This document shows positions 1 through 64,000 of a stretch of DNA of 64,000 nt, one piece after another. Under the pieces are notes generated by a model, which ran no database searches, was not told where the DNA came from, and saw only the letters and a list, made by a program, of their open reading frames with translations. The position numbers were made by a program, and so were the translations under genes. Position 1 is the first letter of the stretch, and every line of letters starts with the position of its first letter. This DNA comes from Halorubrum lacusprofundi ATCC 49239 (lineage in GTDB: Archaea; Halobacteriota; Halobacteria; Halobacteriales; Haloferacaceae): positions 62,001 through 126,000 of the forward strand of contig NC_012028.1 in the NCBI RefSeq assembly GCF_000022205.1, in the 5' to 3' direction.

Positions 1-401
1 CGTTTAGCCTGCGAGGAGTACAGCGCCTCTGTCTCGTCCTCGTCACCGTAGTAAGGATCCAGGTGGAGGTCGGCGACGACCTCCACCGGCCGATCCGGCA
101 GTGTCTCAAGAGTATCTCGTTGCAGGAGTGTGTCCCCAACCGCCTCAACGGAGTCCAGCTCAAACTGGTCGGTGAGATGTCCACGGACGGTATTGGCGTG
201 GGGCGAGTCGTCAGTTGTTTCGCAGACGTGGTTGATTGAGGTCCCGCCGGCGCTGGCGCCGGCGAGGACCTCGTACAACGTCTCTGTCGTGACCTCGACA
301 TTCTCGCCGAGGTCTATCGCAAGTTCCTCGTCGAGGCTGTTGACGACAAAATTAAGCAGGTGCTCTTCCTCTATCTCGCTGTCTGCCTGGGTAGGCTTCA
401 C
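1..401 (-). CDS. ISH3-like transposase, N-terminal part (runs off window)
   Basis: A DDE transposase that would catalyse cut-and-paste movement of the IS. The frame is open from a GTG at 399-401 to the window edge, about 133 codons. It starts VKPTQADSEIEEEHLLNF and carries DLHLDPYYGDEDE near the cut end, matching DLHLRPYYGDEDD of the full copies. The catalytic residues fall beyond the edge. The GTG start is chosen because the full copies also start at a GTG in the same alignment position. Roughly 60 percent of residues appear shared by eye, so this is a different family member, not a fourth identical copy. Confidence 0.75.
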   Translation of the reverse strand, partial: MKPTQADSEIEEEHLLNFVVNSLDEELAIDLGENVEVTTETLYEVLAGASAGGTSINHVCETTDDSPHANTVRGHLTDQFELDSVEAVGDTLLQRDTLETLPDRPVEVVADLHLDPYYGDEDETEALYSSQAK

Positions 402-437
402 ACCGCACCCAAGCAGACACTTACTCTAACCCGATGT
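1..437 (-). mobile_element. End of an ISH3-like insertion sequence, cut by window start
   Basis: This is the transposase N-terminal end of an element related to, but clearly diverged from, the three full ISH3-type copies in this window. The protein aligns along its whole visible length with their N-terminus, and the DNA keeps two of the same internal hairpins (62-87 and 245-264). The outer end lies near 425-437, just before the integrase remnant. The rest of the element lies outside the window, so its length and intactness are unknown. Confidence 0.75.
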
Positions 438-439
438 GA

Positions 440-811
440 TCGACTGAACATCACTTGGAGCGCCACCACGGGTGGGTCGAGAACAGTGACGAGGCGCGGC
501 GATACATCATCGTCTTCGCAGAAGACACGGCCCGCGAGGTTGCTCGCGCCCACGGGATGGACGTTTCAGCGGACGAAATCGCTGACATCGGCCCGGTTGA
601 ATGTCCTCGCTGTCAACGCGAAACACCGCGAGACAAGGTTCAGTGTATGTGGTGTGGACAGGCGCTGAGTCCCAAGGGTGTCGAGAAGATTGAAGAGCGG
701 CGGGAACGGCTATTCGACTCCGCACTAGAGGCAGAAGAAGACATGAAAGACCGGCTCAAAAGCGTCCAGAGCGAACTCGAAGAACTCCGGGCATTAGGTC
801 TGGAGGTCTAA
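440..811 (+). pseudogene. C-terminal remnant of a haloarchaeal tyrosine recombinase/integrase
   Basis: The open frame encodes about 120 residues resembling the end of haloarchaeal phage-type integrases. The Tyr-containing stretch RHHGWVENSDEARRY is followed by a zinc-ribbon-like tail (CPRCQRETPRDKVQCMWC) and a charged coiled-coil-like C-terminus. Frame stops lie just upstream at about 437, next to the IS end, so the core with the catalytic Arg-His-Arg residues is missing. The likeliest history is IS insertion or IS-mediated deletion in an integrase. A TTG at 455 could start a fragment, but expression of a useful product is unlikely. Confidence 0.65.
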
Positions 812-1218
812 TCCAGAAGAAGCCTGAAATAAACTGGCAGAAACCATATATGAGTCGGTTATTGTTTGTTTGTGATTTGTATCCTGTCACAACCGAACCA
901 ACTCCCAATACTTTCGAATCGCTGTACAGAAGCGGGTTACCTCATCGTAGTTGTTCGACGGGTTATTCACTCAACCAAATTCACCAGACTGTAACGGGTA
1001 GCATATTTCCGGTGGCGTCACAAGCTACCAAAGTTCGACAGTCAGAGAAGTGACACTCAGTGGGTATGGCTGAAGATTACGTCAGCGAGACAACGATCTG
1101 ATCACCGGTCAGCGAAGTTCATATTCTGCGACGGATCCTATATTGTCTATGAATAGCACCGTGTACCACCAGCGCCCTCCCGAATAGGCTTCACCACCCA
1201 TCACTCCATCGCAAACGT
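812..1218. other. Non-coding gap, about 400 bp
   Basis: Nothing convincing is seen. A 67-codon plus-strand frame at 850-1053 has no family resemblance and atypical composition. The DNA is more AT-rich than the surrounding genes, consistent with degraded accessory DNA between the integrase remnant and the next gene. Confidence 0.5.
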
Positions 1219-2577
1219 TCAGGTGCCAAAGTCGTGATCGGTGAACTTGGTCTGTCGCTCACCATGCTGATCTTGGTCCAGCTCTTCCCGAACTAATTCA
1301 GGTAATTCACCGAGGTCCAGCACGTCACCAAAATATTCCCGACCAAGACCACGAACATGCTGTCGGTTCACTACATCGTCGATGTAATCACGCTCATCAC
1401 TCTCGTAATCCTTCTTGCCATCTTCTTCAGAGACAAATTTGATCTGCTCTCGGTTCTCTGCAACTGCCCTCTTATACAGTGTCTTCCAAAACTGGCGAAA
1501 GTTCTGAATCGTCGGAAACTCCCCGCCATCAAGTCGAACGCCAGCAATCTTACATAGTCGCCCCAGCCATTCATTCAGCGTGCTTGGAGTCCGGCAGCCA
1601 GATTCAGACTGGTCACTCGGAACCAACTTCCCATTCCCACCGATCGCGTCAATGTACTCACGATACGCTCGAAGGAAATCACCACCCATCATTATCGGGA
1701 CTTTTGCTGGTCCCTCATCTCGTCGCATGTTCTTTCGTACGGCGAAGTGAACATGCGGGTCATCACCAAAATGAAGTTGTGTCCGCAAATCAAGTTGTTC
1801 GACTTCATTTGACCGGGGACCAACGGCGATCAAGAAGATGAGCAGCATTTTCATCCATAACCGCCACCGCTCTAAATCGTGACCGTCCACAGGACACTCG
1901 TCAAGGACATCTAACGCGTTCCACAGATCGTTTAGTTGTGCTTCAGTGACTGGCTGTGCGTCACTATCACTCCGGTACCATTCGAATTCATCGAGTGCTT
2001 CTTCGACTGGATTAATATTGATCTGGTGCTTGTTTTTCACGATGTTGTAATATTCCTCAAAATATCGAGGGTAGTTTCCCATCGTGCTGTCGGCCAGGTC
2101 ACGATCCATGTATTCGATGATTGTGATAGCGTGTTGGATATTCTCCACACGGTTCTTTTCAGAGTCATAGTAGCCGATATCCAGCATCTCGATGTCGAGT
2201 CCTTCGTCTCGAATCGCTTCGTACACCTTGTTCATCACCGACTCAACGGAATCAATGGTGTTCTCACTCCACTCTTTCCGCTCTTCGGCGCTCTCAATAT
2301 AGTACTCCAGCGAACGGATGGTTTCTTCATCGTCTGTCGGCCATTTTCCGGTACTACGCACGCCAAATCCCTGTTCTCGAAGAAATTCAAGAATGGTCTG
2401 TCCGTACAGCTCTTTGGACTTGTTGTTCAGTCCTTGGGCGGAGTACCGTGTATTCGCGGTGATATACTCCCACGACGGTTCGTGATCTTGCGGCAAATTA
2501 TCTAGTTGAAACTGTTCGTGGAGAATTGCGGGTAGTTGCTCTTTAAGCGTTTTTCGCCCGATACGTTCCCTGGTCAT
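1219..2577 (-). CDS. Tyrosine recombinase-like protein (phage integrase fold)
   Basis: A 452-residue protein with the layout of a haloarchaeal tyrosine recombinase: a long N-terminal helical core-binding region, then a C-terminal half with GPRSNEVEQLDLR, which fits the first catalytic Arg (box I, usually GLRxxEL). FPTIQNFRQFWKTLYKR sits where box II HxLRH would be, but the canonical His is replaced. A Tyr in ARGLGREYFGD-like context lies near the end. It may therefore be a divergent or partly inactive recombinase. Its ATG overlaps the stop of a 55-residue upstream gene (ATGA), so the two are probably co-translated. The promoter lies at 2781-2790 on the minus strand. A role in element integration or resolution is inferred. 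Confidence 0.7.
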   Translation of the reverse strand: MTRERIGRKTLKEQLPAILHEQFQLDNLPQDHEPSWEYITANTRYSAQGLNNKSKELYGQTILEFLREQGFGVRSTGKWPTDDEETIRSLEYYIESAEERKEWSENTIDSVESVMNKVYEAIRDEGLDIEMLDIGYYDSEKNRVENIQHAITIIEYMDRDLADSTMGNYPRYFEEYYNIVKNKHQININPVEEALDEFEWYRSDSDAQPVTEAQLNDLWNALDVLDECPVDGHDLERWRLWMKMLLIFLIAVGPRSNEVEQLDLRTQLHFGDDPHVHFAVRKNMRRDEGPAKVPIMMGGDFLRAYREYIDAIGGNGKLVPSDQSESGCRTPSTLNEWLGRLCKIAGVRLDGGEFPTIQNFRQFWKTLYKRAVAENREQIKFVSEEDGKKDYESDERDYIDDVVNRQHVRGLGREYFGDVLDLGELPELVREELDQDQHGERQTKFTDHDFGT

Positions 2578-2741
2578 TGGCCTGCGGTTTCCTCTTGTTG
2601 TGCCTGCTCCAGATCTTCTAAAATGCGTTCAGCGTCATACGCGAAGGGAAGATCACTCGCTGCTAGGGCTTCCAGATCGTCCCGCAATTCTTCTGCAGTC
2701 TCGATGGCCGACTGTCGGGTATCGGAGGCCTCAGGGTTCAT
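2574..2741 (-). CDS. Small acidic protein translationally coupled to the recombinase
   Basis: A 55-residue frame, starting MNPEASDTRQSAIETAEELR and ending ETAGQ, is acidic and predicted to be largely helical. The start ATG at 2739-2741 follows a purine-rich GAGGGGG Shine-Dalgarno-like stretch. Its TGA overlaps the ATG of the next gene by ATGA. A TATA-like CTATAAATTT lies about 40 nt upstream on the same strand. No family is recognised. The coupling suggests an accessory or regulatory partner of the recombinase. Confidence 0.65.
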   Translation of the reverse strand: MNPEASDTRQSAIETAEELRDDLEALAASDLPFAYDAERILEDLEQAQQEETAGQ

Positions 2742-2780
2742 GTCGACCCCCTCTTCGCCACCACTCGGCCGATGTTGTTC

Positions 2781-2790
2781 AAATTTATAG
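2781..2790 (-). promoter_or_regulatory. TATA-like promoter of the 55-aa/recombinase operon
   Basis: On the minus strand this reads CTATAAATTT, about 40 nt before the 55-aa gene start. That leaves a leader of roughly 15 nt containing the GAGGGGG ribosome-binding-like site. Confidence 0.5.
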
Positions 2791-2866
2791 CCATTCTAAT
2801 TTTTACTGGCTAGTGATTTTACCCACTATAGTTTAAAGCCTTGGCGTACAAGAAGGAGATACGAAT

Positions 2867-3412
2867 ATGCCAAACGACTCTTCGGACACAACCGACGACG
2901 ATAACGAGACGATTGGGAATTTAGAGCGAAGTAGTCATTCGGCAGAGGAACAACCAGATGTGACCGACGGGATGTCGGACGAAGACAGGACAGACACAAA
3001 CATCGGCTCCTACGCAGAACCAGACGGCAATATCGGAGCTGACCTCGATACCGCGAAGGTCAGGGACTTCTTCGAAAAGAAAGGTGCAGTCGAAATCCTC
3101 GCCCAACTCGCTGACGGGTCCAAACGATTCAGCGAGATTGATGAAGCGCTTGTGGTGAGTCACGGCACGATCGCCACCCGTCTCACCGACGGGGCCAAAC
3201 TCGGCCTCTGGCGTGAATTTATGACCTACCCTGACGACGGCGGGAAAATCAAATTGTACGAACTGGTGCCTGGCGCGCAGCACCTCGCTGCACTCACAGA
3301 AGACGAGAACATTGGTCAAACCACCAAACAACTACGACAAGCACACGAACAGCACGCAGACGCCGTTACAAATTTCAGAGACAAGATCCAGCCAGCGGAC
3401 TCAGAGACATAG
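2867..3412 (+). CDS. Winged-helix DNA-binding protein with acidic N-terminus
   Basis: A 181-residue protein. The first 60 or so residues are an Asp/Glu/Thr-rich low-complexity tail. The middle (VRDFFEKKGAVEILAQLADGSKRFSEIDEAL...SHGTIATRLTDGAKLGLW) has the helix spacing of an HxlR/MarR-like winged helix, in which a strand-turn-strand wing (KIKLYELVPGAQHL) follows the recognition helix. The C-terminus is helical and may dimerise. The start follows AGAAGGAGATA, a strong Shine-Dalgarno match 7 nt upstream, and a TATA-like GTTTAAAG lies at 2831. It is divergent from the recombinase operon and may regulate it. The target is unknown. Confidence 0.7.
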   Translation: MPNDSSDTTDDDNETIGNLERSSHSAEEQPDVTDGMSDEDRTDTNIGSYAEPDGNIGADLDTAKVRDFFEKKGAVEILAQLADGSKRFSEIDEALVVSHGTIATRLTDGAKLGLWREFMTYPDDGGKIKLYELVPGAQHLAALTEDENIGQTTKQLRQAHEQHADAVTNFRDKIQPADSET

Positions 3413-3456
3413 TTCACCTCCCCTCACCGTCGCCAATTTCACAGATTCCAACACTC

Positions 3457-4848
3457 CTACTGCGATGCTCCCGGGTCAACGATCCGTTCGAGGTTGAACA
3501 ACTGCAGGTCGTCACGATCAGCGGCTGCCTCACGAACAGAGTCCGTGAACCCGTTTCGGGCGAACAGCGCATACTCGTGTTCGACTTCGCTCCCATCAGG
3601 CGACCATCGAATCTCATCAGTATGGTCTTCAAGCGAGGCGAGTGCGCTGTAATCGAGAGGCGCGGACGTGAACTTACACTCGCCCGTCACCATCTTCCCG
3701 TCGGCAGCGAGCCCGACCACATCCACCTCGTATTCGTTATACCACCAGCGGCCGATGTCGGTAAACATCGTTTCAGGATACAGGTCAGGCAGAATATCCT
3801 GACAGCGGGTTTCGAATGCTCTGCTCACGAAGTCCGCCAGATCCGGTTCGATGACCGTCTCGTAGGCGTCAGCACCTAACCGTTCGTAGCGGTCTTCGTT
3901 TCCATAGACGAACCGGAACCAAAACCGGAACAACGGATCGAGAATCCGGTACCGACCACGGCGTGACCTGGTCTTGTCCTCGGTCACCGGTACCTCTCGT
4001 TCGACCAGTCGCAGTCGCTCCAGTTTCTGCGTGTACGTCGAAATTTGCTTGCCATCGATCCCGACCGTTTGCGCGATTTCATTCGATGTCGTGTTCCCGG
4101 CCGCAATCGCTTTCAGAATAGCAAAGTACCGGTTCGGCTCGGTCAGCTCAGTACGAAGCACGTACTCCGGCTCGTCATGCAGGAACCCCTGCCGTGACAG
4201 CAGCGACTGCTGGATGACTGTTCCAAGATCGTTGTCCATATCGACGCCATCCAGATAGTACGGCGTCCCACCAAACACACCCCACGCGAGGAACAGTTGT
4301 TCAGCGGAATAGCTCTCGGGGAAGAACGTGCGCGCGGCAGCAAAATCGAGCTGGCGCAGATCAATCTTCTCGGTGAACCGGCCGTACAGCGGACTGTTCC
4401 CGAGGAGTGTCGCCTCCTCCATCATACTGATCGAGGACCCCACGAGTATGAGCGTCACACCAGTGTCACGCAACTCCTGATCCCACAATCGCTGAATCAC
4501 CGACGGGAGACTCTCATCAGCGTCAATCAGATACGGGAATTCGTCCAGCACGATGACTGCATCCTGGTCAGCAAGATACCCGAGCAACGACTCCCACTCG
4601 CCCTCAATCCGATCGATCCCCGGAATCGACTCAGCCGCCACGTCCACGAACGCATCCAGTTGGATCTGCCGGGTTGTTTCAGTTGCTTGGTATAGAACGG
4701 CGTCATCGCGGTCTTCCAGTGACTCTCGGACGAGTTCGGTTTTCCCGAGGCGGCGACGACCGAAAATCACGACCATGTCAGCGTCGTCAGAATCGTAACA
4801 CCCTCGAAGCCGACTGAGCTCATCCTCCCGATCCACGAATCGCTCCAT
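3457..4848 (-). CDS. Archaeal AAA-type ATPase with C-terminal DUF234 nuclease-like domain
   Basis: A 463-residue protein of the archaeal ATPase family common in mobile DNA. Walker A GRRRLGKTE is at residues 30-38, Walker B VIVLDEFPYL at about 98-107, and a sensor-like LVGSSISMM follows. A winged-helix segment (NTTSNEIAQTVGIDGKQISTYTQKL) lies in the middle. The C-terminal part contains EVDVVGLAADGKMVTGECKF (about 374-393), which fits the D-(D/E)xK core of a PD-(D/E)XK nuclease fold as in DUF234 proteins. The family is often single-gene and linked to defence or toxin-like roles, but no function is established. Upstream repeats at 4884-4926 look like an operator. Confidence 0.85.
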   Translation of the reverse strand: MERFVDREDELSRLRGCYDSDDADMVVIFGRRRLGKTELVRESLEDRDDAVLYQATETTRQIQLDAFVDVAAESIPGIDRIEGEWESLLGYLADQDAVIVLDEFPYLIDADESLPSVIQRLWDQELRDTGVTLILVGSSISMMEEATLLGNSPLYGRFTEKIDLRQLDFAAARTFFPESYSAEQLFLAWGVFGGTPYYLDGVDMDNDLGTVIQQSLLSRQGFLHDEPEYVLRTELTEPNRYFAILKAIAAGNTTSNEIAQTVGIDGKQISTYTQKLERLRLVEREVPVTEDKTRSRRGRYRILDPLFRFWFRFVYGNEDRYERLGADAYETVIEPDLADFVSRAFETRCQDILPDLYPETMFTDIGRWWYNEYEVDVVGLAADGKMVTGECKFTSAPLDYSALASLEDHTDEIRWSPDGSEVEHEYALFARNGFTDSVREAAADRDDLQLFNLERIVDPGASQ

Positions 4849-4883
4849 ACCCTCTGACTGACGCCCAACCAGATAAAACTCTC

Positions 4884-4926
4884 GAATAGCCTAATTCAGA
4901 ATAGGCTAACTGAGGATTGGCTATTC
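4884..4926. promoter_or_regulatory. Repeat-containing operator-like region upstream of the ATPase gene
   Basis: GAATAGCC (4884-4891) and GGCTATTC (4919-4926) are a perfect inverted pair. Inside it, TAGCCTA (4887-4893) and TAGGCTA (4902-4908) form a second perfect inverted pair. A 15-nt direct repeat (CTAATTCAGAATAGG / CTAACTGAGGATTGG, 11 of 15 matching) spans the region. It sits 36-78 nt upstream of the ATPase ATG and between divergent genes, as expected for an operator. Confidence 0.45.
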
Positions 4927-5015
4927 TGGTATAGTATATGTCCACTGGATTGGAGACTGACATTGGATCAGTTTGCTGAGGGGGATTTTTGAGGCACGGT
5001 TCTGTCTGTGCTCCC

Positions 5016-5699
5016 ATGGAATTTTCTGAGATAGTCGGTGATGAGGATGGAAAGTCCAGTGACTGGCATACAAGCGATATGCCGGATGATGTCAAGAATG
5101 CATTGTCGTTGGCATTCCTGGACGGGTTCCACAATGAAGTTCACCGGCTGCATGAGGAACTACAGCAGGAATGGGAAGAGGCAGAGAATGATGATCTTCC
5201 CATGGAGTTCAGTTTCGGCGGTGTCGGGTTGAAGACGTACGAGCTCCATAGCTTGACAGTGAGTTATTTCGAGGCAGGAGTTCCGATTCTGTGCTTCCAC
5301 CACTTCCGAAATGAGACGGAAGAAGGGTACCAAATTCTGGAGTGGATGGAAGAGAACCGAGACCGTGCTCTCGACGAGGACAGTGAAGAGCCGTACGGTA
5401 CACAGATCATGCAGTGGTTGAATAGTCGGCGGTCCTCTATCACCGACATGGCTCGGTTGATGGATGAGACCGGGTTGTTAAGTCATGATAAAGTGAAGCG
5501 GGTAAGGTCTCACCGCCACGACTTCCTCCACTCTCCTCTGCAGATTCTATACATCTCTGATTGGGAAGACCTGCTAAAAATGTCGGAGAGATGTATCACA
5601 GTAGTCGATGACTTAGATGAACGACTGTACCAGGATATCGACCTCCACGCATTCTATCCGACTCTCACAGACAAAGAGCGCTCCAGCCGTACTTTCTGA
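5016..5699 (+). CDS. Hypothetical protein
   Basis: The protein has 227 residues if the ATG at 5016 is used. A TTG at 4989 would add nine residues and is less likely. It is acidic and soluble, with no signal peptide or membrane segment. A helical region around NSRRSSITDMARLMDETG precedes VRSHRHDFLHSPLQILYISDWEDL, whose R-x-x-H-D-x-x-H spacing recalls small metal or HEPN-like motifs (R-x4-6-H), although the match is not exact. It is divergent from the ATPase gene. I do not recognise the family. A HEPN-type RNase is only a speculation to test by structure prediction. Confidence 0.6.
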   Translation: MEFSEIVGDEDGKSSDWHTSDMPDDVKNALSLAFLDGFHNEVHRLHEELQQEWEEAENDDLPMEFSFGGVGLKTYELHSLTVSYFEAGVPILCFHHFRNETEEGYQILEWMEENRDRALDEDSEEPYGTQIMQWLNSRRSSITDMARLMDETGLLSHDKVKRVRSHRHDFLHSPLQILYISDWEDLLKMSERCITVVDDLDERLYQDIDLHAFYPTLTDKERSSRTF

Positions 5700-5837
5700 C
5701 CTTTCCGTCCTCGTTGAGACCCTCAGTTGATGATAGGTTCCAGCAGTCGTGCTGAATTCAGTGTGTGTCCAGCAGTAACCTGTCGTTCGTCGTACTCAAT
5801 CTGTCAATCCGGTTTAAACGCGGGTTCAGGGACTACT

Positions 5838-5846
5838 CTTATAATC
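5838..5846 (+). promoter_or_regulatory. TATA box for the 107-aa gene
   Basis: CTTATAATC lies about 30 nt upstream of the ATG at 5872, giving an almost leaderless transcript. Confidence 0.5.
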
Positions 5847-5871
5847 TGTTGATTTGAATTGATAGCCGAGA

Positions 5872-6195
5872 ATGTCAGATTCAGAAACTCCCACAGAATG
5901 GTCAGAGGATAGTTCCGACACTTGGAGCCATTCGAGATTACCTATAAATTTGGAACTCATCGGTATCGGTGACGAGTGGGACGTTGAAGTGACTCCGCTT
6001 CCTGACGATATGCCGTGGCACAGCGTAAGGGTAAACATTCGAAATGACAACAAGAAACAGGAGCGCGAGGTCGCAATGAGTTATATGAGTGAATTTAATG
6101 ACATTGAATTTGATGTTCGGGAAGAACACCCTGAACTTTCTGAGGAACGCAAGGTTCTGATTGCAGCAACTGAAGCGATATTGAATCTTCGGTAA
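5872..6195 (+). CDS. Small hypothetical protein
   Basis: A 107-residue acidic protein starting MSDSETPTEWSEDSSDTWSH. Beta-strand-rich segments (LELIGIGDEWDVEVTPL, WHSVRVNIRNDNKKQEREVAM) are followed by a helical C-terminus. No Cys or His motif, signal peptide or membrane segment is present. A TATA box about 30 nt upstream supports the start. The family is not recognised. Confidence 0.6.
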   Translation: MSDSETPTEWSEDSSDTWSHSRLPINLELIGIGDEWDVEVTPLPDDMPWHSVRVNIRNDNKKQEREVAMSYMSEFNDIEFDVREEHPELSEERKVLIAATEAILNLR

Positions 6196-6260
6196 GTTAG
6201 TACCTTGTATTCAGCGCGTCAGTATTATCGGGTGCCGAAGAGCTAAACCGATTCACTCCC

Positions 6261-6623
6261 CTACTCCTGCCGCAACTGGATCTGTACTTTATCCCCGACT
6301 GCTGGTTCGCCGTTACCGTAGGTGAGCTCATAGAGGTCGCCGTTCCCTTTTTCTCCGACCGGGATGGTATTCGCCCCCTCAAGCAGGTACGCAATCCGCT
6401 CAAATCCTTTGTCCAGCAGCGGACCCCATTTCGACTCCTCGATTATTTCGTTCACATCCCGTACCAGAACGTCCTCTTCGACGCCGCCGCGGTCACGATG
6501 ATAGAACGCCGTAAACTCAGTTGGCTCCTCGTCAAGTTCTGTCCCGGATTCCATTTTAGCGAGTCGTTCGTCAGTTGCGAAGGTGTACTGGGAAAGTTGC
6601 TTCAACGAGAGTTGTTCCGCCAT
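6261..6623 (-). CDS. Hypothetical protein
   Basis: About 120 residues starting MAEQLSLKQLSQYTFATDER. The frame stays open upstream to a TTG at 6725, so an N-terminal extension is possible. The internal ATG at 6621-6623 was chosen because it begins a well-structured sequence. The protein is mixed alpha/beta and acidic, ending in a beta-rich stretch (PAVGDKVQIQLRQE). It lies downstream of the 283-aa gene on the same strand. The intervening 6624-6806 holds no other gene. Function unknown. Confidence 0.55.
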   Translation of the reverse strand: MAEQLSLKQLSQYTFATDERLAKMESGTELDEEPTEFTAFYHRDRGGVEEDVLVRDVNEIIEESKWGPLLDKGFERIAYLLEGANTIPVGEKGNGDLYELTYGNGEPAVGDKVQIQLRQE

Positions 6624-6806
6624 AGCACGATAATCAAACAGACCTTGGATAACGCTGTTGAATACATTGTCTTCCCCGAAGATAGAGAACTCACGGATAA
6701 GCAGCAACCATCTACTGCCAGACAACGTATGCAGTCGCCATTCTGCTGCCTCTACTGTTTCCGTCTATGTGCAACAAGGGTATGGAACCGGTCTATGACA
6801 CTCTCC

Positions 6807-7658
6807 TCAAGCTATCTGCGAGGCGTCGCCGTTTAGTATGTACGGGCCGTATTCGCCACGGTTCCACGAATCTTCCAGTTCCTTACGCGAAACGGGGCGT
6901 CCAAAGTAGACTGTCTCTTCTGGCGGCAACGGACTATGCCACGGCCAGGTCAGTTCGACCACGCGTTCGTCATGTTCTATCCAGCCGTGGCCGGTGATGC
7001 GTGCAGTGTGCTTCGAGAGGCCGATTCCCTCAACGTACTGAACACGGTCGTTCTCCCAGTAGCGATTGTCCTGCATCACGAGTCGGGCGTTTCTATAGCA
7101 ACCGCTGGAATCGAAGTCGAACCGGCGGTGGAGCGCGCGGGCGAATCCCTGCAGGTCGTTGTCGTGAGTAACAGTTCGCCACTTCCCCTGCTCCAGGATA
7201 TCCTCGTACAGCGGATCCCATTCAGTATCAGCTTCGGCTTGATCGAGTAACCGGAGGCGACGGTCGCTCACGTCGAGTTCCTCCCGCCACGTCTTGTACT
7301 CGGCATACAGATCAGGCACTGCATCTTCAAGGCCAGCGTACATGTCGTTCTCGTCCAGTTCGTGGAGTTCGAGTAACTGGATGTAGTAACCGATGGCCAG
7401 CATCTCATCACCAGTCACAAAATGTGCGATACGGCCACCGGACTCGCCGTAGCTCTCGACAATTCGGTCGGTCTGCTTGGTGCGACCGCCGCGCACAAGA
7501 ATAAGATGACGCACCGCGTTGCGATCGTGAGCCTGAACGCGCAAATGGGCTAGAGGCTCGGATTCTTCGTCGTCGCTACCCCCGCTAATGAAAACCGACC
7601 AACAGTGAGAATCCTCGGTCAGCGGGGCCTCCTCCGAGCCAAGTGGTTCCGCCATCAA
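6807..7658 (-). CDS. Hypothetical protein
   Basis: A 283-residue acidic protein. The first 100 residues look alpha/beta (HLILVRGGRTKQTDRIVESYGE, HFVTGDEMLAIGYYIQLLEL). A charged helical middle follows, and the last third contains HTARITGHGWIEHDERVVELTWPW and ends NRGEYGPYILNGDASQIA. The last third resembles generic N-acetyltransferase or protein-modification folds only loosely. No catalytic motif can be named. It is divergently placed to the small recombinase at 7792, with inverted repeats between them. Function unknown. Confidence 0.55.
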   Translation of the reverse strand: MMAEPLGSEEAPLTEDSHCWSVFISGGSDDEESEPLAHLRVQAHDRNAVRHLILVRGGRTKQTDRIVESYGESGGRIAHFVTGDEMLAIGYYIQLLELHELDENDMYAGLEDAVPDLYAEYKTWREELDVSDRRLRLLDQAEADTEWDPLYEDILEQGKWRTVTHDNDLQGFARALHRRFDFDSSGCYRNARLVMQDNRYWENDRVQYVEGIGLSKHTARITGHGWIEHDERVVELTWPWHSPLPPEETVYFGRPVSRKELEDSWNRGEYGPYILNGDASQIA

Positions 7659-7710
7659 CTCGAAAAACAGATTGGAACCTGATAAGACTATGTTGATTCG
7701 CTTGCCTGAT

Positions 7711-7822
7711 CACGAACTTTGGAGTCTGTTTGTAGAGTCCAAAGTTCAAGTGTTTGTAACCTTTGGTAGTATTTAAAGAGGATTCGTTGTAATGACCAAT
7801 TCTGCAGATTCCAAAGTTCGTG
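7711..7822. repeat. TCCAAAGTTC inverted-repeat cluster at the recombinase promoter
   Basis: CACGAACTTTGGA (7711-7723) is the exact reverse complement of TCCAAAGTTCGTG (7810-7822). A third partial copy TCCAAAGTTC lies at 7738-7747 and forms a 10-bp perfect inverted pair with the first. The set brackets the TATA box and extends into the first codons of the recombinase. It could be an autoregulatory operator or the recombinase's own core site. Confidence 0.6.
7768..7777 (+). promoter_or_regulatory. TATA box of the small recombinase
   Basis: AGTATTTAAAG centred near 7773 lies about 20-24 nt before the ATG at 7792. It is flanked on both sides by the TCCAAAGTTC repeats. Confidence 0.5.
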
Positions 7823-8409
7823 CAAAAGTATGGGTGACACCCGAGCAAGTTGAAGCACTCCGATCCGCCTGTTACACGGCAGGCGCAGAATATCTTCAGC
7901 AGCGTAATGAGGCAATCACTGCGTTCGCGTACGATACCGGACTCCGAGTAGGAGAACTTGTCCAGGTTGATGTCTCACTGCTCCGGAGCAACAACTCGGA
8001 ACTCTACCTGCCAACAGAGATCCAGAAAGACTACCCCAATGAGAACTCGCCACCGCCAGTAACACTCGAACTCGCAGACGAGACCGCCCGTCTGTTATCT
8101 GCCTACCTCACCAATCGATGGAAGGACACACCGGCATTGTTCCCCTCTCGATCCTCGAACCGTATCTCCGAACAGGGTGTGCGGAATATGCTTCACAAAG
8201 TTGCTGAAGCCGCAGACGTACGCCCCTACAAGCTCGACGGCAGTCGCGGCGATGCCGGTGACGTGACGCCGCACGCGCTTCGACACGGTGTTGCCTATCG
8301 GATGATGAACGAAGAAGAGGACAACACGCTTTACGACGTCCGCAATCGGTTACGTCACCGCAGCATCCAGACAACCGAGCGCATCTATGATCATCTACTG
8401 AAGGTTTGA
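7792..8409 (+). CDS. Small Xer-type tyrosine recombinase (catalytic domain)
   Basis: A 205-residue protein consisting essentially of a tyrosine recombinase catalytic domain. Box I is AFAYDTGLRVGELVQVD with the first Arg. TPHALRHGVAYRM is box II (H-x-L-R-H). NRLRHRSIQTTERIYDHLL gives the last His and the nucleophilic Tyr. All signature residues are present, so it is likely active. It lacks the usual N-terminal SAM-like core-binding domain. Full XerC/D proteins have about 300 residues, so it may rely on a partner or bind simple sites. The inverted repeats overlapping its promoter are candidates for its binding site. A role in plasmid resolution or element excision is inferred. Confidence 0.85.
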   Translation: MTNSADSKVRAKVWVTPEQVEALRSACYTAGAEYLQQRNEAITAFAYDTGLRVGELVQVDVSLLRSNNSELYLPTEIQKDYPNENSPPPVTLELADETARLLSAYLTNRWKDTPALFPSRSSNRISEQGVRNMLHKVAEAADVRPYKLDGSRGDAGDVTPHALRHGVAYRMMNEEEDNTLYDVRNRLRHRSIQTTERIYDHLLKV

Positions 8410-8506
8410 TTCGACAACAGCCGGCGTCACAATACTCTCAAAGAAGGAAGACACGGTATCGTCTAGGTGCTGGATCAACCGCAACGTTGCGAAAACTGTG
8501 ATAGAA

Positions 8507-9067
8507 TTACTCTATCGTCCCGGTACCATCGTTGTTCGATTCGACGTTCGCGTTCTCGATCTCATCCAGCCATTTAGACAGGGTTGCCATGAGAGGCGCT
8601 TGTATGCCGTAGCCGGCCTCTTGCGCTTCCGACAACTCCTCTGTCGAGATCTCGGGCAGGGTCTCTGGATATCCATGAATGAATGTCCGCACTGCTCGTA
8701 ACGTCTTAGGATCAAGGTTCTTCTCGACAGGATCAATCGTCATGTCGCCCGAACTTTCTTTTTGGCGATGTTCCCACTTTTCTAATTCTGTGGAAGGGCC
8801 TGGCTCCGTCTCTTCACATACAAGCCCGTGGCCAGGTTCCTTCCAGACCGAAACAACATTCTCATAGAAGCTCAAACCGGTTGCCCCGACTTGCGTAGCT
8901 ATTTCACCGTTCTCAAGAAGGTCAAATCCGAGGCCGCCACCTCCCTCCGGAGCAAAAACGTCCGTGTCGTCATCAACGTATTCCAGAACCTCATCGACGT
9001 CTTCGTGATCTACAATTACCGCGTCAGCGTCCGTGAGCGCTTCTCTGAGTTCATTTTTTCGTTGCAT
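8507..9067 (-). CDS. Hypothetical protein
   Basis: A 186-residue protein starting MQRKNELREALTDADAVIVD. The frame is open further upstream to 9205, but the ATG at 9065-9067 is preferred because a TATA-like CTTATTAAGT lies 25-40 nt upstream on the same strand, giving a leaderless mRNA. The N-terminal 60 residues look like an alpha/beta unit (VIVDHEDVDEVLEYVDDDTDVFAPEGGG). The C-terminus is helical and Asp/Glu-rich. The GGGGLGFDLLENGEIATQVG segment resembles short haloarchaeal hypotheticals. Function unknown. Confidence 0.6.
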   Translation of the reverse strand: MQRKNELREALTDADAVIVDHEDVDEVLEYVDDDTDVFAPEGGGGLGFDLLENGEIATQVGATGLSFYENVVSVWKEPGHGLVCEETEPGPSTELEKWEHRQKESSGDMTIDPVEKNLDPKTLRAVRTFIHGYPETLPEISTEELSEAQEAGYGIQAPLMATLSKWLDEIENANVESNNDGTGTIE

Positions 9068-9091
9068 TGCAAGGTTCCATCGCGTACTAAC

Positions 9092-9107
9092 CCACTTAAT
9101 AAGTCGT
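9092..9107 (-). promoter_or_regulatory. TATA-like promoter of the 186-aa gene
   Basis: The minus strand reads GACTTATTAAGTGGG. It is centred about 30 nt before the ATG at 9067, which fits a leaderless haloarchaeal transcript. Confidence 0.5.
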
Positions 9108-9171
9108 AAAGTTACTACGCCGGTCGCGTACCCTCTCTCCCGGTCAGAAAGACAAACGTTGAAGTGCATGA

Positions 9172-9194
9172 GAAGAATTCGGCTCGAATTCTTC
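9172..9194. repeat. Perfect hairpin GAAGAATTCG-GCT-CGAATTCTTC
   Basis: 10-bp arms at 9172-9181 and 9185-9194 are separated by three bases. It lies in the gap between two minus-strand genes and could be a terminator-like structure or protein site. No U-tract follows. Confidence 0.55.
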
Positions 9195-9205
9195 GGCAAA
9201 ATCAC

Positions 9206-9493
9206 CTACCATCGTATTCTGACTTCGGACCATGACGGCCCCGTCTTTGCGGACACCTCTGTTGCACTGCCTTTGAACAGGCTTAACGGGCCTGTCTTTT
9301 CCGGATATACCCATGCCTACGCCATTTCATTAACCTTCGTAAACAAGTCAGCATAATTGCGGACACACCCCCTTCTCACTACCCGAACACGAAGGCGAAT
9401 TCGAACCGTCGATCGAACGCAGTCAAAACTCTCGGTGAATTCGACTACACCAAAGAGTTCTCTAACGCTGTGCGTGACTTGAGTCCGTTCCAA
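9206..9493. other. Gap with a possible gene remnant
   Basis: No intact gene is seen. A plus-strand frame from about 9290 to a TAA near 9520 ends in protein-like sequence (NAVKTLGEFDYTKEF, NAVRDLSPFQLQYFVHIP) without a good start. This may be the tail of a lost gene. Confidence 0.3.
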
Positions 9494-10642
9494 CTACAGT
9501 ACTTCGTTCACATCCCGTAACGCATCAATTGCTTCCTGGAGATGTGCCTGTAGTTCCTCGCTCCCAACGTCGTCACTCGCGGTTTGACTACCACGACGGT
9601 CATCCACACCCGTGGATTGCGCCTCAGACTCCGAGTCGGCCGCACCCCACGTTTCCGTCCTGCCTAGCGAGTCAGGATCCTTGTCAGGCACTGCGTCAAG
9701 CCGCTGCTGCCCATCAGCCTCTCCTGTATCCGTGTCAGCCGTAACGGAACTCCGTTCTGACCGCTCACTATCAGTCGGCCGTCCACCGCGATTGAACGCA
9801 GACAATGGGAAACCGTACGCACAGGCGCGCTTCTGCTTATTGAACGTGGTTCGGCGCGAGATGCCCAGCACATCGATGATATCGCTGCGATCACAGCCGC
9901 GTTCAAGCGCCTGCCTCACTTGCTCGTCTTCCATGCGTTGCAACAACAGTTGGGGGTCGTCCGGGATATGGCCACGAGCGGAGCTTTCGATCTGGTCGGT
10001 GAGCCCCCACTCCCCGGTTTCGATGTCCTTATCGACGATCTGCCGGTCACGGCCTTCGACGAGGTTATCGAGCCCTGTTAGCACCCACAACCGCTCACGA
10101 ACCGCTGATACCGAGTGATCGCTCGGCAGCCCGGACACGATGTCACCAGTACGTGTCGGGCCATTTTCCGACAAGTACCGTAGAATCTCGATGTCCTGCG
10201 GAAGCAGCACACTCTGATCCTCCTCAGTGAGCTCGACTGGCGAGTCATCTGGTGTGCTCTGCTGGTGGAACCAGCTGTGACAAGACCGGCACAGGAGCGT
10301 CAGGTTCGCCATGTCGTGCTCATCCATCCCCTCAGGGTCGCGTTCGATGTGATGGACGTGCAGAGTAGCTAACCCACCCTTCTCCGGGCCCCGACGGCCG
10401 CACACCTGGCAGCGATGCCAGTATTCGGTCAACACGTCATCACGCGTCTCTGGATTCACCGTCTCGTTGCATTCACGAGGACTGGTTACGTCGGACTCGT
10501 CACCGTCTGTGCTTGCGCCGCTCAATTCATCTTTCCGAGGTTGTGATTCAGCTTCTACCATGTCGTATCTCACTTGAGGCTGCCGTTCATTTTCGACTGC
10601 TACTGCGCCGCTCTGCCGTAATCTGCTGGGGTATCGCTTCAA
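9494..10642 (-). CDS. HNH endonuclease, last gene of the HRAMP-like operon
   Basis: A 382-residue protein with a clear HNH nuclease module. Cys78 and Cys81 (CQVC) pair with CRSC (118-121) as the zinc site. HVHHIE (95-100) gives the catalytic His, and NLTLLC with CHSWFH (to 126) completes the fold. Residues about 145-270 contain winged-helix-like segments (LPQDIEILRYLSENGPTRTGDIVSGL) and an HTH-like stretch (RSDIIDVLGISRRTTFNKQKR). The C-terminus is low-complexity and acidic with a helical end. An internal start at 10562 is possible. It lies 86 nt after the exonuclease gene. As an effector nuclease in a Cas5/Cas7-containing operon it is a candidate target-cleaving enzyme (inference). Confidence 0.85.
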   Translation of the reverse strand: MKRYPSRLRQSGAVAVENERQPQVRYDMVEAESQPRKDELSGASTDGDESDVTSPRECNETVNPETRDDVLTEYWHRCQVCGRRGPEKGGLATLHVHHIERDPEGMDEHDMANLTLLCRSCHSWFHQQSTPDDSPVELTEEDQSVLLPQDIEILRYLSENGPTRTGDIVSGLPSDHSVSAVRERLWVLTGLDNLVEGRDRQIVDKDIETGEWGLTDQIESSARGHIPDDPQLLLQRMEDEQVRQALERGCDRSDIIDVLGISRRTTFNKQKRACAYGFPLSAFNRGGRPTDSERSERSSVTADTDTGEADGQQRLDAVPDKDPDSLGRTETWGAADSESEAQSTGVDDRRGSQTASDDVGSEELQAHLQEAIDALRDVNEVL

Positions 10643-10727
10643 TCCGCACCAGCGGCACTATCGACACCGAACACTTCCAGAGCGACCGAACACGTCGACC
10701 GTCTCTGTCCAGCGACTCGGATTCCAG

Positions 10728-11396
10728 TTACTCATGACGTGTCGGGGTCAGCGATTTCAGTTTGAAATCGGACTTTGAGCAGTACCGTTCCGAGAGCAGT
10801 CCTAACTCCCGGGTACGAAGGACATCCGCGACGTTATGCACCACAAGGTCACCGAACCGGCCATCCTCGTACGCAGTCACGGCTTCTGCACTGTCCGCGA
10901 ACGGGTCGAGATCACTATACTGCCCGTCACAAAGTACCTCGTACACCCCGGCGAGATCCGACCGTGATTCTCCGTCATCGCCAGTCGTGTTGAATCGATT
11001 CGTCACGACCGGCAGCAGGTCAGCGTACGGCATCTCCCGGAACGGCCACTCAACACCTACCCGGGAGAGCCGCGTCCGCAAGAACGGTAAGTCGAACCCG
11101 GACCGCCATAACTCACCGTTGAACGCGACCAGCAACACGTCATTTCCCACTAACCGATCTGCAGCGAACGCGCCGACTGCCTCCAACAATACACGCTCTG
11201 ATTCGTGTGTCGACACCTGGACGTGCGACTCAACACGATCACGAACCGCCGCCTCAACATCCGGCGCTGCGCGCCCGTCTGTCTGCACGAACGCCCGAAC
11301 CCCCATCGGCACCGCAAATCCGACTACAGTCACCTCGTCACTAACCTCGAACCCGGTGGTTTCGATATCGAATGCCACTAACTCCAGCGCCATCAC
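10728..11396 (-). CDS. DnaQ/PolB-like 3'-5' exonuclease of the HRAMP-like operon
   Basis: A 222-residue RNase H-fold exonuclease. ExoI FDIETTG is at residues 9-15. FNGELWRSGFDLPFL (92-106) supplies the second motif, with Asp102 in the NxxxFD-type position. HNVADVLRT (187-195) gives His187 and Asp191 of ExoIII. The layout is like the proofreading domain of family B polymerases without the polymerase. Its ATG overlaps the stop of the Cas5-like gene (11393-11396), so the two are tightly coupled. In the HRAMP setting it may trim or degrade nucleic acid bound by the Cas5/Cas7-like proteins. That role is inferred. The exonuclease assignment is strong. Confidence 0.85.
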   Translation of the reverse strand: MMALELVAFDIETTGFEVSDEVTVVGFAVPMGVRAFVQTDGRAAPDVEAAVRDRVESHVQVSTHESERVLLEAVGAFAADRLVGNDVLLVAFNGELWRSGFDLPFLRTRLSRVGVEWPFREMPYADLLPVVTNRFNTTGDDGESRSDLAGVYEVLCDGQYSDLDPFADSAEAVTAYEDGRFGDLVVHNVADVLRTRELGLLSERYCSKSDFKLKSLTPTRHE

Positions 11397-12340
11397 CGCT
11401 CACCACCGACGGTCTCCCGAGGACCCGCGATACTCACACGTCCCGGAACCCGATCCTTACTCACCGGCCGTACCCGGAACTCACCGAACCCGAACTTCGC
11501 GTGCGTCCCGACGCGTTGAATACCATTGATCGCCGTCTCAACCGGACGATCGCCCGCGTACCCAACGACTTGCCCATGATCAATCATTGCCAGCTCATGA
11601 CACTCATCACCGGCCACGAGCCGACCCGTCCGGCGACGAAACTCCCCGTCAGACTCCCACCACCACGGCACCGACTGACTGTCAGCCCCCGGCGAATCGC
11701 TCTGCAACACGTACGGCGACAACAGTTCCAACTGGACGTTGTCTGCTTCTCGAACCCGCGAGTAATCGAGGTCATCCAGATCAATGACCTGCGTCTCCGC
11801 GAGCGATAGTTCACCGAACCCGTAGTTTCGACCCCCGCCGACACGCAGCCCATCCAGTACATCCACGGAAAGCGGGAGGACGTCCTCGTCTCCCCCATCG
11901 GCGTGCAGGTAGCAGTGGACGTGCCAGTGCATCGTCCGCTTGCTGTTCCGATGCTCGGGCGGCCGGCCGAAGTGAGCCTTCGGTGCAAACGCCAGTCGGC
12001 CGCCATGACTCTGGACGTCGTGCGTGTTGTGCGCATCCCGTGGCCGTGAGTCCAGCAACCACCGCTGCGCTGCATCCCGACACACGAACACATCCTCGTA
12101 CGACTCCACTGGTGGGAGCGACATGCCAAGCTTCCCTCCATACCCGTCGTGCGAATGTGACTCCGGGTATGCCCCGTACTCGCCAGGGACGAACACACCA
12201 GTGCTGACGTTGAGCGACCGTCGCGCCTGCGCATCCACACGGCGGGCGAGCGCGGTGTACAGCGCGTGCCCGGTCAGGTAGTACGGGTGGCCCATGTAGT
12301 CAGTCTCCAGTTCGAACAGCACCTGCTGGATCGTGGTCAT
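11393..12340 (-). CDS. Cas5-like RAMP protein (HRAMP)
   Basis: A 315-residue protein with two glycine-rich loops typical of RAMP (RRM-like) domains: GGGRNYGFGE at 168-177 and GTHAKFGFGE at 278-287. Each follows a beta-alpha region and precedes a hydrophobic strand, which suggests two ferredoxin-like halves. The N-terminus (VLFELETDYMGHPYYLTGHALYTALARRV) resembles Cas5/Cas6-type starts where a helix follows strand 1. HWHVHCYLH at about 138-146 is unusually His-rich, so a Cas6-like RNase role cannot be excluded. It is co-transcribed with the Cas7-like, HNH and exonuclease genes. In HRAMP systems the Cas5 homologue is expected to cap a Cas7-RNA filament. That is inference here. Confidence 0.7.
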   Translation of the reverse strand: MTTIQQVLFELETDYMGHPYYLTGHALYTALARRVDAQARRSLNVSTGVFVPGEYGAYPESHSHDGYGGKLGMSLPPVESYEDVFVCRDAAQRWLLDSRPRDAHNTHDVQSHGGRLAFAPKAHFGRPPEHRNSKRTMHWHVHCYLHADGGDEDVLPLSVDVLDGLRVGGGRNYGFGELSLAETQVIDLDDLDYSRVREADNVQLELLSPYVLQSDSPGADSQSVPWWWESDGEFRRRTGRLVAGDECHELAMIDHGQVVGYAGDRPVETAINGIQRVGTHAKFGFGEFRVRPVSKDRVPGRVSIAGPRETVGGER

Positions 12341-12383
12341 CGTTCACACGACCCCTTGTTTCGCCTCCAGGTCGTGATGGGAA

Positions 12384-13256
12384 TCACGCCCCATCACCCT
12401 CCAGTTCCCCGGCCGCCGAGCCGTGCAATTCGATGAATTCATCGATGTACGCAAGTGCCGCCGACCACGACCGGATGCGACGCAGTTGGGCATCCAAGAG
12501 CCGCCAGCGCCGCTCGCCATCCGTGTCGAACGGGTGCGCAGGCAGACGCGACCAGACATCCGCAAACGAGCGCGCCGGCACATCACCGAGCCGCGCAGCC
12601 GGTCGATCACCAGGCGTCGCCGTCACGTGCAGGGTCATCTCAGGTGTCCATAGCACTGTTCGGTGGGGTTCGACGGCGTCGGCCGCCAGCGCTGTCTTCG
12701 GGTCGCGGGTCGAGACCGCGTCTGCATTCGGCGTCACGTCTGGCGTCGTCGCCACGAGAAACAAGTCCTCAAACGCGTGCCTGGCGCGGTAGTTGTGCAA
12801 CAGCGCCGCCGTGAGCAACACGTGGTACTGCAGCGACGTGTACGGATAGTACACCGACTCGTTGAATGCAGCCGGGACCTCGCTCGTCAGCCACCGCGCG
12901 TGCAGGCACTCCGGATCCTCCGGCGTGACCAGCGCTCGAAAACCACCGCCCGTCGTCGCCTTGATCCGCTCGGTCGTCGCCGCCGTCTCGCCCGTCAACA
13001 GTGACAGCCGGTACGGCGACTCGTGATTGGCGACCGTCTGTTCGGGCTCACCCGCCGGGCGGCTCAGCAGTGCTGCATCCCGATCAGCGTCACGCGGAAC
13101 TGTCTCGTTGACCGGCACGCTGGCGTACGAGTCGGCCGCCGACGCGTGCGGCCTGGCACGCAGCTTGTGAACGTCGTGTCGGTAAACAGCCACCATCGGC
13201 TCAGCCCGCGTAGACGCGTCGTCACGGCTGTCAGCCTCGACAGCCGAGTCAACCAT
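12384..13256 (-). CDS. Uncharacterised HRAMP-operon protein
   Basis: A 290-residue protein with no named domain that I can identify. After a disordered acidic N-terminus come beta-rich segments (ESPYRLSLLTGETAATTERI, GGGFRALVTPEDPE), a helical core with YYPYTSLQYHVLLTAALLHNYRARHAFEDLFLV, and a C-terminal helical bundle. It lies between Cas5-like and Cas7-like genes and its start overlaps the small 81-aa gene by 8 nt. The published HRAMP description includes one conserved uncharacterised protein beside Cas5 and Cas7, and this gene fits that slot. It could be a reduced large or small subunit (inference). Confidence 0.65.
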   Translation of the reverse strand: MVDSAVEADSRDDASTRAEPMVAVYRHDVHKLRARPHASAADSYASVPVNETVPRDADRDAALLSRPAGEPEQTVANHESPYRLSLLTGETAATTERIKATTGGGFRALVTPEDPECLHARWLTSEVPAAFNESVYYPYTSLQYHVLLTAALLHNYRARHAFEDLFLVATTPDVTPNADAVSTRDPKTALAADAVEPHRTVLWTPEMTLHVTATPGDRPAARLGDVPARSFADVWSRLPAHPFDTDGERRWRLLDAQLRRIRSWSAALAYIDEFIELHGSAAGELEGDGA

Positions 13257-13494
13257 CCTGGCCCTCAGAGTCCAGTTCTACGTCTCCACGGTCTGGACGC
13301 TCGGCGTCGTCGCGGTCTTGGGTGTCGTGTGCTCGCGCCGCCGGGTCAGGGCCCGACGCATCGTCCGCTACTGGCGACGACCGCTGCACCGGCTCGTCCT
13401 CACGTTTCGGGTCTCGGCGGCGCTTGGGCGCTTCGACTGGCTGCCACTCTCGGGCACACGCGGTGTCGGGGTTCCACTCAGCGTTTCGGGTCAC
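13249..13494 (-). CDS. Small Arg/Asp-rich protein in the HRAMP operon
   Basis: An 81-residue frame that exactly bridges the two neighbours. Its ATG overlaps the Cas7-like stop (13491-13494) and its stop overlaps the next start (13249-13256). It is strongly charged, with basic patches (KRRRDPKRE) and Asp/Arg-rich repeats toward the C-terminus, and is likely disordered. The bridging position argues for a translated gene rather than chance. It might be a nucleic-acid-binding linker or a decayed subunit. No family is recognised. Confidence 0.55.
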   Translation of the reverse strand: MTRNAEWNPDTACAREWQPVEAPKRRRDPKREDEPVQRSSPVADDASGPDPAARAHDTQDRDDAERPDRGDVELDSEGQDG

Positions 13495-14471
13495 GCTGCA
13501 TCATCCCCCGTCGGCATCGGAAGGTCGCCATCACCGGCGGCTGTCCGAGCCTGCAGTGCCCTGACGAACTCGTCACGACACTGGTCACGCCAGATGTCGT
13601 CCTTCGTCTGCATCCCGCTCGTCGGGTCCTGCGCGCGGTTGTAGACCCGGCGAAGTTCAGCCTCCGTGTACAACGGGTTGACGACGTGGGCATCGACGAT
13701 CCCAGCCCCGAAGTTGCGAGCGCCGCCGAGTTGTATCTCAAAATCGCCACTATGAGCATCCAAGTACGCGATGGCCTCGACGAGCAGCCCCACGTATTCA
13801 GGCTTCAACTCCCGGAGCGTCAAGCGCCACGTCCCCACGAGATTCCCAACGACGTCCCGCGTCGCCTGCCTGAGTGGTTGCCCCTCATCCTCAGCGTTCC
13901 GCGAACGCACCTGCGTGTTCAACTGTCTGTAGTGAGCTTCGGCCTCACCCTTCGTCACATCCACCTGCCTTCGGATGGGTGAGAAGCGAATCGGCCGGCG
14001 GATTACCCGGCCCGCGCGGTCGCCGAACCCACCGAAGAGATCGTGGATGACACAGCCGGTGTCGTCAACGCCGTCATCATCGACGCAGGACCCTTTCTCG
14101 TGATAGCCGTTGTCGAGGTCGCGGTCGTACACGTCGTCGAGCATATAGTCGGCGTCGGCATAGCCCGGATGGCACGCCGTCGCGCCCGCCGTCTGCACCA
14201 CTCGTTCACAGGCATGGCGCAGCCAGCCCGACAACGTGAACGGCGAGATCTGACCTGCAATCTGATTCTGCGGGTCGTCTGCTTCGTACCGGTCAGCTGA
14301 GGCATGATGGCGATCCGTGACGATCCCATCACCCGGTGCCAGTAGGTCGATGTCGAGACCAACGTACAGATCCGGGAACGCCATCTCATCGACAGGACGC
14401 GGGAGAGCGAAGTCGATGTCGAGGTGTGAATCATCGAAGGCCTGCGTATCTTGATTCCGGCGCATCGTCAC
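13491..14471 (-). CDS. Cas7-like RAMP protein (HRAMP)
   Basis: A 326-residue protein with Cas7/Csm3-type landmarks. FTLSGWLRHACE at 78-89 corresponds to the G-S-x-(L/I)-(K/R)-G-x-hR helix after strand 1. CVIHDLFGGFG at 140-150 matches the C-x3-LFG motif of Cas7-like proteins. GGARNFGAGIV at 249-259 is the C-terminal glycine-rich loop. This combination is characteristic of the RAMP backbone subunit that polymerises along crRNA. The start overlaps the zinc-protein stop (14468-14471). No CRISPR array or Cas1/2 is present nearby. A derived RNA-guided complex is the best inference, with type IV Csf2 as the nearest alternative label. Confidence 0.78.
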   Translation of the reverse strand: MTMRRNQDTQAFDDSHLDIDFALPRPVDEMAFPDLYVGLDIDLLAPGDGIVTDRHHASADRYEADDPQNQIAGQISPFTLSGWLRHACERVVQTAGATACHPGYADADYMLDDVYDRDLDNGYHEKGSCVDDDGVDDTGCVIHDLFGGFGDRAGRVIRRPIRFSPIRRQVDVTKGEAEAHYRQLNTQVRSRNAEDEGQPLRQATRDVVGNLVGTWRLTLRELKPEYVGLLVEAIAYLDAHSGDFEIQLGGARNFGAGIVDAHVVNPLYTEAELRRVYNRAQDPTSGMQTKDDIWRDQCRDEFVRALQARTAAGDGDLPMPTGDDAA

Positions 14472-15067
14472 CGAGCACCTCCCGGACGGCCGCCATCACC
14501 AGCGTGTGGGGCAATAGTCCCAGTCGCGTCATCACTCATCGAACCAGTTTCCCGATCGGACGCGCCATCGCGGTTCGACCTGTTAGCCCGCGCCACCGGA
14601 CGCTGCCATGGCTTACGCGTCGATTCACAATCCGCAGCAACGTACCTGTCGCTACGCGCGATAGGTTGGCGGAACCACGCAATTCCCGGTAGTGGTTGCA
14701 CCGTGGTCATGTCCGCCGGGCTCACAGCGCGCGGCTGCGGAGCCAGTAACACCGGCCACGACGATTGAGTTGCAGGGTCAGTACAAGTACCAACACGACC
14801 CTCTAATACGAGCTCGCGCACGCCGAGCGTAAAGTACTCCGTCGGCTCATGCCGACACTCAGTGCATTTCACGTGCCCGGTCTCGAAGGCCAGTTGATTG
14901 GCCGGCCGGAAGGCGAACACGACGAGCGGAGCGCCTTCCCGCAGTTCCTCACCGCAGGCTTCACAAACCGCGACCCCTTCCCCGAGCGCAATTCTTTCTA
15001 GTTGATATATTTCTTCAATTATCTTCCGATCCGTGCCTTCTTGTTGGTCTGGAATTGAATCTTCCAT
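14468..15067 (-). CDS. Zinc-finger protein, first gene of the HRAMP operon
   Basis: A 199-residue protein with a treble-clef-like zinc site: CEAC at residues 35-38 and HVKCTECRH at 65-73. A conserved-looking strand block follows (EYFTLGVRELVLEGRVGTCTD, SSWPVLLAPQPRAVSPAD). The last 60 residues are low-complexity. Similar zinc proteins occur widely in haloarchaea, so its presence may not be specific to HRAMP. Alternatively it plays the part of a reduced Csf1/Cas8-type zinc subunit. It starts at the ATG 15065-15067, 32 nt after a strong hairpin. The ATGA overlap with Cas7-like indicates one transcript. Confidence 0.6.
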   Translation of the reverse strand: MEDSIPDQQEGTDRKIIEEIYQLERIALGEGVAVCEACGEELREGAPLVVFAFRPANQLAFETGHVKCTECRHEPTEYFTLGVRELVLEGRVGTCTDPATQSSWPVLLAPQPRAVSPADMTTVQPLPGIAWFRQPIARSDRYVAADCESTRKPWQRPVARANRSNRDGASDRETGSMSDDATGTIAPHAGDGGRPGGAR

Positions 15068-15098
15068 TGGGGTTACCTCGGATTATCAGGAAGCCCCG

Positions 15099-15120
15099 CC
15101 CGCGTGCTCCAGCACGCGGG
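15099..15120. repeat. Strong GC hairpin in the HRAMP operon leader
   Basis: CCCGCGTGCT (15099-15108) and AGCACGCGGG (15111-15120) form a perfect 10-bp stem with a two-base gap. It is 32 nt upstream of the first HRAMP gene. Together with the preceding AAGCCCCG it looks like the subterminal hairpin of IS200/IS605-type right ends, but no TnpA or TnpB is adjacent. Confidence 0.6.
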
Positions 15121-15162
15121 TATCCTCTACACTGGATCTCCCGTTGGGCTGAGCTCCCCTAT

Positions 15163-15257
15163 CCAATGCATTAACCTGCATTGGGAAAAGCGTTGCCATT
15201 GCAGTAGGATGCATTGGGTGCAAGAGATTAAACCCCTTCTACAGGTAGGTGCAATGG
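15163..15257. promoter_or_regulatory. Paired TGCATTGG operators between HRAMP and its HTH gene
   Basis: CCAATGCA (15163-15170) and TGCATTGG (15177-15184) form a perfect dyad. CCATTGCA (15196-15203) and TGCATTGG (15210-15217) form a second with one mismatch and the same 14-bp half-site spacing. The dyad centres are 33 bp apart, about three helical turns. A fifth near-copy TGCAATGG (15250-15257) overlaps the HTH start codon. This architecture fits cooperative binding by a dimeric regulator. Confidence 0.65.
15225..15234 (+). promoter_or_regulatory. TATA box of the HTH regulator
   Basis: AGATTAAACC lies about 25 nt before the ATG at 15254, as in leaderless haloarchaeal genes, immediately downstream of the second TGCATTGG dyad. 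Confidence 0.5.
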
Positions 15258-15508
15258 ACAAAGTAATGCCCAAGGATCGAGATGAGCAGACGGGAAAATA
15301 CACCGAGCGATATACTCAGGAGAACTTTCTGTCGGCTCTCGAATCGTTAGGGGGCTCAGCTGGTACCCAAGAAATTGCCGATGAAGTTAGTTGTGCCTAT
15401 CGAACTGCTCACGCAAAGCTAACTGAATTGGAGGGAGAGGGAAAACTTACTTCTCGAAAGGTTGGGAACGCTAAGCTCTGGGAATTAGATTCTTCTGAAG
15501 ATGGGTAG
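15254..15508 (+). CDS. Small winged-helix regulator divergent from HRAMP
   Basis: An 84-residue protein starting MDKVMPKDRDEQTGKYTERY. Residues about 24-75 form a compact winged helix: FLSALESLGGSAGTQEIADEVSCAYRTAHAKL holds the HTH and GEGKLTSRKVGNAKLWELD the wing. The longer open frame from 15104 runs through the hairpin and operators and is not chosen. A TATA box about 25 nt upstream makes the ATG at 15254 leaderless. The divergent position and the two dyads in front suggest that it represses both itself and the HRAMP operon (inference). Confidence 0.75.
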   Translation: MDKVMPKDRDEQTGKYTERYTQENFLSALESLGGSAGTQEIADEVSCAYRTAHAKLTELEGEGKLTSRKVGNAKLWELDSSEDG

Positions 15509-15544
15509 CTTCGATTCTGTTCTGGTCTCTTGGTGGGCTGAACG

Positions 15545-15845
15545 ATGGTGAGCGTCGTGAATATGGTCGGGTCAGGTTCGCTCAATGTTGAGCTTGATCT
15601 TGAAACGCTCGCCGAAGAAATCGGACAACCTCAGGCTCAATATAACCCCGACAAGTATCCCGGCATGTATCTTCGATTTGAGGAAGAAGCCCCGCTGATC
15701 ACCGTCTACAGAACTGGCAAATACATCATTACTGGACCGACTTCAGAGGAAGAGCTGTTCGATCTTCGGGAACGGTTTCTGAGGTTCCTATCCGATATGG
15801 ACGTCATTGAAAACGCGACTGACGAGTGGTTCTCCGTTCAAAACT
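15545..15845 (+). pseudogene. TATA-binding protein gene, truncated by ISH3 copy 1
   Basis: About 100 residues match the first repeat of an archaeal TBP: VSVVNMVGSGSLNVELDLE, then YNPDKYPGMYLRF, ITVYRTGKYIITGPTSEEEL. DEWFSVQN marks the beginning of the second repeat. The IS starts at 15846, exactly there, so the second half (about 85 residues) is lost and the frame runs into IS sequence to a stop at about 15916. Its C-terminal half is not on the other side of the IS. Haloarchaea often carry several tbp paralogues on plasmids, and this copy is presumably non-functional. Confidence 0.8.
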
Positions 15846-17244
15846 CAGTACCTCACAAAGCATCCTCGGCTAGCTGTTTCTGCGGCCTGAGTTCTGTGTC
15901 GAAGCGGTTGTACTGACGGTCTCGACGAGAGAATTACGGACGGATCGACGGAGAGCTGTCGCTGTCGGCGGCGGTCAGCCGCCGACGCGACAGCGTCGCC
16001 ACTCACTCCGCTGGCTTGCTCGGTCGGTGGTTAGCGGTGGAATCGGTCGTCAGGTGGCCGATTCGCGGGGACGGCCCGACGCACCGCGAGGGCCGTCCAC
16101 GCAGCTCGTCGAATCATATTGACGAACTCCTTGTACGGCCACCACCAGAGGCGACGCCCGCCTCGGCGGGGCGTCGCCACATACTCGTAGTGAAGGTACC
16201 GCCAGACGTTCTGTAAGAGGAGACTCACCACCACGTACAGCAGCCGTACCGTTGGATCTCGTGTTGTCGTTGTCGCTATCGCTTGCTCAAACAAGCGATA
16301 GCTTGACTCGATACCGAAGCGTTTCGAGTAGTGGTATCGAGCGTCCCGTGGTGAGTCGATGAACGGCACGTCAGCGGCGTAGCCGTGACGCGCCACACCG
16401 TTCTCGTCATACTTCCCATTTAGGTACGTACAGTCGATGTAGACGGGAAAATCGACGGTCCAGCTGTGACCGTCGAGTTTCCCCGTCAGATCATGCTGAA
16501 TGACGCGACTCCAGCCTTCCGAGAGCTCTTGCTGAATCGCCTCACCCCACCGGATGATCGGGATCACGTACGCGTAATTGTGCGCCTGAAGCAGCGTGAG
16601 ACACTTACTGTCGTAGAATCCGCGATCAAGGTAGACGGCCTTGACCCCGGCGTCAAGGCCGTCGAGGACACCGAAGAACTCAGCGAGGACACTACTTGCG
16701 GTATCGCCGTCTTTGAGACGGCGTACCGCCAGCGTGTAGCGTTTGTTCTTCACACGCGCGTAGAGTGTGGCATAGGCGTGGAACGCAGTGGTTCCACGCT
16801 TCGCTACCGAGTGATAGAGGCCGTCTGTGTCGTCTTCGTCACCGTAGTAGGGCCGCAGGTGGAGGTCTGCGCAGACCTCCACCTGTTCGGGGAGCAATTC
16901 ATCGAGATCCTTTCGCAGGAGCGTGTTAGCGACTCGTTCGAGCCGTTCCGGCTCGAACTTCGTCCGAAGATGGTAGAGGACCGTGTTCCCAGCGGGTGAG
17001 TTCTGGCTCGACGCACAGAGCGTAGAGACAGAGGTCCCGTCGGCGCAAGCGCCGACGAGGACCTCATAGATGTCTTCAGCAGTGATTTCAGCGTTATTGG
17101 CTAACGAGAGCGAAACTTCCTCGTCAAGGCGGTTGACGAGAAAGTTAAGAAGCTGGTCCTCGTGGATCTCACCGTCTGCTTGTTTGGTTTTAGACACACC
17201 TTCAGCAAGCAGACGTTCTAACTAAGCGGCTTTGTGAAGTACTG
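15846..17244 (-). mobile_element. ISH3-type insertion sequence, copy 1 (1399 bp)
   Basis: The ends are imperfect inverted repeats: left CAGTACCTCACAAAGC, right (reverse complement) CAGTACTTCACAAAGC. The transposase starts 47 bp from the right end. By eye it differs from copies 2 and 3 at two bases (16368 A for G, giving Val for Ala, and 16514 G for T, silent). Flanking 5-mers AAACT and ATACT do not match, so no target duplication is retained. Confidence 0.9.
16031..17197 (-). CDS. ISH3-type DDE transposase, copy 1
   Basis: A 388-residue transposase beginning at GTG (VSKTKQADGEIHEDQ). AVYLDRGFYDSKC carries a catalytic Asp. RFGIESSYRLFEQA fits the YREK-like signature with the catalytic Glu. 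LLYVVVSLLLQNVWRYLHY is the hydrophobic C-terminal helix typical of IS4/ISH3 relatives. It catalyses cut-and-paste transposition of its IS. The gene is packed with perfect inverted repeats, for example 15-bp arms meeting at 16870/16871. Copy 1 carries Val where copies 2 and 3 have Ala (AADVPFID versus AADAPFID). Confidence 0.9.
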   Translation of the reverse strand: MSKTKQADGEIHEDQLLNFLVNRLDEEVSLSLANNAEITAEDIYEVLVGACADGTSVSTLCASSQNSPAGNTVLYHLRTKFEPERLERVANTLLRKDLDELLPEQVEVCADLHLRPYYGDEDDTDGLYHSVAKRGTTAFHAYATLYARVKNKRYTLAVRRLKDGDTASSVLAEFFGVLDGLDAGVKAVYLDRGFYDSKCLTLLQAHNYAYVIPIIRWGEAIQQELSEGWSRVIQHDLTGKLDGHSWTVDFPVYIDCTYLNGKYDENGVARHGYAADVPFIDSPRDARYHYSKRFGIESSYRLFEQAIATTTTRDPTVRLLYVVVSLLLQNVWRYLHYEYVATPRRGGRRLWWWPYKEFVNMIRRAAWTALAVRRAVPANRPPDDRFHR

Positions 17245-17367
17245 ATACTCGATTTCAACGGATAAACGTTCGCAAACCAACTTATTCAACGATACGGATT
17301 GGGGTGCTGTATCACCTCCCTACTCACAACGGTTCGTTGAGGAAGGCGACTTAGCACCCACAAGTTG

Positions 17368-17904
17368 TTAATTCTTGTTGACGGTCGGGCCGGTTTGCTC
17401 GTTGATATCCACGGAAACCCGCCCATCATTGGCCCCACCGGAGACAACGAAGTCCACCGTGTCAACTGAGCTGCTCACATTCGAATCCACGTCGACGAGC
17501 AGTGTGATCGAGTTATCGTTGTTCAAATCAACCGTAGCGGTCGTCCCATCGCCGGAGACAGTTACAGAGGACGTTGAGACGAACGTGACGTTGTCTTTAG
17601 CGTCTTCCGTGGTTATCTCTACTGTCAGTGTTGCAGACGACCCGAGGTGGTTATGCAGGGTTGTGAAGTCCTGGTTATCCGACCCCGTATCGATTGAAGT
17701 GGCCGGGATGATACCGACAACAGCGTTTGGATCTTCTGCGCCGACAACAGAGACATTTCCAGCCCGGGTTGAATCACTGTGGGTGAAGCTCACGGATGAC
17801 CACATCCCCCCGACAGCGAACACGATGAGGACTGTAAGTACTAACACGCTCCCTCGCTTGAGGAGGGACTTCCCGTTTCGTCGTTGTTTACTTCGTGTTC
17901 TCAT
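17368..17904 (-). CDS. Exported beta-rich protein with N-terminal membrane anchor
   Basis: A 178-residue protein. A basic N-terminus (MRTRSKQRRNGKSLLKRG) precedes a single hydrophobic segment (SVLVLTVLIVFAVGGMWSSV), then a Thr/Ser/Val-rich extracellular part resembling the DUF1102/TasA-like proteins upstream. SFTHSDSTRAGNVSVVG after the membrane segment mirrors their post-signal region. It is the last gene of the minus-strand secretion cluster. It is likely processed or retained by the SipW-type peptidase encoded at 19243-20298 (inference). No catalytic residues are visible. Confidence 0.65.
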   Translation of the reverse strand: MRTRSKQRRNGKSLLKRGSVLVLTVLIVFAVGGMWSSVSFTHSDSTRAGNVSVVGAEDPNAVVGIIPATSIDTGSDNQDFTTLHNHLGSSATLTVEITTEDAKDNVTFVSTSSVTVSGDGTTATVDLNNDNSITLLVDVDSNVSSSVDTVDFVVSGGANDGRVSVDINEQTGPTVNKN

Positions 17905-17934
17905 CGTACCAGTGTTTCTGAGTTGTTCACGGGG

Positions 17935-19176
17935 TTACGTTTCGGGTGGGTCATCGTTAGAGGGGTGGTCAGTGTCTTCCTCTTGGGGTTCTGTAGTGGA
18001 ATCGGTTTCAGGGTCGGATTCCACAGTATCTGCTTGTTCTTCTTCGTCCGTGGTTGCTTGCGGGGTGACGACGTCTCCGAACGTGTTAGCGTATGATGGG
18101 TAGACGTCTGGTTCGTATTCGTACTGTACGTCGCCGTCCACAAAGTAGTATTTGTGCTCGGTGCAGCAGTACACAACACGATCGTGCTTATCGATGGCAA
18201 GATCAACTAGGTCACTCAGACTTCGAACTCGTGACGTTGTAGAGGCTGACGAATCTTTGAACCGGTCGATGATTGTAACCCATTCTTCGTGCCGGGCTTC
18301 GTCGAGTTCAAACCGGACGTGTTCACTGTCGTATCTCCGCGCTCCGACGATGCTATACACTGCTCCGATCCCGGACATCACGGTGAGTGCTATCAGGAGA
18401 ATGTTGAGGAGACCGCCGTTCGATTGTGAGGATTGCTCCCCGCCAGTTGTGGATGACGTTTCCTCTGCTGTGTTTGGAAGGACGAACAGTTGTTCCGTGA
18501 ACGAGATTTTGTTCGTGTGCTCTGCTGATTTCGATATGACTGTGTCATCGCCAGGGTCGGTAGTCTTTCCCGGATGAGTGTACTCGTATTGTGTCCGAAC
18601 TAGAACCATGGTCTCGACGTTCACGTCACCGCCGAAGTCATCTTGTAATGATTCCTGGCGTTGTTCGACGTCACTAATGTTGATTGTATCTTGAACTCTG
18701 ACGACCTCGCCTTCAGAGTAGTCTTCAAAACTTTGTTCAGCGAGAACTGTTGTGTCTGACCAGAATGCTGAACTTTCGCCAGGGAGTGTGGCCTGGTATG
18801 CGAGAACCAGTTCTTGTTGCGTGACTGTAGCTGCTTCCCCTTTTGATGACCCGATTACTGTTACGTTGTCTACTGCGCCAAGTGGATAGGCATGTTCGTT
18901 TCGGAGTTGTTGCCCTGACGTGTAGGCCGCAGTGGAGTGAGAAACTCGCGCATCGACGTCATTTGCTTGAGTGATGAGGTGCTCAGTTTCTGATGGTGAT
19001 TCCGTTGCATCGTCCGAAAGAAGGACTGTCGGGGAGTAGTTACTGACTGGCGTGATGACCCCGGTTGAGACGATCACAGCGCTTAGAATGCACATGAGCA
19101 ATAACCCAACTGCGATTGCTATGCCTGAATCTGCAACGGCAGATTTTACTCTTAATAAATACAGTGAGCTACCCAT
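17935..19176 (-). CDS. DUF5305-type membrane protein
   Basis: A 413-residue protein matching the haloarchaeal DUF5305 layout. An N-terminal transmembrane helix is at about 17-40 (GIAIAVGLLLMCILSAVIVSTG). A roughly 200-residue extracellular beta domain follows, then a second helix (LLNILLIALTVMSGIGAVYSIVG) and a cytoplasmic tail with YDSEHVRFELDEARHEEWVTIIDRF and an acidic end. DUF5305 genes regularly sit beside SipW-like signal peptidases and TasA-like proteins, suggesting a role in assembling or anchoring the secreted proteins. That link is known from context only. It lies 66 nt downstream of the peptidase gene. Confidence 0.8.
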   Translation of the reverse strand: MGSSLYLLRVKSAVADSGIAIAVGLLLMCILSAVIVSTGVITPVSNYSPTVLLSDDATESPSETEHLITQANDVDARVSHSTAAYTSGQQLRNEHAYPLGAVDNVTVIGSSKGEAATVTQQELVLAYQATLPGESSAFWSDTTVLAEQSFEDYSEGEVVRVQDTINISDVEQRQESLQDDFGGDVNVETMVLVRTQYEYTHPGKTTDPGDDTVISKSAEHTNKISFTEQLFVLPNTAEETSSTTGGEQSSQSNGGLLNILLIALTVMSGIGAVYSIVGARRYDSEHVRFELDEARHEEWVTIIDRFKDSSASTTSRVRSLSDLVDLAIDKHDRVVYCCTEHKYYFVDGDVQYEYEPDVYPSYANTFGDVVTPQATTDEEEQADTVESDPETDSTTEPQEEDTDHPSNDDPPET

Positions 19177-19242
19177 CGATTTTACCGTTGAACGTAGTTA
19201 GGTTCACAGGCTTATTAAAGCCTGCAATGGCGTTTGAGTTGT

Positions 19243-20298
19243 TCATCGTCCCCGACGGTTCTGCCGGAGTCGTGTTTTTGTCCGTCGGAGCCGTTGATTC
19301 GGGTCAATGGCAATGAGGGTAACCACGGTTAATGCGAGAGATATCACGCCGCCACTTGCGATTGCTGCGAGAACCGGGTGGATCTCTGCAAGTGTTGTGA
19401 GCGTTGAATGCGGTAATGTCGCCGGAAACGTGTAGAACGTGATGTGGCCGGTGTGTGCCGCAGGGCCGTCGCTCGGCGGGTTACTCACCGTGATTTGTGT
19501 GCGTGAGCTCAATGGTGAACTCTCAACGTCTTCAAGGCGCAAGTCCCCTTCCATATGCGCGGTTTGAGTCATCCCGATGAGGGTCCCACCAGTCATATTG
19601 AATGTTTGATTAGTAGAATGCCCAACCGCAACTGTACGGCCGCCGTCGGCTCCCGGCTCCACTGACTGTGATGAGATGATTGTCACGTTTTCGTTCACAA
19701 CAGCCCCCATTACAGCAATTGGGATGGCGATTATGATGACGAGCCCGACAATGAAGATGATATTTCGGTCGATGTTATCAGCAGCTGCAGATAATCGGTC
19801 GCCTCGCTTTGATCCGGTGTTGTCGAAAATTGCTGGTGCGAACCCGAGGGCCATGATGATGAACCAGAGTGCGAGGACGATGGATTGATTTGAAATGATT
19901 GCTCCGATGAATGGAATGGAAAACGCGTCTGACCCACCGAAGGTGACGGCTGTTCCGTACACGTCGTCGGGTTGGACCGGGTCCATGCCGCTTTTTTGGT
20001 CTGTAACGTCGTTCGCATCGCCTTTCGTGATGTACGCACCGCTGTCCGTCACGTTCGTGACTCGGTGAAGGACGTTTTGCTCAACGGAGTCAGATTGGAA
20101 GAGGATTACATCTCCGACTTCTGGTTCGTCAGGAGTGATGAATAGCACTTCGTCCTGAGTGATTCCAGGAGTCATGCTGTCGCTGATGGTGGATGTGAGT
20201 ACGAGCGGTGACGCGCCCGGTGGGGCGACGTACCCGATCGTAATGAGTAGGAGTAGTAGAATCGCCATGCCCATCATGACGGATTCTATGCGTCCCAT
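19243..20298 (-). CDS. Signal peptidase I, SipW/Sec11 type
   Basis: A 351-residue archaeal/ER-type signal peptidase. The N-terminal helix is MAILLLLLITIGYVA. SDSMTPG puts the nucleophile Ser at 41. VLHRVT gives His78 in place of the bacterial Lys. TKGDANDVTD supplies Asp94 and Asp97. Two further membrane helices follow the catalytic domain, then a beta-rich extracellular region and a C-terminal helix (VISLALTVVTLIAI). It removes signal peptides outside the membrane. Its position between three Tat/SipW-style TasA-like genes and DUF5305 suggests a dedicated protease for this surface cluster, as in Bacillus tapA-sipW-tasA. Confidence 0.88.
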   Translation of the reverse strand: MGRIESVMMGMAILLLLLITIGYVAPPGASPLVLTSTISDSMTPGITQDEVLFITPDEPEVGDVILFQSDSVEQNVLHRVTNVTDSGAYITKGDANDVTDQKSGMDPVQPDDVYGTAVTFGGSDAFSIPFIGAIISNQSIVLALWFIIMALGFAPAIFDNTGSKRGDRLSAAADNIDRNIIFIVGLVIIIAIPIAVMGAVVNENVTIISSQSVEPGADGGRTVAVGHSTNQTFNMTGGTLIGMTQTAHMEGDLRLEDVESSPLSSRTQITVSNPPSDGPAAHTGHITFYTFPATLPHSTLTTLAEIHPVLAAIASGGVISLALTVVTLIAIDPNQRLRRTKTRLRQNRRGR

Positions 20299-20321
20299 GT
20301 GTGAGGTGAAAGCGGGGGTGT

Positions 20322-21185
20322 TCAGGCGAAGGATTCAGTCTCGGACGACTGAATCTCAACAAGCCCCGAAACTGTCCCGTCGCTTTGCGGGGTGGTGACT
20401 GACATGACGGCGTAGGCTACTTCCCCTGCGTCGAGGGGAACGATTTGCCCGGCGTCGTCGATGGTTCCAATATCTGAGCCTTGTGAGGTTTGGAGGGTGA
20501 CTTCACTGAGTTCAGGATCTTCGGTTGCGGAATCCTGAACCGTGAATTCAACTTCCATCCAAACATCACTTTCGTCGGAGAAGTCGAGTTCGGTTAACGA
20601 GTAAACGTTTGTTCCGTCCTCGACGTTCCGAGTTGCGCTCAAGATTTCGTCTGTGTCACTTGCCGGATCAGTGTCTTCGTACACTGTCAGACTGATAGAC
20701 GTATCTGTTGGGACGGTAGCGACCGTTTCGACTTGGACGTCGGTGGTGTCTGTCGAGACGGTTTCTGCGCCAGCAGACGAACCGAGGAGGTTACCAGCTG
20801 AGTCGTAGAAGTCAATCCCGACAGCGGTGTCGGTCTTGTCGGTTGCAGTGGTGACCGCAAACTCACGGTAAACCGCGAGGTTGTTCGTCATTGAGAACGC
20901 GTACACGTTCGCTGGATCGGCATCGTCTCCAAAGATGAACTCTCCGTCAGGTGTGACGTGGACTCCATCTGCCTCGCCAGTCACGACGAGTTGACCAGTC
21001 GTCTGGTCTACCTCTGACCCGCCAGCGGGACCCGCTTGAAGACGCAACGCTGCTTGCGCGTTGTCATCAGCTTCTACACGAACGTCAACGTTCCGCTGAA
21101 CGGTTGCCTCCGTGTAGGCGAGTGAACCGACGGCACTCGCTCCGAGCACGCCGGCGCTTCCGATGAGGGAATTTCGTCGGTTCAT
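20322..21185 (-). CDS. Secreted DUF1102/TasA-like protein (largest of three)
   Basis: A 287-residue protein with N-terminal MNRRNSLIGSAGVLGASAVGSLAYTEA, a twin-Arg-like start and short hydrophobic stretch as in SipW-dependent/DUF1102 proteins. AYTEATVQRNVDVRVEADDNAQAAL after cleavage is shared with the two paralogues. FGDDADPANVYAFSMTNNLAVYREFAVT corresponds to their conserved core. It carries an extra roughly 90-residue insertion (ETVSTDTTDVQVETVATV to SDVWMEVEF). It is probably a camelysin/TasA-like fibre or surface component. It is 24 nt upstream of the peptidase gene, likely co-transcribed. Confidence 0.75.
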   Translation of the reverse strand: MNRRNSLIGSAGVLGASAVGSLAYTEATVQRNVDVRVEADDNAQAALRLQAGPAGGSEVDQTTGQLVVTGEADGVHVTPDGEFIFGDDADPANVYAFSMTNNLAVYREFAVTTATDKTDTAVGIDFYDSAGNLLGSSAGAETVSTDTTDVQVETVATVPTDTSISLTVYEDTDPASDTDEILSATRNVEDGTNVYSLTELDFSDESDVWMEVEFTVQDSATEDPELSEVTLQTSQGSDIGTIDDAGQIVPLDAGEVAYAVMSVTTPQSDGTVSGLVEIQSSETESFA

Positions 21186-21239
21186 TGGTTTGGAGTTATC
21201 ATTGTGTTTGTTGTGTTCTATTCAGTAAGACCAGCGGGG

Positions 21240-21785
21240 TTACTGCCCGCTGATCTGGATGTCGCCAGTGATGTTCGTATCGTCGACGTCCGTGACAACT
21301 TTGAGGACACAGTACGCGACTGCACCAGCGGCGAGCGTGATGCCTGTTGCATCAGTTGAACTGTCTGCAACGGACATCTCTGTACCGTCGCTGGCGTAGA
21401 ACGTCATCACGAGATCAGCACCCGACGGTGCGAGGTTGTTGATGGCCACGTCGAACGTGCGCGAGGAGGCGAGCTGGTTGGTCATCGAGAAGGCGAACGT
21501 CGTCGATGGCGCGGCATGGTCACCGAAGACGAACGTCCCGTCGGGGGTGACGAACGCGTCGCCGCCGCCGCTCAGGTCCGAAAGACCATCGACAACGAGT
21601 TGGCCGTCTCCGCTGATGCTTGTACCGGTCTGTGCAGTGAACATGAGCGCGGCGGTTGCGTCGTCGTCTGTGACAACGCTGACGTCTGCGCTCCGGTTCA
21701 CGGTTGCTTCTGTGTAGGCAAGGGAGCCGAACGCTGCGGTAGCGATCGCCCCGCCCGTGCCGATTAGGAATTTTCGTCGTTGCAT
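21240..21785 (-). CDS. Secreted DUF1102-family protein
   Basis: A 181-residue protein. MQRRKFLIGTGGAIATAAFG is a Tat-like signal (RRKFL). AYTEATVNRSADVSVVTDDDATAAL, FGDHAAPSTTFAFSMTNQLASSRTFDVAINNLAPSGADLVMTF and a final VKVVTDVDDTNITGDIQISG define the DUF1102 fold (split here only for reading). It is a near-duplicate of the next gene upstream, with most differences in the middle. Such proteins are exported beta-sandwich surface proteins, possibly fibre-forming. Tandem duplication is evident. Confidence 0.78.
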   Translation of the reverse strand: MQRRKFLIGTGGAIATAAFGSLAYTEATVNRSADVSVVTDDDATAALMFTAQTGTSISGDGQLVVDGLSDLSGGGDAFVTPDGTFVFGDHAAPSTTFAFSMTNQLASSRTFDVAINNLAPSGADLVMTFYASDGTEMSVADSSTDATGITLAAGAVAYCVLKVVTDVDDTNITGDIQISGQ

Positions 21786-21806
21786 TGTGAATTATTTGTT
21801 AGGTGG

Positions 21807-22352
21807 TTAGGCTGCGCTGATGACAATGTCACCAGTGATTGCGGTGGTGTCCACGTCCGTGACGACTTCGAGAACGCAGTACGCGGCGGAACCCGCAGAG
21901 AGCGTCATACCCGTTGCGTCGGTTGCCGAGTCAGCCTGCCCGATCTGCGAACCGGTCCCGTCGTAGAACGTCATCACGAGATCAGCACCCGACGGTGCGA
22001 GGTTGTTGATGGCCACGTCGAACGCCCGCGAGGAAGCGAGCTGGTTGGTCATCGAGAACGCGTACGTCGTGGAAGGGGATGCACTGTCCCCGAAGACGAA
22101 CGTCCCGTCAGGCGTGGCGTAGGCGTCGCCGCCACCGTTGAGGTTCGAGAGCCCGTCCACGACGAGTTGGCCGTCGGCGTTGATGGACGTGCCGAGTTGT
22201 GCATCGAACAGGAGCGCGGCGTTTGCGTCGTCGTCTGTGACAACGCTGACGTTTGCACTCCGGTTCACTGTTGCTTCTGTATAGGCCAGAGAGCCGAACG
22301 CTGCGGTAGCGACAGCCCCTGCACTTCCAATGAGGAATTTGCGTCGTTGCAT
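21807..22352 (-). CDS. Secreted DUF1102-family protein (tandem paralogue)
   Basis: A 181-residue protein with the same length and plan as the downstream neighbour: Tat-like MQRRKFLIGSAGAVATAAFG, then AYTEATVNRSANVSVVTDDD, FGDSASPSTTYAFSMTNQLA and ENG-poor C-terminal strands ending TAITGDIVISAA. It is the first gene of the secreted set and has about 180 nt of AT-richer sequence upstream, where a promoter is expected. Identity with the neighbour is very high by eye, so gene conversion or recent duplication is likely. Confidence 0.78.
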   Translation of the reverse strand: MQRRKFLIGSAGAVATAAFGSLAYTEATVNRSANVSVVTDDDANAALLFDAQLGTSINADGQLVVDGLSNLNGGGDAYATPDGTFVFGDSASPSTTYAFSMTNQLASSRAFDVAINNLAPSGADLVMTFYDGTGSQIGQADSATDATGMTLSAGSAAYCVLEVVTDVDTTAITGDIVISAA

Positions 22353-22536
22353 TGTTGTTGTTCAAAGGCGGTTTACTTGAACCACTCTGAAAGAGTGTGC
22401 ACCCCTAATGAATATAAAAGTTCGCCCCTGTTATCGCGGGTGGGCAGTGAATTCACGCAATTCATTTACTACTATGAACACTGAACCTCTGCAAACTCGT
22501 TCACTCCAACGCGATTACACTCGAAAAACCGGGCCG

Positions 22537-24741
22537 TTAGTTAATCGAGTCCGGGATCACGATCGTGAACACAGTGTTTCCGTTACTATCGACGCCCCAT
22601 ATGCTGTAGACGTACAACCTGTGATCGTAGGACCCCGACGACGAAGCTTGCAGCCCCACACCGATATGCCGGGTCCCGCTGATACCAGACGTGTTCAGGC
22701 TATCTGTGCGTCGGGAGAAACTACTGGAATTCTTGTGTTGGTAGGAGGCATCAAGATTTCCACCATCAACATTCTCATCGTGAATGTTCGAGAGCGTTGA
22801 GTCAATCCCGATGTTAACTGCCCCTCGGCCGCCGTAGTCAAGCATCCAATCAACGTATACGGTTTCCACATCCGAGAGGTCGATTTGCCCGCCGGTTGTC
22901 CCGACCATGATTTCACCGCCGCCGCCAGTCCCGTCCAGGTCGATGTCGTATTGCCAGTTGTTCGAGTTCGTGGAGAATGAGGTGGATGCTTCTGGATCCT
23001 CGTGAATGTACTGGCTCATCCCGCTGGTCCGTTCACCGCCAGCCTCAACAGACAGGTTCCTGGTCGTCGAATCAGAGTCACCGTCATCATCAGTGACAGT
23101 GAGCTCCACGGTGTACGTTGCCGAGTCTGCATACTGGTGAGACACGGTCTTTCCTGTTGCAGTTGCTCCGTCTCCGAAGTCCCACGCGTAGGAACTGATT
23201 GTTCCATCAGAGTCACTACTACCAGAGCCATCGAACGAGATCGTGTCGTCAGTTGTCGGGTCGCTCGGCGAGTACGTGAAGCTAGCCGAGGGTAGATCGT
23301 TCACTTCCACAGTCTTCGAAGTAGATGCACTGGCTCCGTACTCGTCTGTAACAGTCAACGTGACCGTGTACACATCCGGCGTGCCGTAGGAGTGTGACGT
23401 CGTCGCGCCTGTGGCTGTTGCGCCATCACCAAAGTCCCACTCGTACGTGAGCATGGACCCATCGGGGTCTGAGGAGCTACTCCCGTCGAAGGAGAACGAG
23501 GTGTCAGCGGTCCCGGTACTCGGGTCAACTGTGAAGGAGGCATCCGGCGTACGGGAGGTGACAGTGATAGTGCTGGTTGCCGTATCGGTGTTCCCGTATT
23601 CGTCGGTAACAGTCAACTCAACGGTGTAGTCACCAGGATCAGCGTACGAGTGTGATGTCGTTTCGCCGGTCGTAGTTGCACCGTCACCGAATGCCCACTC
23701 GTACGTGAGCGTAGAACCATCCGGATCACTCGAACCAGCCCCATCAAATGCGAAGGTCGTATCCGCATTACCGGTGGTCGAGTCAGTAGTGAACGATGCG
23801 TCCGGGTTCCGAGATTCAACCGTGATTGAAGTGGTTGCTATGTCGGAGTTTCCGTACGCGTCCGTGACGGTCAGTTCAGCCGTGTAAGTACCAGGAGTCG
23901 CGTACGAGTGCGGCGTGGTTTCTCCGGTTGCGGTTGCGCCGTCACCGAACGTCCACTCGTACGTGATCGTGGACCCGTCAGGGTCACTCGATCCGCTCCC
24001 ATCGAACGAGAACGAGGTATCAGCATCACCAGTAGACGGGGAAACAGTGAACGACGCATCCGGGGCCCGCGAATTAACCGTGACTGGTGTAGTCGTTGTG
24101 TCCGTGTTCCCGTACTCGTCTTCAACGATAAGCTCGACTGTGTAATCTCCGGGTTCGCTAAACGAGTGAGGCGTCGTCTCTCCAGTTTCAGTCGCCCCAT
24201 CTCCGAAGTTCCAGGTGTATGCCAACGCCTCTCCATCGGGATCGGTCGAACCACTTGCGTCAAACGAGAACGTCGTGTCTGTGTTTCCGGTTGTTTGGTC
24301 TGCGGTGAACGAGGCCGTTGGCGGACGCGATTCTACAGTGACCGTGACCGAGGCTGTGTCTGTATTCCCGTACTCGTTCGTCGCGGTAACTGTGACAGTG
24401 AAGGAATCAACAGTACTGAACGAGTGAGAGACTGTGTCACCAGCCCCGGATTTTGTTGTACCGTCACCGAATGCCCATTCGTACGAAATTGACGTATCTG
24501 TTGGATCGGTAGTGCCGGTCGCATCAAACGAGAACGTCGTATCGAGATCACCAGTCGATACGTCTACACTCACCGCAGCTTCTGGTGGCCGCGCGATCGT
24601 GACGTTCCCGTTCTTCATGCCGAACCCGTTGCTCTCGTTAATTTCCTCTTCCCACGACGAACCGCCCTCTCCCCACTTGAACTCATCACTGCTCGCCATT
24701 CCCTGTTTTTTCGTGGTGAATGTGGACGTGTCTTCTGCCAT
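22537..24741 (-). CDS. Six-PKD-repeat surface-type protein lacking a signal peptide
   Basis: A 734-residue protein with an unusual N-terminus (MAEDTSTFTTKKQGMASSDE, Trp/Gly/Glu-rich, no hydrophobic segment). Six PKD domains span about residues 55-570, each with its FGDG core (AFGDG, NFGDG, TFGDG, AFGDG, DFGDG, DFGDG) and a Y-T-V-E-L-T-V strand. The last 160 residues are a Gly/Ser-rich beta domain (GGQIDLSDVETVYVDWMLDY). PKD domains are normally extracellular adhesive or structural modules. With no signal peptide this may be a virion or fibre component, or exported by another route. Its start lies 115 nt after the IS-truncated beta-rich gene. Confidence 0.8.
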   Translation of the reverse strand: MAEDTSTFTTKKQGMASSDEFKWGEGGSSWEEEINESNGFGMKNGNVTIARPPEAAVSVDVSTGDLDTTFSFDATGTTDPTDTSISYEWAFGDGTTKSGAGDTVSHSFSTVDSFTVTVTATNEYGNTDTASVTVTVESRPPTASFTADQTTGNTDTTFSFDASGSTDPDGEALAYTWNFGDGATETGETTPHSFSEPGDYTVELIVEDEYGNTDTTTTPVTVNSRAPDASFTVSPSTGDADTSFSFDGSGSSDPDGSTITYEWTFGDGATATGETTPHSYATPGTYTAELTVTDAYGNSDIATTSITVESRNPDASFTTDSTTGNADTTFAFDGAGSSDPDGSTLTYEWAFGDGATTTGETTSHSYADPGDYTVELTVTDEYGNTDTATSTITVTSRTPDASFTVDPSTGTADTSFSFDGSSSSDPDGSMLTYEWDFGDGATATGATTSHSYGTPDVYTVTLTVTDEYGASASTSKTVEVNDLPSASFTYSPSDPTTDDTISFDGSGSSDSDGTISSYAWDFGDGATATGKTVSHQYADSATYTVELTVTDDDGDSDSTTRNLSVEAGGERTSGMSQYIHEDPEASTSFSTNSNNWQYDIDLDGTGGGGEIMVGTTGGQIDLSDVETVYVDWMLDYGGRGAVNIGIDSTLSNIHDENVDGGNLDASYQHKNSSSFSRRTDSLNTSGISGTRHIGVGLQASSSGSYDHRLYVYSIWGVDSNGNTVFTIVIPDSIN

Positions 24742-24856
24742 GGAGTACTCAGTTGCCTGTATTTTTGGGCAAAGGGCGATAAAGGTTCGGTGGGCCCCGG
24801 AGGCATATCCAGGTACGTCTTTTCCTCAGTGAAACCAGCCGTACCTGTAGTTCCAG

Positions 24857-25084
24857 TTACCCGGTGATGTTTACCTGCGTGACGGTCGGGGTCGTCAGCG
24901 GTGTGCTGGACTCCAGGTTGATCCGGACCTGGAAGTCCGTATGGGGCTGGCCCCATGAAAGCGTGTACTCAGTATCTCCAGCGAGAGTTACGGTATTCTG
25001 TTCTTCGTCTGCCGTCCCTGGTGACCCAACAACAGTTACGGAGATCGTCTCGCCGTTTCGGGCGTATGCGAGGTTGGTCAGGTT
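24857..25084 (-). pseudogene. C-terminal fragment of a beta-rich gene, truncated by ISH3 copy 2
   Basis: The native part reads NLTNLAYARNGETISVTVVG to TPTVTQVNITG, 76 residues of alternating Thr/Val strands like an archaeal pilin/archaellin or CARDB/DUF-type exported domain. The IS left end begins at 25085, so the N-terminal part and any signal peptide are missing, and the frame picks up IS-encoded residues. It is upstream of the PKD gene in the same direction and was probably co-transcribed. Confidence 0.6.
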
Positions 25085-26483
25085 CAGTACCTCACAAAGC
25101 ATCCTCGGCTAGCTGTTTCTGCGGCCTGAGTTCTGTGTCGAAGCGGTTGTACTGACGGTCTCGACGAGAGAATTACGGACGGATCGACGGAGAGCTGTCG
25201 CTGTCGGCGGCGGTCAGCCGCCGACGCGACAGCGTCGCCACTCACTCCGCTGGCTTGCTCGGTCGGTGGTTAGCGGTGGAATCGGTCGTCAGGTGGCCGA
25301 TTCGCGGGGACGGCCCGACGCACCGCGAGGGCCGTCCACGCAGCTCGTCGAATCATATTGACGAACTCCTTGTACGGCCACCACCAGAGGCGACGCCCGC
25401 CTCGGCGGGGCGTCGCCACATACTCGTAGTGAAGGTACCGCCAGACGTTCTGTAAGAGGAGACTCACCACCACGTACAGCAGCCGTACCGTTGGATCTCG
25501 TGTTGTCGTTGTCGCTATCGCTTGCTCAAACAAGCGATAGCTTGACTCGATACCGAAGCGTTTCGAGTAGTGGTATCGAGCGTCCCGTGGTGAGTCGATG
25601 AACGGCGCGTCAGCGGCGTAGCCGTGACGCGCCACACCGTTCTCGTCATACTTCCCATTTAGGTACGTACAGTCGATGTAGACGGGAAAATCGACGGTCC
25701 AGCTGTGACCGTCGAGTTTCCCCGTCAGATCATGCTGAATGACGCGACTCCATCCTTCCGAGAGCTCTTGCTGAATCGCCTCACCCCACCGGATGATCGG
25801 GATCACGTACGCGTAATTGTGCGCCTGAAGCAGCGTGAGACACTTACTGTCGTAGAATCCGCGATCAAGGTAGACGGCCTTGACCCCGGCGTCAAGGCCG
25901 TCGAGGACACCGAAGAACTCAGCGAGGACACTACTTGCGGTATCGCCGTCTTTGAGACGGCGTACCGCCAGCGTGTAGCGTTTGTTCTTCACACGCGCGT
26001 AGAGTGTGGCATAGGCGTGGAACGCAGTGGTTCCACGCTTCGCTACCGAGTGATAGAGGCCGTCTGTGTCGTCTTCGTCACCGTAGTAGGGCCGCAGGTG
26101 GAGGTCTGCGCAGACCTCCACCTGTTCGGGGAGCAATTCATCGAGATCCTTTCGCAGGAGCGTGTTAGCGACTCGTTCGAGCCGTTCCGGCTCGAACTTC
26201 GTCCGAAGATGGTAGAGGACCGTGTTCCCAGCGGGTGAGTTCTGGCTCGACGCACAGAGCGTAGAGACAGAGGTCCCGTCGGCGCAAGCGCCGACGAGGA
26301 CCTCATAGATGTCTTCAGCAGTGATTTCAGCGTTATTGGCTAACGAGAGCGAAACTTCCTCGTCAAGGCGGTTGACGAGAAAGTTAAGAAGCTGGTCCTC
26401 GTGGATCTCACCGTCTGCTTGTTTGGTTTTAGACACACCTTCAGCAAGCAGACGTTCTAACTAAGCGGCTTTGTGAAGTACTG
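25085..26483 (-). mobile_element. ISH3-type insertion sequence, copy 2 (1399 bp)
   Basis: Same ends and length as copy 1, at an exact 9239-bp offset. By eye identical to copy 3 at both positions where copy 1 differs. The left-flank 5-mer AGGTT and right-flank AGCAT differ, so no target duplication is present here. AGGTT instead recurs beside copy 3. Confidence 0.9.
25270..26436 (-). CDS. ISH3-type DDE transposase, copy 2
   Basis: A 388-residue transposase identical to copy 1 except Ala for Val in AADAPFID. The base responsible (25607 G) completes a perfect hairpin GGCGCGTCA...TGACGCGCC that copy 1 breaks. All other motifs (AVYLDRGFYDSK, RFGIESSYRLFEQA) are intact, so it is presumably active. 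Confidence 0.9.
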   Translation of the reverse strand: MSKTKQADGEIHEDQLLNFLVNRLDEEVSLSLANNAEITAEDIYEVLVGACADGTSVSTLCASSQNSPAGNTVLYHLRTKFEPERLERVANTLLRKDLDELLPEQVEVCADLHLRPYYGDEDDTDGLYHSVAKRGTTAFHAYATLYARVKNKRYTLAVRRLKDGDTASSVLAEFFGVLDGLDAGVKAVYLDRGFYDSKCLTLLQAHNYAYVIPIIRWGEAIQQELSEGWSRVIQHDLTGKLDGHSWTVDFPVYIDCTYLNGKYDENGVARHGYAADAPFIDSPRDARYHYSKRFGIESSYRLFEQAIATTTTRDPTVRLLYVVVSLLLQNVWRYLHYEYVATPRRGGRRLWWWPYKEFVNMIRRAAWTALAVRRAVPANRPPDDRFHR

Positions 26484-26770
26484 AGCATCGTTCGATACGC
26501 GTGGACAATATCCAATCGCTCCATTTTCGCTACAACGTACTGTCCACGCTCTGTAATCCGATACAGATTGTTCACCGATGTCTCCCGATCATCAATCTCC
26601 GGGGTAATCAATCCGAGGCCTTTCGCTTCCCCAATACGCTTCGTCAGCGTTGACGAACTAATATGCAATCGTTCGTTCAAGTGCTTGAACTGCTTTGCCT
26701 CTCCCTTCAGCACCACTAAGAGACCCATCGCGCCACGCAATTCAAAGAACCCCCTAAGCGTGTCTGCCAT
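26484..26770 (-). pseudogene. Winged-helix regulator, extreme C-terminus replaced by ISH3 copy 2
   Basis: About 95 native residues starting MADTLRGFFELRGAMGLLVV. LKGEAKQFKHLNERLHISSSTLTKRIGEAKGLGLI is the HTH with recognition helix, followed by a wing (NNLYRITERGQYV) and a final helix. It resembles HxlR/PadR-type small regulators of about 100-110 residues. The IS joins at 26483 so that the last native residues are replaced by IS-encoded ones up to a stop at 26441. The DNA-binding part is complete, so the chimera might still function. Confidence 0.6.
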
Positions 26771-26988
26771 GCATCACACTTCATTACTTATCCTCACTTG
26801 TAGTCAAACTTTCTTCTAATCACAACGACGCTCAAAACACAGTAAACTTCGATTTGGATCTTTTTGGAAACTGGACTCTCCTGTACGCAGTCTGCGTTTA
26901 TCACCCCGTCACGTAGGTTAAGACAGACTTTCGGAAACGACACCCCGAATATTACACTTCGATTCGAAGTAACTTACCCTATCAACTC

Positions 26989-29067
26989 ATGACGGCCACT
27001 CCCGACTCAAAACAAGCGGTTCTCGACTCTCTGTCTGAGTCCCATCGGGAGTGGCCATACTCGACTAACCACGATACAGTGAATAACGACCCGTGGCCGC
27101 TCGCTTGGGATGCTGCTGCATTCATTGAGGAATGGTTCTCTCATCCTGAGCATACCGACGTGGAAGAAGCGATCTGCCACATAGAACTCGACCCGTCAGG
27201 GTTCGGGTACGATGTCACTGACTGGCATTTCAAGCAACCTCCAGAACCGTTGTTGAAGGCGCACCTTCTTCGAATCGTCAAAGGTTGGGGCGGCGAAACT
27301 GCACTCCACGACTACCTTGACGATAACACCGAGTTAGTAGCTGCACTAGGGTTCGGAAACGGGCTTGCATCGAAAACTACGCTCTGGCGAGTCTGGAACG
27401 AGAATCGACTTTCAGACGACCACAAGCAAGTCGTCCGAACCATCGGCCAAGTGCTTGTCAACGTAGCACGAGAACACGGTGTCCCTGCTCCCGATGAGGT
27501 GTTCTACCCCGACCCGAGTGTTGACGCTCCAAATGCAGTCGCACAGGATGATTTGACAGTCCGAGACCGGACGATTGCAAAAACACGGGATGTCTGGAAG
27601 CAAGCGAAACCAATGGTGACTGAGAATTATCAGTTGCCGCGTGGAAAGAATACAGAAATCCATCAGAACGCGTTCTTTGAAGCACACGCGTTCATGGGGT
27701 CGCGTGAAGAGATGTACGCGGAGGATGGGACGGTGAACTTTGCTGCAGATACCACACGCGAACGTGTACAGACTGGCAGTACTCATCGCCACCACTTGCA
27801 CAAGATTGGCCCGACAGATGCTCGTCAGATGCATCGTGATGCGACACGAGAGTTAATTGAGCGTGCTCGCCGTGATTCTGAACTCGTTGGAGGGGTCCTG
27901 GTCAGTATTGATATCACGAAATCGAACCCGTACAGTACAAAAAAGAAAATTGAGTCTGACGAGGCTGGGAATGTGACAAACAAGTGGCTACTCGGCTACA
28001 AAAACGACGATAAAAAGTCCACAGAGTTCTATTTCCAGTGGGCAAGCGTCCAAATCGTCGGATTAGATATCCCGCTTGTACTTGATGCGATTCCGGTTCA
28101 CCGTGGCCTGAAGCGTGCTACCATCGTTGATCGGTTACTGGAGAGTGCAACGGATCTCGTTGATGTCGAAATGGCAATGATGGACCGGGAATTCGCTCAC
28201 GATGCAGTCAAGGACGTATGTGATGATCACGAGGTCTACTATTTGAATCCGGGTAAAATGAGGACCAGTGAACGTGCAACGTGTACCCGTCTTCGCCGTC
28301 AGGGTAAACTCATTCATATTGAGAGTGACGAAGACACCGACAGCAGCACGGACGAAGGACGAACGACGCTTACGGACTTCACGTCTGGTGAGGAAGATTC
28401 CGATGAGGAAGCGGGTGTTGTTCGGAAGCGTGTGTATGTCCCTGCAATAAACGCTGAGCGAACCGGTGACGATGGCGATGATGATTCAGATGAGACCGAT
28501 AGTGAGGATGGAGACAACGAGTCAAACGATAAGGATGAGCTGCGCCAAGAGTTGCTACATGAGTTCTCAGAAGTAAAGGATTCAGATGCGGAAGAGATCG
28601 AGCAGCTGTTCGGTGACGTGATTGATGAGGTCCGAGACGAGGAAGACAAGCGAAAGCTCCCGGGGAATAAGGAGGACAAGGACCGGTTTATGTTGTTCGA
28701 GTCGAATCACCCGGCTCTTGAAATCCCAGAAAACAGTGACAATGGTGAGGAGCCTATGTCAGAGACGGAGAAGGCACACATGGTGAGTCGTGTTCTGCGT
28801 AAGTACAAGCACCGGTGGGGGATTGAGAACGGATTTAAGCAAATCAAGAGTTTCCGTGTTCGGACTACGTCGATGAATCCTGAGTATCGGTTTTTCAACT
28901 TCCTATACGCGTGCACGCTGTACAACGTGTGGAGATTGACTGATTTGCTAGTCAAGTTGGAGCTATTAGCGGAGTCTGAGTTTGAGTACAAACCCCTTGT
29001 GACAGCAGACCTCTTCCTGACGATTGCGAAGGAGTACAATATCGTTGGGTTAGACCCTCCCGACTAG
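26989..29067 (+). CDS. Large DDE transposase-like protein with acidic insertion
   Basis: A 692-residue protein. GGVLVSIDITKSNPYS has the first catalytic-type Asp. DVEMAMMDREFAHDAVK has the second. YKHRWGIENGFKQIKSFRVRT carries the Glu in an IS4/IS5-like context, followed by FFNFLYACTLYNVWRLTDLL. Between the second Asp and the Glu lies an acidic insertion of about 120 residues (Asp/Glu/Ser-rich, EDSDEEAGVV to DEVRDEEDKRK). Most IS transposases have 300-450 residues. No convincing terminal inverted repeats are seen around the gene, so it may be a solitary or domesticated transposase, or an unclassified IS. Confidence 0.75.
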   Translation: MTATPDSKQAVLDSLSESHREWPYSTNHDTVNNDPWPLAWDAAAFIEEWFSHPEHTDVEEAICHIELDPSGFGYDVTDWHFKQPPEPLLKAHLLRIVKGWGGETALHDYLDDNTELVAALGFGNGLASKTTLWRVWNENRLSDDHKQVVRTIGQVLVNVAREHGVPAPDEVFYPDPSVDAPNAVAQDDLTVRDRTIAKTRDVWKQAKPMVTENYQLPRGKNTEIHQNAFFEAHAFMGSREEMYAEDGTVNFAADTTRERVQTGSTHRHHLHKIGPTDARQMHRDATRELIERARRDSELVGGVLVSIDITKSNPYSTKKKIESDEAGNVTNKWLLGYKNDDKKSTEFYFQWASVQIVGLDIPLVLDAIPVHRGLKRATIVDRLLESATDLVDVEMAMMDREFAHDAVKDVCDDHEVYYLNPGKMRTSERATCTRLRRQGKLIHIESDEDTDSSTDEGRTTLTDFTSGEEDSDEEAGVVRKRVYVPAINAERTGDDGDDDSDETDSEDGDNESNDKDELRQELLHEFSEVKDSDAEEIEQLFGDVIDEVRDEEDKRKLPGNKEDKDRFMLFESNHPALEIPENSDNGEEPMSETEKAHMVSRVLRKYKHRWGIENGFKQIKSFRVRTTSMNPEYRFFNFLYACTLYNVWRLTDLLVKLELLAESEFEYKPLVTADLFLTIAKEYNIVGLDPPD

Positions 29068-29510
29068 CATTTTGGGGGATTGAGAATGCGATTCTCGTGA
29101 GTGGCAACACCGCTCAGTGGTGGTGATTTTCGCTGTTTTTCGGGCATAACTGGCTGTTTCTTTGAATGGTACTGATGGCTGGGTTTATTCACACTCTTGT
29201 CTGCGATTAAAAATAGTTCTCGCTCGCCGTTGTAGCCGCTATCTCGTGAAACTAGTGGACTTCCACGCAGAAAAATCTGTATCGCAACATGCAGTTTATG
29301 CTTACCATGCGTTTTCTCAGCGATTTTGACGTGGGTTTAGCAGACTGGAGCAGTCAGCCGAACCCACAAAATTATAATGAATCCGACTGAAACGCTGAAC
29401 AACTCGAATATGTCACTCTTAAAATTGCCATACTGGGCCGCGACTAGGCTTCTAACCGAATTCTGCACCAATTCAATTTCGGACGGTCGAGTCCCCAAGA
29501 GAGCGCTACA
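29068..29510. other. Non-coding gap of about 440 bp
   Basis: AT-richer DNA between the transposase-like gene and a recombinase. No open frame with protein-like sequence and no clear terminal repeat was found. It may contain the right end of the preceding element and the promoter of the next gene. Confidence 0.4.
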
Positions 29511-30818
29511 ATGAGTCGATCGGATGCCGAGCAGGAGGACAAGATCAACGCTGAGCGGATGCCATCATTCGATGATGTCCGATGGACCTCGTGTTCACTT
29601 GAGGCCTTCACGGACCTGTACTGGGACGAGATCGCCCCCTGCCTCGAAGCAGAGGGTATCGATTCGAGAAGTGAGAAGCCGACCTACCAGTGGTTTCGGG
29701 ATCACGATGCGCGGTCATTCCTCGCGGCTCTCCGTCGCCATCACGACCGCCCATTCGGAGAGTTCTGGGACGAAGACCTTGAGCTCGGTGACGATGAAGA
29801 GGGATACACATGGGAAACAACGGATGATGCAACAATCGACGCCCTCGAACAGTTCCTCAGCCGGCGGCAATCACGATACAGTCTGGCGTCGTCTTCTGTC
29901 GACGCACTCCGAACGCGACTGAACCTCTACGTCCGTGCCTACCAGGAGGCGAACGGGACGAACGACCTCCTCACACCGATTCAACGAGACCGAGAGAATC
30001 CAGCCTACGAAGCCGTTGATGCGTGCTATGCAGCATTTGACTGGTTGAACGAAGGAACCGAACGCGAATACAGTGCCCAGACTCTCCAGCGTGTGCGGCG
30101 CGTTGTCGACGCCTGGTATCAGCATCTGGTCGGTCGGCGGATCGCCTCGATGAACCCTGCAAGCGGTCTCTACGACGAATTTAAGTGGGAAGTCGAAGAT
30201 TCACCCACTCCGTCCCTTTCGGCGAGTCATATTCGGAAGCTGATGCAGGCGGCGGGGACAACGCGAGAACAACTGCTCGTCGTGGCGTTAGCTGGCTGGG
30301 GACTTCGAGCGAGTGAGGTCGCAGCACTCCATGTCTCGCAGTTCCACCGTGATGTTCCTGAAGACGACGTCCCCTTCATCATGTTCAAGAGCCGTAAGAA
30401 CGGGCCCGGTGAGGTGTCTCTCCTGTACGGAATGGACGTGTTTGACTTCCAAATCGACGAACTAGCTGAAGATGAGACGTGGGCTGGATATCTCTTCCCA
30501 TCCTCACAGGGAAAAACGCCGTACGTGACACGCGATACGATTCGTAATTGGTTCCAAAATCTTGCATTGGAAGCAGGTCTTCCCGAGCGAATCGAGGGTG
30601 AGCGTCCGAGTCCGCAGCTTTGCCGTCGATTCTGGTACGATACCTATACTGCAGTCCTCGAAGGTGTACTCGAAGGCGTCGACGAAATCGCTGCAGAGCA
30701 GGGGAGTAGCGATCCTCGGGTAGTGATGCAAAATTACCTCTCTGACTCGCGTTCTCGTCGAGTCCGGCGCGAGTTCATGCAAGAACAACTGGACGAAGCC
30801 TTCGAAGAGAGAACGTAA
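29511..30818 (+). CDS. Tyrosine recombinase-like protein
   Basis: A 435-residue protein with the organisation of haloarchaeal tyrosine recombinases. A long N-terminal region ends in a SAM-like core-binding segment (SASSVDALRTRLNLYVRAYQ-like helices). LLVVALAGWGLRASEVAALHVSQF is box I with the catalytic Arg. RPSPQLCRRFWYDTY takes the place of box II, lacking the first His as in the recombinase at 1219-2577. DPRVVMQNYLSDS provides a possible Tyr. The shared box II variant in two proteins suggests a subfamily. Its proximity to the partition genes suggests plasmid dimer resolution (inference). Confidence 0.72.
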   Translation: MSRSDAEQEDKINAERMPSFDDVRWTSCSLEAFTDLYWDEIAPCLEAEGIDSRSEKPTYQWFRDHDARSFLAALRRHHDRPFGEFWDEDLELGDDEEGYTWETTDDATIDALEQFLSRRQSRYSLASSSVDALRTRLNLYVRAYQEANGTNDLLTPIQRDRENPAYEAVDACYAAFDWLNEGTEREYSAQTLQRVRRVVDAWYQHLVGRRIASMNPASGLYDEFKWEVEDSPTPSLSASHIRKLMQAAGTTREQLLVVALAGWGLRASEVAALHVSQFHRDVPEDDVPFIMFKSRKNGPGEVSLLYGMDVFDFQIDELAEDETWAGYLFPSSQGKTPYVTRDTIRNWFQNLALEAGLPERIEGERPSPQLCRRFWYDTYTAVLEGVLEGVDEIAAEQGSSDPRVVMQNYLSDSRSRRVRREFMQEQLDEAFEERT

Positions 30819-31308
30819 CATCACCCACCGACTTTTCCGTGGTCATTGCTTGGTTGGTGATTGAATCAATGAATCACAGATTCCAGGAATAATGAAGATT
30901 CGCGAACTCGCCAAGCAAGACGTCGATCAGTGAATCACGGAGTCACAGATACTTCATTCAAGAATTTCCGGAAACGCAGGATTCCGGCGAAGCGGGATCG
31001 TATTACAGCACAAGGATTAGAGTAGATAAGCTAGAAGAATCTCAGCTCTTTCCGGAAACGACCCACTCATTCTGTTATAATCAGACAGAGAATCACTATG
31101 ACGTGCCGTATTCGTTCTCAGTATGTGGCCACGAGAACTACGAAACCGTTCACGAGCGGCCGGTGAAGTACCAAGGTTCTCAGTAGCGTTCGCCGTTGTC
31201 GTCGCCGTCCTCGGGGTTATCCAGATTCTCCTCCAAGTTGTGTAGCAGAAGTAGATACAGTATATGTATCCAGAATATGGATTCGGTAAAGAGATTCAGA
31301 AATGGGTT
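30819..31308. other. Intergenic region with short repeats near the partition genes
   Basis: No gene is convincing. It holds two copies of TTTCCGGAAACG (30965-30976 and 31049-31060), several GAATCA/TGAATCACAG-type repeats at about 30863-30955, and the palindrome GATACAGTATATGTATC at 31254-31270 just beyond the ParA operon end. It may be a partition site or secondary replication element. Confidence 0.45.
31254..31270. repeat. GATACA-GTATA-TGTATC palindrome, candidate par site
   Basis: GATACA and TGTATC arms flank GTATA. The ATACAG core recurs three times at the other end of the parA operon (about 32535-32550), so the motif brackets the operon. Confidence 0.5.
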
Positions 31309-31701
31309 TCAGAACTCGTAGTCTTGTGACTCGCGGAACTGCTGGTAGCCTTTGGCACCGGCTTCAAGCGTCTCTGGGGCCACCTCGCCGAGCGCGACTC
31401 GAACCAGCAGCCGTAGCGCCTCGGCCTTGCTTGTACCGTCGCGGTCGCGGTCCAGTTCGTCGGCAGCCGCTTCGATGACCGCTTCCAGTTCGCCCGTCTC
31501 CTCAAGCCCGGCGAACAGCGCCGCGAGGTTGCCGTCGCGGATGGTCAGGTTCTCAGAGATGTCGCTGGCGTAGGCGTCGGCAACGGCGTCGACGAGCGTC
31601 GGTTCGTCGGCCACAGTTATGTCGGCCGGGTCGGTTTCGTGGCGCTTCTGTGTCTTGGACTGCTGGAGCAGTTCCTCGGCGTCGGGAGTGTCGTCAGTCA
31701 T
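31309..31701 (-). CDS. ParA-partner protein (probable centromere-binding component)
   Basis: A 130-residue acidic, helical protein starting MTDDTPDAEELLQQSKTQKR. Its ATG overlaps the ParA stop (31698-31701). ENLTIRDGNLAALFAGLEETGELEAVIEAAADEL and KAEALRLLVRVALGEVAPETL are amphipathic helices. There is no ParB HTH signature, but haloarchaeal plasmids typically place a small unrelated partner directly after parA, and this gene fits. Site binding is inferred from position. Confidence 0.65.
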   Translation of the reverse strand: MTDDTPDAEELLQQSKTQKRHETDPADITVADEPTLVDAVADAYASDISENLTIRDGNLAALFAGLEETGELEAVIEAAADELDRDRDGTSKAEALRLLVRVALGEVAPETLEAGAKGYQQFRESQDYEF

Positions 31702-32534
31702 TGTCGAAGAGTCTGGAGCAGCTGGTCAGTCGCCGTACTGTACGCGTCGAGGGCTTCTTGCCCGGTAGAGTAGAGTTCGTCGTCGTCGACAGCGAACAGC
31801 GTCGACCCCGCCTCCTGGTAATCGCCGATGTTCTGCGTCGAGACGACCTGCAGGCCTGCGATATCGGGGTAGGCCTCGCGGATGTCCGCAACGAACTCCG
31901 AGGACTGCGTGGTCCGGCGGTCGATCATCGTCGGCAACACCATCGCGAGCCGCGGATCGACCGGGTAGGCGTCACGGATCTCCTGCAGATCAGCCTCGAG
32001 ATTCTCAAGCTGGTTACGCTCAAACGCGCCGGGGCGCAGCGGAGCAATCACGTCCTCCACCGCGTAGAGGCCGGAGATGGCGATGTTGTCCTCCTTCCCC
32101 GGCAGGTCAACAAGTACGAAGTCGTACGTGGCCGCGAGGTCCTCAGCAATGAAGTCTGCCAGCCGGTCGTAACGCTCCTCGCGCGGGACGTTCGCGAGGT
32201 TGTTGTCAGCTGCTCCGAGACCGGGGTCGGCCGGGATAAGGACCGGACCCTCGCCCGTGTCGAAGGTCATCCGCTCGACGACGTTGTCGATACCGTTGCG
32301 GATGAGCTCCCACTGGTCGCCGAACACAGCCGAGATCGGTGCGTCGATGCTCTCCTCGTCGATGGAGATGCCGAAGTGGGTCGCGAGGTCGTTCTGTGTC
32401 CCTGCGAGGTCGATAAGGAGCGTGTTCAAGTCATGGTTCTGAGCCGCGGCAACAGCGACGTGTGCTGCCGTCGTCGTCTTTCCCACGCCCCCTTTCTGGA
32501 CGTAGGTTGCCGCGGTGAGGATTCCGTTTTTCAT
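31698..32534 (-). CDS. parA: ParA-type partition ATPase
   Basis: About 278 residues from the ATG at 32532-32534. An in-frame ATG five codons upstream at 32549 is possible. ATYVQKGGVGKTTTAAHVAV is the deviant Walker A of ParA/MinD proteins. LLIDLAGTQNDLATHFG is motif A'. YDFVLVDLPGKEDNIA is Walker B. It would drive plasmid segregation by ATP-dependent nucleoid patterning with its partner protein. ATACAG repeats lie directly upstream of the start and beyond the operon end. The Orc1 gene and origin are 1-3 kb away, forming a compact replicon core. Confidence 0.9.
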   Translation of the reverse strand: MKNGILTAATYVQKGGVGKTTTAAHVAVAAAQNHDLNTLLIDLAGTQNDLATHFGISIDEESIDAPISAVFGDQWELIRNGIDNVVERMTFDTGEGPVLIPADPGLGAADNNLANVPREERYDRLADFIAEDLAATYDFVLVDLPGKEDNIAISGLYAVEDVIAPLRPGAFERNQLENLEADLQEIRDAYPVDPRLAMVLPTMIDRRTTQSSEFVADIREAYPDIAGLQVVSTQNIGDYQEAGSTLFAVDDDELYSTGQEALDAYSTATDQLLQTLRQ

Positions 32535-32550
32535 ATACAGATACAGCATA
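32535..32550. repeat. ATACAG direct repeats upstream of parA
   Basis: ATACAG occurs at about 32535, 32541 and 32548 (ATACAGATACAGCATACAG) at the parA start. It is probably an operator for autoregulation and possibly part of the centromere. Confidence 0.5.
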
Positions 32551-32605
32551 CAGAATCAGGAATCATAAACCTGCTGCAGAATCTCGCAGTTCAGGCGGTA
32601 TTTAG

Positions 32606-33352
32606 GTGGTCGACCACAGTGGCAGCTTCATCACCGAACAGCTCGTCGACGCGGTCCATGTGGAGCGAGCCGTGGGTGGTGTGGGTGGCGTGGGTGGCGT
32701 GGAATTTGACCTTCTGATCCGGGTGGTGTCGTTAGCCGAATATTGCTCGATGAAAGGCCAATTACTGCGTTTCGATGAGACGCCGCTCCTGTGCCTCGTC
32801 ACGGACACCGTTCGTCATCTCTACGTCGATTCGGCCCTCGTTGTTGAGCACCATCCAAACCCAGTCCTTGAACTCGTCTCGCGCTCGAAGAAATCCGCCC
32901 AGGAGCTGGTGTGGGCATCTATCGGCAACGTGCTGACCACGATTCGGATCTGTGAATCCCACGACTGCGGCGTGCTCGTCCCGTGGAACTCCTGGCGCCA
33001 CGAGTTCTACAAGCCGATGGGAAAGGTTCCGATCAAGCACCTCGTCGAACGGAATCGCGTTTCCAAGCCGCTGGAGGGGTACACGCAGAACACCCAGAAC
33101 GTGGCGGCCCTGAAACGGGCTCGCGACCAAGACCTAGCCGTCCACCCTGGACAGGATATCCAATATGTGGTCGACGACGACGAGAAGACCTCGCGAGAGC
33201 GGGTCGCCCTCGCCCACGAGGAGATAGAGTCGTACGATTCCTCGTACTACGAGACACAGCTGATCCGAGCGGTCGAGAGCGTGCTGTCACCACTCGGATG
33301 GGACCGGACGGACATTGACGAGGGCTCTCAGCCGATAGAAATGCCGTCTTGA
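32606..33352 (+). pseudogene. C-terminal remnant of a family B DNA polymerase
   Basis: The frame has 248 codons, but recognisable sequence lies in the last 130 or so. LVERNRVSKPLEGYTQNTQNVAALKRARDQDL, HPGQDIQYVVDDDEKTSRERVALAHEEIESYD and ETQLIRAVESVLSPLGWDR correspond to the thumb/C-terminal end of haloarchaeal plasmid-type PolB. The exonuclease and palm domains (DTDS motif) are absent, and the first 50 residues look like non-coding sequence read through. It is therefore a truncated polB next to orc1, a common pairing on haloarchaeal replicons. Confidence 0.7.
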
Positions 33353-33400
33353 GTTCATTCGGTGCCGGCGACGAATCGTCATAACAAACTCCACGCCCAG

Positions 33401-33503
33401 CCCCGGATTTCCGTCGTTTGGAACCAACCCCACGTTTCCGACGTAATTTTCGACCCCCTCGTTTCCGTCGTTTCCGCACGCCCCACCCCAGATTTCCGTC
33501 GTC
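33401..33503. repeat. ORB-like elements, left cluster (four copies)
   Basis: Four plus-oriented origin-recognition-box-like repeats follow the orc1 3' end: CCCCGGATTTCCGTCGT (33401), ACCCCACGTTTCCGACGTAA (33427), CCCCCTCGTTTCCGTCG (33454) and CCCCAGATTTCCGTCGTC (33487). The core TTTCCG(T/A)CGT is shared with the origin clusters on the other side of orc1. Confidence 0.75.
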
Positions 33504-33529
33504 TGCCCCCACTCAGTAGTAGGAGGTCA

Positions 33530-34762
33530 CTACTCGCGAGTCCAGTCCTGCATCCGGCTGTCCTCGAGAATCGTTTCGCGGACGACCTGAGGATCTTCAA
33601 TGAGTCGGTTCTGGAGATGGATGCCGCCCGCACTCCCCTTGTTGATCTTCTCGATTTCGACAACCCCGAGGAAGGCTTGCTCTTTCAGGATGTCGCGGAA
33701 CCGGCGAACGGAGAGGATGTCCATGTCCAGGTGATTGCAGATCCGCTCATACTGGTCGTACACGCGGCTCGTCAGGAAGGCAGCGTCGTTGGAGTTGACG
33801 CTCAGTTCTGTGAGCGCCAGCAACGCCGCCTTCGCCTGCGTGGGTGCGCCATTCACGAGTTCTCTGAACCGGTCCTTTTCGGCGTGCTGCTGTGCCTGGC
33901 GGACGTGTTCCTCCGTCACTTGCTCTGCTCCGGCCTCGTAGGCGACCTCGCCGGCGTGGCGAAGAATGTCGATCGCCTTCCGAGCATCGCCGTGTTCCTG
34001 CGCGGCGAAGGCCGCCGAGAGCGGAATCACGTCCTCGGAAAGGACGCCGTCCTGGAAGGCGTCCTCGCGATTGAACATGATCTCCCGGAGCTGGTTAGCG
34101 TCGTATGGCTTGAAGAACAGTTCCTTGTGCTGGAAGCTGCTTTTCACGCGCTCGTTCACGTTGTCGACGTACTGGATCTTGTTGCTGATCGCGATGACAC
34201 CGACGCTACAGTCGATTTTCCCCGCCTCCTCAGCGCGCGAGAGCTTCATCAGCACGCTGTCGTCGTTCATCAAATCGATCTCGTCGAGGATGATGATCAC
34301 AGAATCGAATTGAGCGTCGAGCGTCTTCCAGAGGAGTTTGTAGTATTTCGACGTACTGAGGCCGGTATGGGGGACGGAGATTCCAGTCGTAGATTCATCG
34401 TTCAGCTTCGCAGCAAGTGAGGAGACCGCCTGAGTCTCAGTATTGTCTTCAGCACAGTCGATATACGCTGTTCCAATCTCGACGCCATCCTGAGCGGCAT
34501 TTTGAGCTCGCTGGCAGACGTGTTTTGAAACGAGAGATTTACCGGTCCCAGTTTTCCCGTAGATCATCACGTTCTCCGGGGAGTACCCGTGGACAGCACC
34601 GTTGAGACGTTTCGCGAGCTTCGAGATCTCCTCGTCGCGACCGACGATCCGGTCAGCTTCCGGAACGTGGCCGATTTTCAGGAGGTCCTTGTTCGCGAAG
34701 ATACGATGCCCGGATTCAAAGAGTGGATCGTCGACAGAACTGGATGAAGAGTCGGGCGTCAT
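33530..34762 (-). CDS. orc1: Orc1/Cdc6 replication initiator
   Basis: A 410-residue initiator of the archaeal Orc1/Cdc6 family. MIYGKTGTGKSLVSKHV is Walker A. SVIIILDEIDLMNDD is Walker B. VIAISNKIQYVDNVNERVKSSF is sensor 1 and the arginine-finger region. The C-terminal winged helix (LALTELSVNSNDAAFLTSRVYDQYE...LSVRRFRDILKEQAFLGVVE) binds ORB repeats. It recognises the origin and loads MCM. It is flanked on both sides by ORB-like repeats, so it is the likely cognate initiator of this replicon. Confidence 0.95.
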   Translation of the reverse strand: MTPDSSSSSVDDPLFESGHRIFANKDLLKIGHVPEADRIVGRDEEISKLAKRLNGAVHGYSPENVMIYGKTGTGKSLVSKHVCQRAQNAAQDGVEIGTAYIDCAEDNTETQAVSSLAAKLNDESTTGISVPHTGLSTSKYYKLLWKTLDAQFDSVIIILDEIDLMNDDSVLMKLSRAEEAGKIDCSVGVIAISNKIQYVDNVNERVKSSFQHKELFFKPYDANQLREIMFNREDAFQDGVLSEDVIPLSAAFAAQEHGDARKAIDILRHAGEVAYEAGAEQVTEEHVRQAQQHAEKDRFRELVNGAPTQAKAALLALTELSVNSNDAAFLTSRVYDQYERICNHLDMDILSVRRFRDILKEQAFLGVVEIEKINKGSAGGIHLQNRLIEDPQVVRETILEDSRMQDWTRE

Positions 34763-34811
34763 TGAATATCACACAGTGTGAGTGGGGGGAGTATAAATCT
34801 AGTGGAGAACG

Positions 34812-34986
34812 CCACCCCACGTTTCCGACGTTCCTTGTCCGATATCAGTGGGAAAAAGCCGTAATACGGTAGTATTGCATTTCTGATAATATAACCGCGT
34901 TTCCGACGTGAGATAGGAAACCCGTAGACGGAAGCGTCGCCTCGATGTCGAATCCCGAACCCACACACCCCACGTTTCCGTCGTAA
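34812..34986 (+). repeat. ORB-like elements, middle cluster (three copies)
   Basis: CCCCACGTTTCCGACGTT, CCGCGTTTCCGACGTG and ACCCCACGTTTCCGTCGTAA lie between the orc1 start and the AT-rich core, in plus orientation. Confidence 0.8.
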
Positions 34987-35286
34987 TCACTGAATAGGTG
35001 GGGTGGGGACTCGAAGAAGACGTGCACGACGAGATACCAAAGACGAGAGCCGCCTAGCCGTCCAAAGTTGGCCGTCTATAGAAGCAGCTGGAAAGGATTG
35101 TTTCATCTGAGGGGGCGAAGTACTTCGTCCCCTCCTTGGTCGAAGCACACTTAATGGACATTTCTCAGCTTTGCTACTTTAATCTATGTGTTCCAGAAGT
35201 TAGTTCACCTCTAGATTGGTTCTAGGTCAACATAATTAGTAGCTGCATAGCACTATCATAGCCTCTCCCTACGCCGTCGTGGAGAA

Positions 35287-35440
35287 ACGACGGAAACGCG
35301 GGGGGTGTGATCCAATCGAAAACAGTGTCACCCCCTTCACCCACATCCAGTTACGACGGAAACGCGGGGGGTGTGATCCAATCGAAAACAGTGTCACCCC
35401 CTTCACCCACATCCAGTTACGACGGAAACGTGGGGTGGGT
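35287..35440 (-). repeat. 66-bp tandem repeat carrying inverted ORBs
   Basis: Two identical consecutive 66-bp units begin at 35287 and 35353 (ACGACGGAAACGCGGGGGG...), and a third ORB starts the next unit at 35419 with a slightly different end (ACGTGGGGTGGGT). Each unit has one minus-oriented ORB with a G-string, so the duplication multiplies initiator sites. CCGTCGT/ACGACGG also forms an inverted repeat around 35274-35293. Confidence 0.85.
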
Positions 35441-35458
35441 GTCCTCCATCATCGAATT

Positions 35459-35782
35459 TTACTCGTCCGGGTTGACCGGACCCTGGTACTGAGAACGAAT
35501 CTTCTCTCCGTCCCGCCACTGCCAGTAGTAGTAGCGATTGTTGTTGATCTCCTTGATCGTGATCGTCGCCTTTGCCGGGACGTCGTCCGGTAGGTCATCT
35601 GGTCGCTCCTCGACGTCGGCGTTGTCCGCCTCCTCCTTGAGACGAGTTTCCCGCTCTTTGTGTTCGGCCAACGCCTCGGCGTAGCGACCAACGTCCCGAA
35701 GATGTTCCGGTGTGGCTTCGTTGAGGGCGTCGACGATTTCCGTCGAGAGGTTTGCTGGTGGGGAGGGTGGTTCGTAGGACAT
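35459..35782 (-). CDS. Small DUF6788-like protein
   Basis: A 107-residue protein. A helical N-terminus (NLSTEIVDALNEATPEHLRDVGRYAEALAEHKERE) and an acidic linker precede a beta C-terminus (ATITIKEINNNRYYYWQWRDGEKIRSQYQGPVNP). The NNRYYYWQWR-G-K pattern is typical of small haloarchaeal and plasmid proteins grouped as DUF6788. Function unknown. The start at 35780-35782 lies just downstream of a TTAACCAACA dyad. It is divergent from the tandem-HTH gene at 35921. Confidence 0.7.
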   Translation of the reverse strand: MSYEPPSPPANLSTEIVDALNEATPEHLRDVGRYAEALAEHKERETRLKEEADNADVEERPDDLPDDVPAKATITIKEINNNRYYYWQWRDGEKIRSQYQGPVNPDE

Positions 35783-35796
35783 CGACTCTCTCCGTG

Positions 35797-35837
35797 TTAA
35801 CCAACAAAATTCGCCGATCCATAGTTCTGTTGGTTAA
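35797..35837. promoter_or_regulatory. TTAACCAACA/TGTTGGTTAA dyad, copy a
   Basis: Perfect 10-bp arms at 35797-35806 and 35828-35837, centres 31 bp apart, between divergent genes. An AT-rich TATA-like stretch for the minus-strand gene lies between the arms. This is one of four copies in 6 kb. Confidence 0.7.
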
Positions 35838-35880
35838 GCAGGTTCGTGGACTCGCTGACCTCGTCCTCTGTAACACTACT

Positions 35881-35906
35881 CGAAACTTCTTTATATGTAA
35901 GTTTCG
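35881..35906. promoter_or_regulatory. CGAAACTT-N10-AAGTTTCG operator around a TATA box
   Basis: Perfect 8-bp arms (35881-35888, 35899-35906) enclose CTTTATATGT, the TATA element of the next gene, whose GTG lies 15 nt further on. This is a textbook layout for autorepression. Confidence 0.65.
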
Positions 35907-35920
35907 TACTATATTACACC

Positions 35921-36841
35921 GTGCTCCGGCGTATCGAACTCGAGGTCCTCGCCACGGTCGACCGCGGCGACACGATCTCCGAACTCGCGACGAAGCTCGA
36001 CCACAGTGAGAGCTACCTCTCCCGTGCCGTCGGTGACCTCGTCGAGAAGGGGCTCGTCTACACGGAACGCGACGGCCGGCGAAAACGAGTCGTCCCGTCA
36101 GCTGCTCGTGCCGTCGAACGCTATCAGGACCTCGTCCGCCAGCACTCCCACATCGAGTTCCCCGAGCTGTTGACCGGCAAGGCACTCGAGGTGCTCTACT
36201 ATCTCGACCAGCCACGAACCGTCGCCGAGATCGCCGACCGGAGCGACAACTACCGTAATACCGTCAACCGTGTCCTCAAGCGATTCCGCAACTGTGGACT
36301 CGTCGGGACGGACGACGGCCGCTATGACTTCAACGGCGACTTCGACCGCCTCCACGAGTTCGCCCGTGAACTCGCACATCATCTCCATCGCCAACGCCTC
36401 GAATCCGTCGCCCCGAAGGGGACGATTCTCTGGGAGGATCACGACAAATTTCTCGCGCAGACCGAAACGGAGATCGACGCGGAGGGGTTCCACGAAACCG
36501 GGCTCGCTCGATTCGCGGCCTTCGACCTCCAGTTCCTCCTCACCGACCACCGCTACTACCTCTACTCCGAACACGTAGAGGAAATTTCGTCGGCGGAGCT
36601 GTGTTGTCACACGCTGCTAATCGACGACGACAGCCGTTACCGCTCGTACTGTCTCCTCCTGCTCAGCCACGTCGACGTCGACGAGGACGACCTCCGCGAG
36701 CGAGCGGCGAAGTATGGACTCGAAGACGAGATTGATGCCCTACTCCAGTATCTCGAGACACACGGCGAGATCCAGGACGGCCGTCTCCCCGAGTGGTCCG
36801 AGTTCCAGGAGCTGGCGGCTGAGTACGAAATTAACAGATGA
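35921..36841 (+). CDS. Tandem winged-helix transcriptional regulator
   Basis: 306 residues from a GTG at 35921 (VLRRIELEVLATVDRGDTIS). The longer frame from 35846 crosses the TATA box and operator and is rejected. The first wHTH is about residues 10-65 (ISELATKLDHSESYLSRAVGDLVEKGLVYTERDGRRKRV). The second is about 90-150 (ALEVLYYLDQPRTVAEIADRSDNYRNTVNRVLKRFRNCGLV). A C-terminal alpha/beta domain of about 150 residues (ILWEDHDKFLAQTETEID) may sense a ligand. The promoter with an internal dyad suggests autoregulation. The family is widespread on haloarchaeal plasmids beside the DUF6788 gene. Confidence 0.78.
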   Translation: MLRRIELEVLATVDRGDTISELATKLDHSESYLSRAVGDLVEKGLVYTERDGRRKRVVPSAARAVERYQDLVRQHSHIEFPELLTGKALEVLYYLDQPRTVAEIADRSDNYRNTVNRVLKRFRNCGLVGTDDGRYDFNGDFDRLHEFARELAHHLHRQRLESVAPKGTILWEDHDKFLAQTETEIDAEGFHETGLARFAAFDLQFLLTDHRYYLYSEHVEEISSAELCCHTLLIDDDSRYRSYCLLLLSHVDVDEDDLRERAAKYGLEDEIDALLQYLETHGEIQDGRLPEWSEFQELAAEYEINR

Positions 36842-36874
36842 TTGAGTACTGACACGGAGCTGATTCTGTCGGGG

Positions 36875-37288
36875 TTACGCGTCGTCCGGGCGAGGGGCGT
36901 TCTCGTACTTGACCATCTTCTCGGGCTTGTTGGAGATGGTCTCGTAGATCTGTTGGAGGGTTTCCTCCGCGGCGAGGAGATTGTGTTCGTCGAGGAAGGT
37001 CTGGCCCTCCTCTGTGAGGCCGTAGAACTTCCAGGGATATCCTTGCCGGCGCTGATCGTCGTCGAGTGGGACTTCCCTGACGATGCCAGCGTCGATCAGC
37101 TTCTGGATGTGTTTGTAGACGGTCGCCTCGCTCACACTGGGGTTGAGCTCCTCGAGTTCGTACATGGAGGGGAGCTGCTCGGGGTGCTGGAGGATATTGT
37201 TGACCAGCGCGAACCGCGTCTGTTGAGTCACGAAGTGGACAAGTTCGCGAGATTTCATTTCCCCAGCAGTCCCTAGGTCGGTGCTCAT
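36875..37288 (-). CDS. Winged-helix regulator
   Basis: 137 residues from the ATG at 37286-37288 (MSTDLGTAGEMKSRELVHFV). LVNNILQHPEQLPSMYELEELNPSVSEATVYKHIQKLIDAGIV is the HTH. PLDDDQRRQGYPWKFYGLTEEGQTFL is the wing, and a C-terminal helix follows. It resembles PadR/ArsR-like haloarchaeal regulators. A GTTTAC-CCTTGA-GTAAAC dyad at 37319-37336 lies 30 nt upstream of the start, and a half-site TTTACTC recurs at about 37373, consistent with autoregulation and control of the divergent gene at 37417. Confidence 0.75.
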   Translation of the reverse strand: MSTDLGTAGEMKSRELVHFVTQQTRFALVNNILQHPEQLPSMYELEELNPSVSEATVYKHIQKLIDAGIVREVPLDDDQRRQGYPWKFYGLTEEGQTFLDEHNLLAAEETLQQIYETISNKPEKMVKYENAPRPDDA

Positions 37289-37318
37289 ACGACACAGTAC
37301 ACACCCAGGCGGCAAGTA

Positions 37319-37336
37319 GTTTACCCTTGAGTAAAC
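37319..37336. promoter_or_regulatory. GTTTAC-N6-GTAAAC dyad between divergent genes
   Basis: Perfect 6-bp arms, with extra GAGTAA half-sites at about 37345 and 37373. It is the probable operator for the winged-helix protein encoded next to it. Confidence 0.55.
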
Positions 37337-37416
37337 CACTCTGGAGTAAGCTACACATGATTGACCCGGTGATTTACTCCATAAATCATATCGCACGGCG
37401 CTGAGAGAGCCTGTAT

Positions 37417-37965
37417 ATGTTCGACGAAGAGCCGCCCGTCCCCGAGGAGGTCCTTATTAGTGCGAAGGACCAACTCAATGAGGAAGAGATCTCGCTGGCG
37501 GACAACGAGGAGATTCTCCACGCTTTGAGTGAGCTGACCCCTGTCTATGAGAACGATAGGTCGTATTTCGTCCTCGGGAACTATGATCGAGAGCCGATCC
37601 GCCGGTTGAACCTGGTAGTTGACCGGCTCAATCGCCGGCAAAACGCCTACGCCTTCCGGATGGTCGACATCCGCGGGGAGTGGGACAACAGCATTCAGAA
37701 ATTCTGCCTGATCGCCGACATCGTGACCTACCTTGTCGGCGTCGCCGAGAAGGAACCGAGCGACTTCCTCGTTGAACAGGGACTCCTCGTTGGAACGACG
37801 GAGTACTTCGCGAAGAGCCACGTCCTCAAGCGAGAGTACGAGGACGAAGAACACCCCTTCGGCTGGATGCAGGACGGCGTCCTCGAACTGTTCGACCGGG
37901 ACGGACGGCTGTATCGCTGGGAGACCGAAGAGCAACTCGTTGACGTGACTTCGGCACTCCCGTGA
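37417..37965 (+). CDS. Hypothetical protein
   Basis: A 182-residue acidic protein starting MFDEEPPVPEEVLISAKDQL. Segments such as SYFVLGNYDREPIRRLNLVVDRLNRRQNAYAFRMVDIRGEW and FCLIADIVTYLVGVAEKEPSDFLVEQGLLV suggest an alpha/beta fold of the kind seen in predicted effector or nucleotide-binding proteins (a Rossmann-like strand followed by helices). No catalytic motif is recognised. A TATA-like CCATAAATC lies about 38 nt upstream. It is divergent from the winged-helix gene. Confidence 0.6.
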   Translation: MFDEEPPVPEEVLISAKDQLNEEEISLADNEEILHALSELTPVYENDRSYFVLGNYDREPIRRLNLVVDRLNRRQNAYAFRMVDIRGEWDNSIQKFCLIADIVTYLVGVAEKEPSDFLVEQGLLVGTTEYFAKSHVLKREYEDEEHPFGWMQDGVLELFDRDGRLYRWETEEQLVDVTSALP

Positions 37966-37992
37966 TGGTGGGCGAGTCAGATACTGTCTGCG

Positions 37993-38033
37993 TTAACCAA
38001 CGCGAGCGGTGATAGAATCGATTTGTTGGTTAA
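37993..38033. promoter_or_regulatory. TTAACCAAC/GTTGGTTAA dyad, copy b
   Basis: Arms at 37993-38001 and 38025-38033, centres 32 bp apart. This copy lies between the 3' ends of convergent genes, an unusual position for a promoter operator. Confidence 0.65.
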
Positions 38034-38039
38034 CCAAAG

Positions 38040-38717
38040 CTAGTCCGCGTCAATTGGGAGTCGACCATCTGGTCGCGGAACACGCCCGCGCTTGATTTCG
38101 TTATCGACGCGGCGCATATGCTTGCAGCCACCGTCGGGTATTCTCTGCTGCCAGTCGGGACAGGTACACGACTCGTCGACGACCAGCCGATCGCGGACGT
38201 CGCCCGTTCGGCCACCGTCCGGAGCGACGGCTTCCGCAGGGCCACTGAGCCGCTCGTGGAGCAGCTCTTCGACCGGATGGCCTTCCGGCCAGCGATAGTG
38301 GACTTCACGGCGCTCGCGATGGTTGTAGGAGCCACAGGCTGCGGCGTTCCCAGCCCACACGCGCCACGCGCCGAGGGCGGCCATCACGTCGACGATCCCC
38401 CGTGGAACAACCTTGTGCTCGTTGGGGTAGAAGATCCGGAAGCGGGTACACCCGTCTTGGGGCGCCACCGTCTCCCACCACTCGACGTCGTCACCCCAAC
38501 TGTCGAACATCGCGTCGTCTTCCCCGTACCCGACGGTTACGTCGTCGATTTCCGGGCCATTCGTAGTCGTCTCGTCAGTCTCGCCTTCGAGCAGCCGGAG
38601 GACGGCGTACCGTAGATACTCGTGTGCTGGATCGTCCGCCGACCGGGCGATCTGGTCGTGTTGTTCTGCAACCCGTTCCGCCTCATCGAGGACAGCGGAT
38701 AGATACAGTTCACTCAT
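38040..38717 (-). CDS. SWIM zinc-finger protein
   Basis: 225 residues from the ATG at 38715-38717 (MSELYLSAVLDEAERVAEQH). A longer frame reads through a promoter-like dyad and is not used. The C-terminus has CTCPDWQQRIPDGGCKHM, the C-x-C-x(n)-C-x-H pattern of a SWIM zinc finger, followed by IKRGRVPRPDGRLPID. The middle (EDDAMFDSWGDDVEWWETV, RFRIFYPNEHKVVPRGIVDVMAALG) is an unassigned alpha/beta part. SWIM domains bind DNA or proteins in mobile-element and SNF2-linked systems. It has a TTAACCAAC dyad and a leader hairpin upstream. Confidence 0.78.
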   Translation of the reverse strand: MSELYLSAVLDEAERVAEQHDQIARSADDPAHEYLRYAVLRLLEGETDETTTNGPEIDDVTVGYGEDDAMFDSWGDDVEWWETVAPQDGCTRFRIFYPNEHKVVPRGIVDVMAALGAWRVWAGNAAACGSYNHRERREVHYRWPEGHPVEELLHERLSGPAEAVAPDGGRTGDVRDRLVVDESCTCPDWQQRIPDGGCKHMRRVDNEIKRGRVPRPDGRLPIDAD

Positions 38718-38736
38718 GATTCGACGGAGGTCGGAA

Positions 38737-38766
38737 TGCGCCTCCGCCCCTCGGCGGGCGCTGAAA
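38737..38766 (-). promoter_or_regulatory. Leader hairpin of the SWIM gene
   Basis: On the minus strand TTTTTCAGCGCCCGCC then GAGGGGCGGAGGCGC folds into a GC-rich stem (GCGC and CCGCC/GGCGG pairs) about 20 nt before the start. It resembles the leaders at 39800, 40542 and 41611. Confidence 0.5.
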
Positions 38767-38769
38767 AAC

Positions 38770-38811
38770 TTAACCAACGAAACACTGTCTTACCGTCTGA
38801 CCGTTGGTTAA
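38770..38811. promoter_or_regulatory. TTAACCAACG/CGTTGGTTAA dyad, copy c
   Basis: Perfect 10-bp arms at 38770-38779 and 38802-38811, 32 bp between centres. Upstream of the SWIM gene leader and just after the ArdC-like gene stop. Confidence 0.7.
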
Positions 38812-38828
38812 CAGTGAGAACCGCGTGT

Positions 38829-39767
38829 TCAGCCCTCTGCAACCGTGTCGATGATCTTCTGTGCGGTCGAACTGATCCGCCCGAGACGTTCCTGAATGCC
38901 CTCCGCATCGTCGCCCTGCCACGCGGCAAGATAGAACGCTGACCCGCTCGTATCCAGGTCGAAATACCGCCCGACGATGTACGCGACGGCTTCTGCCTCG
39001 ACCTCACGTTTCGACCGCTCGGTCGCGTCGTCGACGTCGGAATGGAGCAGCGCGTGCGCGTACTCGTGGATGAGCGTCACGGCGAGATCGGCCTGATTCG
39101 GGCGGGCTTTCGCCTCGACGACTGGGTGAAGATCACGCTTACTCCGATATTTGCAGACACCCTTCGCGCTGCCGTGCTCCCAGTCGGCAGCGTCGACGAT
39201 GCGAACCTCGACATCGAGATTGTCCGCCGCGCCGAGGAGCACGGGAACCAGGTCTTGGGCATCCCCCGTGGCCTCGGTTTCTAGCTCGGGTAGTGGTTCG
39301 CCCTCGGTCTGGGAGACGTCGAACACAGAGGTTGGCTTGAACCCGACCAGTCCGTTCGACCACTCGTCGGGCGGCGTCTCGTCGTACTCACAGTCGCTTT
39401 GCTCGTGGTAGCTCTGCGAGTTCTCGCATTCAGGACATTGCTTGGTGATGATCGGGGCCCAGATCCAGATGGCATCTTCACCTTCCTGGACGTGCCGGTC
39501 GAACTCGTTCCGCCAAGTGTTGTAGCCCGCGATTTTTGTCGCCTGGGGACACTGGAGGGTGATCAGGAGCGTGTTCCGATGGGAGTAGTCGTGGAACTGA
39601 CTTTGGATGTCGAGCCACTCTTGGAACTCCTCACTGACCTTCGCCTCGTCGACGTCTGCAACAAGGTCGTCTATCCAATTTTCGATGGTGCTGTGCATCT
39701 CGGCGTTCCGTGTGTCGGTCTCCTCAAAGGAGGCCGACGGGTCACTGGTCGTAGCCATAGGATTCAC
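38829..39767 (-). CDS. ArdC-like antirestriction/M78 metallopeptidase protein
   Basis: A 312-residue protein. Residues about 30-120 resemble the ArdC N-terminal ssDNA-binding domain (FQEWLDIQSQFHDYSHRNTLLITLQ, IAGYNTWRNEFDRHVQEGEDAIWIWAPI). A Cys pair CPEC follows. The C-terminal half contains LIHEYAHALLH, the HExxH zinc peptidase motif, with a downstream Glu-rich helix (SKREVEAEAVAYIVGRYF) supplying the third ligand. ArdC proteins protect incoming plasmids from restriction, so this is an accessory plasmid gene. A second ATG three codons in is possible. Confidence 0.85.
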   Translation of the reverse strand: MNPMATTSDPSASFEETDTRNAEMHSTIENWIDDLVADVDEAKVSEEFQEWLDIQSQFHDYSHRNTLLITLQCPQATKIAGYNTWRNEFDRHVQEGEDAIWIWAPIITKQCPECENSQSYHEQSDCEYDETPPDEWSNGLVGFKPTSVFDVSQTEGEPLPELETEATGDAQDLVPVLLGAADNLDVEVRIVDAADWEHGSAKGVCKYRSKRDLHPVVEAKARPNQADLAVTLIHEYAHALLHSDVDDATERSKREVEAEAVAYIVGRYFDLDTSGSAFYLAAWQGDDAEGIQERLGRISSTAQKIIDTVAEG

Positions 39768-39799
39768 CGAATCGAGTTCACGGCAACTGCGTCAGTTCA

Positions 39800-39833
39800 G
39801 CACGCGCCGCACCCCTCGGGGGCGCACAATAAA
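39800..39833 (-). promoter_or_regulatory. Leader hairpin of the ArdC-like gene
   Basis: The minus strand reads TTATTGTGCGCCCCC then GAGGGGTGCGGCGCG, with a CGCCCC/GGGGTGCG-type stem, about 35-65 nt before the start. It is similar in layout to the other three leader hairpins. Confidence 0.4.
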
Positions 39834-39915
39834 CGACGGTGCGACTGCGGGGTTTATCTCGGGGGTGCTATCGGAGGCGGGGATTAACAACCAGTGCGAC
39901 ACTATCGCCGAGAAG

Positions 39916-40071
39916 ATGAGTCTTGTCGACGTGCTTCGCGAGGTGGTTGGCATTCGCACGGCCAGCACGTCCACCCTGTATGAGTGTCGCCACTGTGGCA
40001 CGACCCTCCCGGCGGATACCGAGATGTGTCCCACCTGTGGTGGAGAGGACGTCGCCTGCTACCAGTTCTGA
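39916..40071 (+). CDS. Small rubrerythrin-like zinc-ribbon protein
   Basis: 51 residues from the ATG at 39916 (MSLVDVLREVVGIRTASTST). LYECRHCGTTLPADTEMCPTCGG holds two CxxC pairs of a zinc ribbon, as in the small haloarchaeal rubrerythrin-like domain proteins. It probably binds zinc or iron and may act in protein or nucleic-acid contacts. Its role is not established. The longer frame from 39607 is the antisense of the ArdC-like gene. Confidence 0.7.
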   Translation: MSLVDVLREVVGIRTASTSTLYECRHCGTTLPADTEMCPTCGGEDVACYQF

Positions 40072-40162
40072 GGGCTTTCGTTCAGTCTGCACAGCTTGTT
40101 GTCGGAACCGTTTCTGTTCGCTAGCGTCCGGTTGGATACCCCACGGTGTGAATGGGGATTGC

Positions 40163-40510
40163 TTATCGAAGCGATGTCTTCTCGTCAGCGAAGCCGACGG
40201 TGACGAGGTAGTCGAGGAAGTCGTCGAACCGATCGACGTCGCTGGGCGTATCGGTCGCGAGGTGGCGCGCCCACTCGATAGCCCACTGGAACGCGGGATC
40301 GGTTCCACCCGTTCCGTGAATATACCACCACCGAGCGGCCTTCAACACGACGAGCGGATTCGTCGGTGGCCGCTCGCTCGCGAGCCCACGGGTAATCAAC
40401 CCGATTTCGTCGGGGACATCGTCGGGTTCGACGTGTTCTGATTGTGTAGTGGCGATATCGATCGGGATATCATCGATGGAAACGTTCTCAGCACTCTGTT
40501 GTTGATTCAC
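40163..40510 (-). CDS. Small hypothetical protein
   Basis: 115 residues from a GTG at 40508-40510. The first 40 are acidic and disordered (MNQQQSAENVSIDDIPIDI). A helical core (PLVVLKAARWWYIHGTGGTDPAFQWAIEWARHLATD) precedes DVDRFDDFLDYLVTVGFADE. It lies directly downstream of the DUF6610-like gene and shares the hairpin leader at 40542-40567. No family function is known to me. Confidence 0.6.
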   Translation of the reverse strand: MNQQQSAENVSIDDIPIDIATTQSEHVEPDDVPDEIGLITRGLASERPPTNPLVVLKAARWWYIHGTGGTDPAFQWAIEWARHLATDTPSDVDRFDDFLDYLVTVGFADEKTSLR

Positions 40511-40541
40511 TGTCGGTCACCTCTGGTTGAAGACTCACGAA

Positions 40542-40572
40542 CGAGCCTCCGCCCCTCCCGGGGCTCGAAAAA
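40542..40572 (-). promoter_or_regulatory. Leader hairpin before the 115-aa gene
   Basis: On the minus strand GTTTTTCGAGCCCC, GGGA, GGGGCGGAGGCTCG: CGAGCC(CC) pairs with GG(GG)...GGCTCG. The five-T run precedes the stem, 30 nt before the start codon and just after the upstream gene's natural stop at 40584. Confidence 0.55.
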
Positions 40573-40583
40573 CAGCCCGCTGC

Positions 40584-41626
40584 TTACGCCGGCGGGATGT
40601 AGACGCTCTGCTCGCCAGCGATCTCCTCGTGGTTATTCCGATGGCGATGGGTGAAGTAGCACTCGTAACGACAGTACCCACAGACTGCGCCGGTCCCGTA
40701 TTCAGCGACGTACGGGCCGCGAGGTGTTCGCCAGACGTTCGTCCCACATTCAGTGCAAGCGGCCTGTTCGAGATCGGTTGGGGTCGGCCCCCGTACTCGA
40801 TGTGTATCCCCTCGTCCTGGGGTGTCGTCTCGGGCCAGATCCCGTGGACTTTCCAGAACTCACGGATTCGGGCGAGGCTATGACGCACCGTCCTCCAAAC
40901 GGTGACGTGGTCAGCGTCGCGACCGCTGTCGTCCCAGCCGTCGGTCGTCCAGAACTCACCGAACTGTGCGCCGCGATGCAAGCCATTCCAGTCGACGCCG
41001 ACGATGTCGGCCGGAGGATCGGCAGAAAGCGTCGGTCGGGTCAGCTGGCGGATAGCCTCGAGTTGCTTGGGTGGGCTCCCGCCGAGGATGTGGATGCGCC
41101 GACCGCGCCAGTCGGGCGGGTCGGAGAATTCGTGCGCCAAGCGGTCAGCATAGCCTCGTGAGTAGCCAAGGACGAGGTCTTCAGGAATCGCGTCGATCAC
41201 CGTTCGGGACTTCGGGACGATGATGAGTTCGGCCTCCGGGTAGCTGGCCTGAATCTCGCGAGCAGCGGCGACGTGGTCGTTGATGTCGTCGCGTTCGTAG
41301 ACGTCGCCGATGACACCGACCTGTGGTTCGTGCTCGAAGAACCGATCGACGAACCGCTCCAGATCGGGGTTCCGGAAATCGTTGTCGAGCATCCCGACCG
41401 GGATGTCTAGCTGCGTGGACTGGGACTGCTGATAGCCACAGTCTTCACGAAAGCCGGGGAGGAAGCCGAGTTCATACGCGTCGAGGGCGAACGGTGCTCG
41501 ATGGAGGAACGCCACGCTGTCGGCTCGTCTGGCAGTGGCAATTTCACGTGCAGTGCTGCTGCTGGTGCTGGTATCGATGACATGAGTAGCGGTCTGCGAG
41601 GCCGCTGCTGGCCGCCCCGCGCCCAT
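40584..41626 (-). pseudogene. DUF6610-like gene with a frameshift before its zinc-ribbon C-terminus
   Basis: The first 280 or so residues are a continuous, conserved-looking protein (ADSVAFLHRAPFALDAYELG, VGVIGDVYERDDINDHVAAA, LIIVPKSRTVIDAIPEDLVL, LGYSRGYADRLAHEF, IHILGGSPPKQLEAIRQLTR, WTTDGWDDSGRDADHVTVWR). After GIHIEYGG the frame diverges. The expected ending is encoded in another frame: ACTECGTNVWRTPRGPYVAE, VCGYCRYECYFTHRHRNN and a TAA at 40584 after EQSVYIPPA. One base appears missing in the GGGG/CCCCC run at 40778-40792. This is either a real frameshift or a sequencing error. The protein resembles a deaminase- or nuclease-like haloarchaeal plasmid family of unknown role. Confidence 0.8.
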
Positions 41627-41641
41627 TCAGGGGCTCGAAAA
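41611..41641 (-). promoter_or_regulatory. Leader hairpin before the DUF6610-like gene
   Basis: The minus strand reads GTTTTTCGAGCCCCTGAATGGGCG, then CGGGGCGG, where GCCCC pairs with GGGGC. The ATG chosen at 41626 lies inside this structure, so the true start could be slightly downstream. Confidence 0.45.
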
Positions 41642-41658
41642 ACCGGGGCCACTCTTCG

Positions 41659-41699
41659 TTAACCAACAATTTGTGTTCGACTCGTGGAATGTTGGTTAA
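41659..41699. promoter_or_regulatory. TTAACCAACA/TGTTGGTTAA dyad, copy d
   Basis: Perfect 10-bp arms at 41659-41668 and 41690-41699, 31 bp between centres, upstream of the DUF6610-like gene and its leader hairpin. Confidence 0.7.
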
Positions 41700-41708
41700 G
41701 AACGGAGT

Positions 41709-41924
41709 CTACTCCTCGTTCCCACGCAGCTCTTCGGCTTTCCACTCGAGGCGTCGCAGAATCTGTGTCCGGTTTTGGTGGGCGTTCTCGTAGGCGACGC
41801 ACTCCCGGAGCGTATCCATGTCTGGAATCGTCGAGATGCCTGCGTCGATTAGGCGCGTGTTCGGTGCTTCGAGTCGCTTTTCGGGCGGGAAATCGGTATC
41901 CTCTCTATTTTCAGCTGGCTCCAT
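41709..41924 (-). CDS. Small helical hypothetical protein
   Basis: 71 residues from the ATG at 41922-41924 (MEPAENREDTDFPPEKRLEA). The C-terminal half is helical (MDTLRECVAYENAHQNRTQILRRLEWKAEELRGN). It recurs in my recollection as a small haloarchaeal plasmid protein, without assigned function. It is upstream of dyad d and the DUF6610-like gene on the same strand. Confidence 0.55.
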   Translation of the reverse strand: MEPAENREDTDFPPEKRLEAPNTRLIDAGISTIPDMDTLRECVAYENAHQNRTQILRRLEWKAEELRGNEE

Positions 41925-42056
41925 CCCGGAAGGCCTCCGCTTCTTGCAGGCCACTACAAACGATACTCAGGGGTGCGCCGATCTGCTTCTAACAGATTTC
42001 ACACCGATACGATAACTACCGTAACGGTCAACCCGCGTGAGTGACTATCGTCAGAT

Positions 42057-42263
42057 ATGGAGCGAAAGACGATTTCCGTGATCGGGATGTCGTGCAACGG
42101 GTGCGAAGAGAACGTCGAAAACGCGCTGCAAAGCCTCGACGGTGTGAGTCGTGTTGAAGCCGACCACGAGACCGACACCGTCAACGTGGTCGTCGACAAT
42201 GCGGTAACCGACGACGATCTGACGACAGCCATCGAAGGGGCCGGCTACGACGTGGCGGCCTAA
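42057..42263 (+). CDS. copZ: CopZ-like heavy-metal-associated (HMA) copper chaperone
   Basis: A 68-residue single HMA domain. GMSCNGCEENVENAL carries the MxCxxC copper site. A beta-alpha-beta-beta-alpha-beta pattern follows (VSRVEADHETDTVNVVVD, DDDLTTAIEGAGYDV). It would shuttle Cu(I) in the cytoplasm to the P-type ATPase encoded convergently and overlapping by 4 nt at 42260. CopZ-type chaperones beside CopA are standard in haloarchaea. Confidence 0.9.
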   Translation: MERKTISVIGMSCNGCEENVENALQSLDGVSRVEADHETDTVNVVVDNAVTDDDLTTAIEGAGYDVAA

Positions 42264-44587
42264 TCGGCTGCTGGCTGTCCGTCTCCGATTTCGGTACTAT
42301 CCTCATCTTCGACGGCGAACTCGGTATTGACGCCCTCGCCCGAGAGAAGTTGCCCGCCGAAGCTGTTTGCGAGCACCGCCGAAACCGAGAGTACCATCGC
42401 GAGCATCGCGAACACGGGGTGGACAAGCCCCGTCGTCGCCGCCGCGACGCCGATCCCGTTGAACGCAAACGCAGTCGCGAGATTTTGGCGAGTCTTCCGA
42501 TAGCTTTCCTCGCCGATCTCGTAGGCGTCCATCACGCCGCCCAGCCGCTCGCCCATCAAGACGATGTCCGCCGATTCGATGGCGATGTCTGTACCGGCGC
42601 CGATGGCGATGCCGATGTCTGCCTGCGTGAGCGCGGGGGCGTCGTTGATGCCGTCGCCGACCATCGCCACGCGGTGGCTTCCGTCAGAGCGGCGCTCTGA
42701 CGACGTTCGCGAACCGGTGATTCGCTCACCGTCGTCTTGGAGACGCCCAATTTCCTCGCGCTTCTCGTCAGGCAGCACGTCGGCCATCACGCGCTCGATA
42801 CCGACCTCCTCGGCAACCGCCTGGGCGGTGCGTTCGTTGTCGCCGGTGATCATCACCGGCGTGATGCCTGCGTCTTTTATTCGCTGGACAGTCTCGGCGG
42901 CGTCGGTCTTGAGCTCGTCCCCGATGCCGATGAGGCCGACGAGGTCGCCGTCGCGGACGACGCCGGATACCGTGAGCCCACGGCGCTGTAGCCGCTCGAT
43001 CTCGTCGCCGGCGTCGGAGAGGTCGACGCCCTCGGCTTCGAGCCAGCCGGGCTTTCCAACGAGGACATCGTCGCCGGCCACGGTCGCGCGGACGCCATTC
43101 CCGGTCACAGAGTCGAAGGATTCGGGGTCGGCGTACTCGACGCCGCGGTCGTCGGCGTGGTCGAGGATGGCGTCGGCCAGCGGGTGTTCCGAGAAGGCCT
43201 CTGCACTTGCTGCCGTCGCCAGCACGTCGGTCTCCCCCTCACCCACCCCGACGATTTCGCTCACGACGGGTTCACCGACAGTGATGGTGCCGGTCTTGTC
43301 CAGCACGATGTGGTCGATGTCGGGGAAGATCTGGAAGGCGTCCCCCGAGCGCATCAGGATGCCGCGATTGGCGGCCTTGCCGCCGCCGCGGATGAGCGCA
43401 AGCGGCGTCGCCATCCCCAACGCGCAGGGATACCCGAGGACGAGGACGGCTAGTGCTGCGAACGCGCCGCGCTGGACGTTCGGCCCACCACCCCACGCCA
43501 GCGGTGCGACCAGCCAGAAGGTTAACGAGAGCGCAGCGATAGTCAGCACGCCCGGGACGAAGTACTTGAGCACGCGGTCGGCGAGCTGGATGATACCGGG
43601 CTTCATCGCCCGGGCTTCCTCGATTTCGCGGGCGACCTGATTCAGGAACGCGTCGTCGCCGATCGCGGTCACCTCGACGAGTAGCGTCCCGGTCTCGTTG
43701 ACGCTCCCGCCGATAACCTCGTCGCCCTCGGTCTTTTCTTCGGGGATGGACTCGCCGGTGGCGACCGACTCGTCGACCGTGGATTTTCCGCCGCCGACGA
43801 CGCCGTCGACGGGGACGTTTTCACCGGGCTTGACGCGTACCTGGTCTCCGACTGCGATGTCGTCGACAGGAACGTCCTCAACATTTCCGTCGTCGGTGAC
43901 GCGACGGGCCGTGTCCGGCTGGAGATCGAGAAGACTCTGGACGGCTTGGGAGGCTCGCGTCCGGACGATGAGGCTGGTGTATTCCGAGAGGATGTGGTAG
44001 GTGGTGATGAACACGGAGACGGCGAAGAAGTGGACGGTCGGAAAGCTCGGGAAGACGAACAGGCCGAGCAACCCACCAAGCAGGCCTGCGAACGCGCCGG
44101 CCTCGAGGAGGACGTGCTGGTTGAAGATTCCTCGGCGGAGGCTCTGGAACGCCTTCTCCGTGATGTAGCGGCCGGGGCCGAACATCGTCCCCAGCGCCAG
44201 CCCCAGGGTCACGAGATCCATCACGGGCGAGGCCGATTCGAAGCGCCCCATCACGACGATCATCCAGCCCATCAGCGCGGCAACGACGATGGAGGCCCCA
44301 CCGGCGAGAAGCAGGCGCCGCTTCCCGTCGGCGAGTTCGGCCTGCTGTTGCTCGTATCGTTTCGCTTTGTCCGGGTCCCGGATGGTGTAGCCGAGGTCCC
44401 GTAGCGTGTCCTTCACCTTGACTTCGCTCAGGATGCCGTCGTCGTACCGGACGAGGACTTCCTCGTGGGCGAGGCTCACGTCGACATCCTCGACGCCCCC
44501 GGTCCGGCTGTAGGCTTTCTCGATGCTCTCGGCGCAGAAGGAACAAGACATCCCGCCGACGTTGAACTGCTCTTGTGTCGTCCCCAT
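42260..44587 (-). CDS. copA: CopA-like P1B-type metal ATPase with YPC motif
   Basis: 775 residues from the ATG at 44585-44587. Twelve further codons upstream are possible. An N-terminal HMA domain (GGMSCSFCAESIEKAYSRTG) is followed by eight predicted helices. The ion-binding motif in helix 6 reads VLVLGYPCALGMATP, YPC instead of the usual CPC. DKTGTITVGEP is the phosphorylation site, SEHPLAD the HP locus and MVGDGINDAPALTQADIG the hinge. An extra GSRTSSERRSDGS stretch before RVAMVGDGIND is encoded by a 9-bp perfect palindrome. It exports Cu(I) or a similar soft metal. Neighbouring CopZ and an ArsR-type regulator support this. Confidence 0.88.
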   Translation of the reverse strand: MGTTQEQFNVGGMSCSFCAESIEKAYSRTGGVEDVDVSLAHEEVLVRYDDGILSEVKVKDTLRDLGYTIRDPDKAKRYEQQQAELADGKRRLLLAGGASIVVAALMGWMIVVMGRFESASPVMDLVTLGLALGTMFGPGRYITEKAFQSLRRGIFNQHVLLEAGAFAGLLGGLLGLFVFPSFPTVHFFAVSVFITTYHILSEYTSLIVRTRASQAVQSLLDLQPDTARRVTDDGNVEDVPVDDIAVGDQVRVKPGENVPVDGVVGGGKSTVDESVATGESIPEEKTEGDEVIGGSVNETGTLLVEVTAIGDDAFLNQVAREIEEARAMKPGIIQLADRVLKYFVPGVLTIAALSLTFWLVAPLAWGGGPNVQRGAFAALAVLVLGYPCALGMATPLALIRGGGKAANRGILMRSGDAFQIFPDIDHIVLDKTGTITVGEPVVSEIVGVGEGETDVLATAASAEAFSEHPLADAILDHADDRGVEYADPESFDSVTGNGVRATVAGDDVLVGKPGWLEAEGVDLSDAGDEIERLQRRGLTVSGVVRDGDLVGLIGIGDELKTDAAETVQRIKDAGITPVMITGDNERTAQAVAEEVGIERVMADVLPDEKREEIGRLQDDGERITGSRTSSERRSDGSHRVAMVGDGINDAPALTQADIGIAIGAGTDIAIESADIVLMGERLGGVMDAYEIGEESYRKTRQNLATAFAFNGIGVAAATTGLVHPVFAMLAMVLSVSAVLANSFGGQLLSGEGVNTEFAVEDEDSTEIGDGQPAAD
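42682..42702. repeat. CGTCAGAGC-GGC-GCTCTGACG palindrome inside copA
   Basis: 9-bp perfect arms around GGC, in frame within the extra residues before the hinge motif. It looks like a small palindromic insertion tolerated by the protein. Confidence 0.6.
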
Positions 44588-44719
44588 CTTGGTTCGTCCT
44601 TGTCTCGCGAGCCTCATAACCATTATGACAAAAGTTATATCGGTGGCATCAATACTAAATCATCGTCGAAGAGGTGGCGATACTCTTACTGTCGTTGTGT
44701 CCCTACACCCAGATACAGA

Positions 44720-45274
44720 ATGGCCCTGTTCGAATCCGACGTGCCGATCCGCGAGGTCGTCACCACCGATCCTGAGAAAGCGAAAGCTCTCGAGAACGAC
44801 GTCCGCGCGAAAATCTTGGACATGCTCGCCGACGAGGAGATGACCATCGAGGGGATTCACAAGGAACTCCAACGCCGGGGCGAGGACAAGGCCGAGACGA
44901 CGGTTCGCCACCATGTGAACGTCCTGAAGGATGCTGGGATGGTCGAGATCGCCCGTCTTGAGGAGGCCGGCGGCGGCACGCGGAAATATTACAAATCGAA
45001 TACACGTGTGTTCTCTTACGACCTCCCTGAGGACAGCGATCAGACGCTCAGCGCGGCCCAGGACCATACTACCGAGGAATTGCGGACTCTTCTCACATCG
45101 CTCTATGAGGCCCACGGAGACGACATCGAAGCGGTCGCCGAGGAACTAAAACCGTGTGAGTACTGTGCCACCCAGCACTACGAGGAGTTCCTCCTCCGAG
45201 AGCTCCTCAATCGCGCCCTGCTGGACCTGAACGAATCCGGCGCACTTGACGAGATCGTTGCTGGCGGCGAATGA
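44720..45274 (+). CDS. ArsR-type metal-responsive regulator of the copper genes
   Basis: 184 residues from the ATG at 44720 (MALFESDVPIREVVTTDPEK). A wHTH (ALENDVRAKILDMLADEEMTIEGIHKEL, TTVRHHVNVLKDAGMVEIARLEEAGGGTRKYY) is followed by a helical domain and a Cys/His patch CEYCATQHYEEF near the C-terminus, which is suitable for metal sensing. It is divergent from copA across about 130 bp with ATAAC/GTTAT half-sites. It probably controls copA/copZ in response to copper (inference). Confidence 0.82.
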   Translation: MALFESDVPIREVVTTDPEKAKALENDVRAKILDMLADEEMTIEGIHKELQRRGEDKAETTVRHHVNVLKDAGMVEIARLEEAGGGTRKYYKSNTRVFSYDLPEDSDQTLSAAQDHTTEELRTLLTSLYEAHGDDIEAVAEELKPCEYCATQHYEEFLLRELLNRALLDLNESGALDEIVAGGE

Positions 45275-45277
45275 GTG

Positions 45278-46732
45278 TCACTCGATACAGCAACTCATTT
45301 TCGATGTATCACGCCGGAACGTCTGGCAGGTCTGTTTGAACGCTTCGGAGAACGTCGGGAACGGATGGACCGTGTCGATGATGTCGTCGACGGTCAGGTC
45401 GAACTTCACGGCCAGCGTGGCCTCCATTATCATGTCGGCGGCGCGGGGGCCGACCATGTGGACGCCGACGATTTCGTCGGTCTCGTGGTGTTTGACGACC
45501 TGGACGAGCCCATCCGTGTTCTTGACAGCCTTTGCCCGCGGGACGTCCTCCATCTGGACAGTCCGACAAGAACAGGTGCCGTGTTCGTTCATGTACTCCA
45601 GTTCGGTCGTGCCGACGGCGGCGACCTCGGGACTGGTGAAGACGACCGCCGGGACGGCGTTGTAGTCGATGGTGGCCCCCTCGTCGCCAAACGCGTTCTT
45701 GACGACGTGGTTGCCCTCCTTGGCGGCGACCGTCTCCAGTTCGGGCTCGCCGATGACGTCGCCCGCCGCGTATATGTCGGAATTTGTGGTCTGGAAGCAC
45801 TCGTCAACGCGGATCGCCCCGTCAGGCTCAGTCTCGACGCCCAGCGCCTCTAGACCGATATTTTGGCTATTGGGCTGGACTCCAGTCGCGACGAAGAGTG
45901 CCTCTGCGGTGAACACCCGGGAGTCGCCATCGACAGTCGTTTCCACCGTGACGCCCTGTTGAATTGCTTCAGTGCCACCGTCTGCCGCCGCACTTTGGAC
46001 CTGCTGGAAGTCGTTGCCGGTCACGATGTCGATACCCTCTTCACGGAAGGCTCGTTGTATCTCTCGGCCGAGCTGCACCTCCATCCCCGAGAGGATGCGG
46101 TCGGAGCGCTGAAGGATCGTGATGTCGACGCCAACGCGGTGGAGGATCTGCCCCCACTCCAGTGCGATGTACCCGCCGCCGATGATGGAGATGCTCTCTG
46201 GGAGGTCGCGTTCGTCGAGAATGGTCTCGCTGGTGTAGTACTCGACGTCGTCGAGGCCGTCAATGGGTGGCGCCCACGGTGAACTTCCGGTCGCGATGAG
46301 AGCCTTTTCGCCGGCGATTCGGGTCCCTTTGTCGAGGCCATCGACCACCTCGATGGTCGTGTCGTCGATCAGTTGGCCGTAGCCTTCGTAGATGTCGGTC
46401 TCGAAGTGCTCGGCGACGTCGACGTAGTTCTCCTGTCGGAATCGCTCGACGATTTCGTCGGTCCCGTCGAGTGCTTCGGTCCAGTCGACGGTCGGTTCCT
46501 CTGTGTAAGTGACGGCGTCGAATGGGTTGTCCGACGCTGCGGCGCCGTGCTCAGCGACCGCTAGGAGGTGTTTGCTGGGGACACAGCCGACGTTCACGCA
46601 CGTTCCGCCGATCGGTAGGCCGGTGTTCACCATCGCCGTCGAGAGGCCCTGCCGGCTGGCTTCGGTGATTGCCGCGAATGCTGCCGCACCGCCACCGAGA
46701 ATCACGAGATCATAGTCTGTCGGGCTGGGCAT
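45278..46732 (-). CDS. merA: Mercuric reductase
   Basis: A 484-residue flavin disulfide reductase. ILGGGAAAFAAITEA is the FAD dinucleotide fold. GGTCVNVGCVPSK has the redox Cys pair. IIGGGYIALEWGQIL is the NADPH fold. YAAGDVIGE closes the FAD site, and the C-terminal Cys pair (SKMSCCIE, Cys481-Cys482) binds Hg(II). It reduces Hg(II) to volatile Hg(0) using NADPH. It lacks the N-terminal HMA (NmerA) extension found in many MerA proteins. The divergent HxlR regulator shares its promoter region. Confidence 0.93.
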   Translation of the reverse strand: MPSPTDYDLVILGGGAAAFAAITEASRQGLSTAMVNTGLPIGGTCVNVGCVPSKHLLAVAEHGAAASDNPFDAVTYTEEPTVDWTEALDGTDEIVERFRQENYVDVAEHFETDIYEGYGQLIDDTTIEVVDGLDKGTRIAGEKALIATGSSPWAPPIDGLDDVEYYTSETILDERDLPESISIIGGGYIALEWGQILHRVGVDITILQRSDRILSGMEVQLGREIQRAFREEGIDIVTGNDFQQVQSAAADGGTEAIQQGVTVETTVDGDSRVFTAEALFVATGVQPNSQNIGLEALGVETEPDGAIRVDECFQTTNSDIYAAGDVIGEPELETVAAKEGNHVVKNAFGDEGATIDYNAVPAVVFTSPEVAAVGTTELEYMNEHGTCSCRTVQMEDVPRAKAVKNTDGLVQVVKHHETDEIVGVHMVGPRAADMIMEATLAVKFDLTVDDIIDTVHPFPTFSEAFKQTCQTFRRDTSKMSCCIE

Positions 46733-46783
46733 TCGTGTCTACACTTTACGACGGGAAGTTCTTATACTTCAGAGTTCAAAGCT

Positions 46784-47140
46784 ATGGAGTACGTTGGAGG
46801 CCGCGAAGATATGGCAGATACCACCTCAGAAGCGTCCATCTGCGACGTCGACGGAACGTGCTACTGTCCACTCACGGGCGTCATCGATACGTTGAGTCGG
46901 AAATACGCGATGCAACTGGTCAGTATCATCGGCGCGCACGACTCGTTGCGATTCGCGGAGATCGAGGACCACCTGCCGACTGCGAGCACGTCCACGATCT
47001 CGAAGCGCCTCGACGAGTTCGAGGAGGCAGGGCTCGTCTCACGGTCGCAGTACAACGAAATCCCATCGCGTGTGGAATATGCGCTGACGGAGGACGGTGA
47101 CGAAGTTCGGACGCTGCGGGAGCCACTTCTGGAGGGATGA
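46784..47140 (+). CDS. HxlR-family regulator divergent from merA
   Basis: 118 residues (an internal ATG at 46811 would give 109). CDVDGTCYCPLTGVIDTLSRKYAMQLVSII has the early Cys residues (C-x5-C-x-C) common in HxlR-type sensors. DSLRFAEIEDHLPTASTSTISKRLDEFEEAGLV is the wHTH and RVEYALTEDGDEV the wing. A TATA-like TTCTTATACTTC lies in the short shared promoter at about 46768. It most likely represses merA until mercury or another thiol-reactive signal binds the Cys cluster (inference). Confidence 0.8.
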   Translation: MEYVGGREDMADTTSEASICDVDGTCYCPLTGVIDTLSRKYAMQLVSIIGAHDSLRFAEIEDHLPTASTSTISKRLDEFEEAGLVSRSQYNEIPSRVEYALTEDGDEVRTLREPLLEG

Positions 47141-47186
47141 CGGCCCGTCGGAATGTTTTTGATGCTGTTGTGGTCTTCTACTACTG

Positions 47187-47471
47187 ATGGTTCCTCTCGC
47201 GATTAGTCGAAATGCACTCATTTCTCTCCTCCTACCGATCCTCGCTCTCGTTGCAGGATATCTAGTCTATCGGGACTCGATTCAAAAAGGAAGAGAAAAC
47301 GGTGTCGCAGGACTCTTCGGATTCATCATTGCTGGATTATTCCTCGCGGGGAGTGTGCCAGGGCTCGTTGCCCTCGCCCTCGCACAGGACCAAGCAGCAC
47401 AGGGGTTTCCGACCTCTATCCGTATCGTTCCGGGCTGTGTAGCCCTGCTCGTATACCTCTATTTTCGGTGA
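47187..47471 (+). CDS. Small membrane protein
   Basis: A 94-residue protein with three hydrophobic segments: ALISLLLPILALVAGYLVY, GLFGFIIAGLFLAGSVPGLVALALA and RIVPGCVALLVYLYF. The basic RDSIQKGREN loop suggests orientation with that loop inside. It resembles small haloarchaeal multi-helix membrane proteins of unknown role. It lies between the mercury genes and the decayed molybdopterin gene. Nothing more specific can be said. Confidence 0.6.
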   Translation: MVPLAISRNALISLLLPILALVAGYLVYRDSIQKGRENGVAGLFGFIIAGLFLAGSVPGLVALALAQDQAAQGFPTSIRIVPGCVALLVYLYFR

Positions 47472-47578
47472 GCCGTGTACTACTAGTTGCTCTTCGTGCT
47501 GGTCGGTTGAGCGCTCACCTACTCGGAGACGGTTCGATACGCAGTTCGGTGTACTCACCGACGGATCGTTTTCGACAC

Positions 47579-49019
47579 TCAGCCGGTCGCACCGTTCGGA
47601 TACGGTTGTGACACCTCTCGGGGCTGGCGATTCCCCAACCCGTCTACTGCTCGGACGACAACAGTGGAGACCTCTGTCGAAGGTCGCCACTCATATTTCC
47701 ATTGCCGCCAGACGTCCACACCTGAGAGCTGTGGACTCAACGCCGCCTCGGTCCAGTTGTCCCCGCCGTCGGTCGATACTTCGACTGTCTTGATTCCTCG
47801 AGTACCGGCGTAGGCGTGCCCACCGACTTGTATGCGACCGTCGCCGAGGCGGTTGACTCCCCAGAGTTTAGCGACTGTGTTGACCGGCCCAGTCCCGTGC
47901 CACCCCCGTTTTTCCCAATATCCCGTCGACTCGCGGTCGAGAACCTCGATCTCGGTGAGCCACTTGACATTGATCTCGCCCCAGTGACCAGGGACGTGTG
48001 CGACCGTTCATGCCGTAGGCGAGGACCCCGTTTTCGAGCGCTTCGAACGGGAACACCTCATAGTAGCCGTCGGCAGCCCGAAGCATCACATGTGACCCGT
48101 GCGCACCGGTACGGGCAAGGAGCGGTTGGACCGGCACACCGGTTCAGAGCGCGGTATCCATGAGTTCGCCGTTGAGCAGATCCCCCACACATCGGAGGGT
48201 GATGAACTGATGGACTGGCTCCATCGCCGTGAGGTCAGTGTAGTTGACGGTCTGTTCGTTTTCGACAGCTCCCGTGATGGAGAGGCTCCATTCTGAGGCA
48301 GAGATATCCGGATTGATCGTGTTGATATCGACCTCGTAGAACTCGCTAACCGAGCTGACAAGTCCCGGAATACCGTCGATATCCAGTGATTGCTGCCGAG
48401 CATGCCCCGGGCGACGTTCGATGGTTTCTCGCTCGCTGGACGGGATTGCTGACAGGGGTGCGGTGTCGACCGGTCCGTCACGGAGGCCGAGTACAGTTCC
48501 GAGCCCGACTGCACCGAGGAGTGCTGCGACGGTCTTCAGCGCTCGTCGACGCCGGTCATCTACTGACGTCTGGGTGTCTCGTCCGTGTGACCGCTCTCGG
48601 AGGCCGGCAGTAATCCCCATTGGGATCGCAACTGCTAGAGCGGGGACTGGTGACCGCGTGATGAGCGCTGCAACGCACCACCCTGTGAAGTACACGCCGA
48701 GCATCACACCGAACCAGTCACCGGTTCGGCTGCCGATTTGGTTGCCAACAAGGGCCGCACCCGAGAGGATCATGACCGTGGCGAGCAGTGCAACGATGAA
48801 CGCCACCAGTTCGCTCAGGGTTCCCAGTAGCTGGATCGTCGTGATAACGACTACACCGGGCGTCAAGTCGACTACAGTCGAACTGACTGGAGTGACGACG
48901 AAATCCGTTGTCGCTCCGGCGAACGCAAACGACCCGGCGACTCCGAGGATCCCGACCAGCAACGACGTCCGACGTTCGAAGCTGGACGGTGTGGAGAGCC
49001 GTGCGGATTCGATGTTCAT
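47579..49019 (-). pseudogene. Membrane-anchored sulfite-oxidase-like molybdopterin oxidoreductase, broken
   Basis: The N-terminal part has membrane helices (LLVGILGVAGSFAFAGATTD, LVAFIVALLATVMILSGAAL). FYEVDINTINPDISASEWSLSITG and FITLRCVGDLLNGELMDTAL then match the molybdopterin domain with its Cys. TGA at 48144-48146 replaces an expected Trp. Reading on gives VPVQPLLARTGAHGSHVMLRAADGY to GVLAYGMNG. A frame change with an apparent deletion near 48000 follows, then VPGHWGEINVKWLTEIEVLD to REVSQPYPNGATG and a stop at 47579. At least two lesions, so the gene is dead. The upstream start at 49040 is an alternative. The intact form would be an oxidoreductase such as sulfite oxidase. Confidence 0.85.
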
Positions 49020-49065
49020 AAGCTCGTGCTGTCCACGCACCCGACGCCCGGAGATGACACATGAC

Positions 49066-49746
49066 TCATGAACGACTCCTCCGATGGCTCCACGAGAGCA
49101 ACCCGACCGTGAGCAGGAAGATTATCGTCCCGATATCGTACGACCACGCGTACGCCGTGGTCGTGAGGCCGGCGGCGGGCCCACCGAGAACGCCGACGAG
49201 TGGCGTGAGGACTGGCACAGTACAGCCGACACAGGTAACGAGTCCGAGCGCGCCGCTGAACGTACTTCGGGTCAGGTCCAGCACGTTAGCGTACACGAGA
49301 TACGCCAGTGACGCATACCCGAGTACCTCGAACGGAACGAGATACAGCCGAAGCCACGGGCTGGTGAATGCCACGAGGGGTCCCCACCCTGGTGCGTACA
49401 TCGCTATACGAAGATCGGTTGGTGTACCTGTGGCCCCGAACCCGATCGTCCCGGGAATGTACAGAACGACGAACAGGTATGCGATCGCAATGACGATCCC
49501 GACTGCTCGATGTGTTCGCGTCCCCGGAGTGGGGGTGACGCGTCGAACGGCCCACAGGCCGGCATTGATCCAGACGAAGGGGTAGACGAGATAGCGAACC
49601 TCAGTAGTGGGCTCGGCAGTCGTGAGTGCGAAGTACGCGAGTAGGAGAAATCCCTCGAGGAGAACCACGACAATCCAGAACCGTGCTGTGCGCCGTTCTA
49701 TCTCTACCGACGAAACCCACTCGCGGGTGTGCGCGGACAGATTCAT
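49066..49746 (-). CDS. Multi-pass membrane protein of the oxidase cluster (DUF7546-like)
   Basis: 226 residues from the ATG at 49744-49746 (MNLSAHTREWVSSVEIERRT). It has six to seven membrane segments, including FWIVVVLLEGFLLLAYFALT, AVGIVIAIAYLFVVLYIPGT and DIGTIIFLLTVGLLSWS. GLVTCVGCTVPVLTPLVGV contains a CxxC pair in a membrane-proximal loop. It overlaps the ctaB stop by 4 nt, so it belongs to the oxidase operon. Proteins of this kind accompany haloarchaeal cox genes, perhaps for copper or heme insertion (inference). Confidence 0.7.
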   Translation of the reverse strand: MNLSAHTREWVSSVEIERRTARFWIVVVLLEGFLLLAYFALTTAEPTTEVRYLVYPFVWINAGLWAVRRVTPTPGTRTHRAVGIVIAIAYLFVVLYIPGTIGFGATGTPTDLRIAMYAPGWGPLVAFTSPWLRLYLVPFEVLGYASLAYLVYANVLDLTRSTFSGALGLVTCVGCTVPVLTPLVGVLGGPAAGLTTTAYAWSYDIGTIIFLLTVGLLSWSHRRSRS

Positions 49747-51194
49747 ACGAGGAGGGTGTCCACGAGAATCGCGATCAGCAGGCCACCGAGATAGGCGTTC
49801 GAGGCGTGGAACGTCCGGAATGCGGCCTGTTCGGTGCGTTCGCGGAACAGTCGAACGGTTGCCCACAGAAACACCCCGCCGACCAGGACGATAGTGACGG
49901 CATACAGCCAGTCGAGTCGGGTTGTGGCGCCGAGTGCGACCGCCCCGAGTAGCGTCGCCCCGAGGTACAGAAGGATGTGCCGTCGAGTCGTTGCCTCCCC
50001 GCGGACGACGGGCAACATCGGAAACCCAGCTGCCGCGTAATCCTCACGATACGCAAGCGCGAGGTTATAGAAGTGGGCCGGCGTCCACAGGAAAATCACG
50101 GTACCAAGGATGATCGCAGGCATACCGACCGTATTTTCGACGGCGGCCCAGCCGATCAGCGCAGGGAACGCACCAACTACCCCGCCGATGACGATGTTCT
50201 GTGTGGTATGCGGTTTCAGCACGAGGGTGTACACCACGCTGTAGAACAGGATTGCGAGCAGCCCTAGCGCGGCTGCGAGGGCGTTGACGAACACGACGAA
50301 CACACCGACAGATGCAGCCGCGAGCAGGAGACCGAACGCGGTGGCCCGACGAGGTGAAATCTGCCCCTGCACGACCGGTCGGTCGGCAGTCCGGTCCATG
50401 TGCCGGTCGACGTCCCGTTCGAGGACGTTGTTGAACGTCCCTGAGGCTCCGATTGAGAGTACGCCACCAGTCAGCGTCGCGACAGCAGTCCCCGGGTCGA
50501 GGCTCGTTCCCGCGGCCAACCCCATCGAGGCCAGCGCGACCAGACAGAGCAACCACATGAGTTTCGGCTTCGTCAGCGCCACATACGCGCGTACTCGTGA
50601 CATCTGCCCGAGGTCCGCTCCGCCGTTCGATCGTTCGTGGGCTGGGCTGCTCGCTTGCTCCGTCGTAACCAGGTCACCGGCCGGTGCGGCCGGTTCGGTT
50701 TCGGTGACAGCGACGGACGGAGCGGACTCACTCTCGAGTTGCCAGAGGAGCGCGACGAGTAGCCCAGAGAAGATTCCCATCCCCACGACGAGGTGAGCAG
50801 CCGGCAATAGCGACGACGTCCGGGTGACCGCGGTGAGTGCACCGAGGACGATTTGTCCCGGATACAGTACCCCTGCGACGCCAAGCGCGAGGCGGACCCG
50901 GCTTTCGACGGGGCGAATCCACGCAACTACCATGGTGCCAAGCAAGAGCAGCCCGACCACGAGCGTCACGAAGCGGTGTCCCCATGCAGCAGCGAGCGCC
51001 GGGTCCGAGAGCGAGACGATCCACTGGCCGTTGCAGGCGGGCCACGTCGGACAGGCCACCGCCCCATCGAGGAGGGATGTGGTCGCTCCGAGAACGACGA
51101 GAAGATAGACGCCGAGCGCTGAGGCTGCCAGCAGGTTCGTGACCGGCACATTCGGTATCGGTAGTTTCCGTTCCAACTGTGGTGCTGTGGTCAT
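49743..51194 (-). CDS. ctaB: Heme O synthase (CtaB) fused to a CtaA-like N-terminal domain
   Basis: A 483-residue membrane protein. Residues 1-165 resemble COX15/CtaA heme A synthase halves (GATTSLLDGAVACPTWPACNGQW, WGHRFVTLVVGLLLLGTMV, LLPAAHLVVGMGI, with heme-type His). After a Ser/Glu linker, residues about 200-483 are a UbiA-type farnesyltransferase with NNVLERDVDRHMDRTADRP carrying the Asp-rich prenyl-PP site and a second REDYAAAGFPMLPVV region. It makes heme O from protoheme and may convert it toward heme A. The fusion is typical of haloarchaea. It lies downstream of coxC by 30 nt. Confidence 0.9.
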   Translation of the reverse strand: MTTAPQLERKLPIPNVPVTNLLAASALGVYLLVVLGATTSLLDGAVACPTWPACNGQWIVSLSDPALAAAWGHRFVTLVVGLLLLGTMVVAWIRPVESRVRLALGVAGVLYPGQIVLGALTAVTRTSSLLPAAHLVVGMGIFSGLLVALLWQLESESAPSVAVTETEPAAPAGDLVTTEQASSPAHERSNGGADLGQMSRVRAYVALTKPKLMWLLCLVALASMGLAAGTSLDPGTAVATLTGGVLSIGASGTFNNVLERDVDRHMDRTADRPVVQGQISPRRATAFGLLLAAASVGVFVVFVNALAAALGLLAILFYSVVYTLVLKPHTTQNIVIGGVVGAFPALIGWAAVENTVGMPAIILGTVIFLWTPAHFYNLALAYREDYAAAGFPMLPVVRGEATTRRHILLYLGATLLGAVALGATTRLDWLYAVTIVLVGGVFLWATVRLFRERTEQAAFRTFHASNAYLGGLLIAILVDTLLV

Positions 51195-51224
51195 GGCTTC
51201 GAAAGAGGTGGTGGAGTTGATTGG

Positions 51225-52040
51225 TTAGGTGGTGCCGAAGTAGATGAAGATGAATATCGCGATCGAGATGGCGGTCAGGAAGTGCCAGTACGCCTCGGCC
51301 GTTCGAACCATCAGATTCCGGTTGGCGCTGAAGTGGTCTCGGACTCGGGCGCGGTAGATGACGATCCCGAACAGTACCAGCCCTGCGATGAGGTGACCAG
51401 CGTGCAGTCCTGCCAGTGCGTAATAGGTTGCCCCGTAGGGACCCGTTGTCCACCTGAGTCCCTCGGCCAGCAGGTTCGACCATTCGAACGCAAGCACCGC
51501 GAGGAACAGCACGCCGATTCCGACAGTCATGGCATATCCCAGCACGAGTTTGCTCCGGTCGCCCTCCTCGACGACTGCGATCCGACCGTACCGCGCGGTC
51601 AGGCTCCCGAGGAGCAGCAACCCTGTCATTGTGGCCCCCAGCCAAACCGTCAACCCGGGATAGCCGTCCGGGGGGAACGGACCGCGAGTGGCGTCAAGGT
51701 AGAACCACGCCACGAAAAAGCCCGCGAAGATGAGGATCTCGCTGACGATGAGCATATACATCCCGAGTAGTCCGGTCTCGACGCCGAGCAGCTGGCGCTT
51801 CTGCTCGGGGACGACACCGCGTTCGAACTCTTCGATAGTGTACTCGCGGGTCCAGCCCCACAGCCCGTATAGCTCGACCGGAATCCCGATGATGAGGAAC
51901 AGCCAGGACCACGCCAGGCCGAGGCCGATGAAGAACAGTCCTCCACCGACGAACAGGGGATATTTACTGCCGTGGGGGAAGCCGTCAGCCCCCTCACCCT
52001 GTCGAACTGGCTCACCAGCTGGCTGTCGAGAGTCAGACAT
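51225..52040 (-). CDS. coxC: Heme-copper oxidase subunit III
   Basis: A 271-residue protein with seven predicted helices. GLLGMYMLIVSEILIFAGFF contains the conserved Glu of subunit III. GLHAGHLIAGLVLFGIVIY and TAEAYWHFLTAISIAIFIFI carry the conserved His residues. It is a structural subunit of the aa3-type cytochrome oxidase and keeps proton uptake efficient. The ATG overlaps the coxB stop (TAATG). Because coxB is truncated here and no subunit I is in view, this operon cannot make a complete oxidase unless subunits come from elsewhere. Confidence 0.9.
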   Translation of the reverse strand: MSDSRQPAGEPVRQGEGADGFPHGSKYPLFVGGGLFFIGLGLAWSWLFLIIGIPVELYGLWGWTREYTIEEFERGVVPEQKRQLLGVETGLLGMYMLIVSEILIFAGFFVAWFYLDATRGPFPPDGYPGLTVWLGATMTGLLLLGSLTARYGRIAVVEEGDRSKLVLGYAMTVGIGVLFLAVLAFEWSNLLAEGLRWTTGPYGATYYALAGLHAGHLIAGLVLFGIVIYRARVRDHFSANRNLMVRTAEAYWHFLTAISIAIFIFIYFGTT

Positions 52041-52245
52041 TACTGACCACCTCCTTCGTCGTGACCGCCATCGGCTGGCGCGGTTGCGTTACCGATTTGG
52101 ATACCTTGATCCGGTGTCGAGAACGCGTTGTCCGGGTTACCGCCCTGTGCCTCGACCCATCTCTCGTAGTCGTCGGGGTTAATGATGTACACGGTCGCTA
52201 TCATCTTTGAGTGGCCTTTGCCACAGAGTTCCGCGCACCGAACCT
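52040..52245 (-). pseudogene. coxB: Cytochrome oxidase subunit II, C-terminal fragment cut by ISH3 copy 3
   Basis: The frame reads VRCAELCGKGHSKMIATVYI and ends DEGGGQ. C-AEL-C-x3-H-x2-M is the CuA copper centre of subunit II. Everything upstream (membrane anchor and first part of the cupredoxin domain, about 150 residues or more) is missing because ISH3 copy 3 starts at 52246. The remaining 68 residues could not form the electron-entry site alone. Confidence 0.92.
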
Positions 52246-53644
52246 CAGTACTTCACAAAGCCGCTTAGTTAGAACGTCTGCTTGCTGAAGGTGTGTCTAA
52301 AACCAAACAAGCAGACGGTGAGATCCACGAGGACCAGCTTCTTAACTTTCTCGTCAACCGCCTTGACGAGGAAGTTTCGCTCTCGTTAGCCAATAACGCT
52401 GAAATCACTGCTGAAGACATCTATGAGGTCCTCGTCGGCGCTTGCGCCGACGGGACCTCTGTCTCTACGCTCTGTGCGTCGAGCCAGAACTCACCCGCTG
52501 GGAACACGGTCCTCTACCATCTTCGGACGAAGTTCGAGCCGGAACGGCTCGAACGAGTCGCTAACACGCTCCTGCGAAAGGATCTCGATGAATTGCTCCC
52601 CGAACAGGTGGAGGTCTGCGCAGACCTCCACCTGCGGCCCTACTACGGTGACGAAGACGACACAGACGGCCTCTATCACTCGGTAGCGAAGCGTGGAACC
52701 ACTGCGTTCCACGCCTATGCCACACTCTACGCGCGTGTGAAGAACAAACGCTACACGCTGGCGGTACGCCGTCTCAAAGACGGCGATACCGCAAGTAGTG
52801 TCCTCGCTGAGTTCTTCGGTGTCCTCGACGGCCTTGACGCCGGGGTCAAGGCCGTCTACCTTGATCGCGGATTCTACGACAGTAAGTGTCTCACGCTGCT
52901 TCAGGCGCACAATTACGCGTACGTGATCCCGATCATCCGGTGGGGTGAGGCGATTCAGCAAGAGCTCTCGGAAGGATGGAGTCGCGTCATTCAGCATGAT
53001 CTGACGGGGAAACTCGACGGTCACAGCTGGACCGTCGATTTTCCCGTCTACATCGACTGTACGTACCTAAATGGGAAGTATGACGAGAACGGTGTGGCGC
53101 GTCACGGCTACGCCGCTGACGCGCCGTTCATCGACTCACCACGGGACGCTCGATACCACTACTCGAAACGCTTCGGTATCGAGTCAAGCTATCGCTTGTT
53201 TGAGCAAGCGATAGCGACAACGACAACACGAGATCCAACGGTACGGCTGCTGTACGTGGTGGTGAGTCTCCTCTTACAGAACGTCTGGCGGTACCTTCAC
53301 TACGAGTATGTGGCGACGCCCCGCCGAGGCGGGCGTCGCCTCTGGTGGTGGCCGTACAAGGAGTTCGTCAATATGATTCGACGAGCTGCGTGGACGGCCC
53401 TCGCGGTGCGTCGGGCCGTCCCCGCGAATCGGCCACCTGACGACCGATTCCACCGCTAACCACCGACCGAGCAAGCCAGCGGAGTGAGTGGCGACGCTGT
53501 CGCGTCGGCGGCTGACCGCCGCCGACAGCGACAGCTCTCCGTCGATCCGTCCGTAATTCTCTCGTCGAGACCGTCAGTACAACCGCTTCGACACAGAACT
53601 CAGGCCGCAGAAACAGCTAGCCGAGGATGCTTTGTGAGGTACTG
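52246..53644 (+). mobile_element. ISH3-type insertion sequence, copy 3 (1399 bp, inverted)
   Basis: Same terminal repeats as copies 1 and 2 but opposite orientation, and identical to copy 2 at the two diagnostic positions. The upstream flank reads AACCT (reverse complement AGGTT, equal to the left flank of copy 2), while the downstream flank is AATTT, so no duplication flanks the element itself. Confidence 0.9.
52293..53459 (+). CDS. ISH3-type DDE transposase, copy 3
   Basis: A 388-residue transposase, same protein as copy 2 (AADAPFID variant) with all catalytic motifs intact. It is transcribed away from the coxB remnant and toward the truncated methylase. Likely active and able to mobilise or to serve as a recombination substrate with copies 1 and 2. 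Confidence 0.9.
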   Translation: MSKTKQADGEIHEDQLLNFLVNRLDEEVSLSLANNAEITAEDIYEVLVGACADGTSVSTLCASSQNSPAGNTVLYHLRTKFEPERLERVANTLLRKDLDELLPEQVEVCADLHLRPYYGDEDDTDGLYHSVAKRGTTAFHAYATLYARVKNKRYTLAVRRLKDGDTASSVLAEFFGVLDGLDAGVKAVYLDRGFYDSKCLTLLQAHNYAYVIPIIRWGEAIQQELSEGWSRVIQHDLTGKLDGHSWTVDFPVYIDCTYLNGKYDENGVARHGYAADAPFIDSPRDARYHYSKRFGIESSYRLFEQAIATTTTRDPTVRLLYVVVSLLLQNVWRYLHYEYVATPRRGGRRLWWWPYKEFVNMIRRAAWTALAVRRAVPANRPPDDRFHR

Positions 53645-55144
53645 AATTTGTGACTTACTGGTTGATGGTCCTCCAAAGTCGTCATAGAGTGCCTTCTTTG
53701 GTTCACCGGCGTTGAACCGCTTTTCACGGATACGACGCTTTGCACTACTATCGGGGTCTCGGTCCTCCTCTACGCTCCAGTAGGTAGGGGGGTCATTCGC
53801 GTCACTCAGCGTATCGTCATACTGGTACTGAAAGACGTTGCTACCTGTGTAGACTGGATAGTCTGGGTTGTCAACGTCCTTGTCGAAATAGCCTTTACGC
53901 TTGTCACGTGTCTCATTCAGCTCTTCTGGGAGCAGATTAATACTCCATGCATCCTCTACCTGTGCGGAGAGTGGGGGATGTTGCAGAATCTTATCAAGTA
54001 CTTCGACCTCCCGCTGGCTCTTCACCCACGGAAAGATGCGAGCTTCTGGCGAATACTCAGCAAGTACCCGCCGTGGAAGGTGAAGTCCAAACTCTTCCAG
54101 GTTGGTGAATGGTCGTGTATCCTTCTGGTCGAAGACGCCCCACAGATCCTCTGTTCTGCCGGAGTTCTTGAAAGTGATTACAGCAAATCGCTGCTGTTTG
54201 TGGATGTCGAAAATACCGTTATTCTCAAACTCAATGATTGACTGAACACTCGTTTCGTTCAGAAGTTGCATCCGTAGATCCTTCGACCCTTCCCCGTTCA
54301 CGATAAGTCCAGGAAGGACCTGTGAAAGATAGGCATCGTCATCAACGAGGTGGAACACCCGCTCAAAGAACAATTTTGAAAGATCGTTCTTGTAGGTTGC
54401 AGTCTCGCCAGCAACTTCCGGCGTTTGAAGCGTGTATTCACCACTGTTCTTGAAGTACTCGGTGAGCCGCCCAATATTCTCCTGGTAGGACTCCCACTCT
54501 GACTTGATCTCAGGGTCGGACAGCTTCTCGTCCATGAACGCTTCTTTCTCTTCTTGATCCAGACTTCTGAAGGTGGGATTGTATTGTGCGAAAAACTCGT
54601 CACTGCTCGAACTTAGGACATCCCACGGGGGATTACCGACGATGACGTCAAAGCCACCATCGCGGTAGACCCTCGCAAACTCTAGCACCCAGTGAAATGG
54701 CGAGTATCCCAGAACATCGTCAAAGGTGATGTTCTCAACACCAGATTCCTTGAACTGCTTCAGAATTTTCTTATGAAGATGCTGACCATACTCTTCGATG
54801 AGTTTCTCTGCCTCGCGGCGGGCCTCAGCTGCTTCTCTAGCAGATTCGGATTCCCGGTGTCGCTCCACAGATCTGATTACGTCTCTGTACATCTCTTGTA
54901 CGTTCTCACCGATTCCACCGCCATAATTCGTAAGCGAAGCGTCACCTTCCTCAGTAGCGACTTCCTCAATATCCGTAAATCCGATCAGGGTATTTCCCTG
55001 TCGGATATTGAAGTCAATATTGGGGAGCGGCTCCACCTCACTCGGTTCGTCTTCAATGTCTGCGACCATTGAGAGCCACAATCGAAGTTTACAGATCTCC
55101 ACCGCCCCCTGGTCAATATCTACCCCCCAGTAGCCGTGACTTCC
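53645..55144 (-). pseudogene. Eco57I-type adenine DNA methyltransferase, truncated at both ends
   Basis: A fragment of about 500 residues. GYWGVDIDQGAVEICKLRLWLSM is the region after motif I. GGFDVIVGNPPWDVL is motif IV (NPPW/Y). Then come TYKNDLSKLFFERVFHLVDDDAYLSQVLPGLIV and target-recognition-like sequence (VDNPDYPVYTGSNVFQYQYD). The upstream frame ends at a TGA at 55145-55147 immediately before motif I-side sequence. The C-terminus is cut by ISH3 copy 3 at 53644. The intact family methylates adenine, often fused to a nuclease (type IIG, BREX PglX-like). This copy cannot be functional. Confidence 0.82.
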
Positions 55145-55230
55145 TCACAGAGATACAACGAATCCACTGACAAAGATAACTTCGGTACTTCCCAAGCAGC
55201 GTAATCAGCTGAATTGAATCGCTAAATTAA

Positions 55231-56602
55231 CCACAAGAAAGTGTCTGGATCTGGATGTGTTCACCATACCTGATCCAGACGAGTACCTTTCGGCGTCGGA
55301 TGTCAAAGACGTAGCGGAAGAGGTCATTACGCCACTCCCGTTGCCGGGTGTCGAGGGGAGCCCCCTCGACCCCGGCGACATCTGGCTCGTCGTCATCCTA
55401 GCCTGCACTAACCAGAACTCGATTTGGGACACCTGCAACGATACCGAGGGAACGCCGTGTGACGACACTGTCTTGAGGTGGCTCCACACACTCAACCGTC
55501 AGTGGCTTGAGGTCGTTGCCAACCTTCTGCTCGCACGGCTCGCCATGACGATTTTCGACCCTGACCGGTCGAGAACCGTCTCCATCGACTTCATCGACAA
55601 TCCCTACCACGGCGAGCACCATGCTGAGAAAGGCGAACTCTGTTCGATGGCTCCTAAGGACGGGACTACGACCTGCCACCGCTACTGCACGGCGTACGTC
55701 GTCTCGAACGGGAAGCCGGTGACGCTGGCGATGACTTACGTCCGCAGTGACGAAGATGAGGCTGACGCGGTCGAGCGCGTGCTCGCCCGCGTCGAAAACT
55801 ATCCCTTCGAGATCGATCTCTTGCTTGCCGACAGCGGATTCTACAACGAGCGCGTCATCCGCCGCGCTCGTGATATCGCCCCAACGGTCGTTCACGTGCC
55901 CAAGAAGGGCGAGCGCATGAAGGACAAACTCGAAACTCACAAGTCGTACATGACGACCTATCGCATGTACAAGGACAGCGAGCGGGAACTGCGCTTCCCG
56001 CTCGCGGTCGCTGTCTCCTACCAGAACGGAGATCGAGGCAAGCACGGCGAGGTCGTTCGTGGCTACGTGGCGTGTGGCGTTACTGATCGCTCAGCGAAGC
56101 AGGTCGAACACCGCTACAGGAAGCGTTCAGGCATCGAAACGACCTATCGCTTACTTCGGCAAGCACGCGGGATCACGACGACGCGTGATCCCGTCGTGCG
56201 GTTTGCCATCATGTTGGTCGCGGCATTGCTGGAGAACCTGTGGCTGGTGCTACGGTGGGCGGTCGTCGCCCGCCCACGGCGGGGCGGGCGCGACCTGCCC
56301 GAGGAGTTCACGTTCAAGACGTTCTGTGACTGGATTCGTCATGAGCTGGAAGAGGAGTTACGCCGCCGGTGGAAGATCAAAGCGAACGGGGTTGGAGTGC
56401 CAGCATCACAGGCAACGGCCGCGGGCTGACCGGGGTCAGCCCACGGCCTGTCAGTTGGCGGTGAGCGACAGCTTTCGGCAGATACCGTCGAAATCCGGGT
56501 AACATCGTCTGTCCAAAGCGGTGAATTGGAACTTCCTCGATCTACTTCGTGGGAGCAGCCGAGACTGACCGTCAAATTATACAGAAAGTGACTATTTTGT
56601 GG
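55231..56602 (+). mobile_element. Second ISH3-family insertion sequence (about 1372 bp)
   Basis: Ends CCACAAGAAAGTG on the left and, on the reverse strand at the right, CCACAAAATAGTC (about 11 of 13 matching) define imperfect inverted repeats. It encloses one transposase gene. Left flank (ATTAA) and right flank (CGTTC) do not match. The element joins the methylase side to a truncated sensor-kinase gene. Confidence 0.65.
55257..56429 (+). CDS. ISH3-family transposase, divergent type
   Basis: A 390-residue DDE transposase distantly related to the three ISH3 copies. TVSIDFIDNPYHGEHH has the first Asp. DLLLADSGFYNERVIRRA has the second. RYRKRSGIETTYRLLRQA has the Glu in a YREK-like signature, followed by RFAIMLVAALLENLWLVLRW. 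It starts MFTIPDPDEYLSASDVKDVA. The gene carries several perfect hairpins, e.g. GTCGAGGGG-AGC-CCCCTCGAC at 55350-55370 and CGGGATCACG...CGTGATCCCG at 56168-56193, like its relatives. Confidence 0.85.
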   Translation: MFTIPDPDEYLSASDVKDVAEEVITPLPLPGVEGSPLDPGDIWLVVILACTNQNSIWDTCNDTEGTPCDDTVLRWLHTLNRQWLEVVANLLLARLAMTIFDPDRSRTVSIDFIDNPYHGEHHAEKGELCSMAPKDGTTTCHRYCTAYVVSNGKPVTLAMTYVRSDEDEADAVERVLARVENYPFEIDLLLADSGFYNERVIRRARDIAPTVVHVPKKGERMKDKLETHKSYMTTYRMYKDSERELRFPLAVAVSYQNGDRGKHGEVVRGYVACGVTDRSAKQVEHRYRKRSGIETTYRLLRQARGITTTRDPVVRFAIMLVAALLENLWLVLRWAVVARPRRGGRDLPEEFTFKTFCDWIRHELEEELRRRWKIKANGVGVPASQATAAG

Positions 56603-56912
56603 CGTTCAGGCAGCACCCTCTCGACTCGTTCGGGAAGTAACGAGTGTATGCGGAACAGAAGTACAGCCACGCTCCAACAGTGGCGAGTCCGGCAACCAAC
56701 CCGATGATATAGCTAACCACCTTAGCCTGCGTCCCCGGCAGCAACAAGAGTCCACACTCCGCCGCTGCCCACACCCCGCTCGTGACAAGCAATCCGGTCA
56801 ATCCTCGGCGTGTATCCGTATTCGGTACCCGTCGCACTCCACGGATGGCGGCAAAGCAGGCGACACCGGCGATAATGAATAACAAAGCAAGCCCGAATCG
56901 AAGATAGCTCAC
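56603..56912 (-). pseudogene. N-terminal membrane part of a haloarchaeal sensor histidine kinase, truncated
   Basis: From a GTG at 56910-56912: VSYLRFGLALLFIIAGVACF, GLTGLLVTSGVWAAAECGLL and KVVSYIIGLVAGLATVGAWLYFCSAYT match the N-terminal transmembrane block of haloarchaeal histidine kinases. The frame enters the IS end at 56602 and stops, so the sensor and kinase domains are missing. A longer upstream frame to 57059 is open but lacks family-like sequence. Confidence 0.65.
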
Positions 56913-57321
56913 GACATTCTCAACATATCTGATATTCGGTAATATGTCGTATATGAGTTTTGGTCGGCCGGGCAACAGGATGTCACTTTGATTAACTCTG
57001 TATTGACCGATCCGTGAGCCTCCTGTATTGACCGCAGCGTTGCGGACGACGCAGCGCAACCTTACAGTTGCACCACTAGTACTCGCTACCGATCAAAATA
57101 CCCACGGTCTCAACGACTACTCTTTGAGAAGGTATTTTGACACTAACAATGTCGCTGCGAGTTTGAGGCTGTATATGGACATTCGTCGACGGACATTGTT
57201 CCGGTTCCAGCGGCTCTGCTACCGGTGGAAGCTTCTCAAGCACCCATACGGATACGACTACGTGAGACAACAGTACTCTCTCACGGGCAAGCGAACCTCA
57301 CCAGACGGCGACTGAAGCCGG
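56913..57321. other. Non-coding gap upstream of the truncated kinase
   Basis: No convincing gene. It contains the AT-rich promoter side of the kinase remnant (TATATACGACATATTACC on the minus strand) and unassigned DNA up to the aldolase stop. Confidence 0.45.
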
Positions 57322-57960
57322 TCAGTCTCGGGCCGCCGAGACGGCCTCGACAACCGCTCGCGCGTTCGCCTCGACCTGGTCGTACGCGTCGTCGTCGATC
57401 GCCTCGTGGTCGACGATCGAACCACCGACGCCGACCGCGACTGCGCCGGCCCGGACGTACGCGCCCGCGTTCTCCGCACTGACGCCGCCAGTCGGGACGA
57501 GGGGGATCTGCGGGAGGGGACCACCGATCGCCGCGACGTGGTCTGGGCCGCCGGTCTTTGCGGGGAACACCTTCACCGCGTCGGCACCAGCTTGGTAGGC
57601 CTCAAGCGCCTCGGTCGGCGTGTACGCGCCGACCGCGATCGGCGTTCCGTAGCGGTTCGCCGTCCGGATGACGTTGCGGTTCACCGTCGGCGTTACGAGG
57701 AACTCCGCACCGGCCAACTGTGCCGCTCGCGCCGTCTCCGCGTCGAGCACGGTACCGGCGCCGACCAGCGCGTCGTCGACGCGGTCCGATATCGCTTCGA
57801 TCGACGACATCGAGTTCGGTGTGTCCGCCGTTATCTCCAGTGCTGTCACGCCGGCGTCGACGACGGCGTCCGCGACCGCTACGGCGTCGGCCGTGTTGAC
57901 ACCGCGGAGGATCGCGATCACCCCGCCGTCCGTGATTCGATCAAGTCGATCAGTTCGCAT
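57322..57960 (-). CDS. KDPG/KDPGal-type aldolase
   Basis: 212 residues from the ATG at 57958-57960 (MRTDRLDRITDGGVIAILRG). It is a class I aldolase of the Eda/DgoA family. VTALEITADTPNS has the catalytic Glu region. GAGTVLDAETARAAQLAGAEFLVTP, DAVKVFPAKTGG with the Schiff-base Lys, and PLVPTGGVSAENAGAYVRAGAVAVGVGG complete the TIM barrel. It cleaves 2-keto-3-deoxy-6-phospho-sugar acids to pyruvate and glyceraldehyde-3-P. Given the galactonate-dehydratase-like gene at the right edge, the galacto form (KDPGal) is the likely substrate. It is downstream of the IclR gene. Confidence 0.88.
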   Translation of the reverse strand: MRTDRLDRITDGGVIAILRGVNTADAVAVADAVVDAGVTALEITADTPNSMSSIEAISDRVDDALVGAGTVLDAETARAAQLAGAEFLVTPTVNRNVIRTANRYGTPIAVGAYTPTEALEAYQAGADAVKVFPAKTGGPDHVAAIGGPLPQIPLVPTGGVSAENAGAYVRAGAVAVGVGGSIVDHEAIDDDAYDQVEANARAVVEAVSAARD

Positions 57961-58020
57961 GATGGGTATCTGCCCCGGTGGGGTATTAAAACGAACCGTG
58001 TCGGGTACGCCCACGCCGTG

Positions 58021-58767
58021 TCACAATAGCTCGAGTTCGATCGTCTTTGCGGCGCTGGAGACGAGCCCGGCCGTGTCCTCCTCCAGTCGTTTCCCTTGCA
58101 TCTCGTCGGACGGTCCGGAGACGCTGACTGCGCCTACGGAGTCGCCGCCGACGACGATAGGGGAGGCGACGCACTGCCAGTTCTCGTCGAGTTCACCGCG
58201 ATCGAACGCGATGTTACGGTCCCTGATCGATCGGAGTTCAGAGCGGAGCGTTGCCGGGTCTGTCACGGTCCGATTGGTCTTCTGGTCGAGTCCATGGCGG
58301 GTGACGTACTCGTCGACCGCGTCCTCTGACCGATACGCGAGGATCGCCTTACCGGCCGCGGCCGCGTGGAGTCGGACGCTACCGCCCACCGGAATAGGAT
58401 GGTTCCGGGCACCGATCCGATGGAGATAGACAGCGTTGGCCTCTTCGGGAACCACGAGGTTCGCGACCGCGCTCGTGTTTCGAGCGAGCATGCGGATCTC
58501 GCTCTGTGCTGCCTGGTAGACGGGGTTCCGTTCTCTCGTCCCGAATCCGATCCGCAGGAACCGGTGGGTGAGCTCGTAGGTGCCGCCTGAGTTCTTTACG
58601 TATCCGAGAGCACAGAGCGTCGAGAGGTGGTTGTGAACTGCACTCTTCGAGACGTCCAGCGTGCCGGCTAACTCGGTGACTCCGCCACCGTCACGCTCGT
58701 ATAGCTCTTCGACGATCCGGAGAGACGTTGCGGTCGCCTGAACGGTGATAGTGTCCGTGTTCCCCAT
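58021..58767 (-). CDS. IclR-family regulator
   Basis: A 248-residue protein. The N-terminal wHTH (TATSLRIVEELYERDGGGVTELAGTLDVSKSAVHNHLSTLCALGYV) is followed by the IclR effector domain with AVYLHRIGARNHPIPVGGSVRLHAAAAGKAILAY and SPIVVGGDSVGAVSVSGPSD, which binds small acids. It is upstream of the aldolase in the same direction and divergent from the ABC operon across a 279-bp region that holds an ATCCATA...TATGGAT inverted repeat. It probably controls both units in response to a sugar acid (inference). Confidence 0.9.
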   Translation of the reverse strand: MGNTDTITVQATATSLRIVEELYERDGGGVTELAGTLDVSKSAVHNHLSTLCALGYVKNSGGTYELTHRFLRIGFGTRERNPVYQAAQSEIRMLARNTSAVANLVVPEEANAVYLHRIGARNHPIPVGGSVRLHAAAAGKAILAYRSEDAVDEYVTRHGLDQKTNRTVTDPATLRSELRSIRDRNIAFDRGELDENWQCVASPIVVGGDSVGAVSVSGPSDEMQGKRLEEDTAGLVSSAAKTIELELL

Positions 58768-58859
58768 CGTTTCTCAGAGTAGTATGAACGACAGGTGTAT
58801 AACGTTTGTTTAGTATCGAAGAACACTATCGGCGGTCGGGAGATAAAACTACAATAAAT

Positions 58860-58884
58860 ATCCATAGATTATTACTTTATGGAT
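58860..58884. promoter_or_regulatory. ATCCATA-N11-TATGGAT inverted repeat
   Basis: Perfect 7-bp arms (58860-58866 and 58878-58884) in the divergent region between the IclR gene and the ABC operon. Candidate operator. Confidence 0.5.
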
Positions 58885-59002
58885 TGGAATTAAGAGACAA
58901 AAAGCCCAGAACCGGGAGAATGGTATATAATAGCCCAGTGTTCAGCCCAAGAAAACGCAAATGGAGCGTTTCTAAGCGTGTTTTAGGACAGATGTACAGT
59001 AA

Positions 59003-59013
59003 TTTTATATACC
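59003..59013 (+). promoter_or_regulatory. TATA box of the sugar ABC operon
   Basis: TTTTATATACC lies about 35-40 nt upstream of the ATG at 59047, giving a short leader. Confidence 0.55.
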
Positions 59014-59046
59014 TACAATATAAGGGACGAATACTCAGGTACGATC

Positions 59047-60450
59047 ATGACTAAAAAACCAGACTACGCACGATACGGGCGGCGGCGGCTGATGAAGGGC
59101 GCAGGACTCGCGGGGCTCGCGGGGCTCGCAGGATGTATCGGAACTGGTGATCCCGAGGGCGGGAGCGGTGGCGGCGACGGGAGTGACGGGAGTGATGGAA
59201 GCGAGGGCAGTGACGGAAGCAACAGTAGCGGCGACGACAACGGCGACGGTGGCGGTAGCATGGCGTCAGAAATCGACGTGTGGGGGTGGGACGTCGCCGC
59301 ACGGGCGCTGACGATCTCGGCTGAAGAGTACGAATCCGAAAACGACGCGACGGTCTCGGTCGAGGAGTTCGGTCGATCCGCGATGAAAGACCGGCTCCAG
59401 ACGAACCTCCTCTCGGGCTCCGGCGCACCTGCGGTCTCCATGCTGGAGTCCGTCGACGGCCCCTCGTTCATCGACACGGGTTCCGTCGCGCCGCTCACCG
59501 ACGAGATCGAGGAAGCGGGCATCCGCGAGGATTTCGTCTCCGGAAAGTGGGAGGCGCTCACTGTTGACGGGGACATCTACGCGCTCCCGTGGGACACCGG
59601 CCCGACGGCAGTCTACTACCGGCGGTCGGTGTACGACGAACACGACATCGACCCAGACAGCATCGAGACGTGGGCGGACTTCATCGAAGAGGGACAGAAA
59701 CTGCCGGACGAGCAGTACATGCTCAACCTCCCCGAGGGGGACCTCTCCGGCGTCTGGCGGTACCAGTTCCGCCAGCTGTCTGGCGAGCCCTTCCTTGAGA
59801 GCGGCGAGGTGAACATCCACAACGAGAAGTCGCTCCGTGTGGCTCGTAACATTAAGGAGATATACGACGCCGACATCGCGGCCAATATCGAGGGATGGAC
59901 AGCGGCCTGGTTCAGCGCCTACGGCGACGCGACGATTGCGTCGCTCCCCTCGGCGGCGTGGATGGAGGGAACGCTGCGTGCTGAACTCCCCGACACCGCC
60001 GGCGACTGGGGCGTGTTCAAGATCCCCGCGTTAGAGTCGGGCGGACCGCGGGCGTCGAACTGGGGCGGCTCCAACCTCATGATCGCCGATCAAGTGTCTG
60101 ACGAAGAGAAGGCGCGCGGATGGGACTACATGGAGTACTCGTTGGCGACCGAGGAGATGCAGCTGGCGATGTACGACGAGTACGGGCTCTTCCCGGCGCT
60201 GGAGACCGTCTACGACGAGCCGGTGTTCGACGAGGAGCTCGACTTCTACGACGGACAGGCTGCGCGGGCGCTCTTTGCCGAGGTCGCACAGGAGTCGCCG
60301 GGATACCGGTTCACTGCGGACACCCCCGAGGTGTCACAGGCCATCGAGACCGAACTGCAGCGAATGATCAACGGTGAACAATCGCCCGAGGAGGCCATCC
60401 AGGCAGCCGCGGAGACGGTCGCCGAAAACACCGATCGAGACCTCGCGTAA
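59047..60450 (+). CDS. Sugar ABC transporter substrate-binding lipoprotein
   Basis: A 467-residue protein. YGRRRLMKGAG is a Tat motif (Arg12-14) and LAGLAGLAGC a lipobox with Cys30 for lipid anchoring. A Gly/Ser/Asp-rich linker (GGGSGGGDGSDGSDGSEGSD-like) tethers the domain. The body is a family 1 extracellular solute-binding protein (EIDVWGWDVAARALTISAEEYE, YALPWDTGPTAVYYRRSVYD, NWGGSNLMIADQVSDEEKAR). It captures a sugar or oligosaccharide at the cell surface for the permeases encoded next. First gene of the operon. Confidence 0.92.
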   Translation: MTKKPDYARYGRRRLMKGAGLAGLAGLAGCIGTGDPEGGSGGGDGSDGSDGSEGSDGSNSSGDDNGDGGGSMASEIDVWGWDVAARALTISAEEYESENDATVSVEEFGRSAMKDRLQTNLLSGSGAPAVSMLESVDGPSFIDTGSVAPLTDEIEEAGIREDFVSGKWEALTVDGDIYALPWDTGPTAVYYRRSVYDEHDIDPDSIETWADFIEEGQKLPDEQYMLNLPEGDLSGVWRYQFRQLSGEPFLESGEVNIHNEKSLRVARNIKEIYDADIAANIEGWTAAWFSAYGDATIASLPSAAWMEGTLRAELPDTAGDWGVFKIPALESGGPRASNWGGSNLMIADQVSDEEKARGWDYMEYSLATEEMQLAMYDEYGLFPALETVYDEPVFDEELDFYDGQAARALFAEVAQESPGYRFTADTPEVSQAIETELQRMINGEQSPEEAIQAAAETVAENTDRDLA

Positions 60451-60468
60451 TCTGGGGTAATCGATCGC

Positions 60469-61539
60469 ATGGCAACTTCTGACGAAACGGACGATCGGAT
60501 TGGGCAGGGGTATCGCCGCCGCGTCCGCATGAAGATACGGACAGCCACGAGGCAGTCCAGACGGGCGATGCGACCGGTCTGGGACCGGGTGCGCTTTGCC
60601 AGACAGGACCTGACAGCGGCGACACCGACGCTGCCGCGGGTCGCGTATCTGTTCATTGCGCCGTTCTTCCTGCTTTTCAGCGTGTTTCTCGCCTTTCCGG
60701 TGTTTTACACGCTGTACCTGTCGTTTTTCGAGTACCAGGGTGTCGGCCAAGGATCGCTGTTCTGGATCGATCTCGGCCCGGTGTACATCGAGATTCCGCA
60801 GATCGCACAGCTGAATTTCGTCGGACTCGGAAATTACGCTCGCCTGCTCGGAAACGACCTCTTCTGGCAGTCGATGTTCAACACCTCGTACATCCTCGTC
60901 ATCCAGGTCCCACTGATGATCGGGCTGGCGCTCGCGCTCGCACTCGCACTGAACGCGTCGTTCCTGCGGCTCAAAGGGGTGTTCCGCACCGCCATAGCGC
61001 TGCCAGTCTCGGCGAACCTTGTGGCGTACTCGACGGTGTTTCTGCTGCTTTTCAACGAGCAGTTAGGGTTCCTCAACTACGTCCTCGCCGGGGTCGGGAT
61101 CGGCCCGGTTCCGTGGCTAACCGACGGATTTTGGGCGCGAAACACGATCATCGCCGCGGTGACGTGGCGGTGGACGGGGTACAACATGATCATCCTGCTT
61201 GCCGGGCTCCAGACGATCCCGCAGCAGCTGTACGAAGCCGCCGAGATCGACGGTGCGAACCGGTGGGAGAAGTTCCGCTACGTCACGCTCCCGCAGCTCA
61301 AGCCGGTCATGTTGTTCGTCGTCGTACTATCGACGATCGGGACGTTCAAACTGTTCGCTGAGCCGTACGTCATCACTGGCGGCGGCCCCACTAACTCGAC
61401 AATCACCATTGTGCAGTACATCTACCGACAGGCATTCGTCAACTTCAACCTGGGCTACGCGAGCGCGCTCACAGTTGTGTTTGTGGCAGTTGTCAGCGTG
61501 TTTTCTGTTGTCCAGATCAAGATCGGAGGTGAGGACTGA
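60469..61539 (+). CDS. Sugar ABC transporter permease (UgpA/MalF type)
   Basis: A 356-residue inner-membrane permease with six to seven helices (VAYLFIAPFFLLFSVFLAFP, MFNTSYILVIQVPLMIGLAL, LLLFNEQLGFLNYVLAG). It has the EAA loop YEAAEIDGANRWEKFRYVTLP that docks on the ATPase. It starts 18 nt after the binding protein and its stop overlaps the next start (TGATG). The basic N-terminus before helix 1 is extended, as in other haloarchaeal homologues. It forms the translocation channel with the next permease. Confidence 0.9.
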   Translation: MATSDETDDRIGQGYRRRVRMKIRTATRQSRRAMRPVWDRVRFARQDLTAATPTLPRVAYLFIAPFFLLFSVFLAFPVFYTLYLSFFEYQGVGQGSLFWIDLGPVYIEIPQIAQLNFVGLGNYARLLGNDLFWQSMFNTSYILVIQVPLMIGLALALALALNASFLRLKGVFRTAIALPVSANLVAYSTVFLLLFNEQLGFLNYVLAGVGIGPVPWLTDGFWARNTIIAAVTWRWTGYNMIILLAGLQTIPQQLYEAAEIDGANRWEKFRYVTLPQLKPVMLFVVVLSTIGTFKLFAEPYVITGGGPTNSTITIVQYIYRQAFVNFNLGYASALTVVFVAVVSVFSVVQIKIGGED

Positions 61540-62375
61540 TGCGCGAACAACGGCGTAAGGACGCAGTCTGGCGATTCCTCACGTACGCCTTCGTCATCAC
61601 GATGGTCGTGGTGATGATGGTTCCTTTGTACTGGATGCTGGTGGCGGCGACGCTCCCACAGGAGCAATTCTTGCAGTTCCCGCCGCGGCTGATTCCCGGA
61701 ACGGCGTTCCTCGACAACTTCGCGGCGCTCCAAGAGCGGCTTGACTTCGTCCGGACGATCCGGAACAGTGTCCTCATTGCCGTGGTTTACACGCTGCTCT
61801 CGCTGGTGTTGTGCTCGATGGCCGGCTTCGCGTTCGCCAAGTACGAGTTCAAGTTCAAAGAGCCGATCTTCTACACGATCCTGGCGACGCTCGTGTTGCC
61901 GATCCAGCTCCTCGTCATCCCGCTGTTCTTGTTGATGGCCCAGCTGGACTGGACGAACACCTTCCGAGCGATAATCCTCCCGTGGGCGGCAAACCCCATT
62001 GGGATATTCCTCATGCGGCAGAACATGAAATCGATACCGGATGCGCTGCTTGAGTCCGCCCGCATGGATGGGGCGACGGAGTTCCAGATCTTCTATCGGA
62101 TCGCACTCCCGACGATGCGATCGTCGCTAGCCGCGCTGGCGATCATCCTGTTCCTGTTCCAGTGGGATCTGTTCTTGTACCCGCTCGTGATTCTCGAGAC
62201 GGCAGACATGTACACGATCCCCATCGGGTTGGCACAACTGACCGGATTCCAGCGGATCTACTACGACCAGATCATGGTGGCGGCGACGCTCGCCATCGTG
62301 CCGATGGTCGTGCTGTTCTTAGTGCTACAGAAACAGTTCGTCAGCGGCATCCTCGCGGGGTCGCTCAAAGAGTAA
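61539..62375 (+). CDS. Sugar ABC transporter permease (UgpE/MalG type)
   Basis: A 278-residue permease with six helices (YAFVITMVVVMMVPLYWMLV, LLSLVLCSMAGFAFAKYEF, IFYTILATLVLPIQLLVIPLF). The EAA motif is LLESARMDGATEFQIFYRIALP. The C-terminal helix is followed by LQKQFVSGILAGSLKE, the usual MalG-type end. It pairs with the upstream permease and is translationally coupled to it. Spacing to the ATPase gene is 2 nt. Confidence 0.92.
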   Translation: MREQRRKDAVWRFLTYAFVITMVVVMMVPLYWMLVAATLPQEQFLQFPPRLIPGTAFLDNFAALQERLDFVRTIRNSVLIAVVYTLLSLVLCSMAGFAFAKYEFKFKEPIFYTILATLVLPIQLLVIPLFLLMAQLDWTNTFRAIILPWAANPIGIFLMRQNMKSIPDALLESARMDGATEFQIFYRIALPTMRSSLAALAIILFLFQWDLFLYPLVILETADMYTIPIGLAQLTGFQRIYYDQIMVAATLAIVPMVVLFLVLQKQFVSGILAGSLKE

Positions 62376-62377
62376 CA

Positions 62378-63499
<1,122 letters not shown>

Positions 63500-63505
63500 C
63501 CTATC

Positions 63506-64000
63506 ATGTACATTACTGACTACGAGCTGTTCGAAGTACCGCCCCGCTGGCTATTCTTGAAGTTGACGACGAGTGACGGCACCGTTGGTTGGGGAGAGCC
63601 AGTCGTGGAGGGGCGGTCTCACACGGTCGTTGCCGCCGTCGAGGAGTTGCTCGACAACTACCTACTCGGTGAGGATCCGGCACGGATCGAGGATCACTGG
63701 CAGGCGATGTACCGCGGCGGCTTCTACCGCGGCGGCCCGGTGCTGATGAGCGCCATCGCCGGCGTTGACCAAGCGCTGTGGGACATCAAGGGAAAGCAGT
63801 TCGGCGCTCCCGTCCACGAACTTCTCGGCGGCCGTGCGCGCGACCGAATCCGCGTGTACCAGTGGATCGGCGGAGACCGACCAGCAGATGTCGGCGACGC
63901 CGCTCGTGAGAAGGTCGACGCAGGCTTCACAGCGCTGAAAATGAACGCCACCGCAGAGATGCGGCCGATCGACACTCCGGCCACTGTGGCTGACGCGGTG
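63506..64000 (+). CDS. Galactonate dehydratase-like enolase-superfamily enzyme, N-terminal part
   Basis: 165 residues are visible to the window end from the ATG at 63506. MYITDYELFEVPPRWLFLKL and GTVGWGEPVVEGRSHTVVAAV form the capping domain. RGGPVLMSAIAGVDQALWDIKGKQFGAPVHELLGG is the family signature before the barrel, followed by IRVYQWIGG. This matches D-galactonate/mandelate-racemase-type dehydratases that make 2-keto-3-deoxy sugar acids. It is cut before the metal ligands, so substrate is uncertain. It follows the ABC ATPase by 6 nt, and the KDPG/KDPGal aldolase and IclR genes nearby make galactonate degradation the best inference. Confidence 0.85.
   Translation, partial: MYITDYELFEVPPRWLFLKLTTSDGTVGWGEPVVEGRSHTVVAAVEELLDNYLLGEDPARIEDHWQAMYRGGFYRGGPVLMSAIAGVDQALWDIKGKQFGAPVHELLGGRARDRIRVYQWIGGDRPADVGDAAREKVDAGFTALKMNATAEMRPIDTPATVADAV

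Follow-up and report, generated by a model that had tools for sequence, protein, structure and literature searches.

A haloarchaeal DDE transposase, distantly related to ISH7, from a putative cargo transposon that would insert beside dif-like sites

A 692-aa DDE transposase gene of Halorubrum lacusprofundi ATCC 49239 most probably lies at the right end of a haloarchaeal transposon that carries cargo genes, is distantly related to ISH7 and would insert in one direction about 10 bp from a dif-like site. The gene was analysed in a stretch of 64,000 nucleotides of contig NC_012028.1 (positions 62,001 to 126,000), called the window below, together with homologous loci from other genomes. Since the dif-like site adjoins chromosomal XerA genes and Xer-like integrases of plasmids, the element can be regarded as a putative “dif-site hunter”.

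The transposase and its relatives

The gene is a single ORF in the ORF list (26989-29067, +), and residues 383-643 of its product match Pfam DDE_Tnp_1 with 31.3 bits (cut-off 23), which agrees with the first-pass annotation of a 692-aa DDE transposase-like gene made from the sequence alone. The profile matches comprise DDE_Tnp_1 and models of the ISH3, IS4 and IS701 type; the NCBIfam ISH3 model (NF033541) gave 59.3 bits, below its cut-off of 225, which places the protein outside the ISH3 family. The three acidic catalytic positions noticed at first are confirmed as D308 (27910-27912), D399 (28183-28185) and E613 (28825-28827; all codons on the + strand). All three are invariant across the 18 sequences of alignment A1, window protein included, the latter two also in alignment A2, and the conserved D, D and E of a DDE transposase are present.

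D399 and E613 are 214 residues apart, and an acidic low-complexity stretch with 37% D+E lies between them (residues about 450-570; 28336-28698, +), as seen from composition and alignment A2. It had been described as an Asp/Glu/Ser-rich insertion; it is indeed acidic, and “Ser-rich” was an overstatement (7-9% serine). The stretch occurs with varying length in the aligned proteins of the 692 and ISH7 types and is missing from both aligned 566-type proteins, a distribution that suggests a lineage-specific addition between the second D and the E. The AlphaFold model of the transposase has a mean pLDDT of 48.8, and no claim made here rests on predicted structure.

The genome of H. lacusprofundi holds one close copy of the transposase; the next match is 32% identical across residues 3-453 and reaches 44-46% identity in about 100 C-terminal residues. 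Of 44 related loci retrieved, 43 belong to named haloarchaea and the remaining one is a weak match. At seven other loci, the proteins are 58-77% identical to the window transposase.

Ends, cargo and target duplications of 692-type elements

Comparison with these relatives revealed a common element order, which is left end, variable cargo, divergent winged-helix gene, transposase and right end. In the homologue alignment the right end stands at a near-constant distance, about 200 bp beyond the stop codon. The left end (GACGAGTTCACTAGCT; 16 bp, with more conserved bases inside) was found in six loci, where 1561-2748 bp separate it from the start of the transposase gene downstream, a distance that varies because of the cargo. 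Identity among L140-L142 is 92-95% for about 3 kb, beyond which the three loci abruptly differ. The divergent upstream gene is present in all eight loci including the window, encodes 144-167 aa outside the window, and is HxlR/MarR-like by Pfam in L140.

As for the cargo, L141 carries a pair of genes of 108 and 204 aa and a DUF5518 protein, L143 carries an HMG-CoA reductase (TIGR00532, 408.9 bits), and the cargo of other 692-type copies consists of small or uncharacterised proteins. The reductase gene lies at 9215-10483 (-) of L143, and TIGR00532 is the degradative, NAD type.

Target duplications of 6-8 bp (GGCTCCT, AACTAC, TCGCCGT and TGTCCTCT) flank four of the seven 692-type elements with both ends. 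The first-pass annotation had advised a search of homologue flanks for shared ends and duplications, and the outcome is mixed, with a right end at fixed distance, a left end at variable distance and duplications in these four of seven. Duplications of at least 7 bp were seen in a minority of elements with both ends (3 of 7, 3 of 11 and 6 of 19 across three groups), counts that include L228, L029 and L234 (length 2137), for each of which an internal sequence resembling a left end was used in place of the true one; the null is rough, mismatched pairs reaching 7 bp in 4.8%, 0.9% and 9.0%. The left-end pattern (with 8 spacer bases) occurs once in each of seven genomes with a 692-type transposon, the G318 copy being on a different contig from the transposase, and was absent from seven other genomes, namely the window's own and six without such a transposase. 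A tRNA gene was also considered as the target and rejected, no tRNA being present in 16 loci.

The window copy is a remnant

In the window, the right-hand part of a 692-type cargo transposon remains (26485 to about 29265, +), delimited by the start of DNA homology and by alignment of the right end. The right end, CTCGTGAAACTAGTGGACTTCCA, was placed within about 2 bp at 29243-29265 (+), about 200 bp past the stop codon, by alignment with seven homologues. A repeat search inside the window found no convincing pair of terminal repeats, so the earlier remark on “no visible IS ends” is right for the window alone, but homologue comparison exposes the right end.

On the left, an ISH3-family IS (25084-26484, -; ORF 25270-26436; NCBIfam ISH3, 377.8 bits), delimited by its ends and copies, sits inside the winged-helix gene. 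The latter is truncated to 109 aa (26441-26770, -), of which the first 97 residues match the homologues of 144-167 aa (86% identical to the L140 product across these 97 aa) and the last 12 are encoded in ISH3 DNA. Homology to the relatives' DNA begins at 26484/26485, exactly at the ISH3 boundary, and the flanks of this ISH3 copy show no 5-bp duplication. The left end is missing from the window because the ISH3 copy interrupts the upstream gene. In the rest of the genome, a pattern search (with the seven genomes with a 692-type transposon as positive control) did not find the transposon left end, and a search run without positive control did not find the C-terminus of the winged-helix protein. 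The element probably lost its left part, and any cargo, by an ISH3-mediated deletion, and since ISH3 replaced the left end, this copy should no longer move by itself.

ISH3 has 31 full-length near-identical copies genome-wide, a number that reflects a recent burst; three of them are in the window (15845-17245, 25084-26484 and 52244-53646). To the left of the middle copy lies a 734-aa ORF with six PKD-domain matches (22537-24741, -).

A dif-like motif beyond the right end

Beyond the right end stands a 25-bp dif-like motif, in the window TCTGTATCGCAACATGCAGTTTATG (29276-29300, +), which we take as the putative target site outside the element from its score, its family-wide position and its association with XerA. 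In seven of eight flanks the motif is separated from the right end by about 10 bases that vary, and its consensus is near TTTGTATAGCGACATACAGTTTATA; the version in L144 is poor. The position weight matrix was built by eye from these seven flanks, L144 being omitted for its poor site, and its top score in the 64-kb window is 36.4 at 29276-29300, itself a training site, followed by 9.5 for the next best position.

Generally, the position of the motif is nearly fixed. Among 100 distinct transposase 3' regions, which remained after removal of identical ones and of those with less than 480 bp of flank, 37 have a same-strand motif 90-455 bp past the stop codon, which in 32 cases stands at +198 to +212, and the opposite orientation was seen in one copy only. 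Without the seven training sites the motif is present in 30 of 93 regions (26 at +198 to +212), and when three motif-positive loci retrieved through recombinase searches (L134, L193 and L205) are also left out, in 27 of 90; random windows contain it in 2 of 1489 cases. By type, the motif accompanies 16 of 32 566-type, 10 of 40 ISH7-like and 10 of 13 692-type transposases (including the seven training sites), and one of 15 692-like transposases below 55% identity. ISH7-like transposases below 60% identity have it in 3 of 16 cases, all three off the usual position, and those of at least 60% identity in 7 of 24, beside which a 566-type count of 13 of 24 is given. In subgroups with other right ends, the motif is rarely or never at the usual place. 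The other 63 of the 100 regions lack it, and by the signatures used just 11 of these then show the left end of another element.

Along the flank, the right end is conserved, the gap of about 10 bp is variable, the motif is conserved and the sequence beyond is variable again, which places the motif outside the element. No exact pair of empty and occupied sites was found; at the chromosomal XerA locus, L086 and the window's own genome match to the left and right of the insertion, with inexact junctions and an inexact duplication.

The motif beside XerA genes

A XerA-like gene was found in all 116 genomes searched. From the matches in these genomes we took the best 30 XerA loci by score, which lean to the genus and family of the window for that reason. 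It turned out that all 30 have the motif beside chromosomal XerA, 22-414 bp beyond the 3' end of the gene and on the opposite strand, and 14 have an additional inverted copy upstream of XerA; none was found in shuffled loci, the shuffles preserving base composition only. In 28 of the 30 loci no such transposase was seen in the stretch examined. Two of the seven training sites (L140 and L142) come from the XerA locus of the respective genome. The test thus depends in some measure on the training set, although the 30 loci include neither of these genomes.

A strict motif pattern gave 79 matches in 97 genomes, with at least one match in 56 genomes, and the reversed pattern gave 0. XerA lies no more than 500 bp from 17 of the strict matches (expected about 0.05) and no more than 5 kb from 29 (expected about 0.25). 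The window's own genome has no strict match. With one mismatch allowed, a looser pattern gave 14 matches there, of which 7 are exact, and one match when reversed. All seven exact matches adjoin XerA, an Xer-like integrase or one of these transposases. Among the seven one-mismatch matches, one flanks XerA and one is beside another integrase; the rest have no recognised recombinase within about 2 kb.

In L140, L142, L071, L086 and L097, transposons are present in the surroundings of XerA. In L142 the XerA gene stands between two inverted motif copies and is inverted relative to L140. Recombination between inverted motifs would be expected to leave such an arrangement, a hint in which either orientation could be ancestral.

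Taken together with its position, the motif near XerA is a candidate haloarchaeal dif. The classical dif geometry of two 11-bp inverted arms and a 6-bp spacer was tried and rejected for weak self-complementarity, palindromy being weak at every centre tried. The motif is not single-copy either, since many genomes have several copies, inverted pairs among them; dif is described in PMC8371274 as single-copy per chromosome.

Besides, two inverted dif-like pairs in the window's own genome (G000) flank small gene modules, which resemble the dif modules of Acinetobacter. One pair (C2:154414-155494; L177, 4415 + and 5495 -) encloses a DUF5783 and NifU-like module, and the other (C2:555249-556239; L178, 4250 + and 5240 -) encloses an uncharacterised 283-aa ORF.

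An integrase segment to the right of the motif

In the window, the motif is followed by a gene for a 435-aa Xer-like tyrosine recombinase/integrase (29511-30818, +), recognised by sub-threshold NCBIfam XerA, XerC and XerD matches. The motif stands upstream of this integrase in the window and in eight aligned homologous loci, which were retrieved with a query that contained the motif. Between motif and gene lies a long imperfect inverted repeat (GTGGGTTTAGCAGACTG.../...CAGTCAGCCGAACCCAC; 29331-29367), present with changes in the homologues, which could be the integrase's own site.

Positions 29275-35360 are 99.6% identical over 6.1 kb, up to the end of the compared stretch, to a genome from a different genus (G110). 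The 22 differences include 17 in the first 60 bp. Such identity points to a very recent transfer of the integrase-bearing segment, and since near-identity begins at the motif, recombination at or near the motif may have reshaped this junction.

Related elements and arrays

Elements of the ISH7-like group, which includes ISH7A, have clear terminal repeats (GACGTGTTGCGAAGATAGGG.../...CCATCTTCGCAACATCAG). The 566-type ends are AGTTGAGACTGG.../...TAGTCTCAACTTCC, about 5.9 kb apart in L225, 6.8 kb in L218 and 13.6 kb in L215, with duplications ACCACGA, CGCTTGCCG and CACTGCGA respectively. Homology within 1.5 kb upstream did not find 566-type left ends because the cargo is longer, and longer stretches showed them. 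The cargo comprises ArsA, ArsD, an ArsR-family regulator, a low-molecular-weight phosphatase and a methyltransferase in L217, a ZnuA-type ABC transporter and an iron-dependent repressor in L225, and a PAS-domain kinase and a response regulator in L215.

Arrays were studied at eight loci selected for two or more close copies. All have at least two copies on one strand, head-to-tail, and in seven of them the copies abut with short separators; those in L232 do not abut. The motif follows the last copy in five of the eight. For instance, ACCCGTGA stands at all four junctions of the G030 array, including the one adjoining the motif, and the last two junctions share ACGCCTCA in G014 and CCACACAAA in G171. 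The separators differ in L230, L231 and others. Judged from these junctions, repeated 8-bp separators are what repeated insertion at one target next to the motif would leave, with the newcomer nearest the motif.

To the right of the transposon end in L013, L014, L016, L021 and L035, a left-end-like sequence near CTCGGAGGATGGATTTGATGCGTGCCTTC recurs, which points to one more subfamily of elements that takes part in these arrays.

Comparison with known systems

The closest named system is ISH7A (ISNCY) of pNRC100 from Halobacterium salinarum NRC-1, whose transposase is 36.6% identical over 93% of the length and 41% identical in alignment A2; the homology extends along most of the protein. Both systems have a small divergent gene upstream, and a dif-like motif also stands 10 bp beyond the right end of ISH7A. 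Of the end sequences, just the outer bases GACG and CAG are in common and the inner parts differ, and the 131-aa divergent protein of ISH7A shows no BLASTP similarity to the winged-helix protein (compared with the L140 homologue), although its position is alike. ISH7A spans about 3.3 kb between its ends, with one further small HTH gene annotated inside. An “undescribed IS group”, as proposed at first, is thus too strong as a whole given this named distant relative, while cargo transposons with such a target preference were not found described. With the ISH3 family there is a shared DDE core and weak profile similarity, the three subfamilies scoring 59-104 bits against the cut-off of 225; the window ISH3 copy is 1.4 kb long and does not have the long insertion between the second D and the E.

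In targeting, the nearest parallel is the IS1202 family of Acinetobacter (ISAjo2, ISAba71 and others), the “dif site hunters”, which according to PMC10132070 insert near a dif-like Xer site with a single orientation and a constant short spacing, and make a short duplication. The window element and its close relatives share the single orientation and fixed short distance, though not all subgroups do. The IS1202 elements as given in that source are bacterial and 1.5 kb long; their transposase has 441-457 aa and was modelled on TnsB, the ends are TGT/ACA, the repeats measure 24-26 bp and the duplications 5 bp. The elements here, unlike them, are archaeal and have GACG/CAG ends, duplications of 6-8 bp, cargo and arrays; their transposase has profile similarity to ISH3. 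By this comparison they appear analogous to the IS1202 “dif site hunters” and not members of that family.

For archaeal Xer/dif, PMC2958812 predicts dif sites for Thermococcales, Sulfolobales and a methanogen, near xerA in Sulfolobales. The haloarchaeal motif is likewise a conserved short site associated with a chromosomal Xer gene. It differs from the 11-6-11 inverted repeats given there for Thermococcales dif, and unlike in the systems of that source, candidate sites are also found on other replicons. A word search of that paper for “halo” returns 0 occurrences. A 2020 review of Haloferax replication (PMC7776575) states that multiple Xer homologues suggest possible dif sites, with a role that remains to be determined. 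In the text consulted of a Haloquadratum genome paper with detailed mobile-element annotation (PMC3119063), nothing concerns ISH7-like targeting or a haloarchaeal dif, and neither a haloarchaeal dif nor target choice by ISH7-like elements was found described in a literature that comprised few preprints and subscription papers.

Alternative explanations

The insertions might be ordinary ISH7-like events with little target choice, dif neighbourhoods merely tolerating them, and most ISH7-like copies are indeed off the motif (10 of 40 at it). We consider this unlikely, as tolerance does not explain the nearly fixed spacing (32 of 37 at +198 to +212) and orientation (37 on the same strand, one opposite). 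It is also quite improbable that Xer-like recombinases move the units at dif, in the manner of IMEX or dif modules, with the DDE gene as a passenger. In favour of this, the motif neighbours recombinase genes, the recombinase segment of L142 is inverted relative to L140, and some dif-like pairs flank genes without a transposase seen; but the units have conserved ends with short inverted similarity, and their 6-8 bp duplications fall outside the motif, both of which are typical traces of DDE enzymes, and array separators repeat an 8-bp target, not the motif.

If the motif belonged to the right end of the element and not to host DNA, this would account for its near-constant distance from the transposase gene across the subfamilies where it is present. 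Such a reading is very improbable: the duplicated 6-8 bp sit between the conserved end and the motif, the roughly 10 bp there vary, and 28 of 30 XerA loci have the motif without such a transposase in the stretch examined. Hardly credible, finally, is the domesticated enzyme suggested in the first-pass annotation, a transposase retained for a host function. A single close copy in the genome and an ORF that is intact although the left end is gone would fit it, but the close homologues are patchy and lie in differing contexts, with conserved transposon ends, different flanks and cargo and, in part, duplications, and we do not keep this proposal.

Proposed mechanism and significance

For the transposon inserting beside dif-like sites, the mechanism would be as follows. 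The transposase would recognise the two ends and excise the element, which would then insert, with a single orientation, some 10 bp away from the conserved dif-like site, duplicating 6-8 bp. Targeting would be by the transposase itself, perhaps through contact with a recombinase bound at the site, and XerA would be the enzyme that recombines the dif-like site.

On a broader scale, the comparisons favour, with some reserve, the following proposal. Haloarchaea would have a dif resembling TTTGTATAGCGACATACAGTTTATA next to XerA, and an archaeal DDE transposon superfamily would land there one-way, the newest element between the previous one and the site, building chronological arrays of cargo. This would be a counterpart of attTn7, independent of IS1202 and Tn7, with arsenic resistance, metal uptake, sensors and HMG-CoA reductase as the cargo.

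In conclusion, the motif in the transposon flanks offers a specific and testable dif candidate next to XerA for haloarchaea. If the proposal is true, Xer-site targeting by DDE elements arose outside bacteria too, and it would explain why cargo such as arsenic resistance gathers in arrays at one place in haloarchaea.
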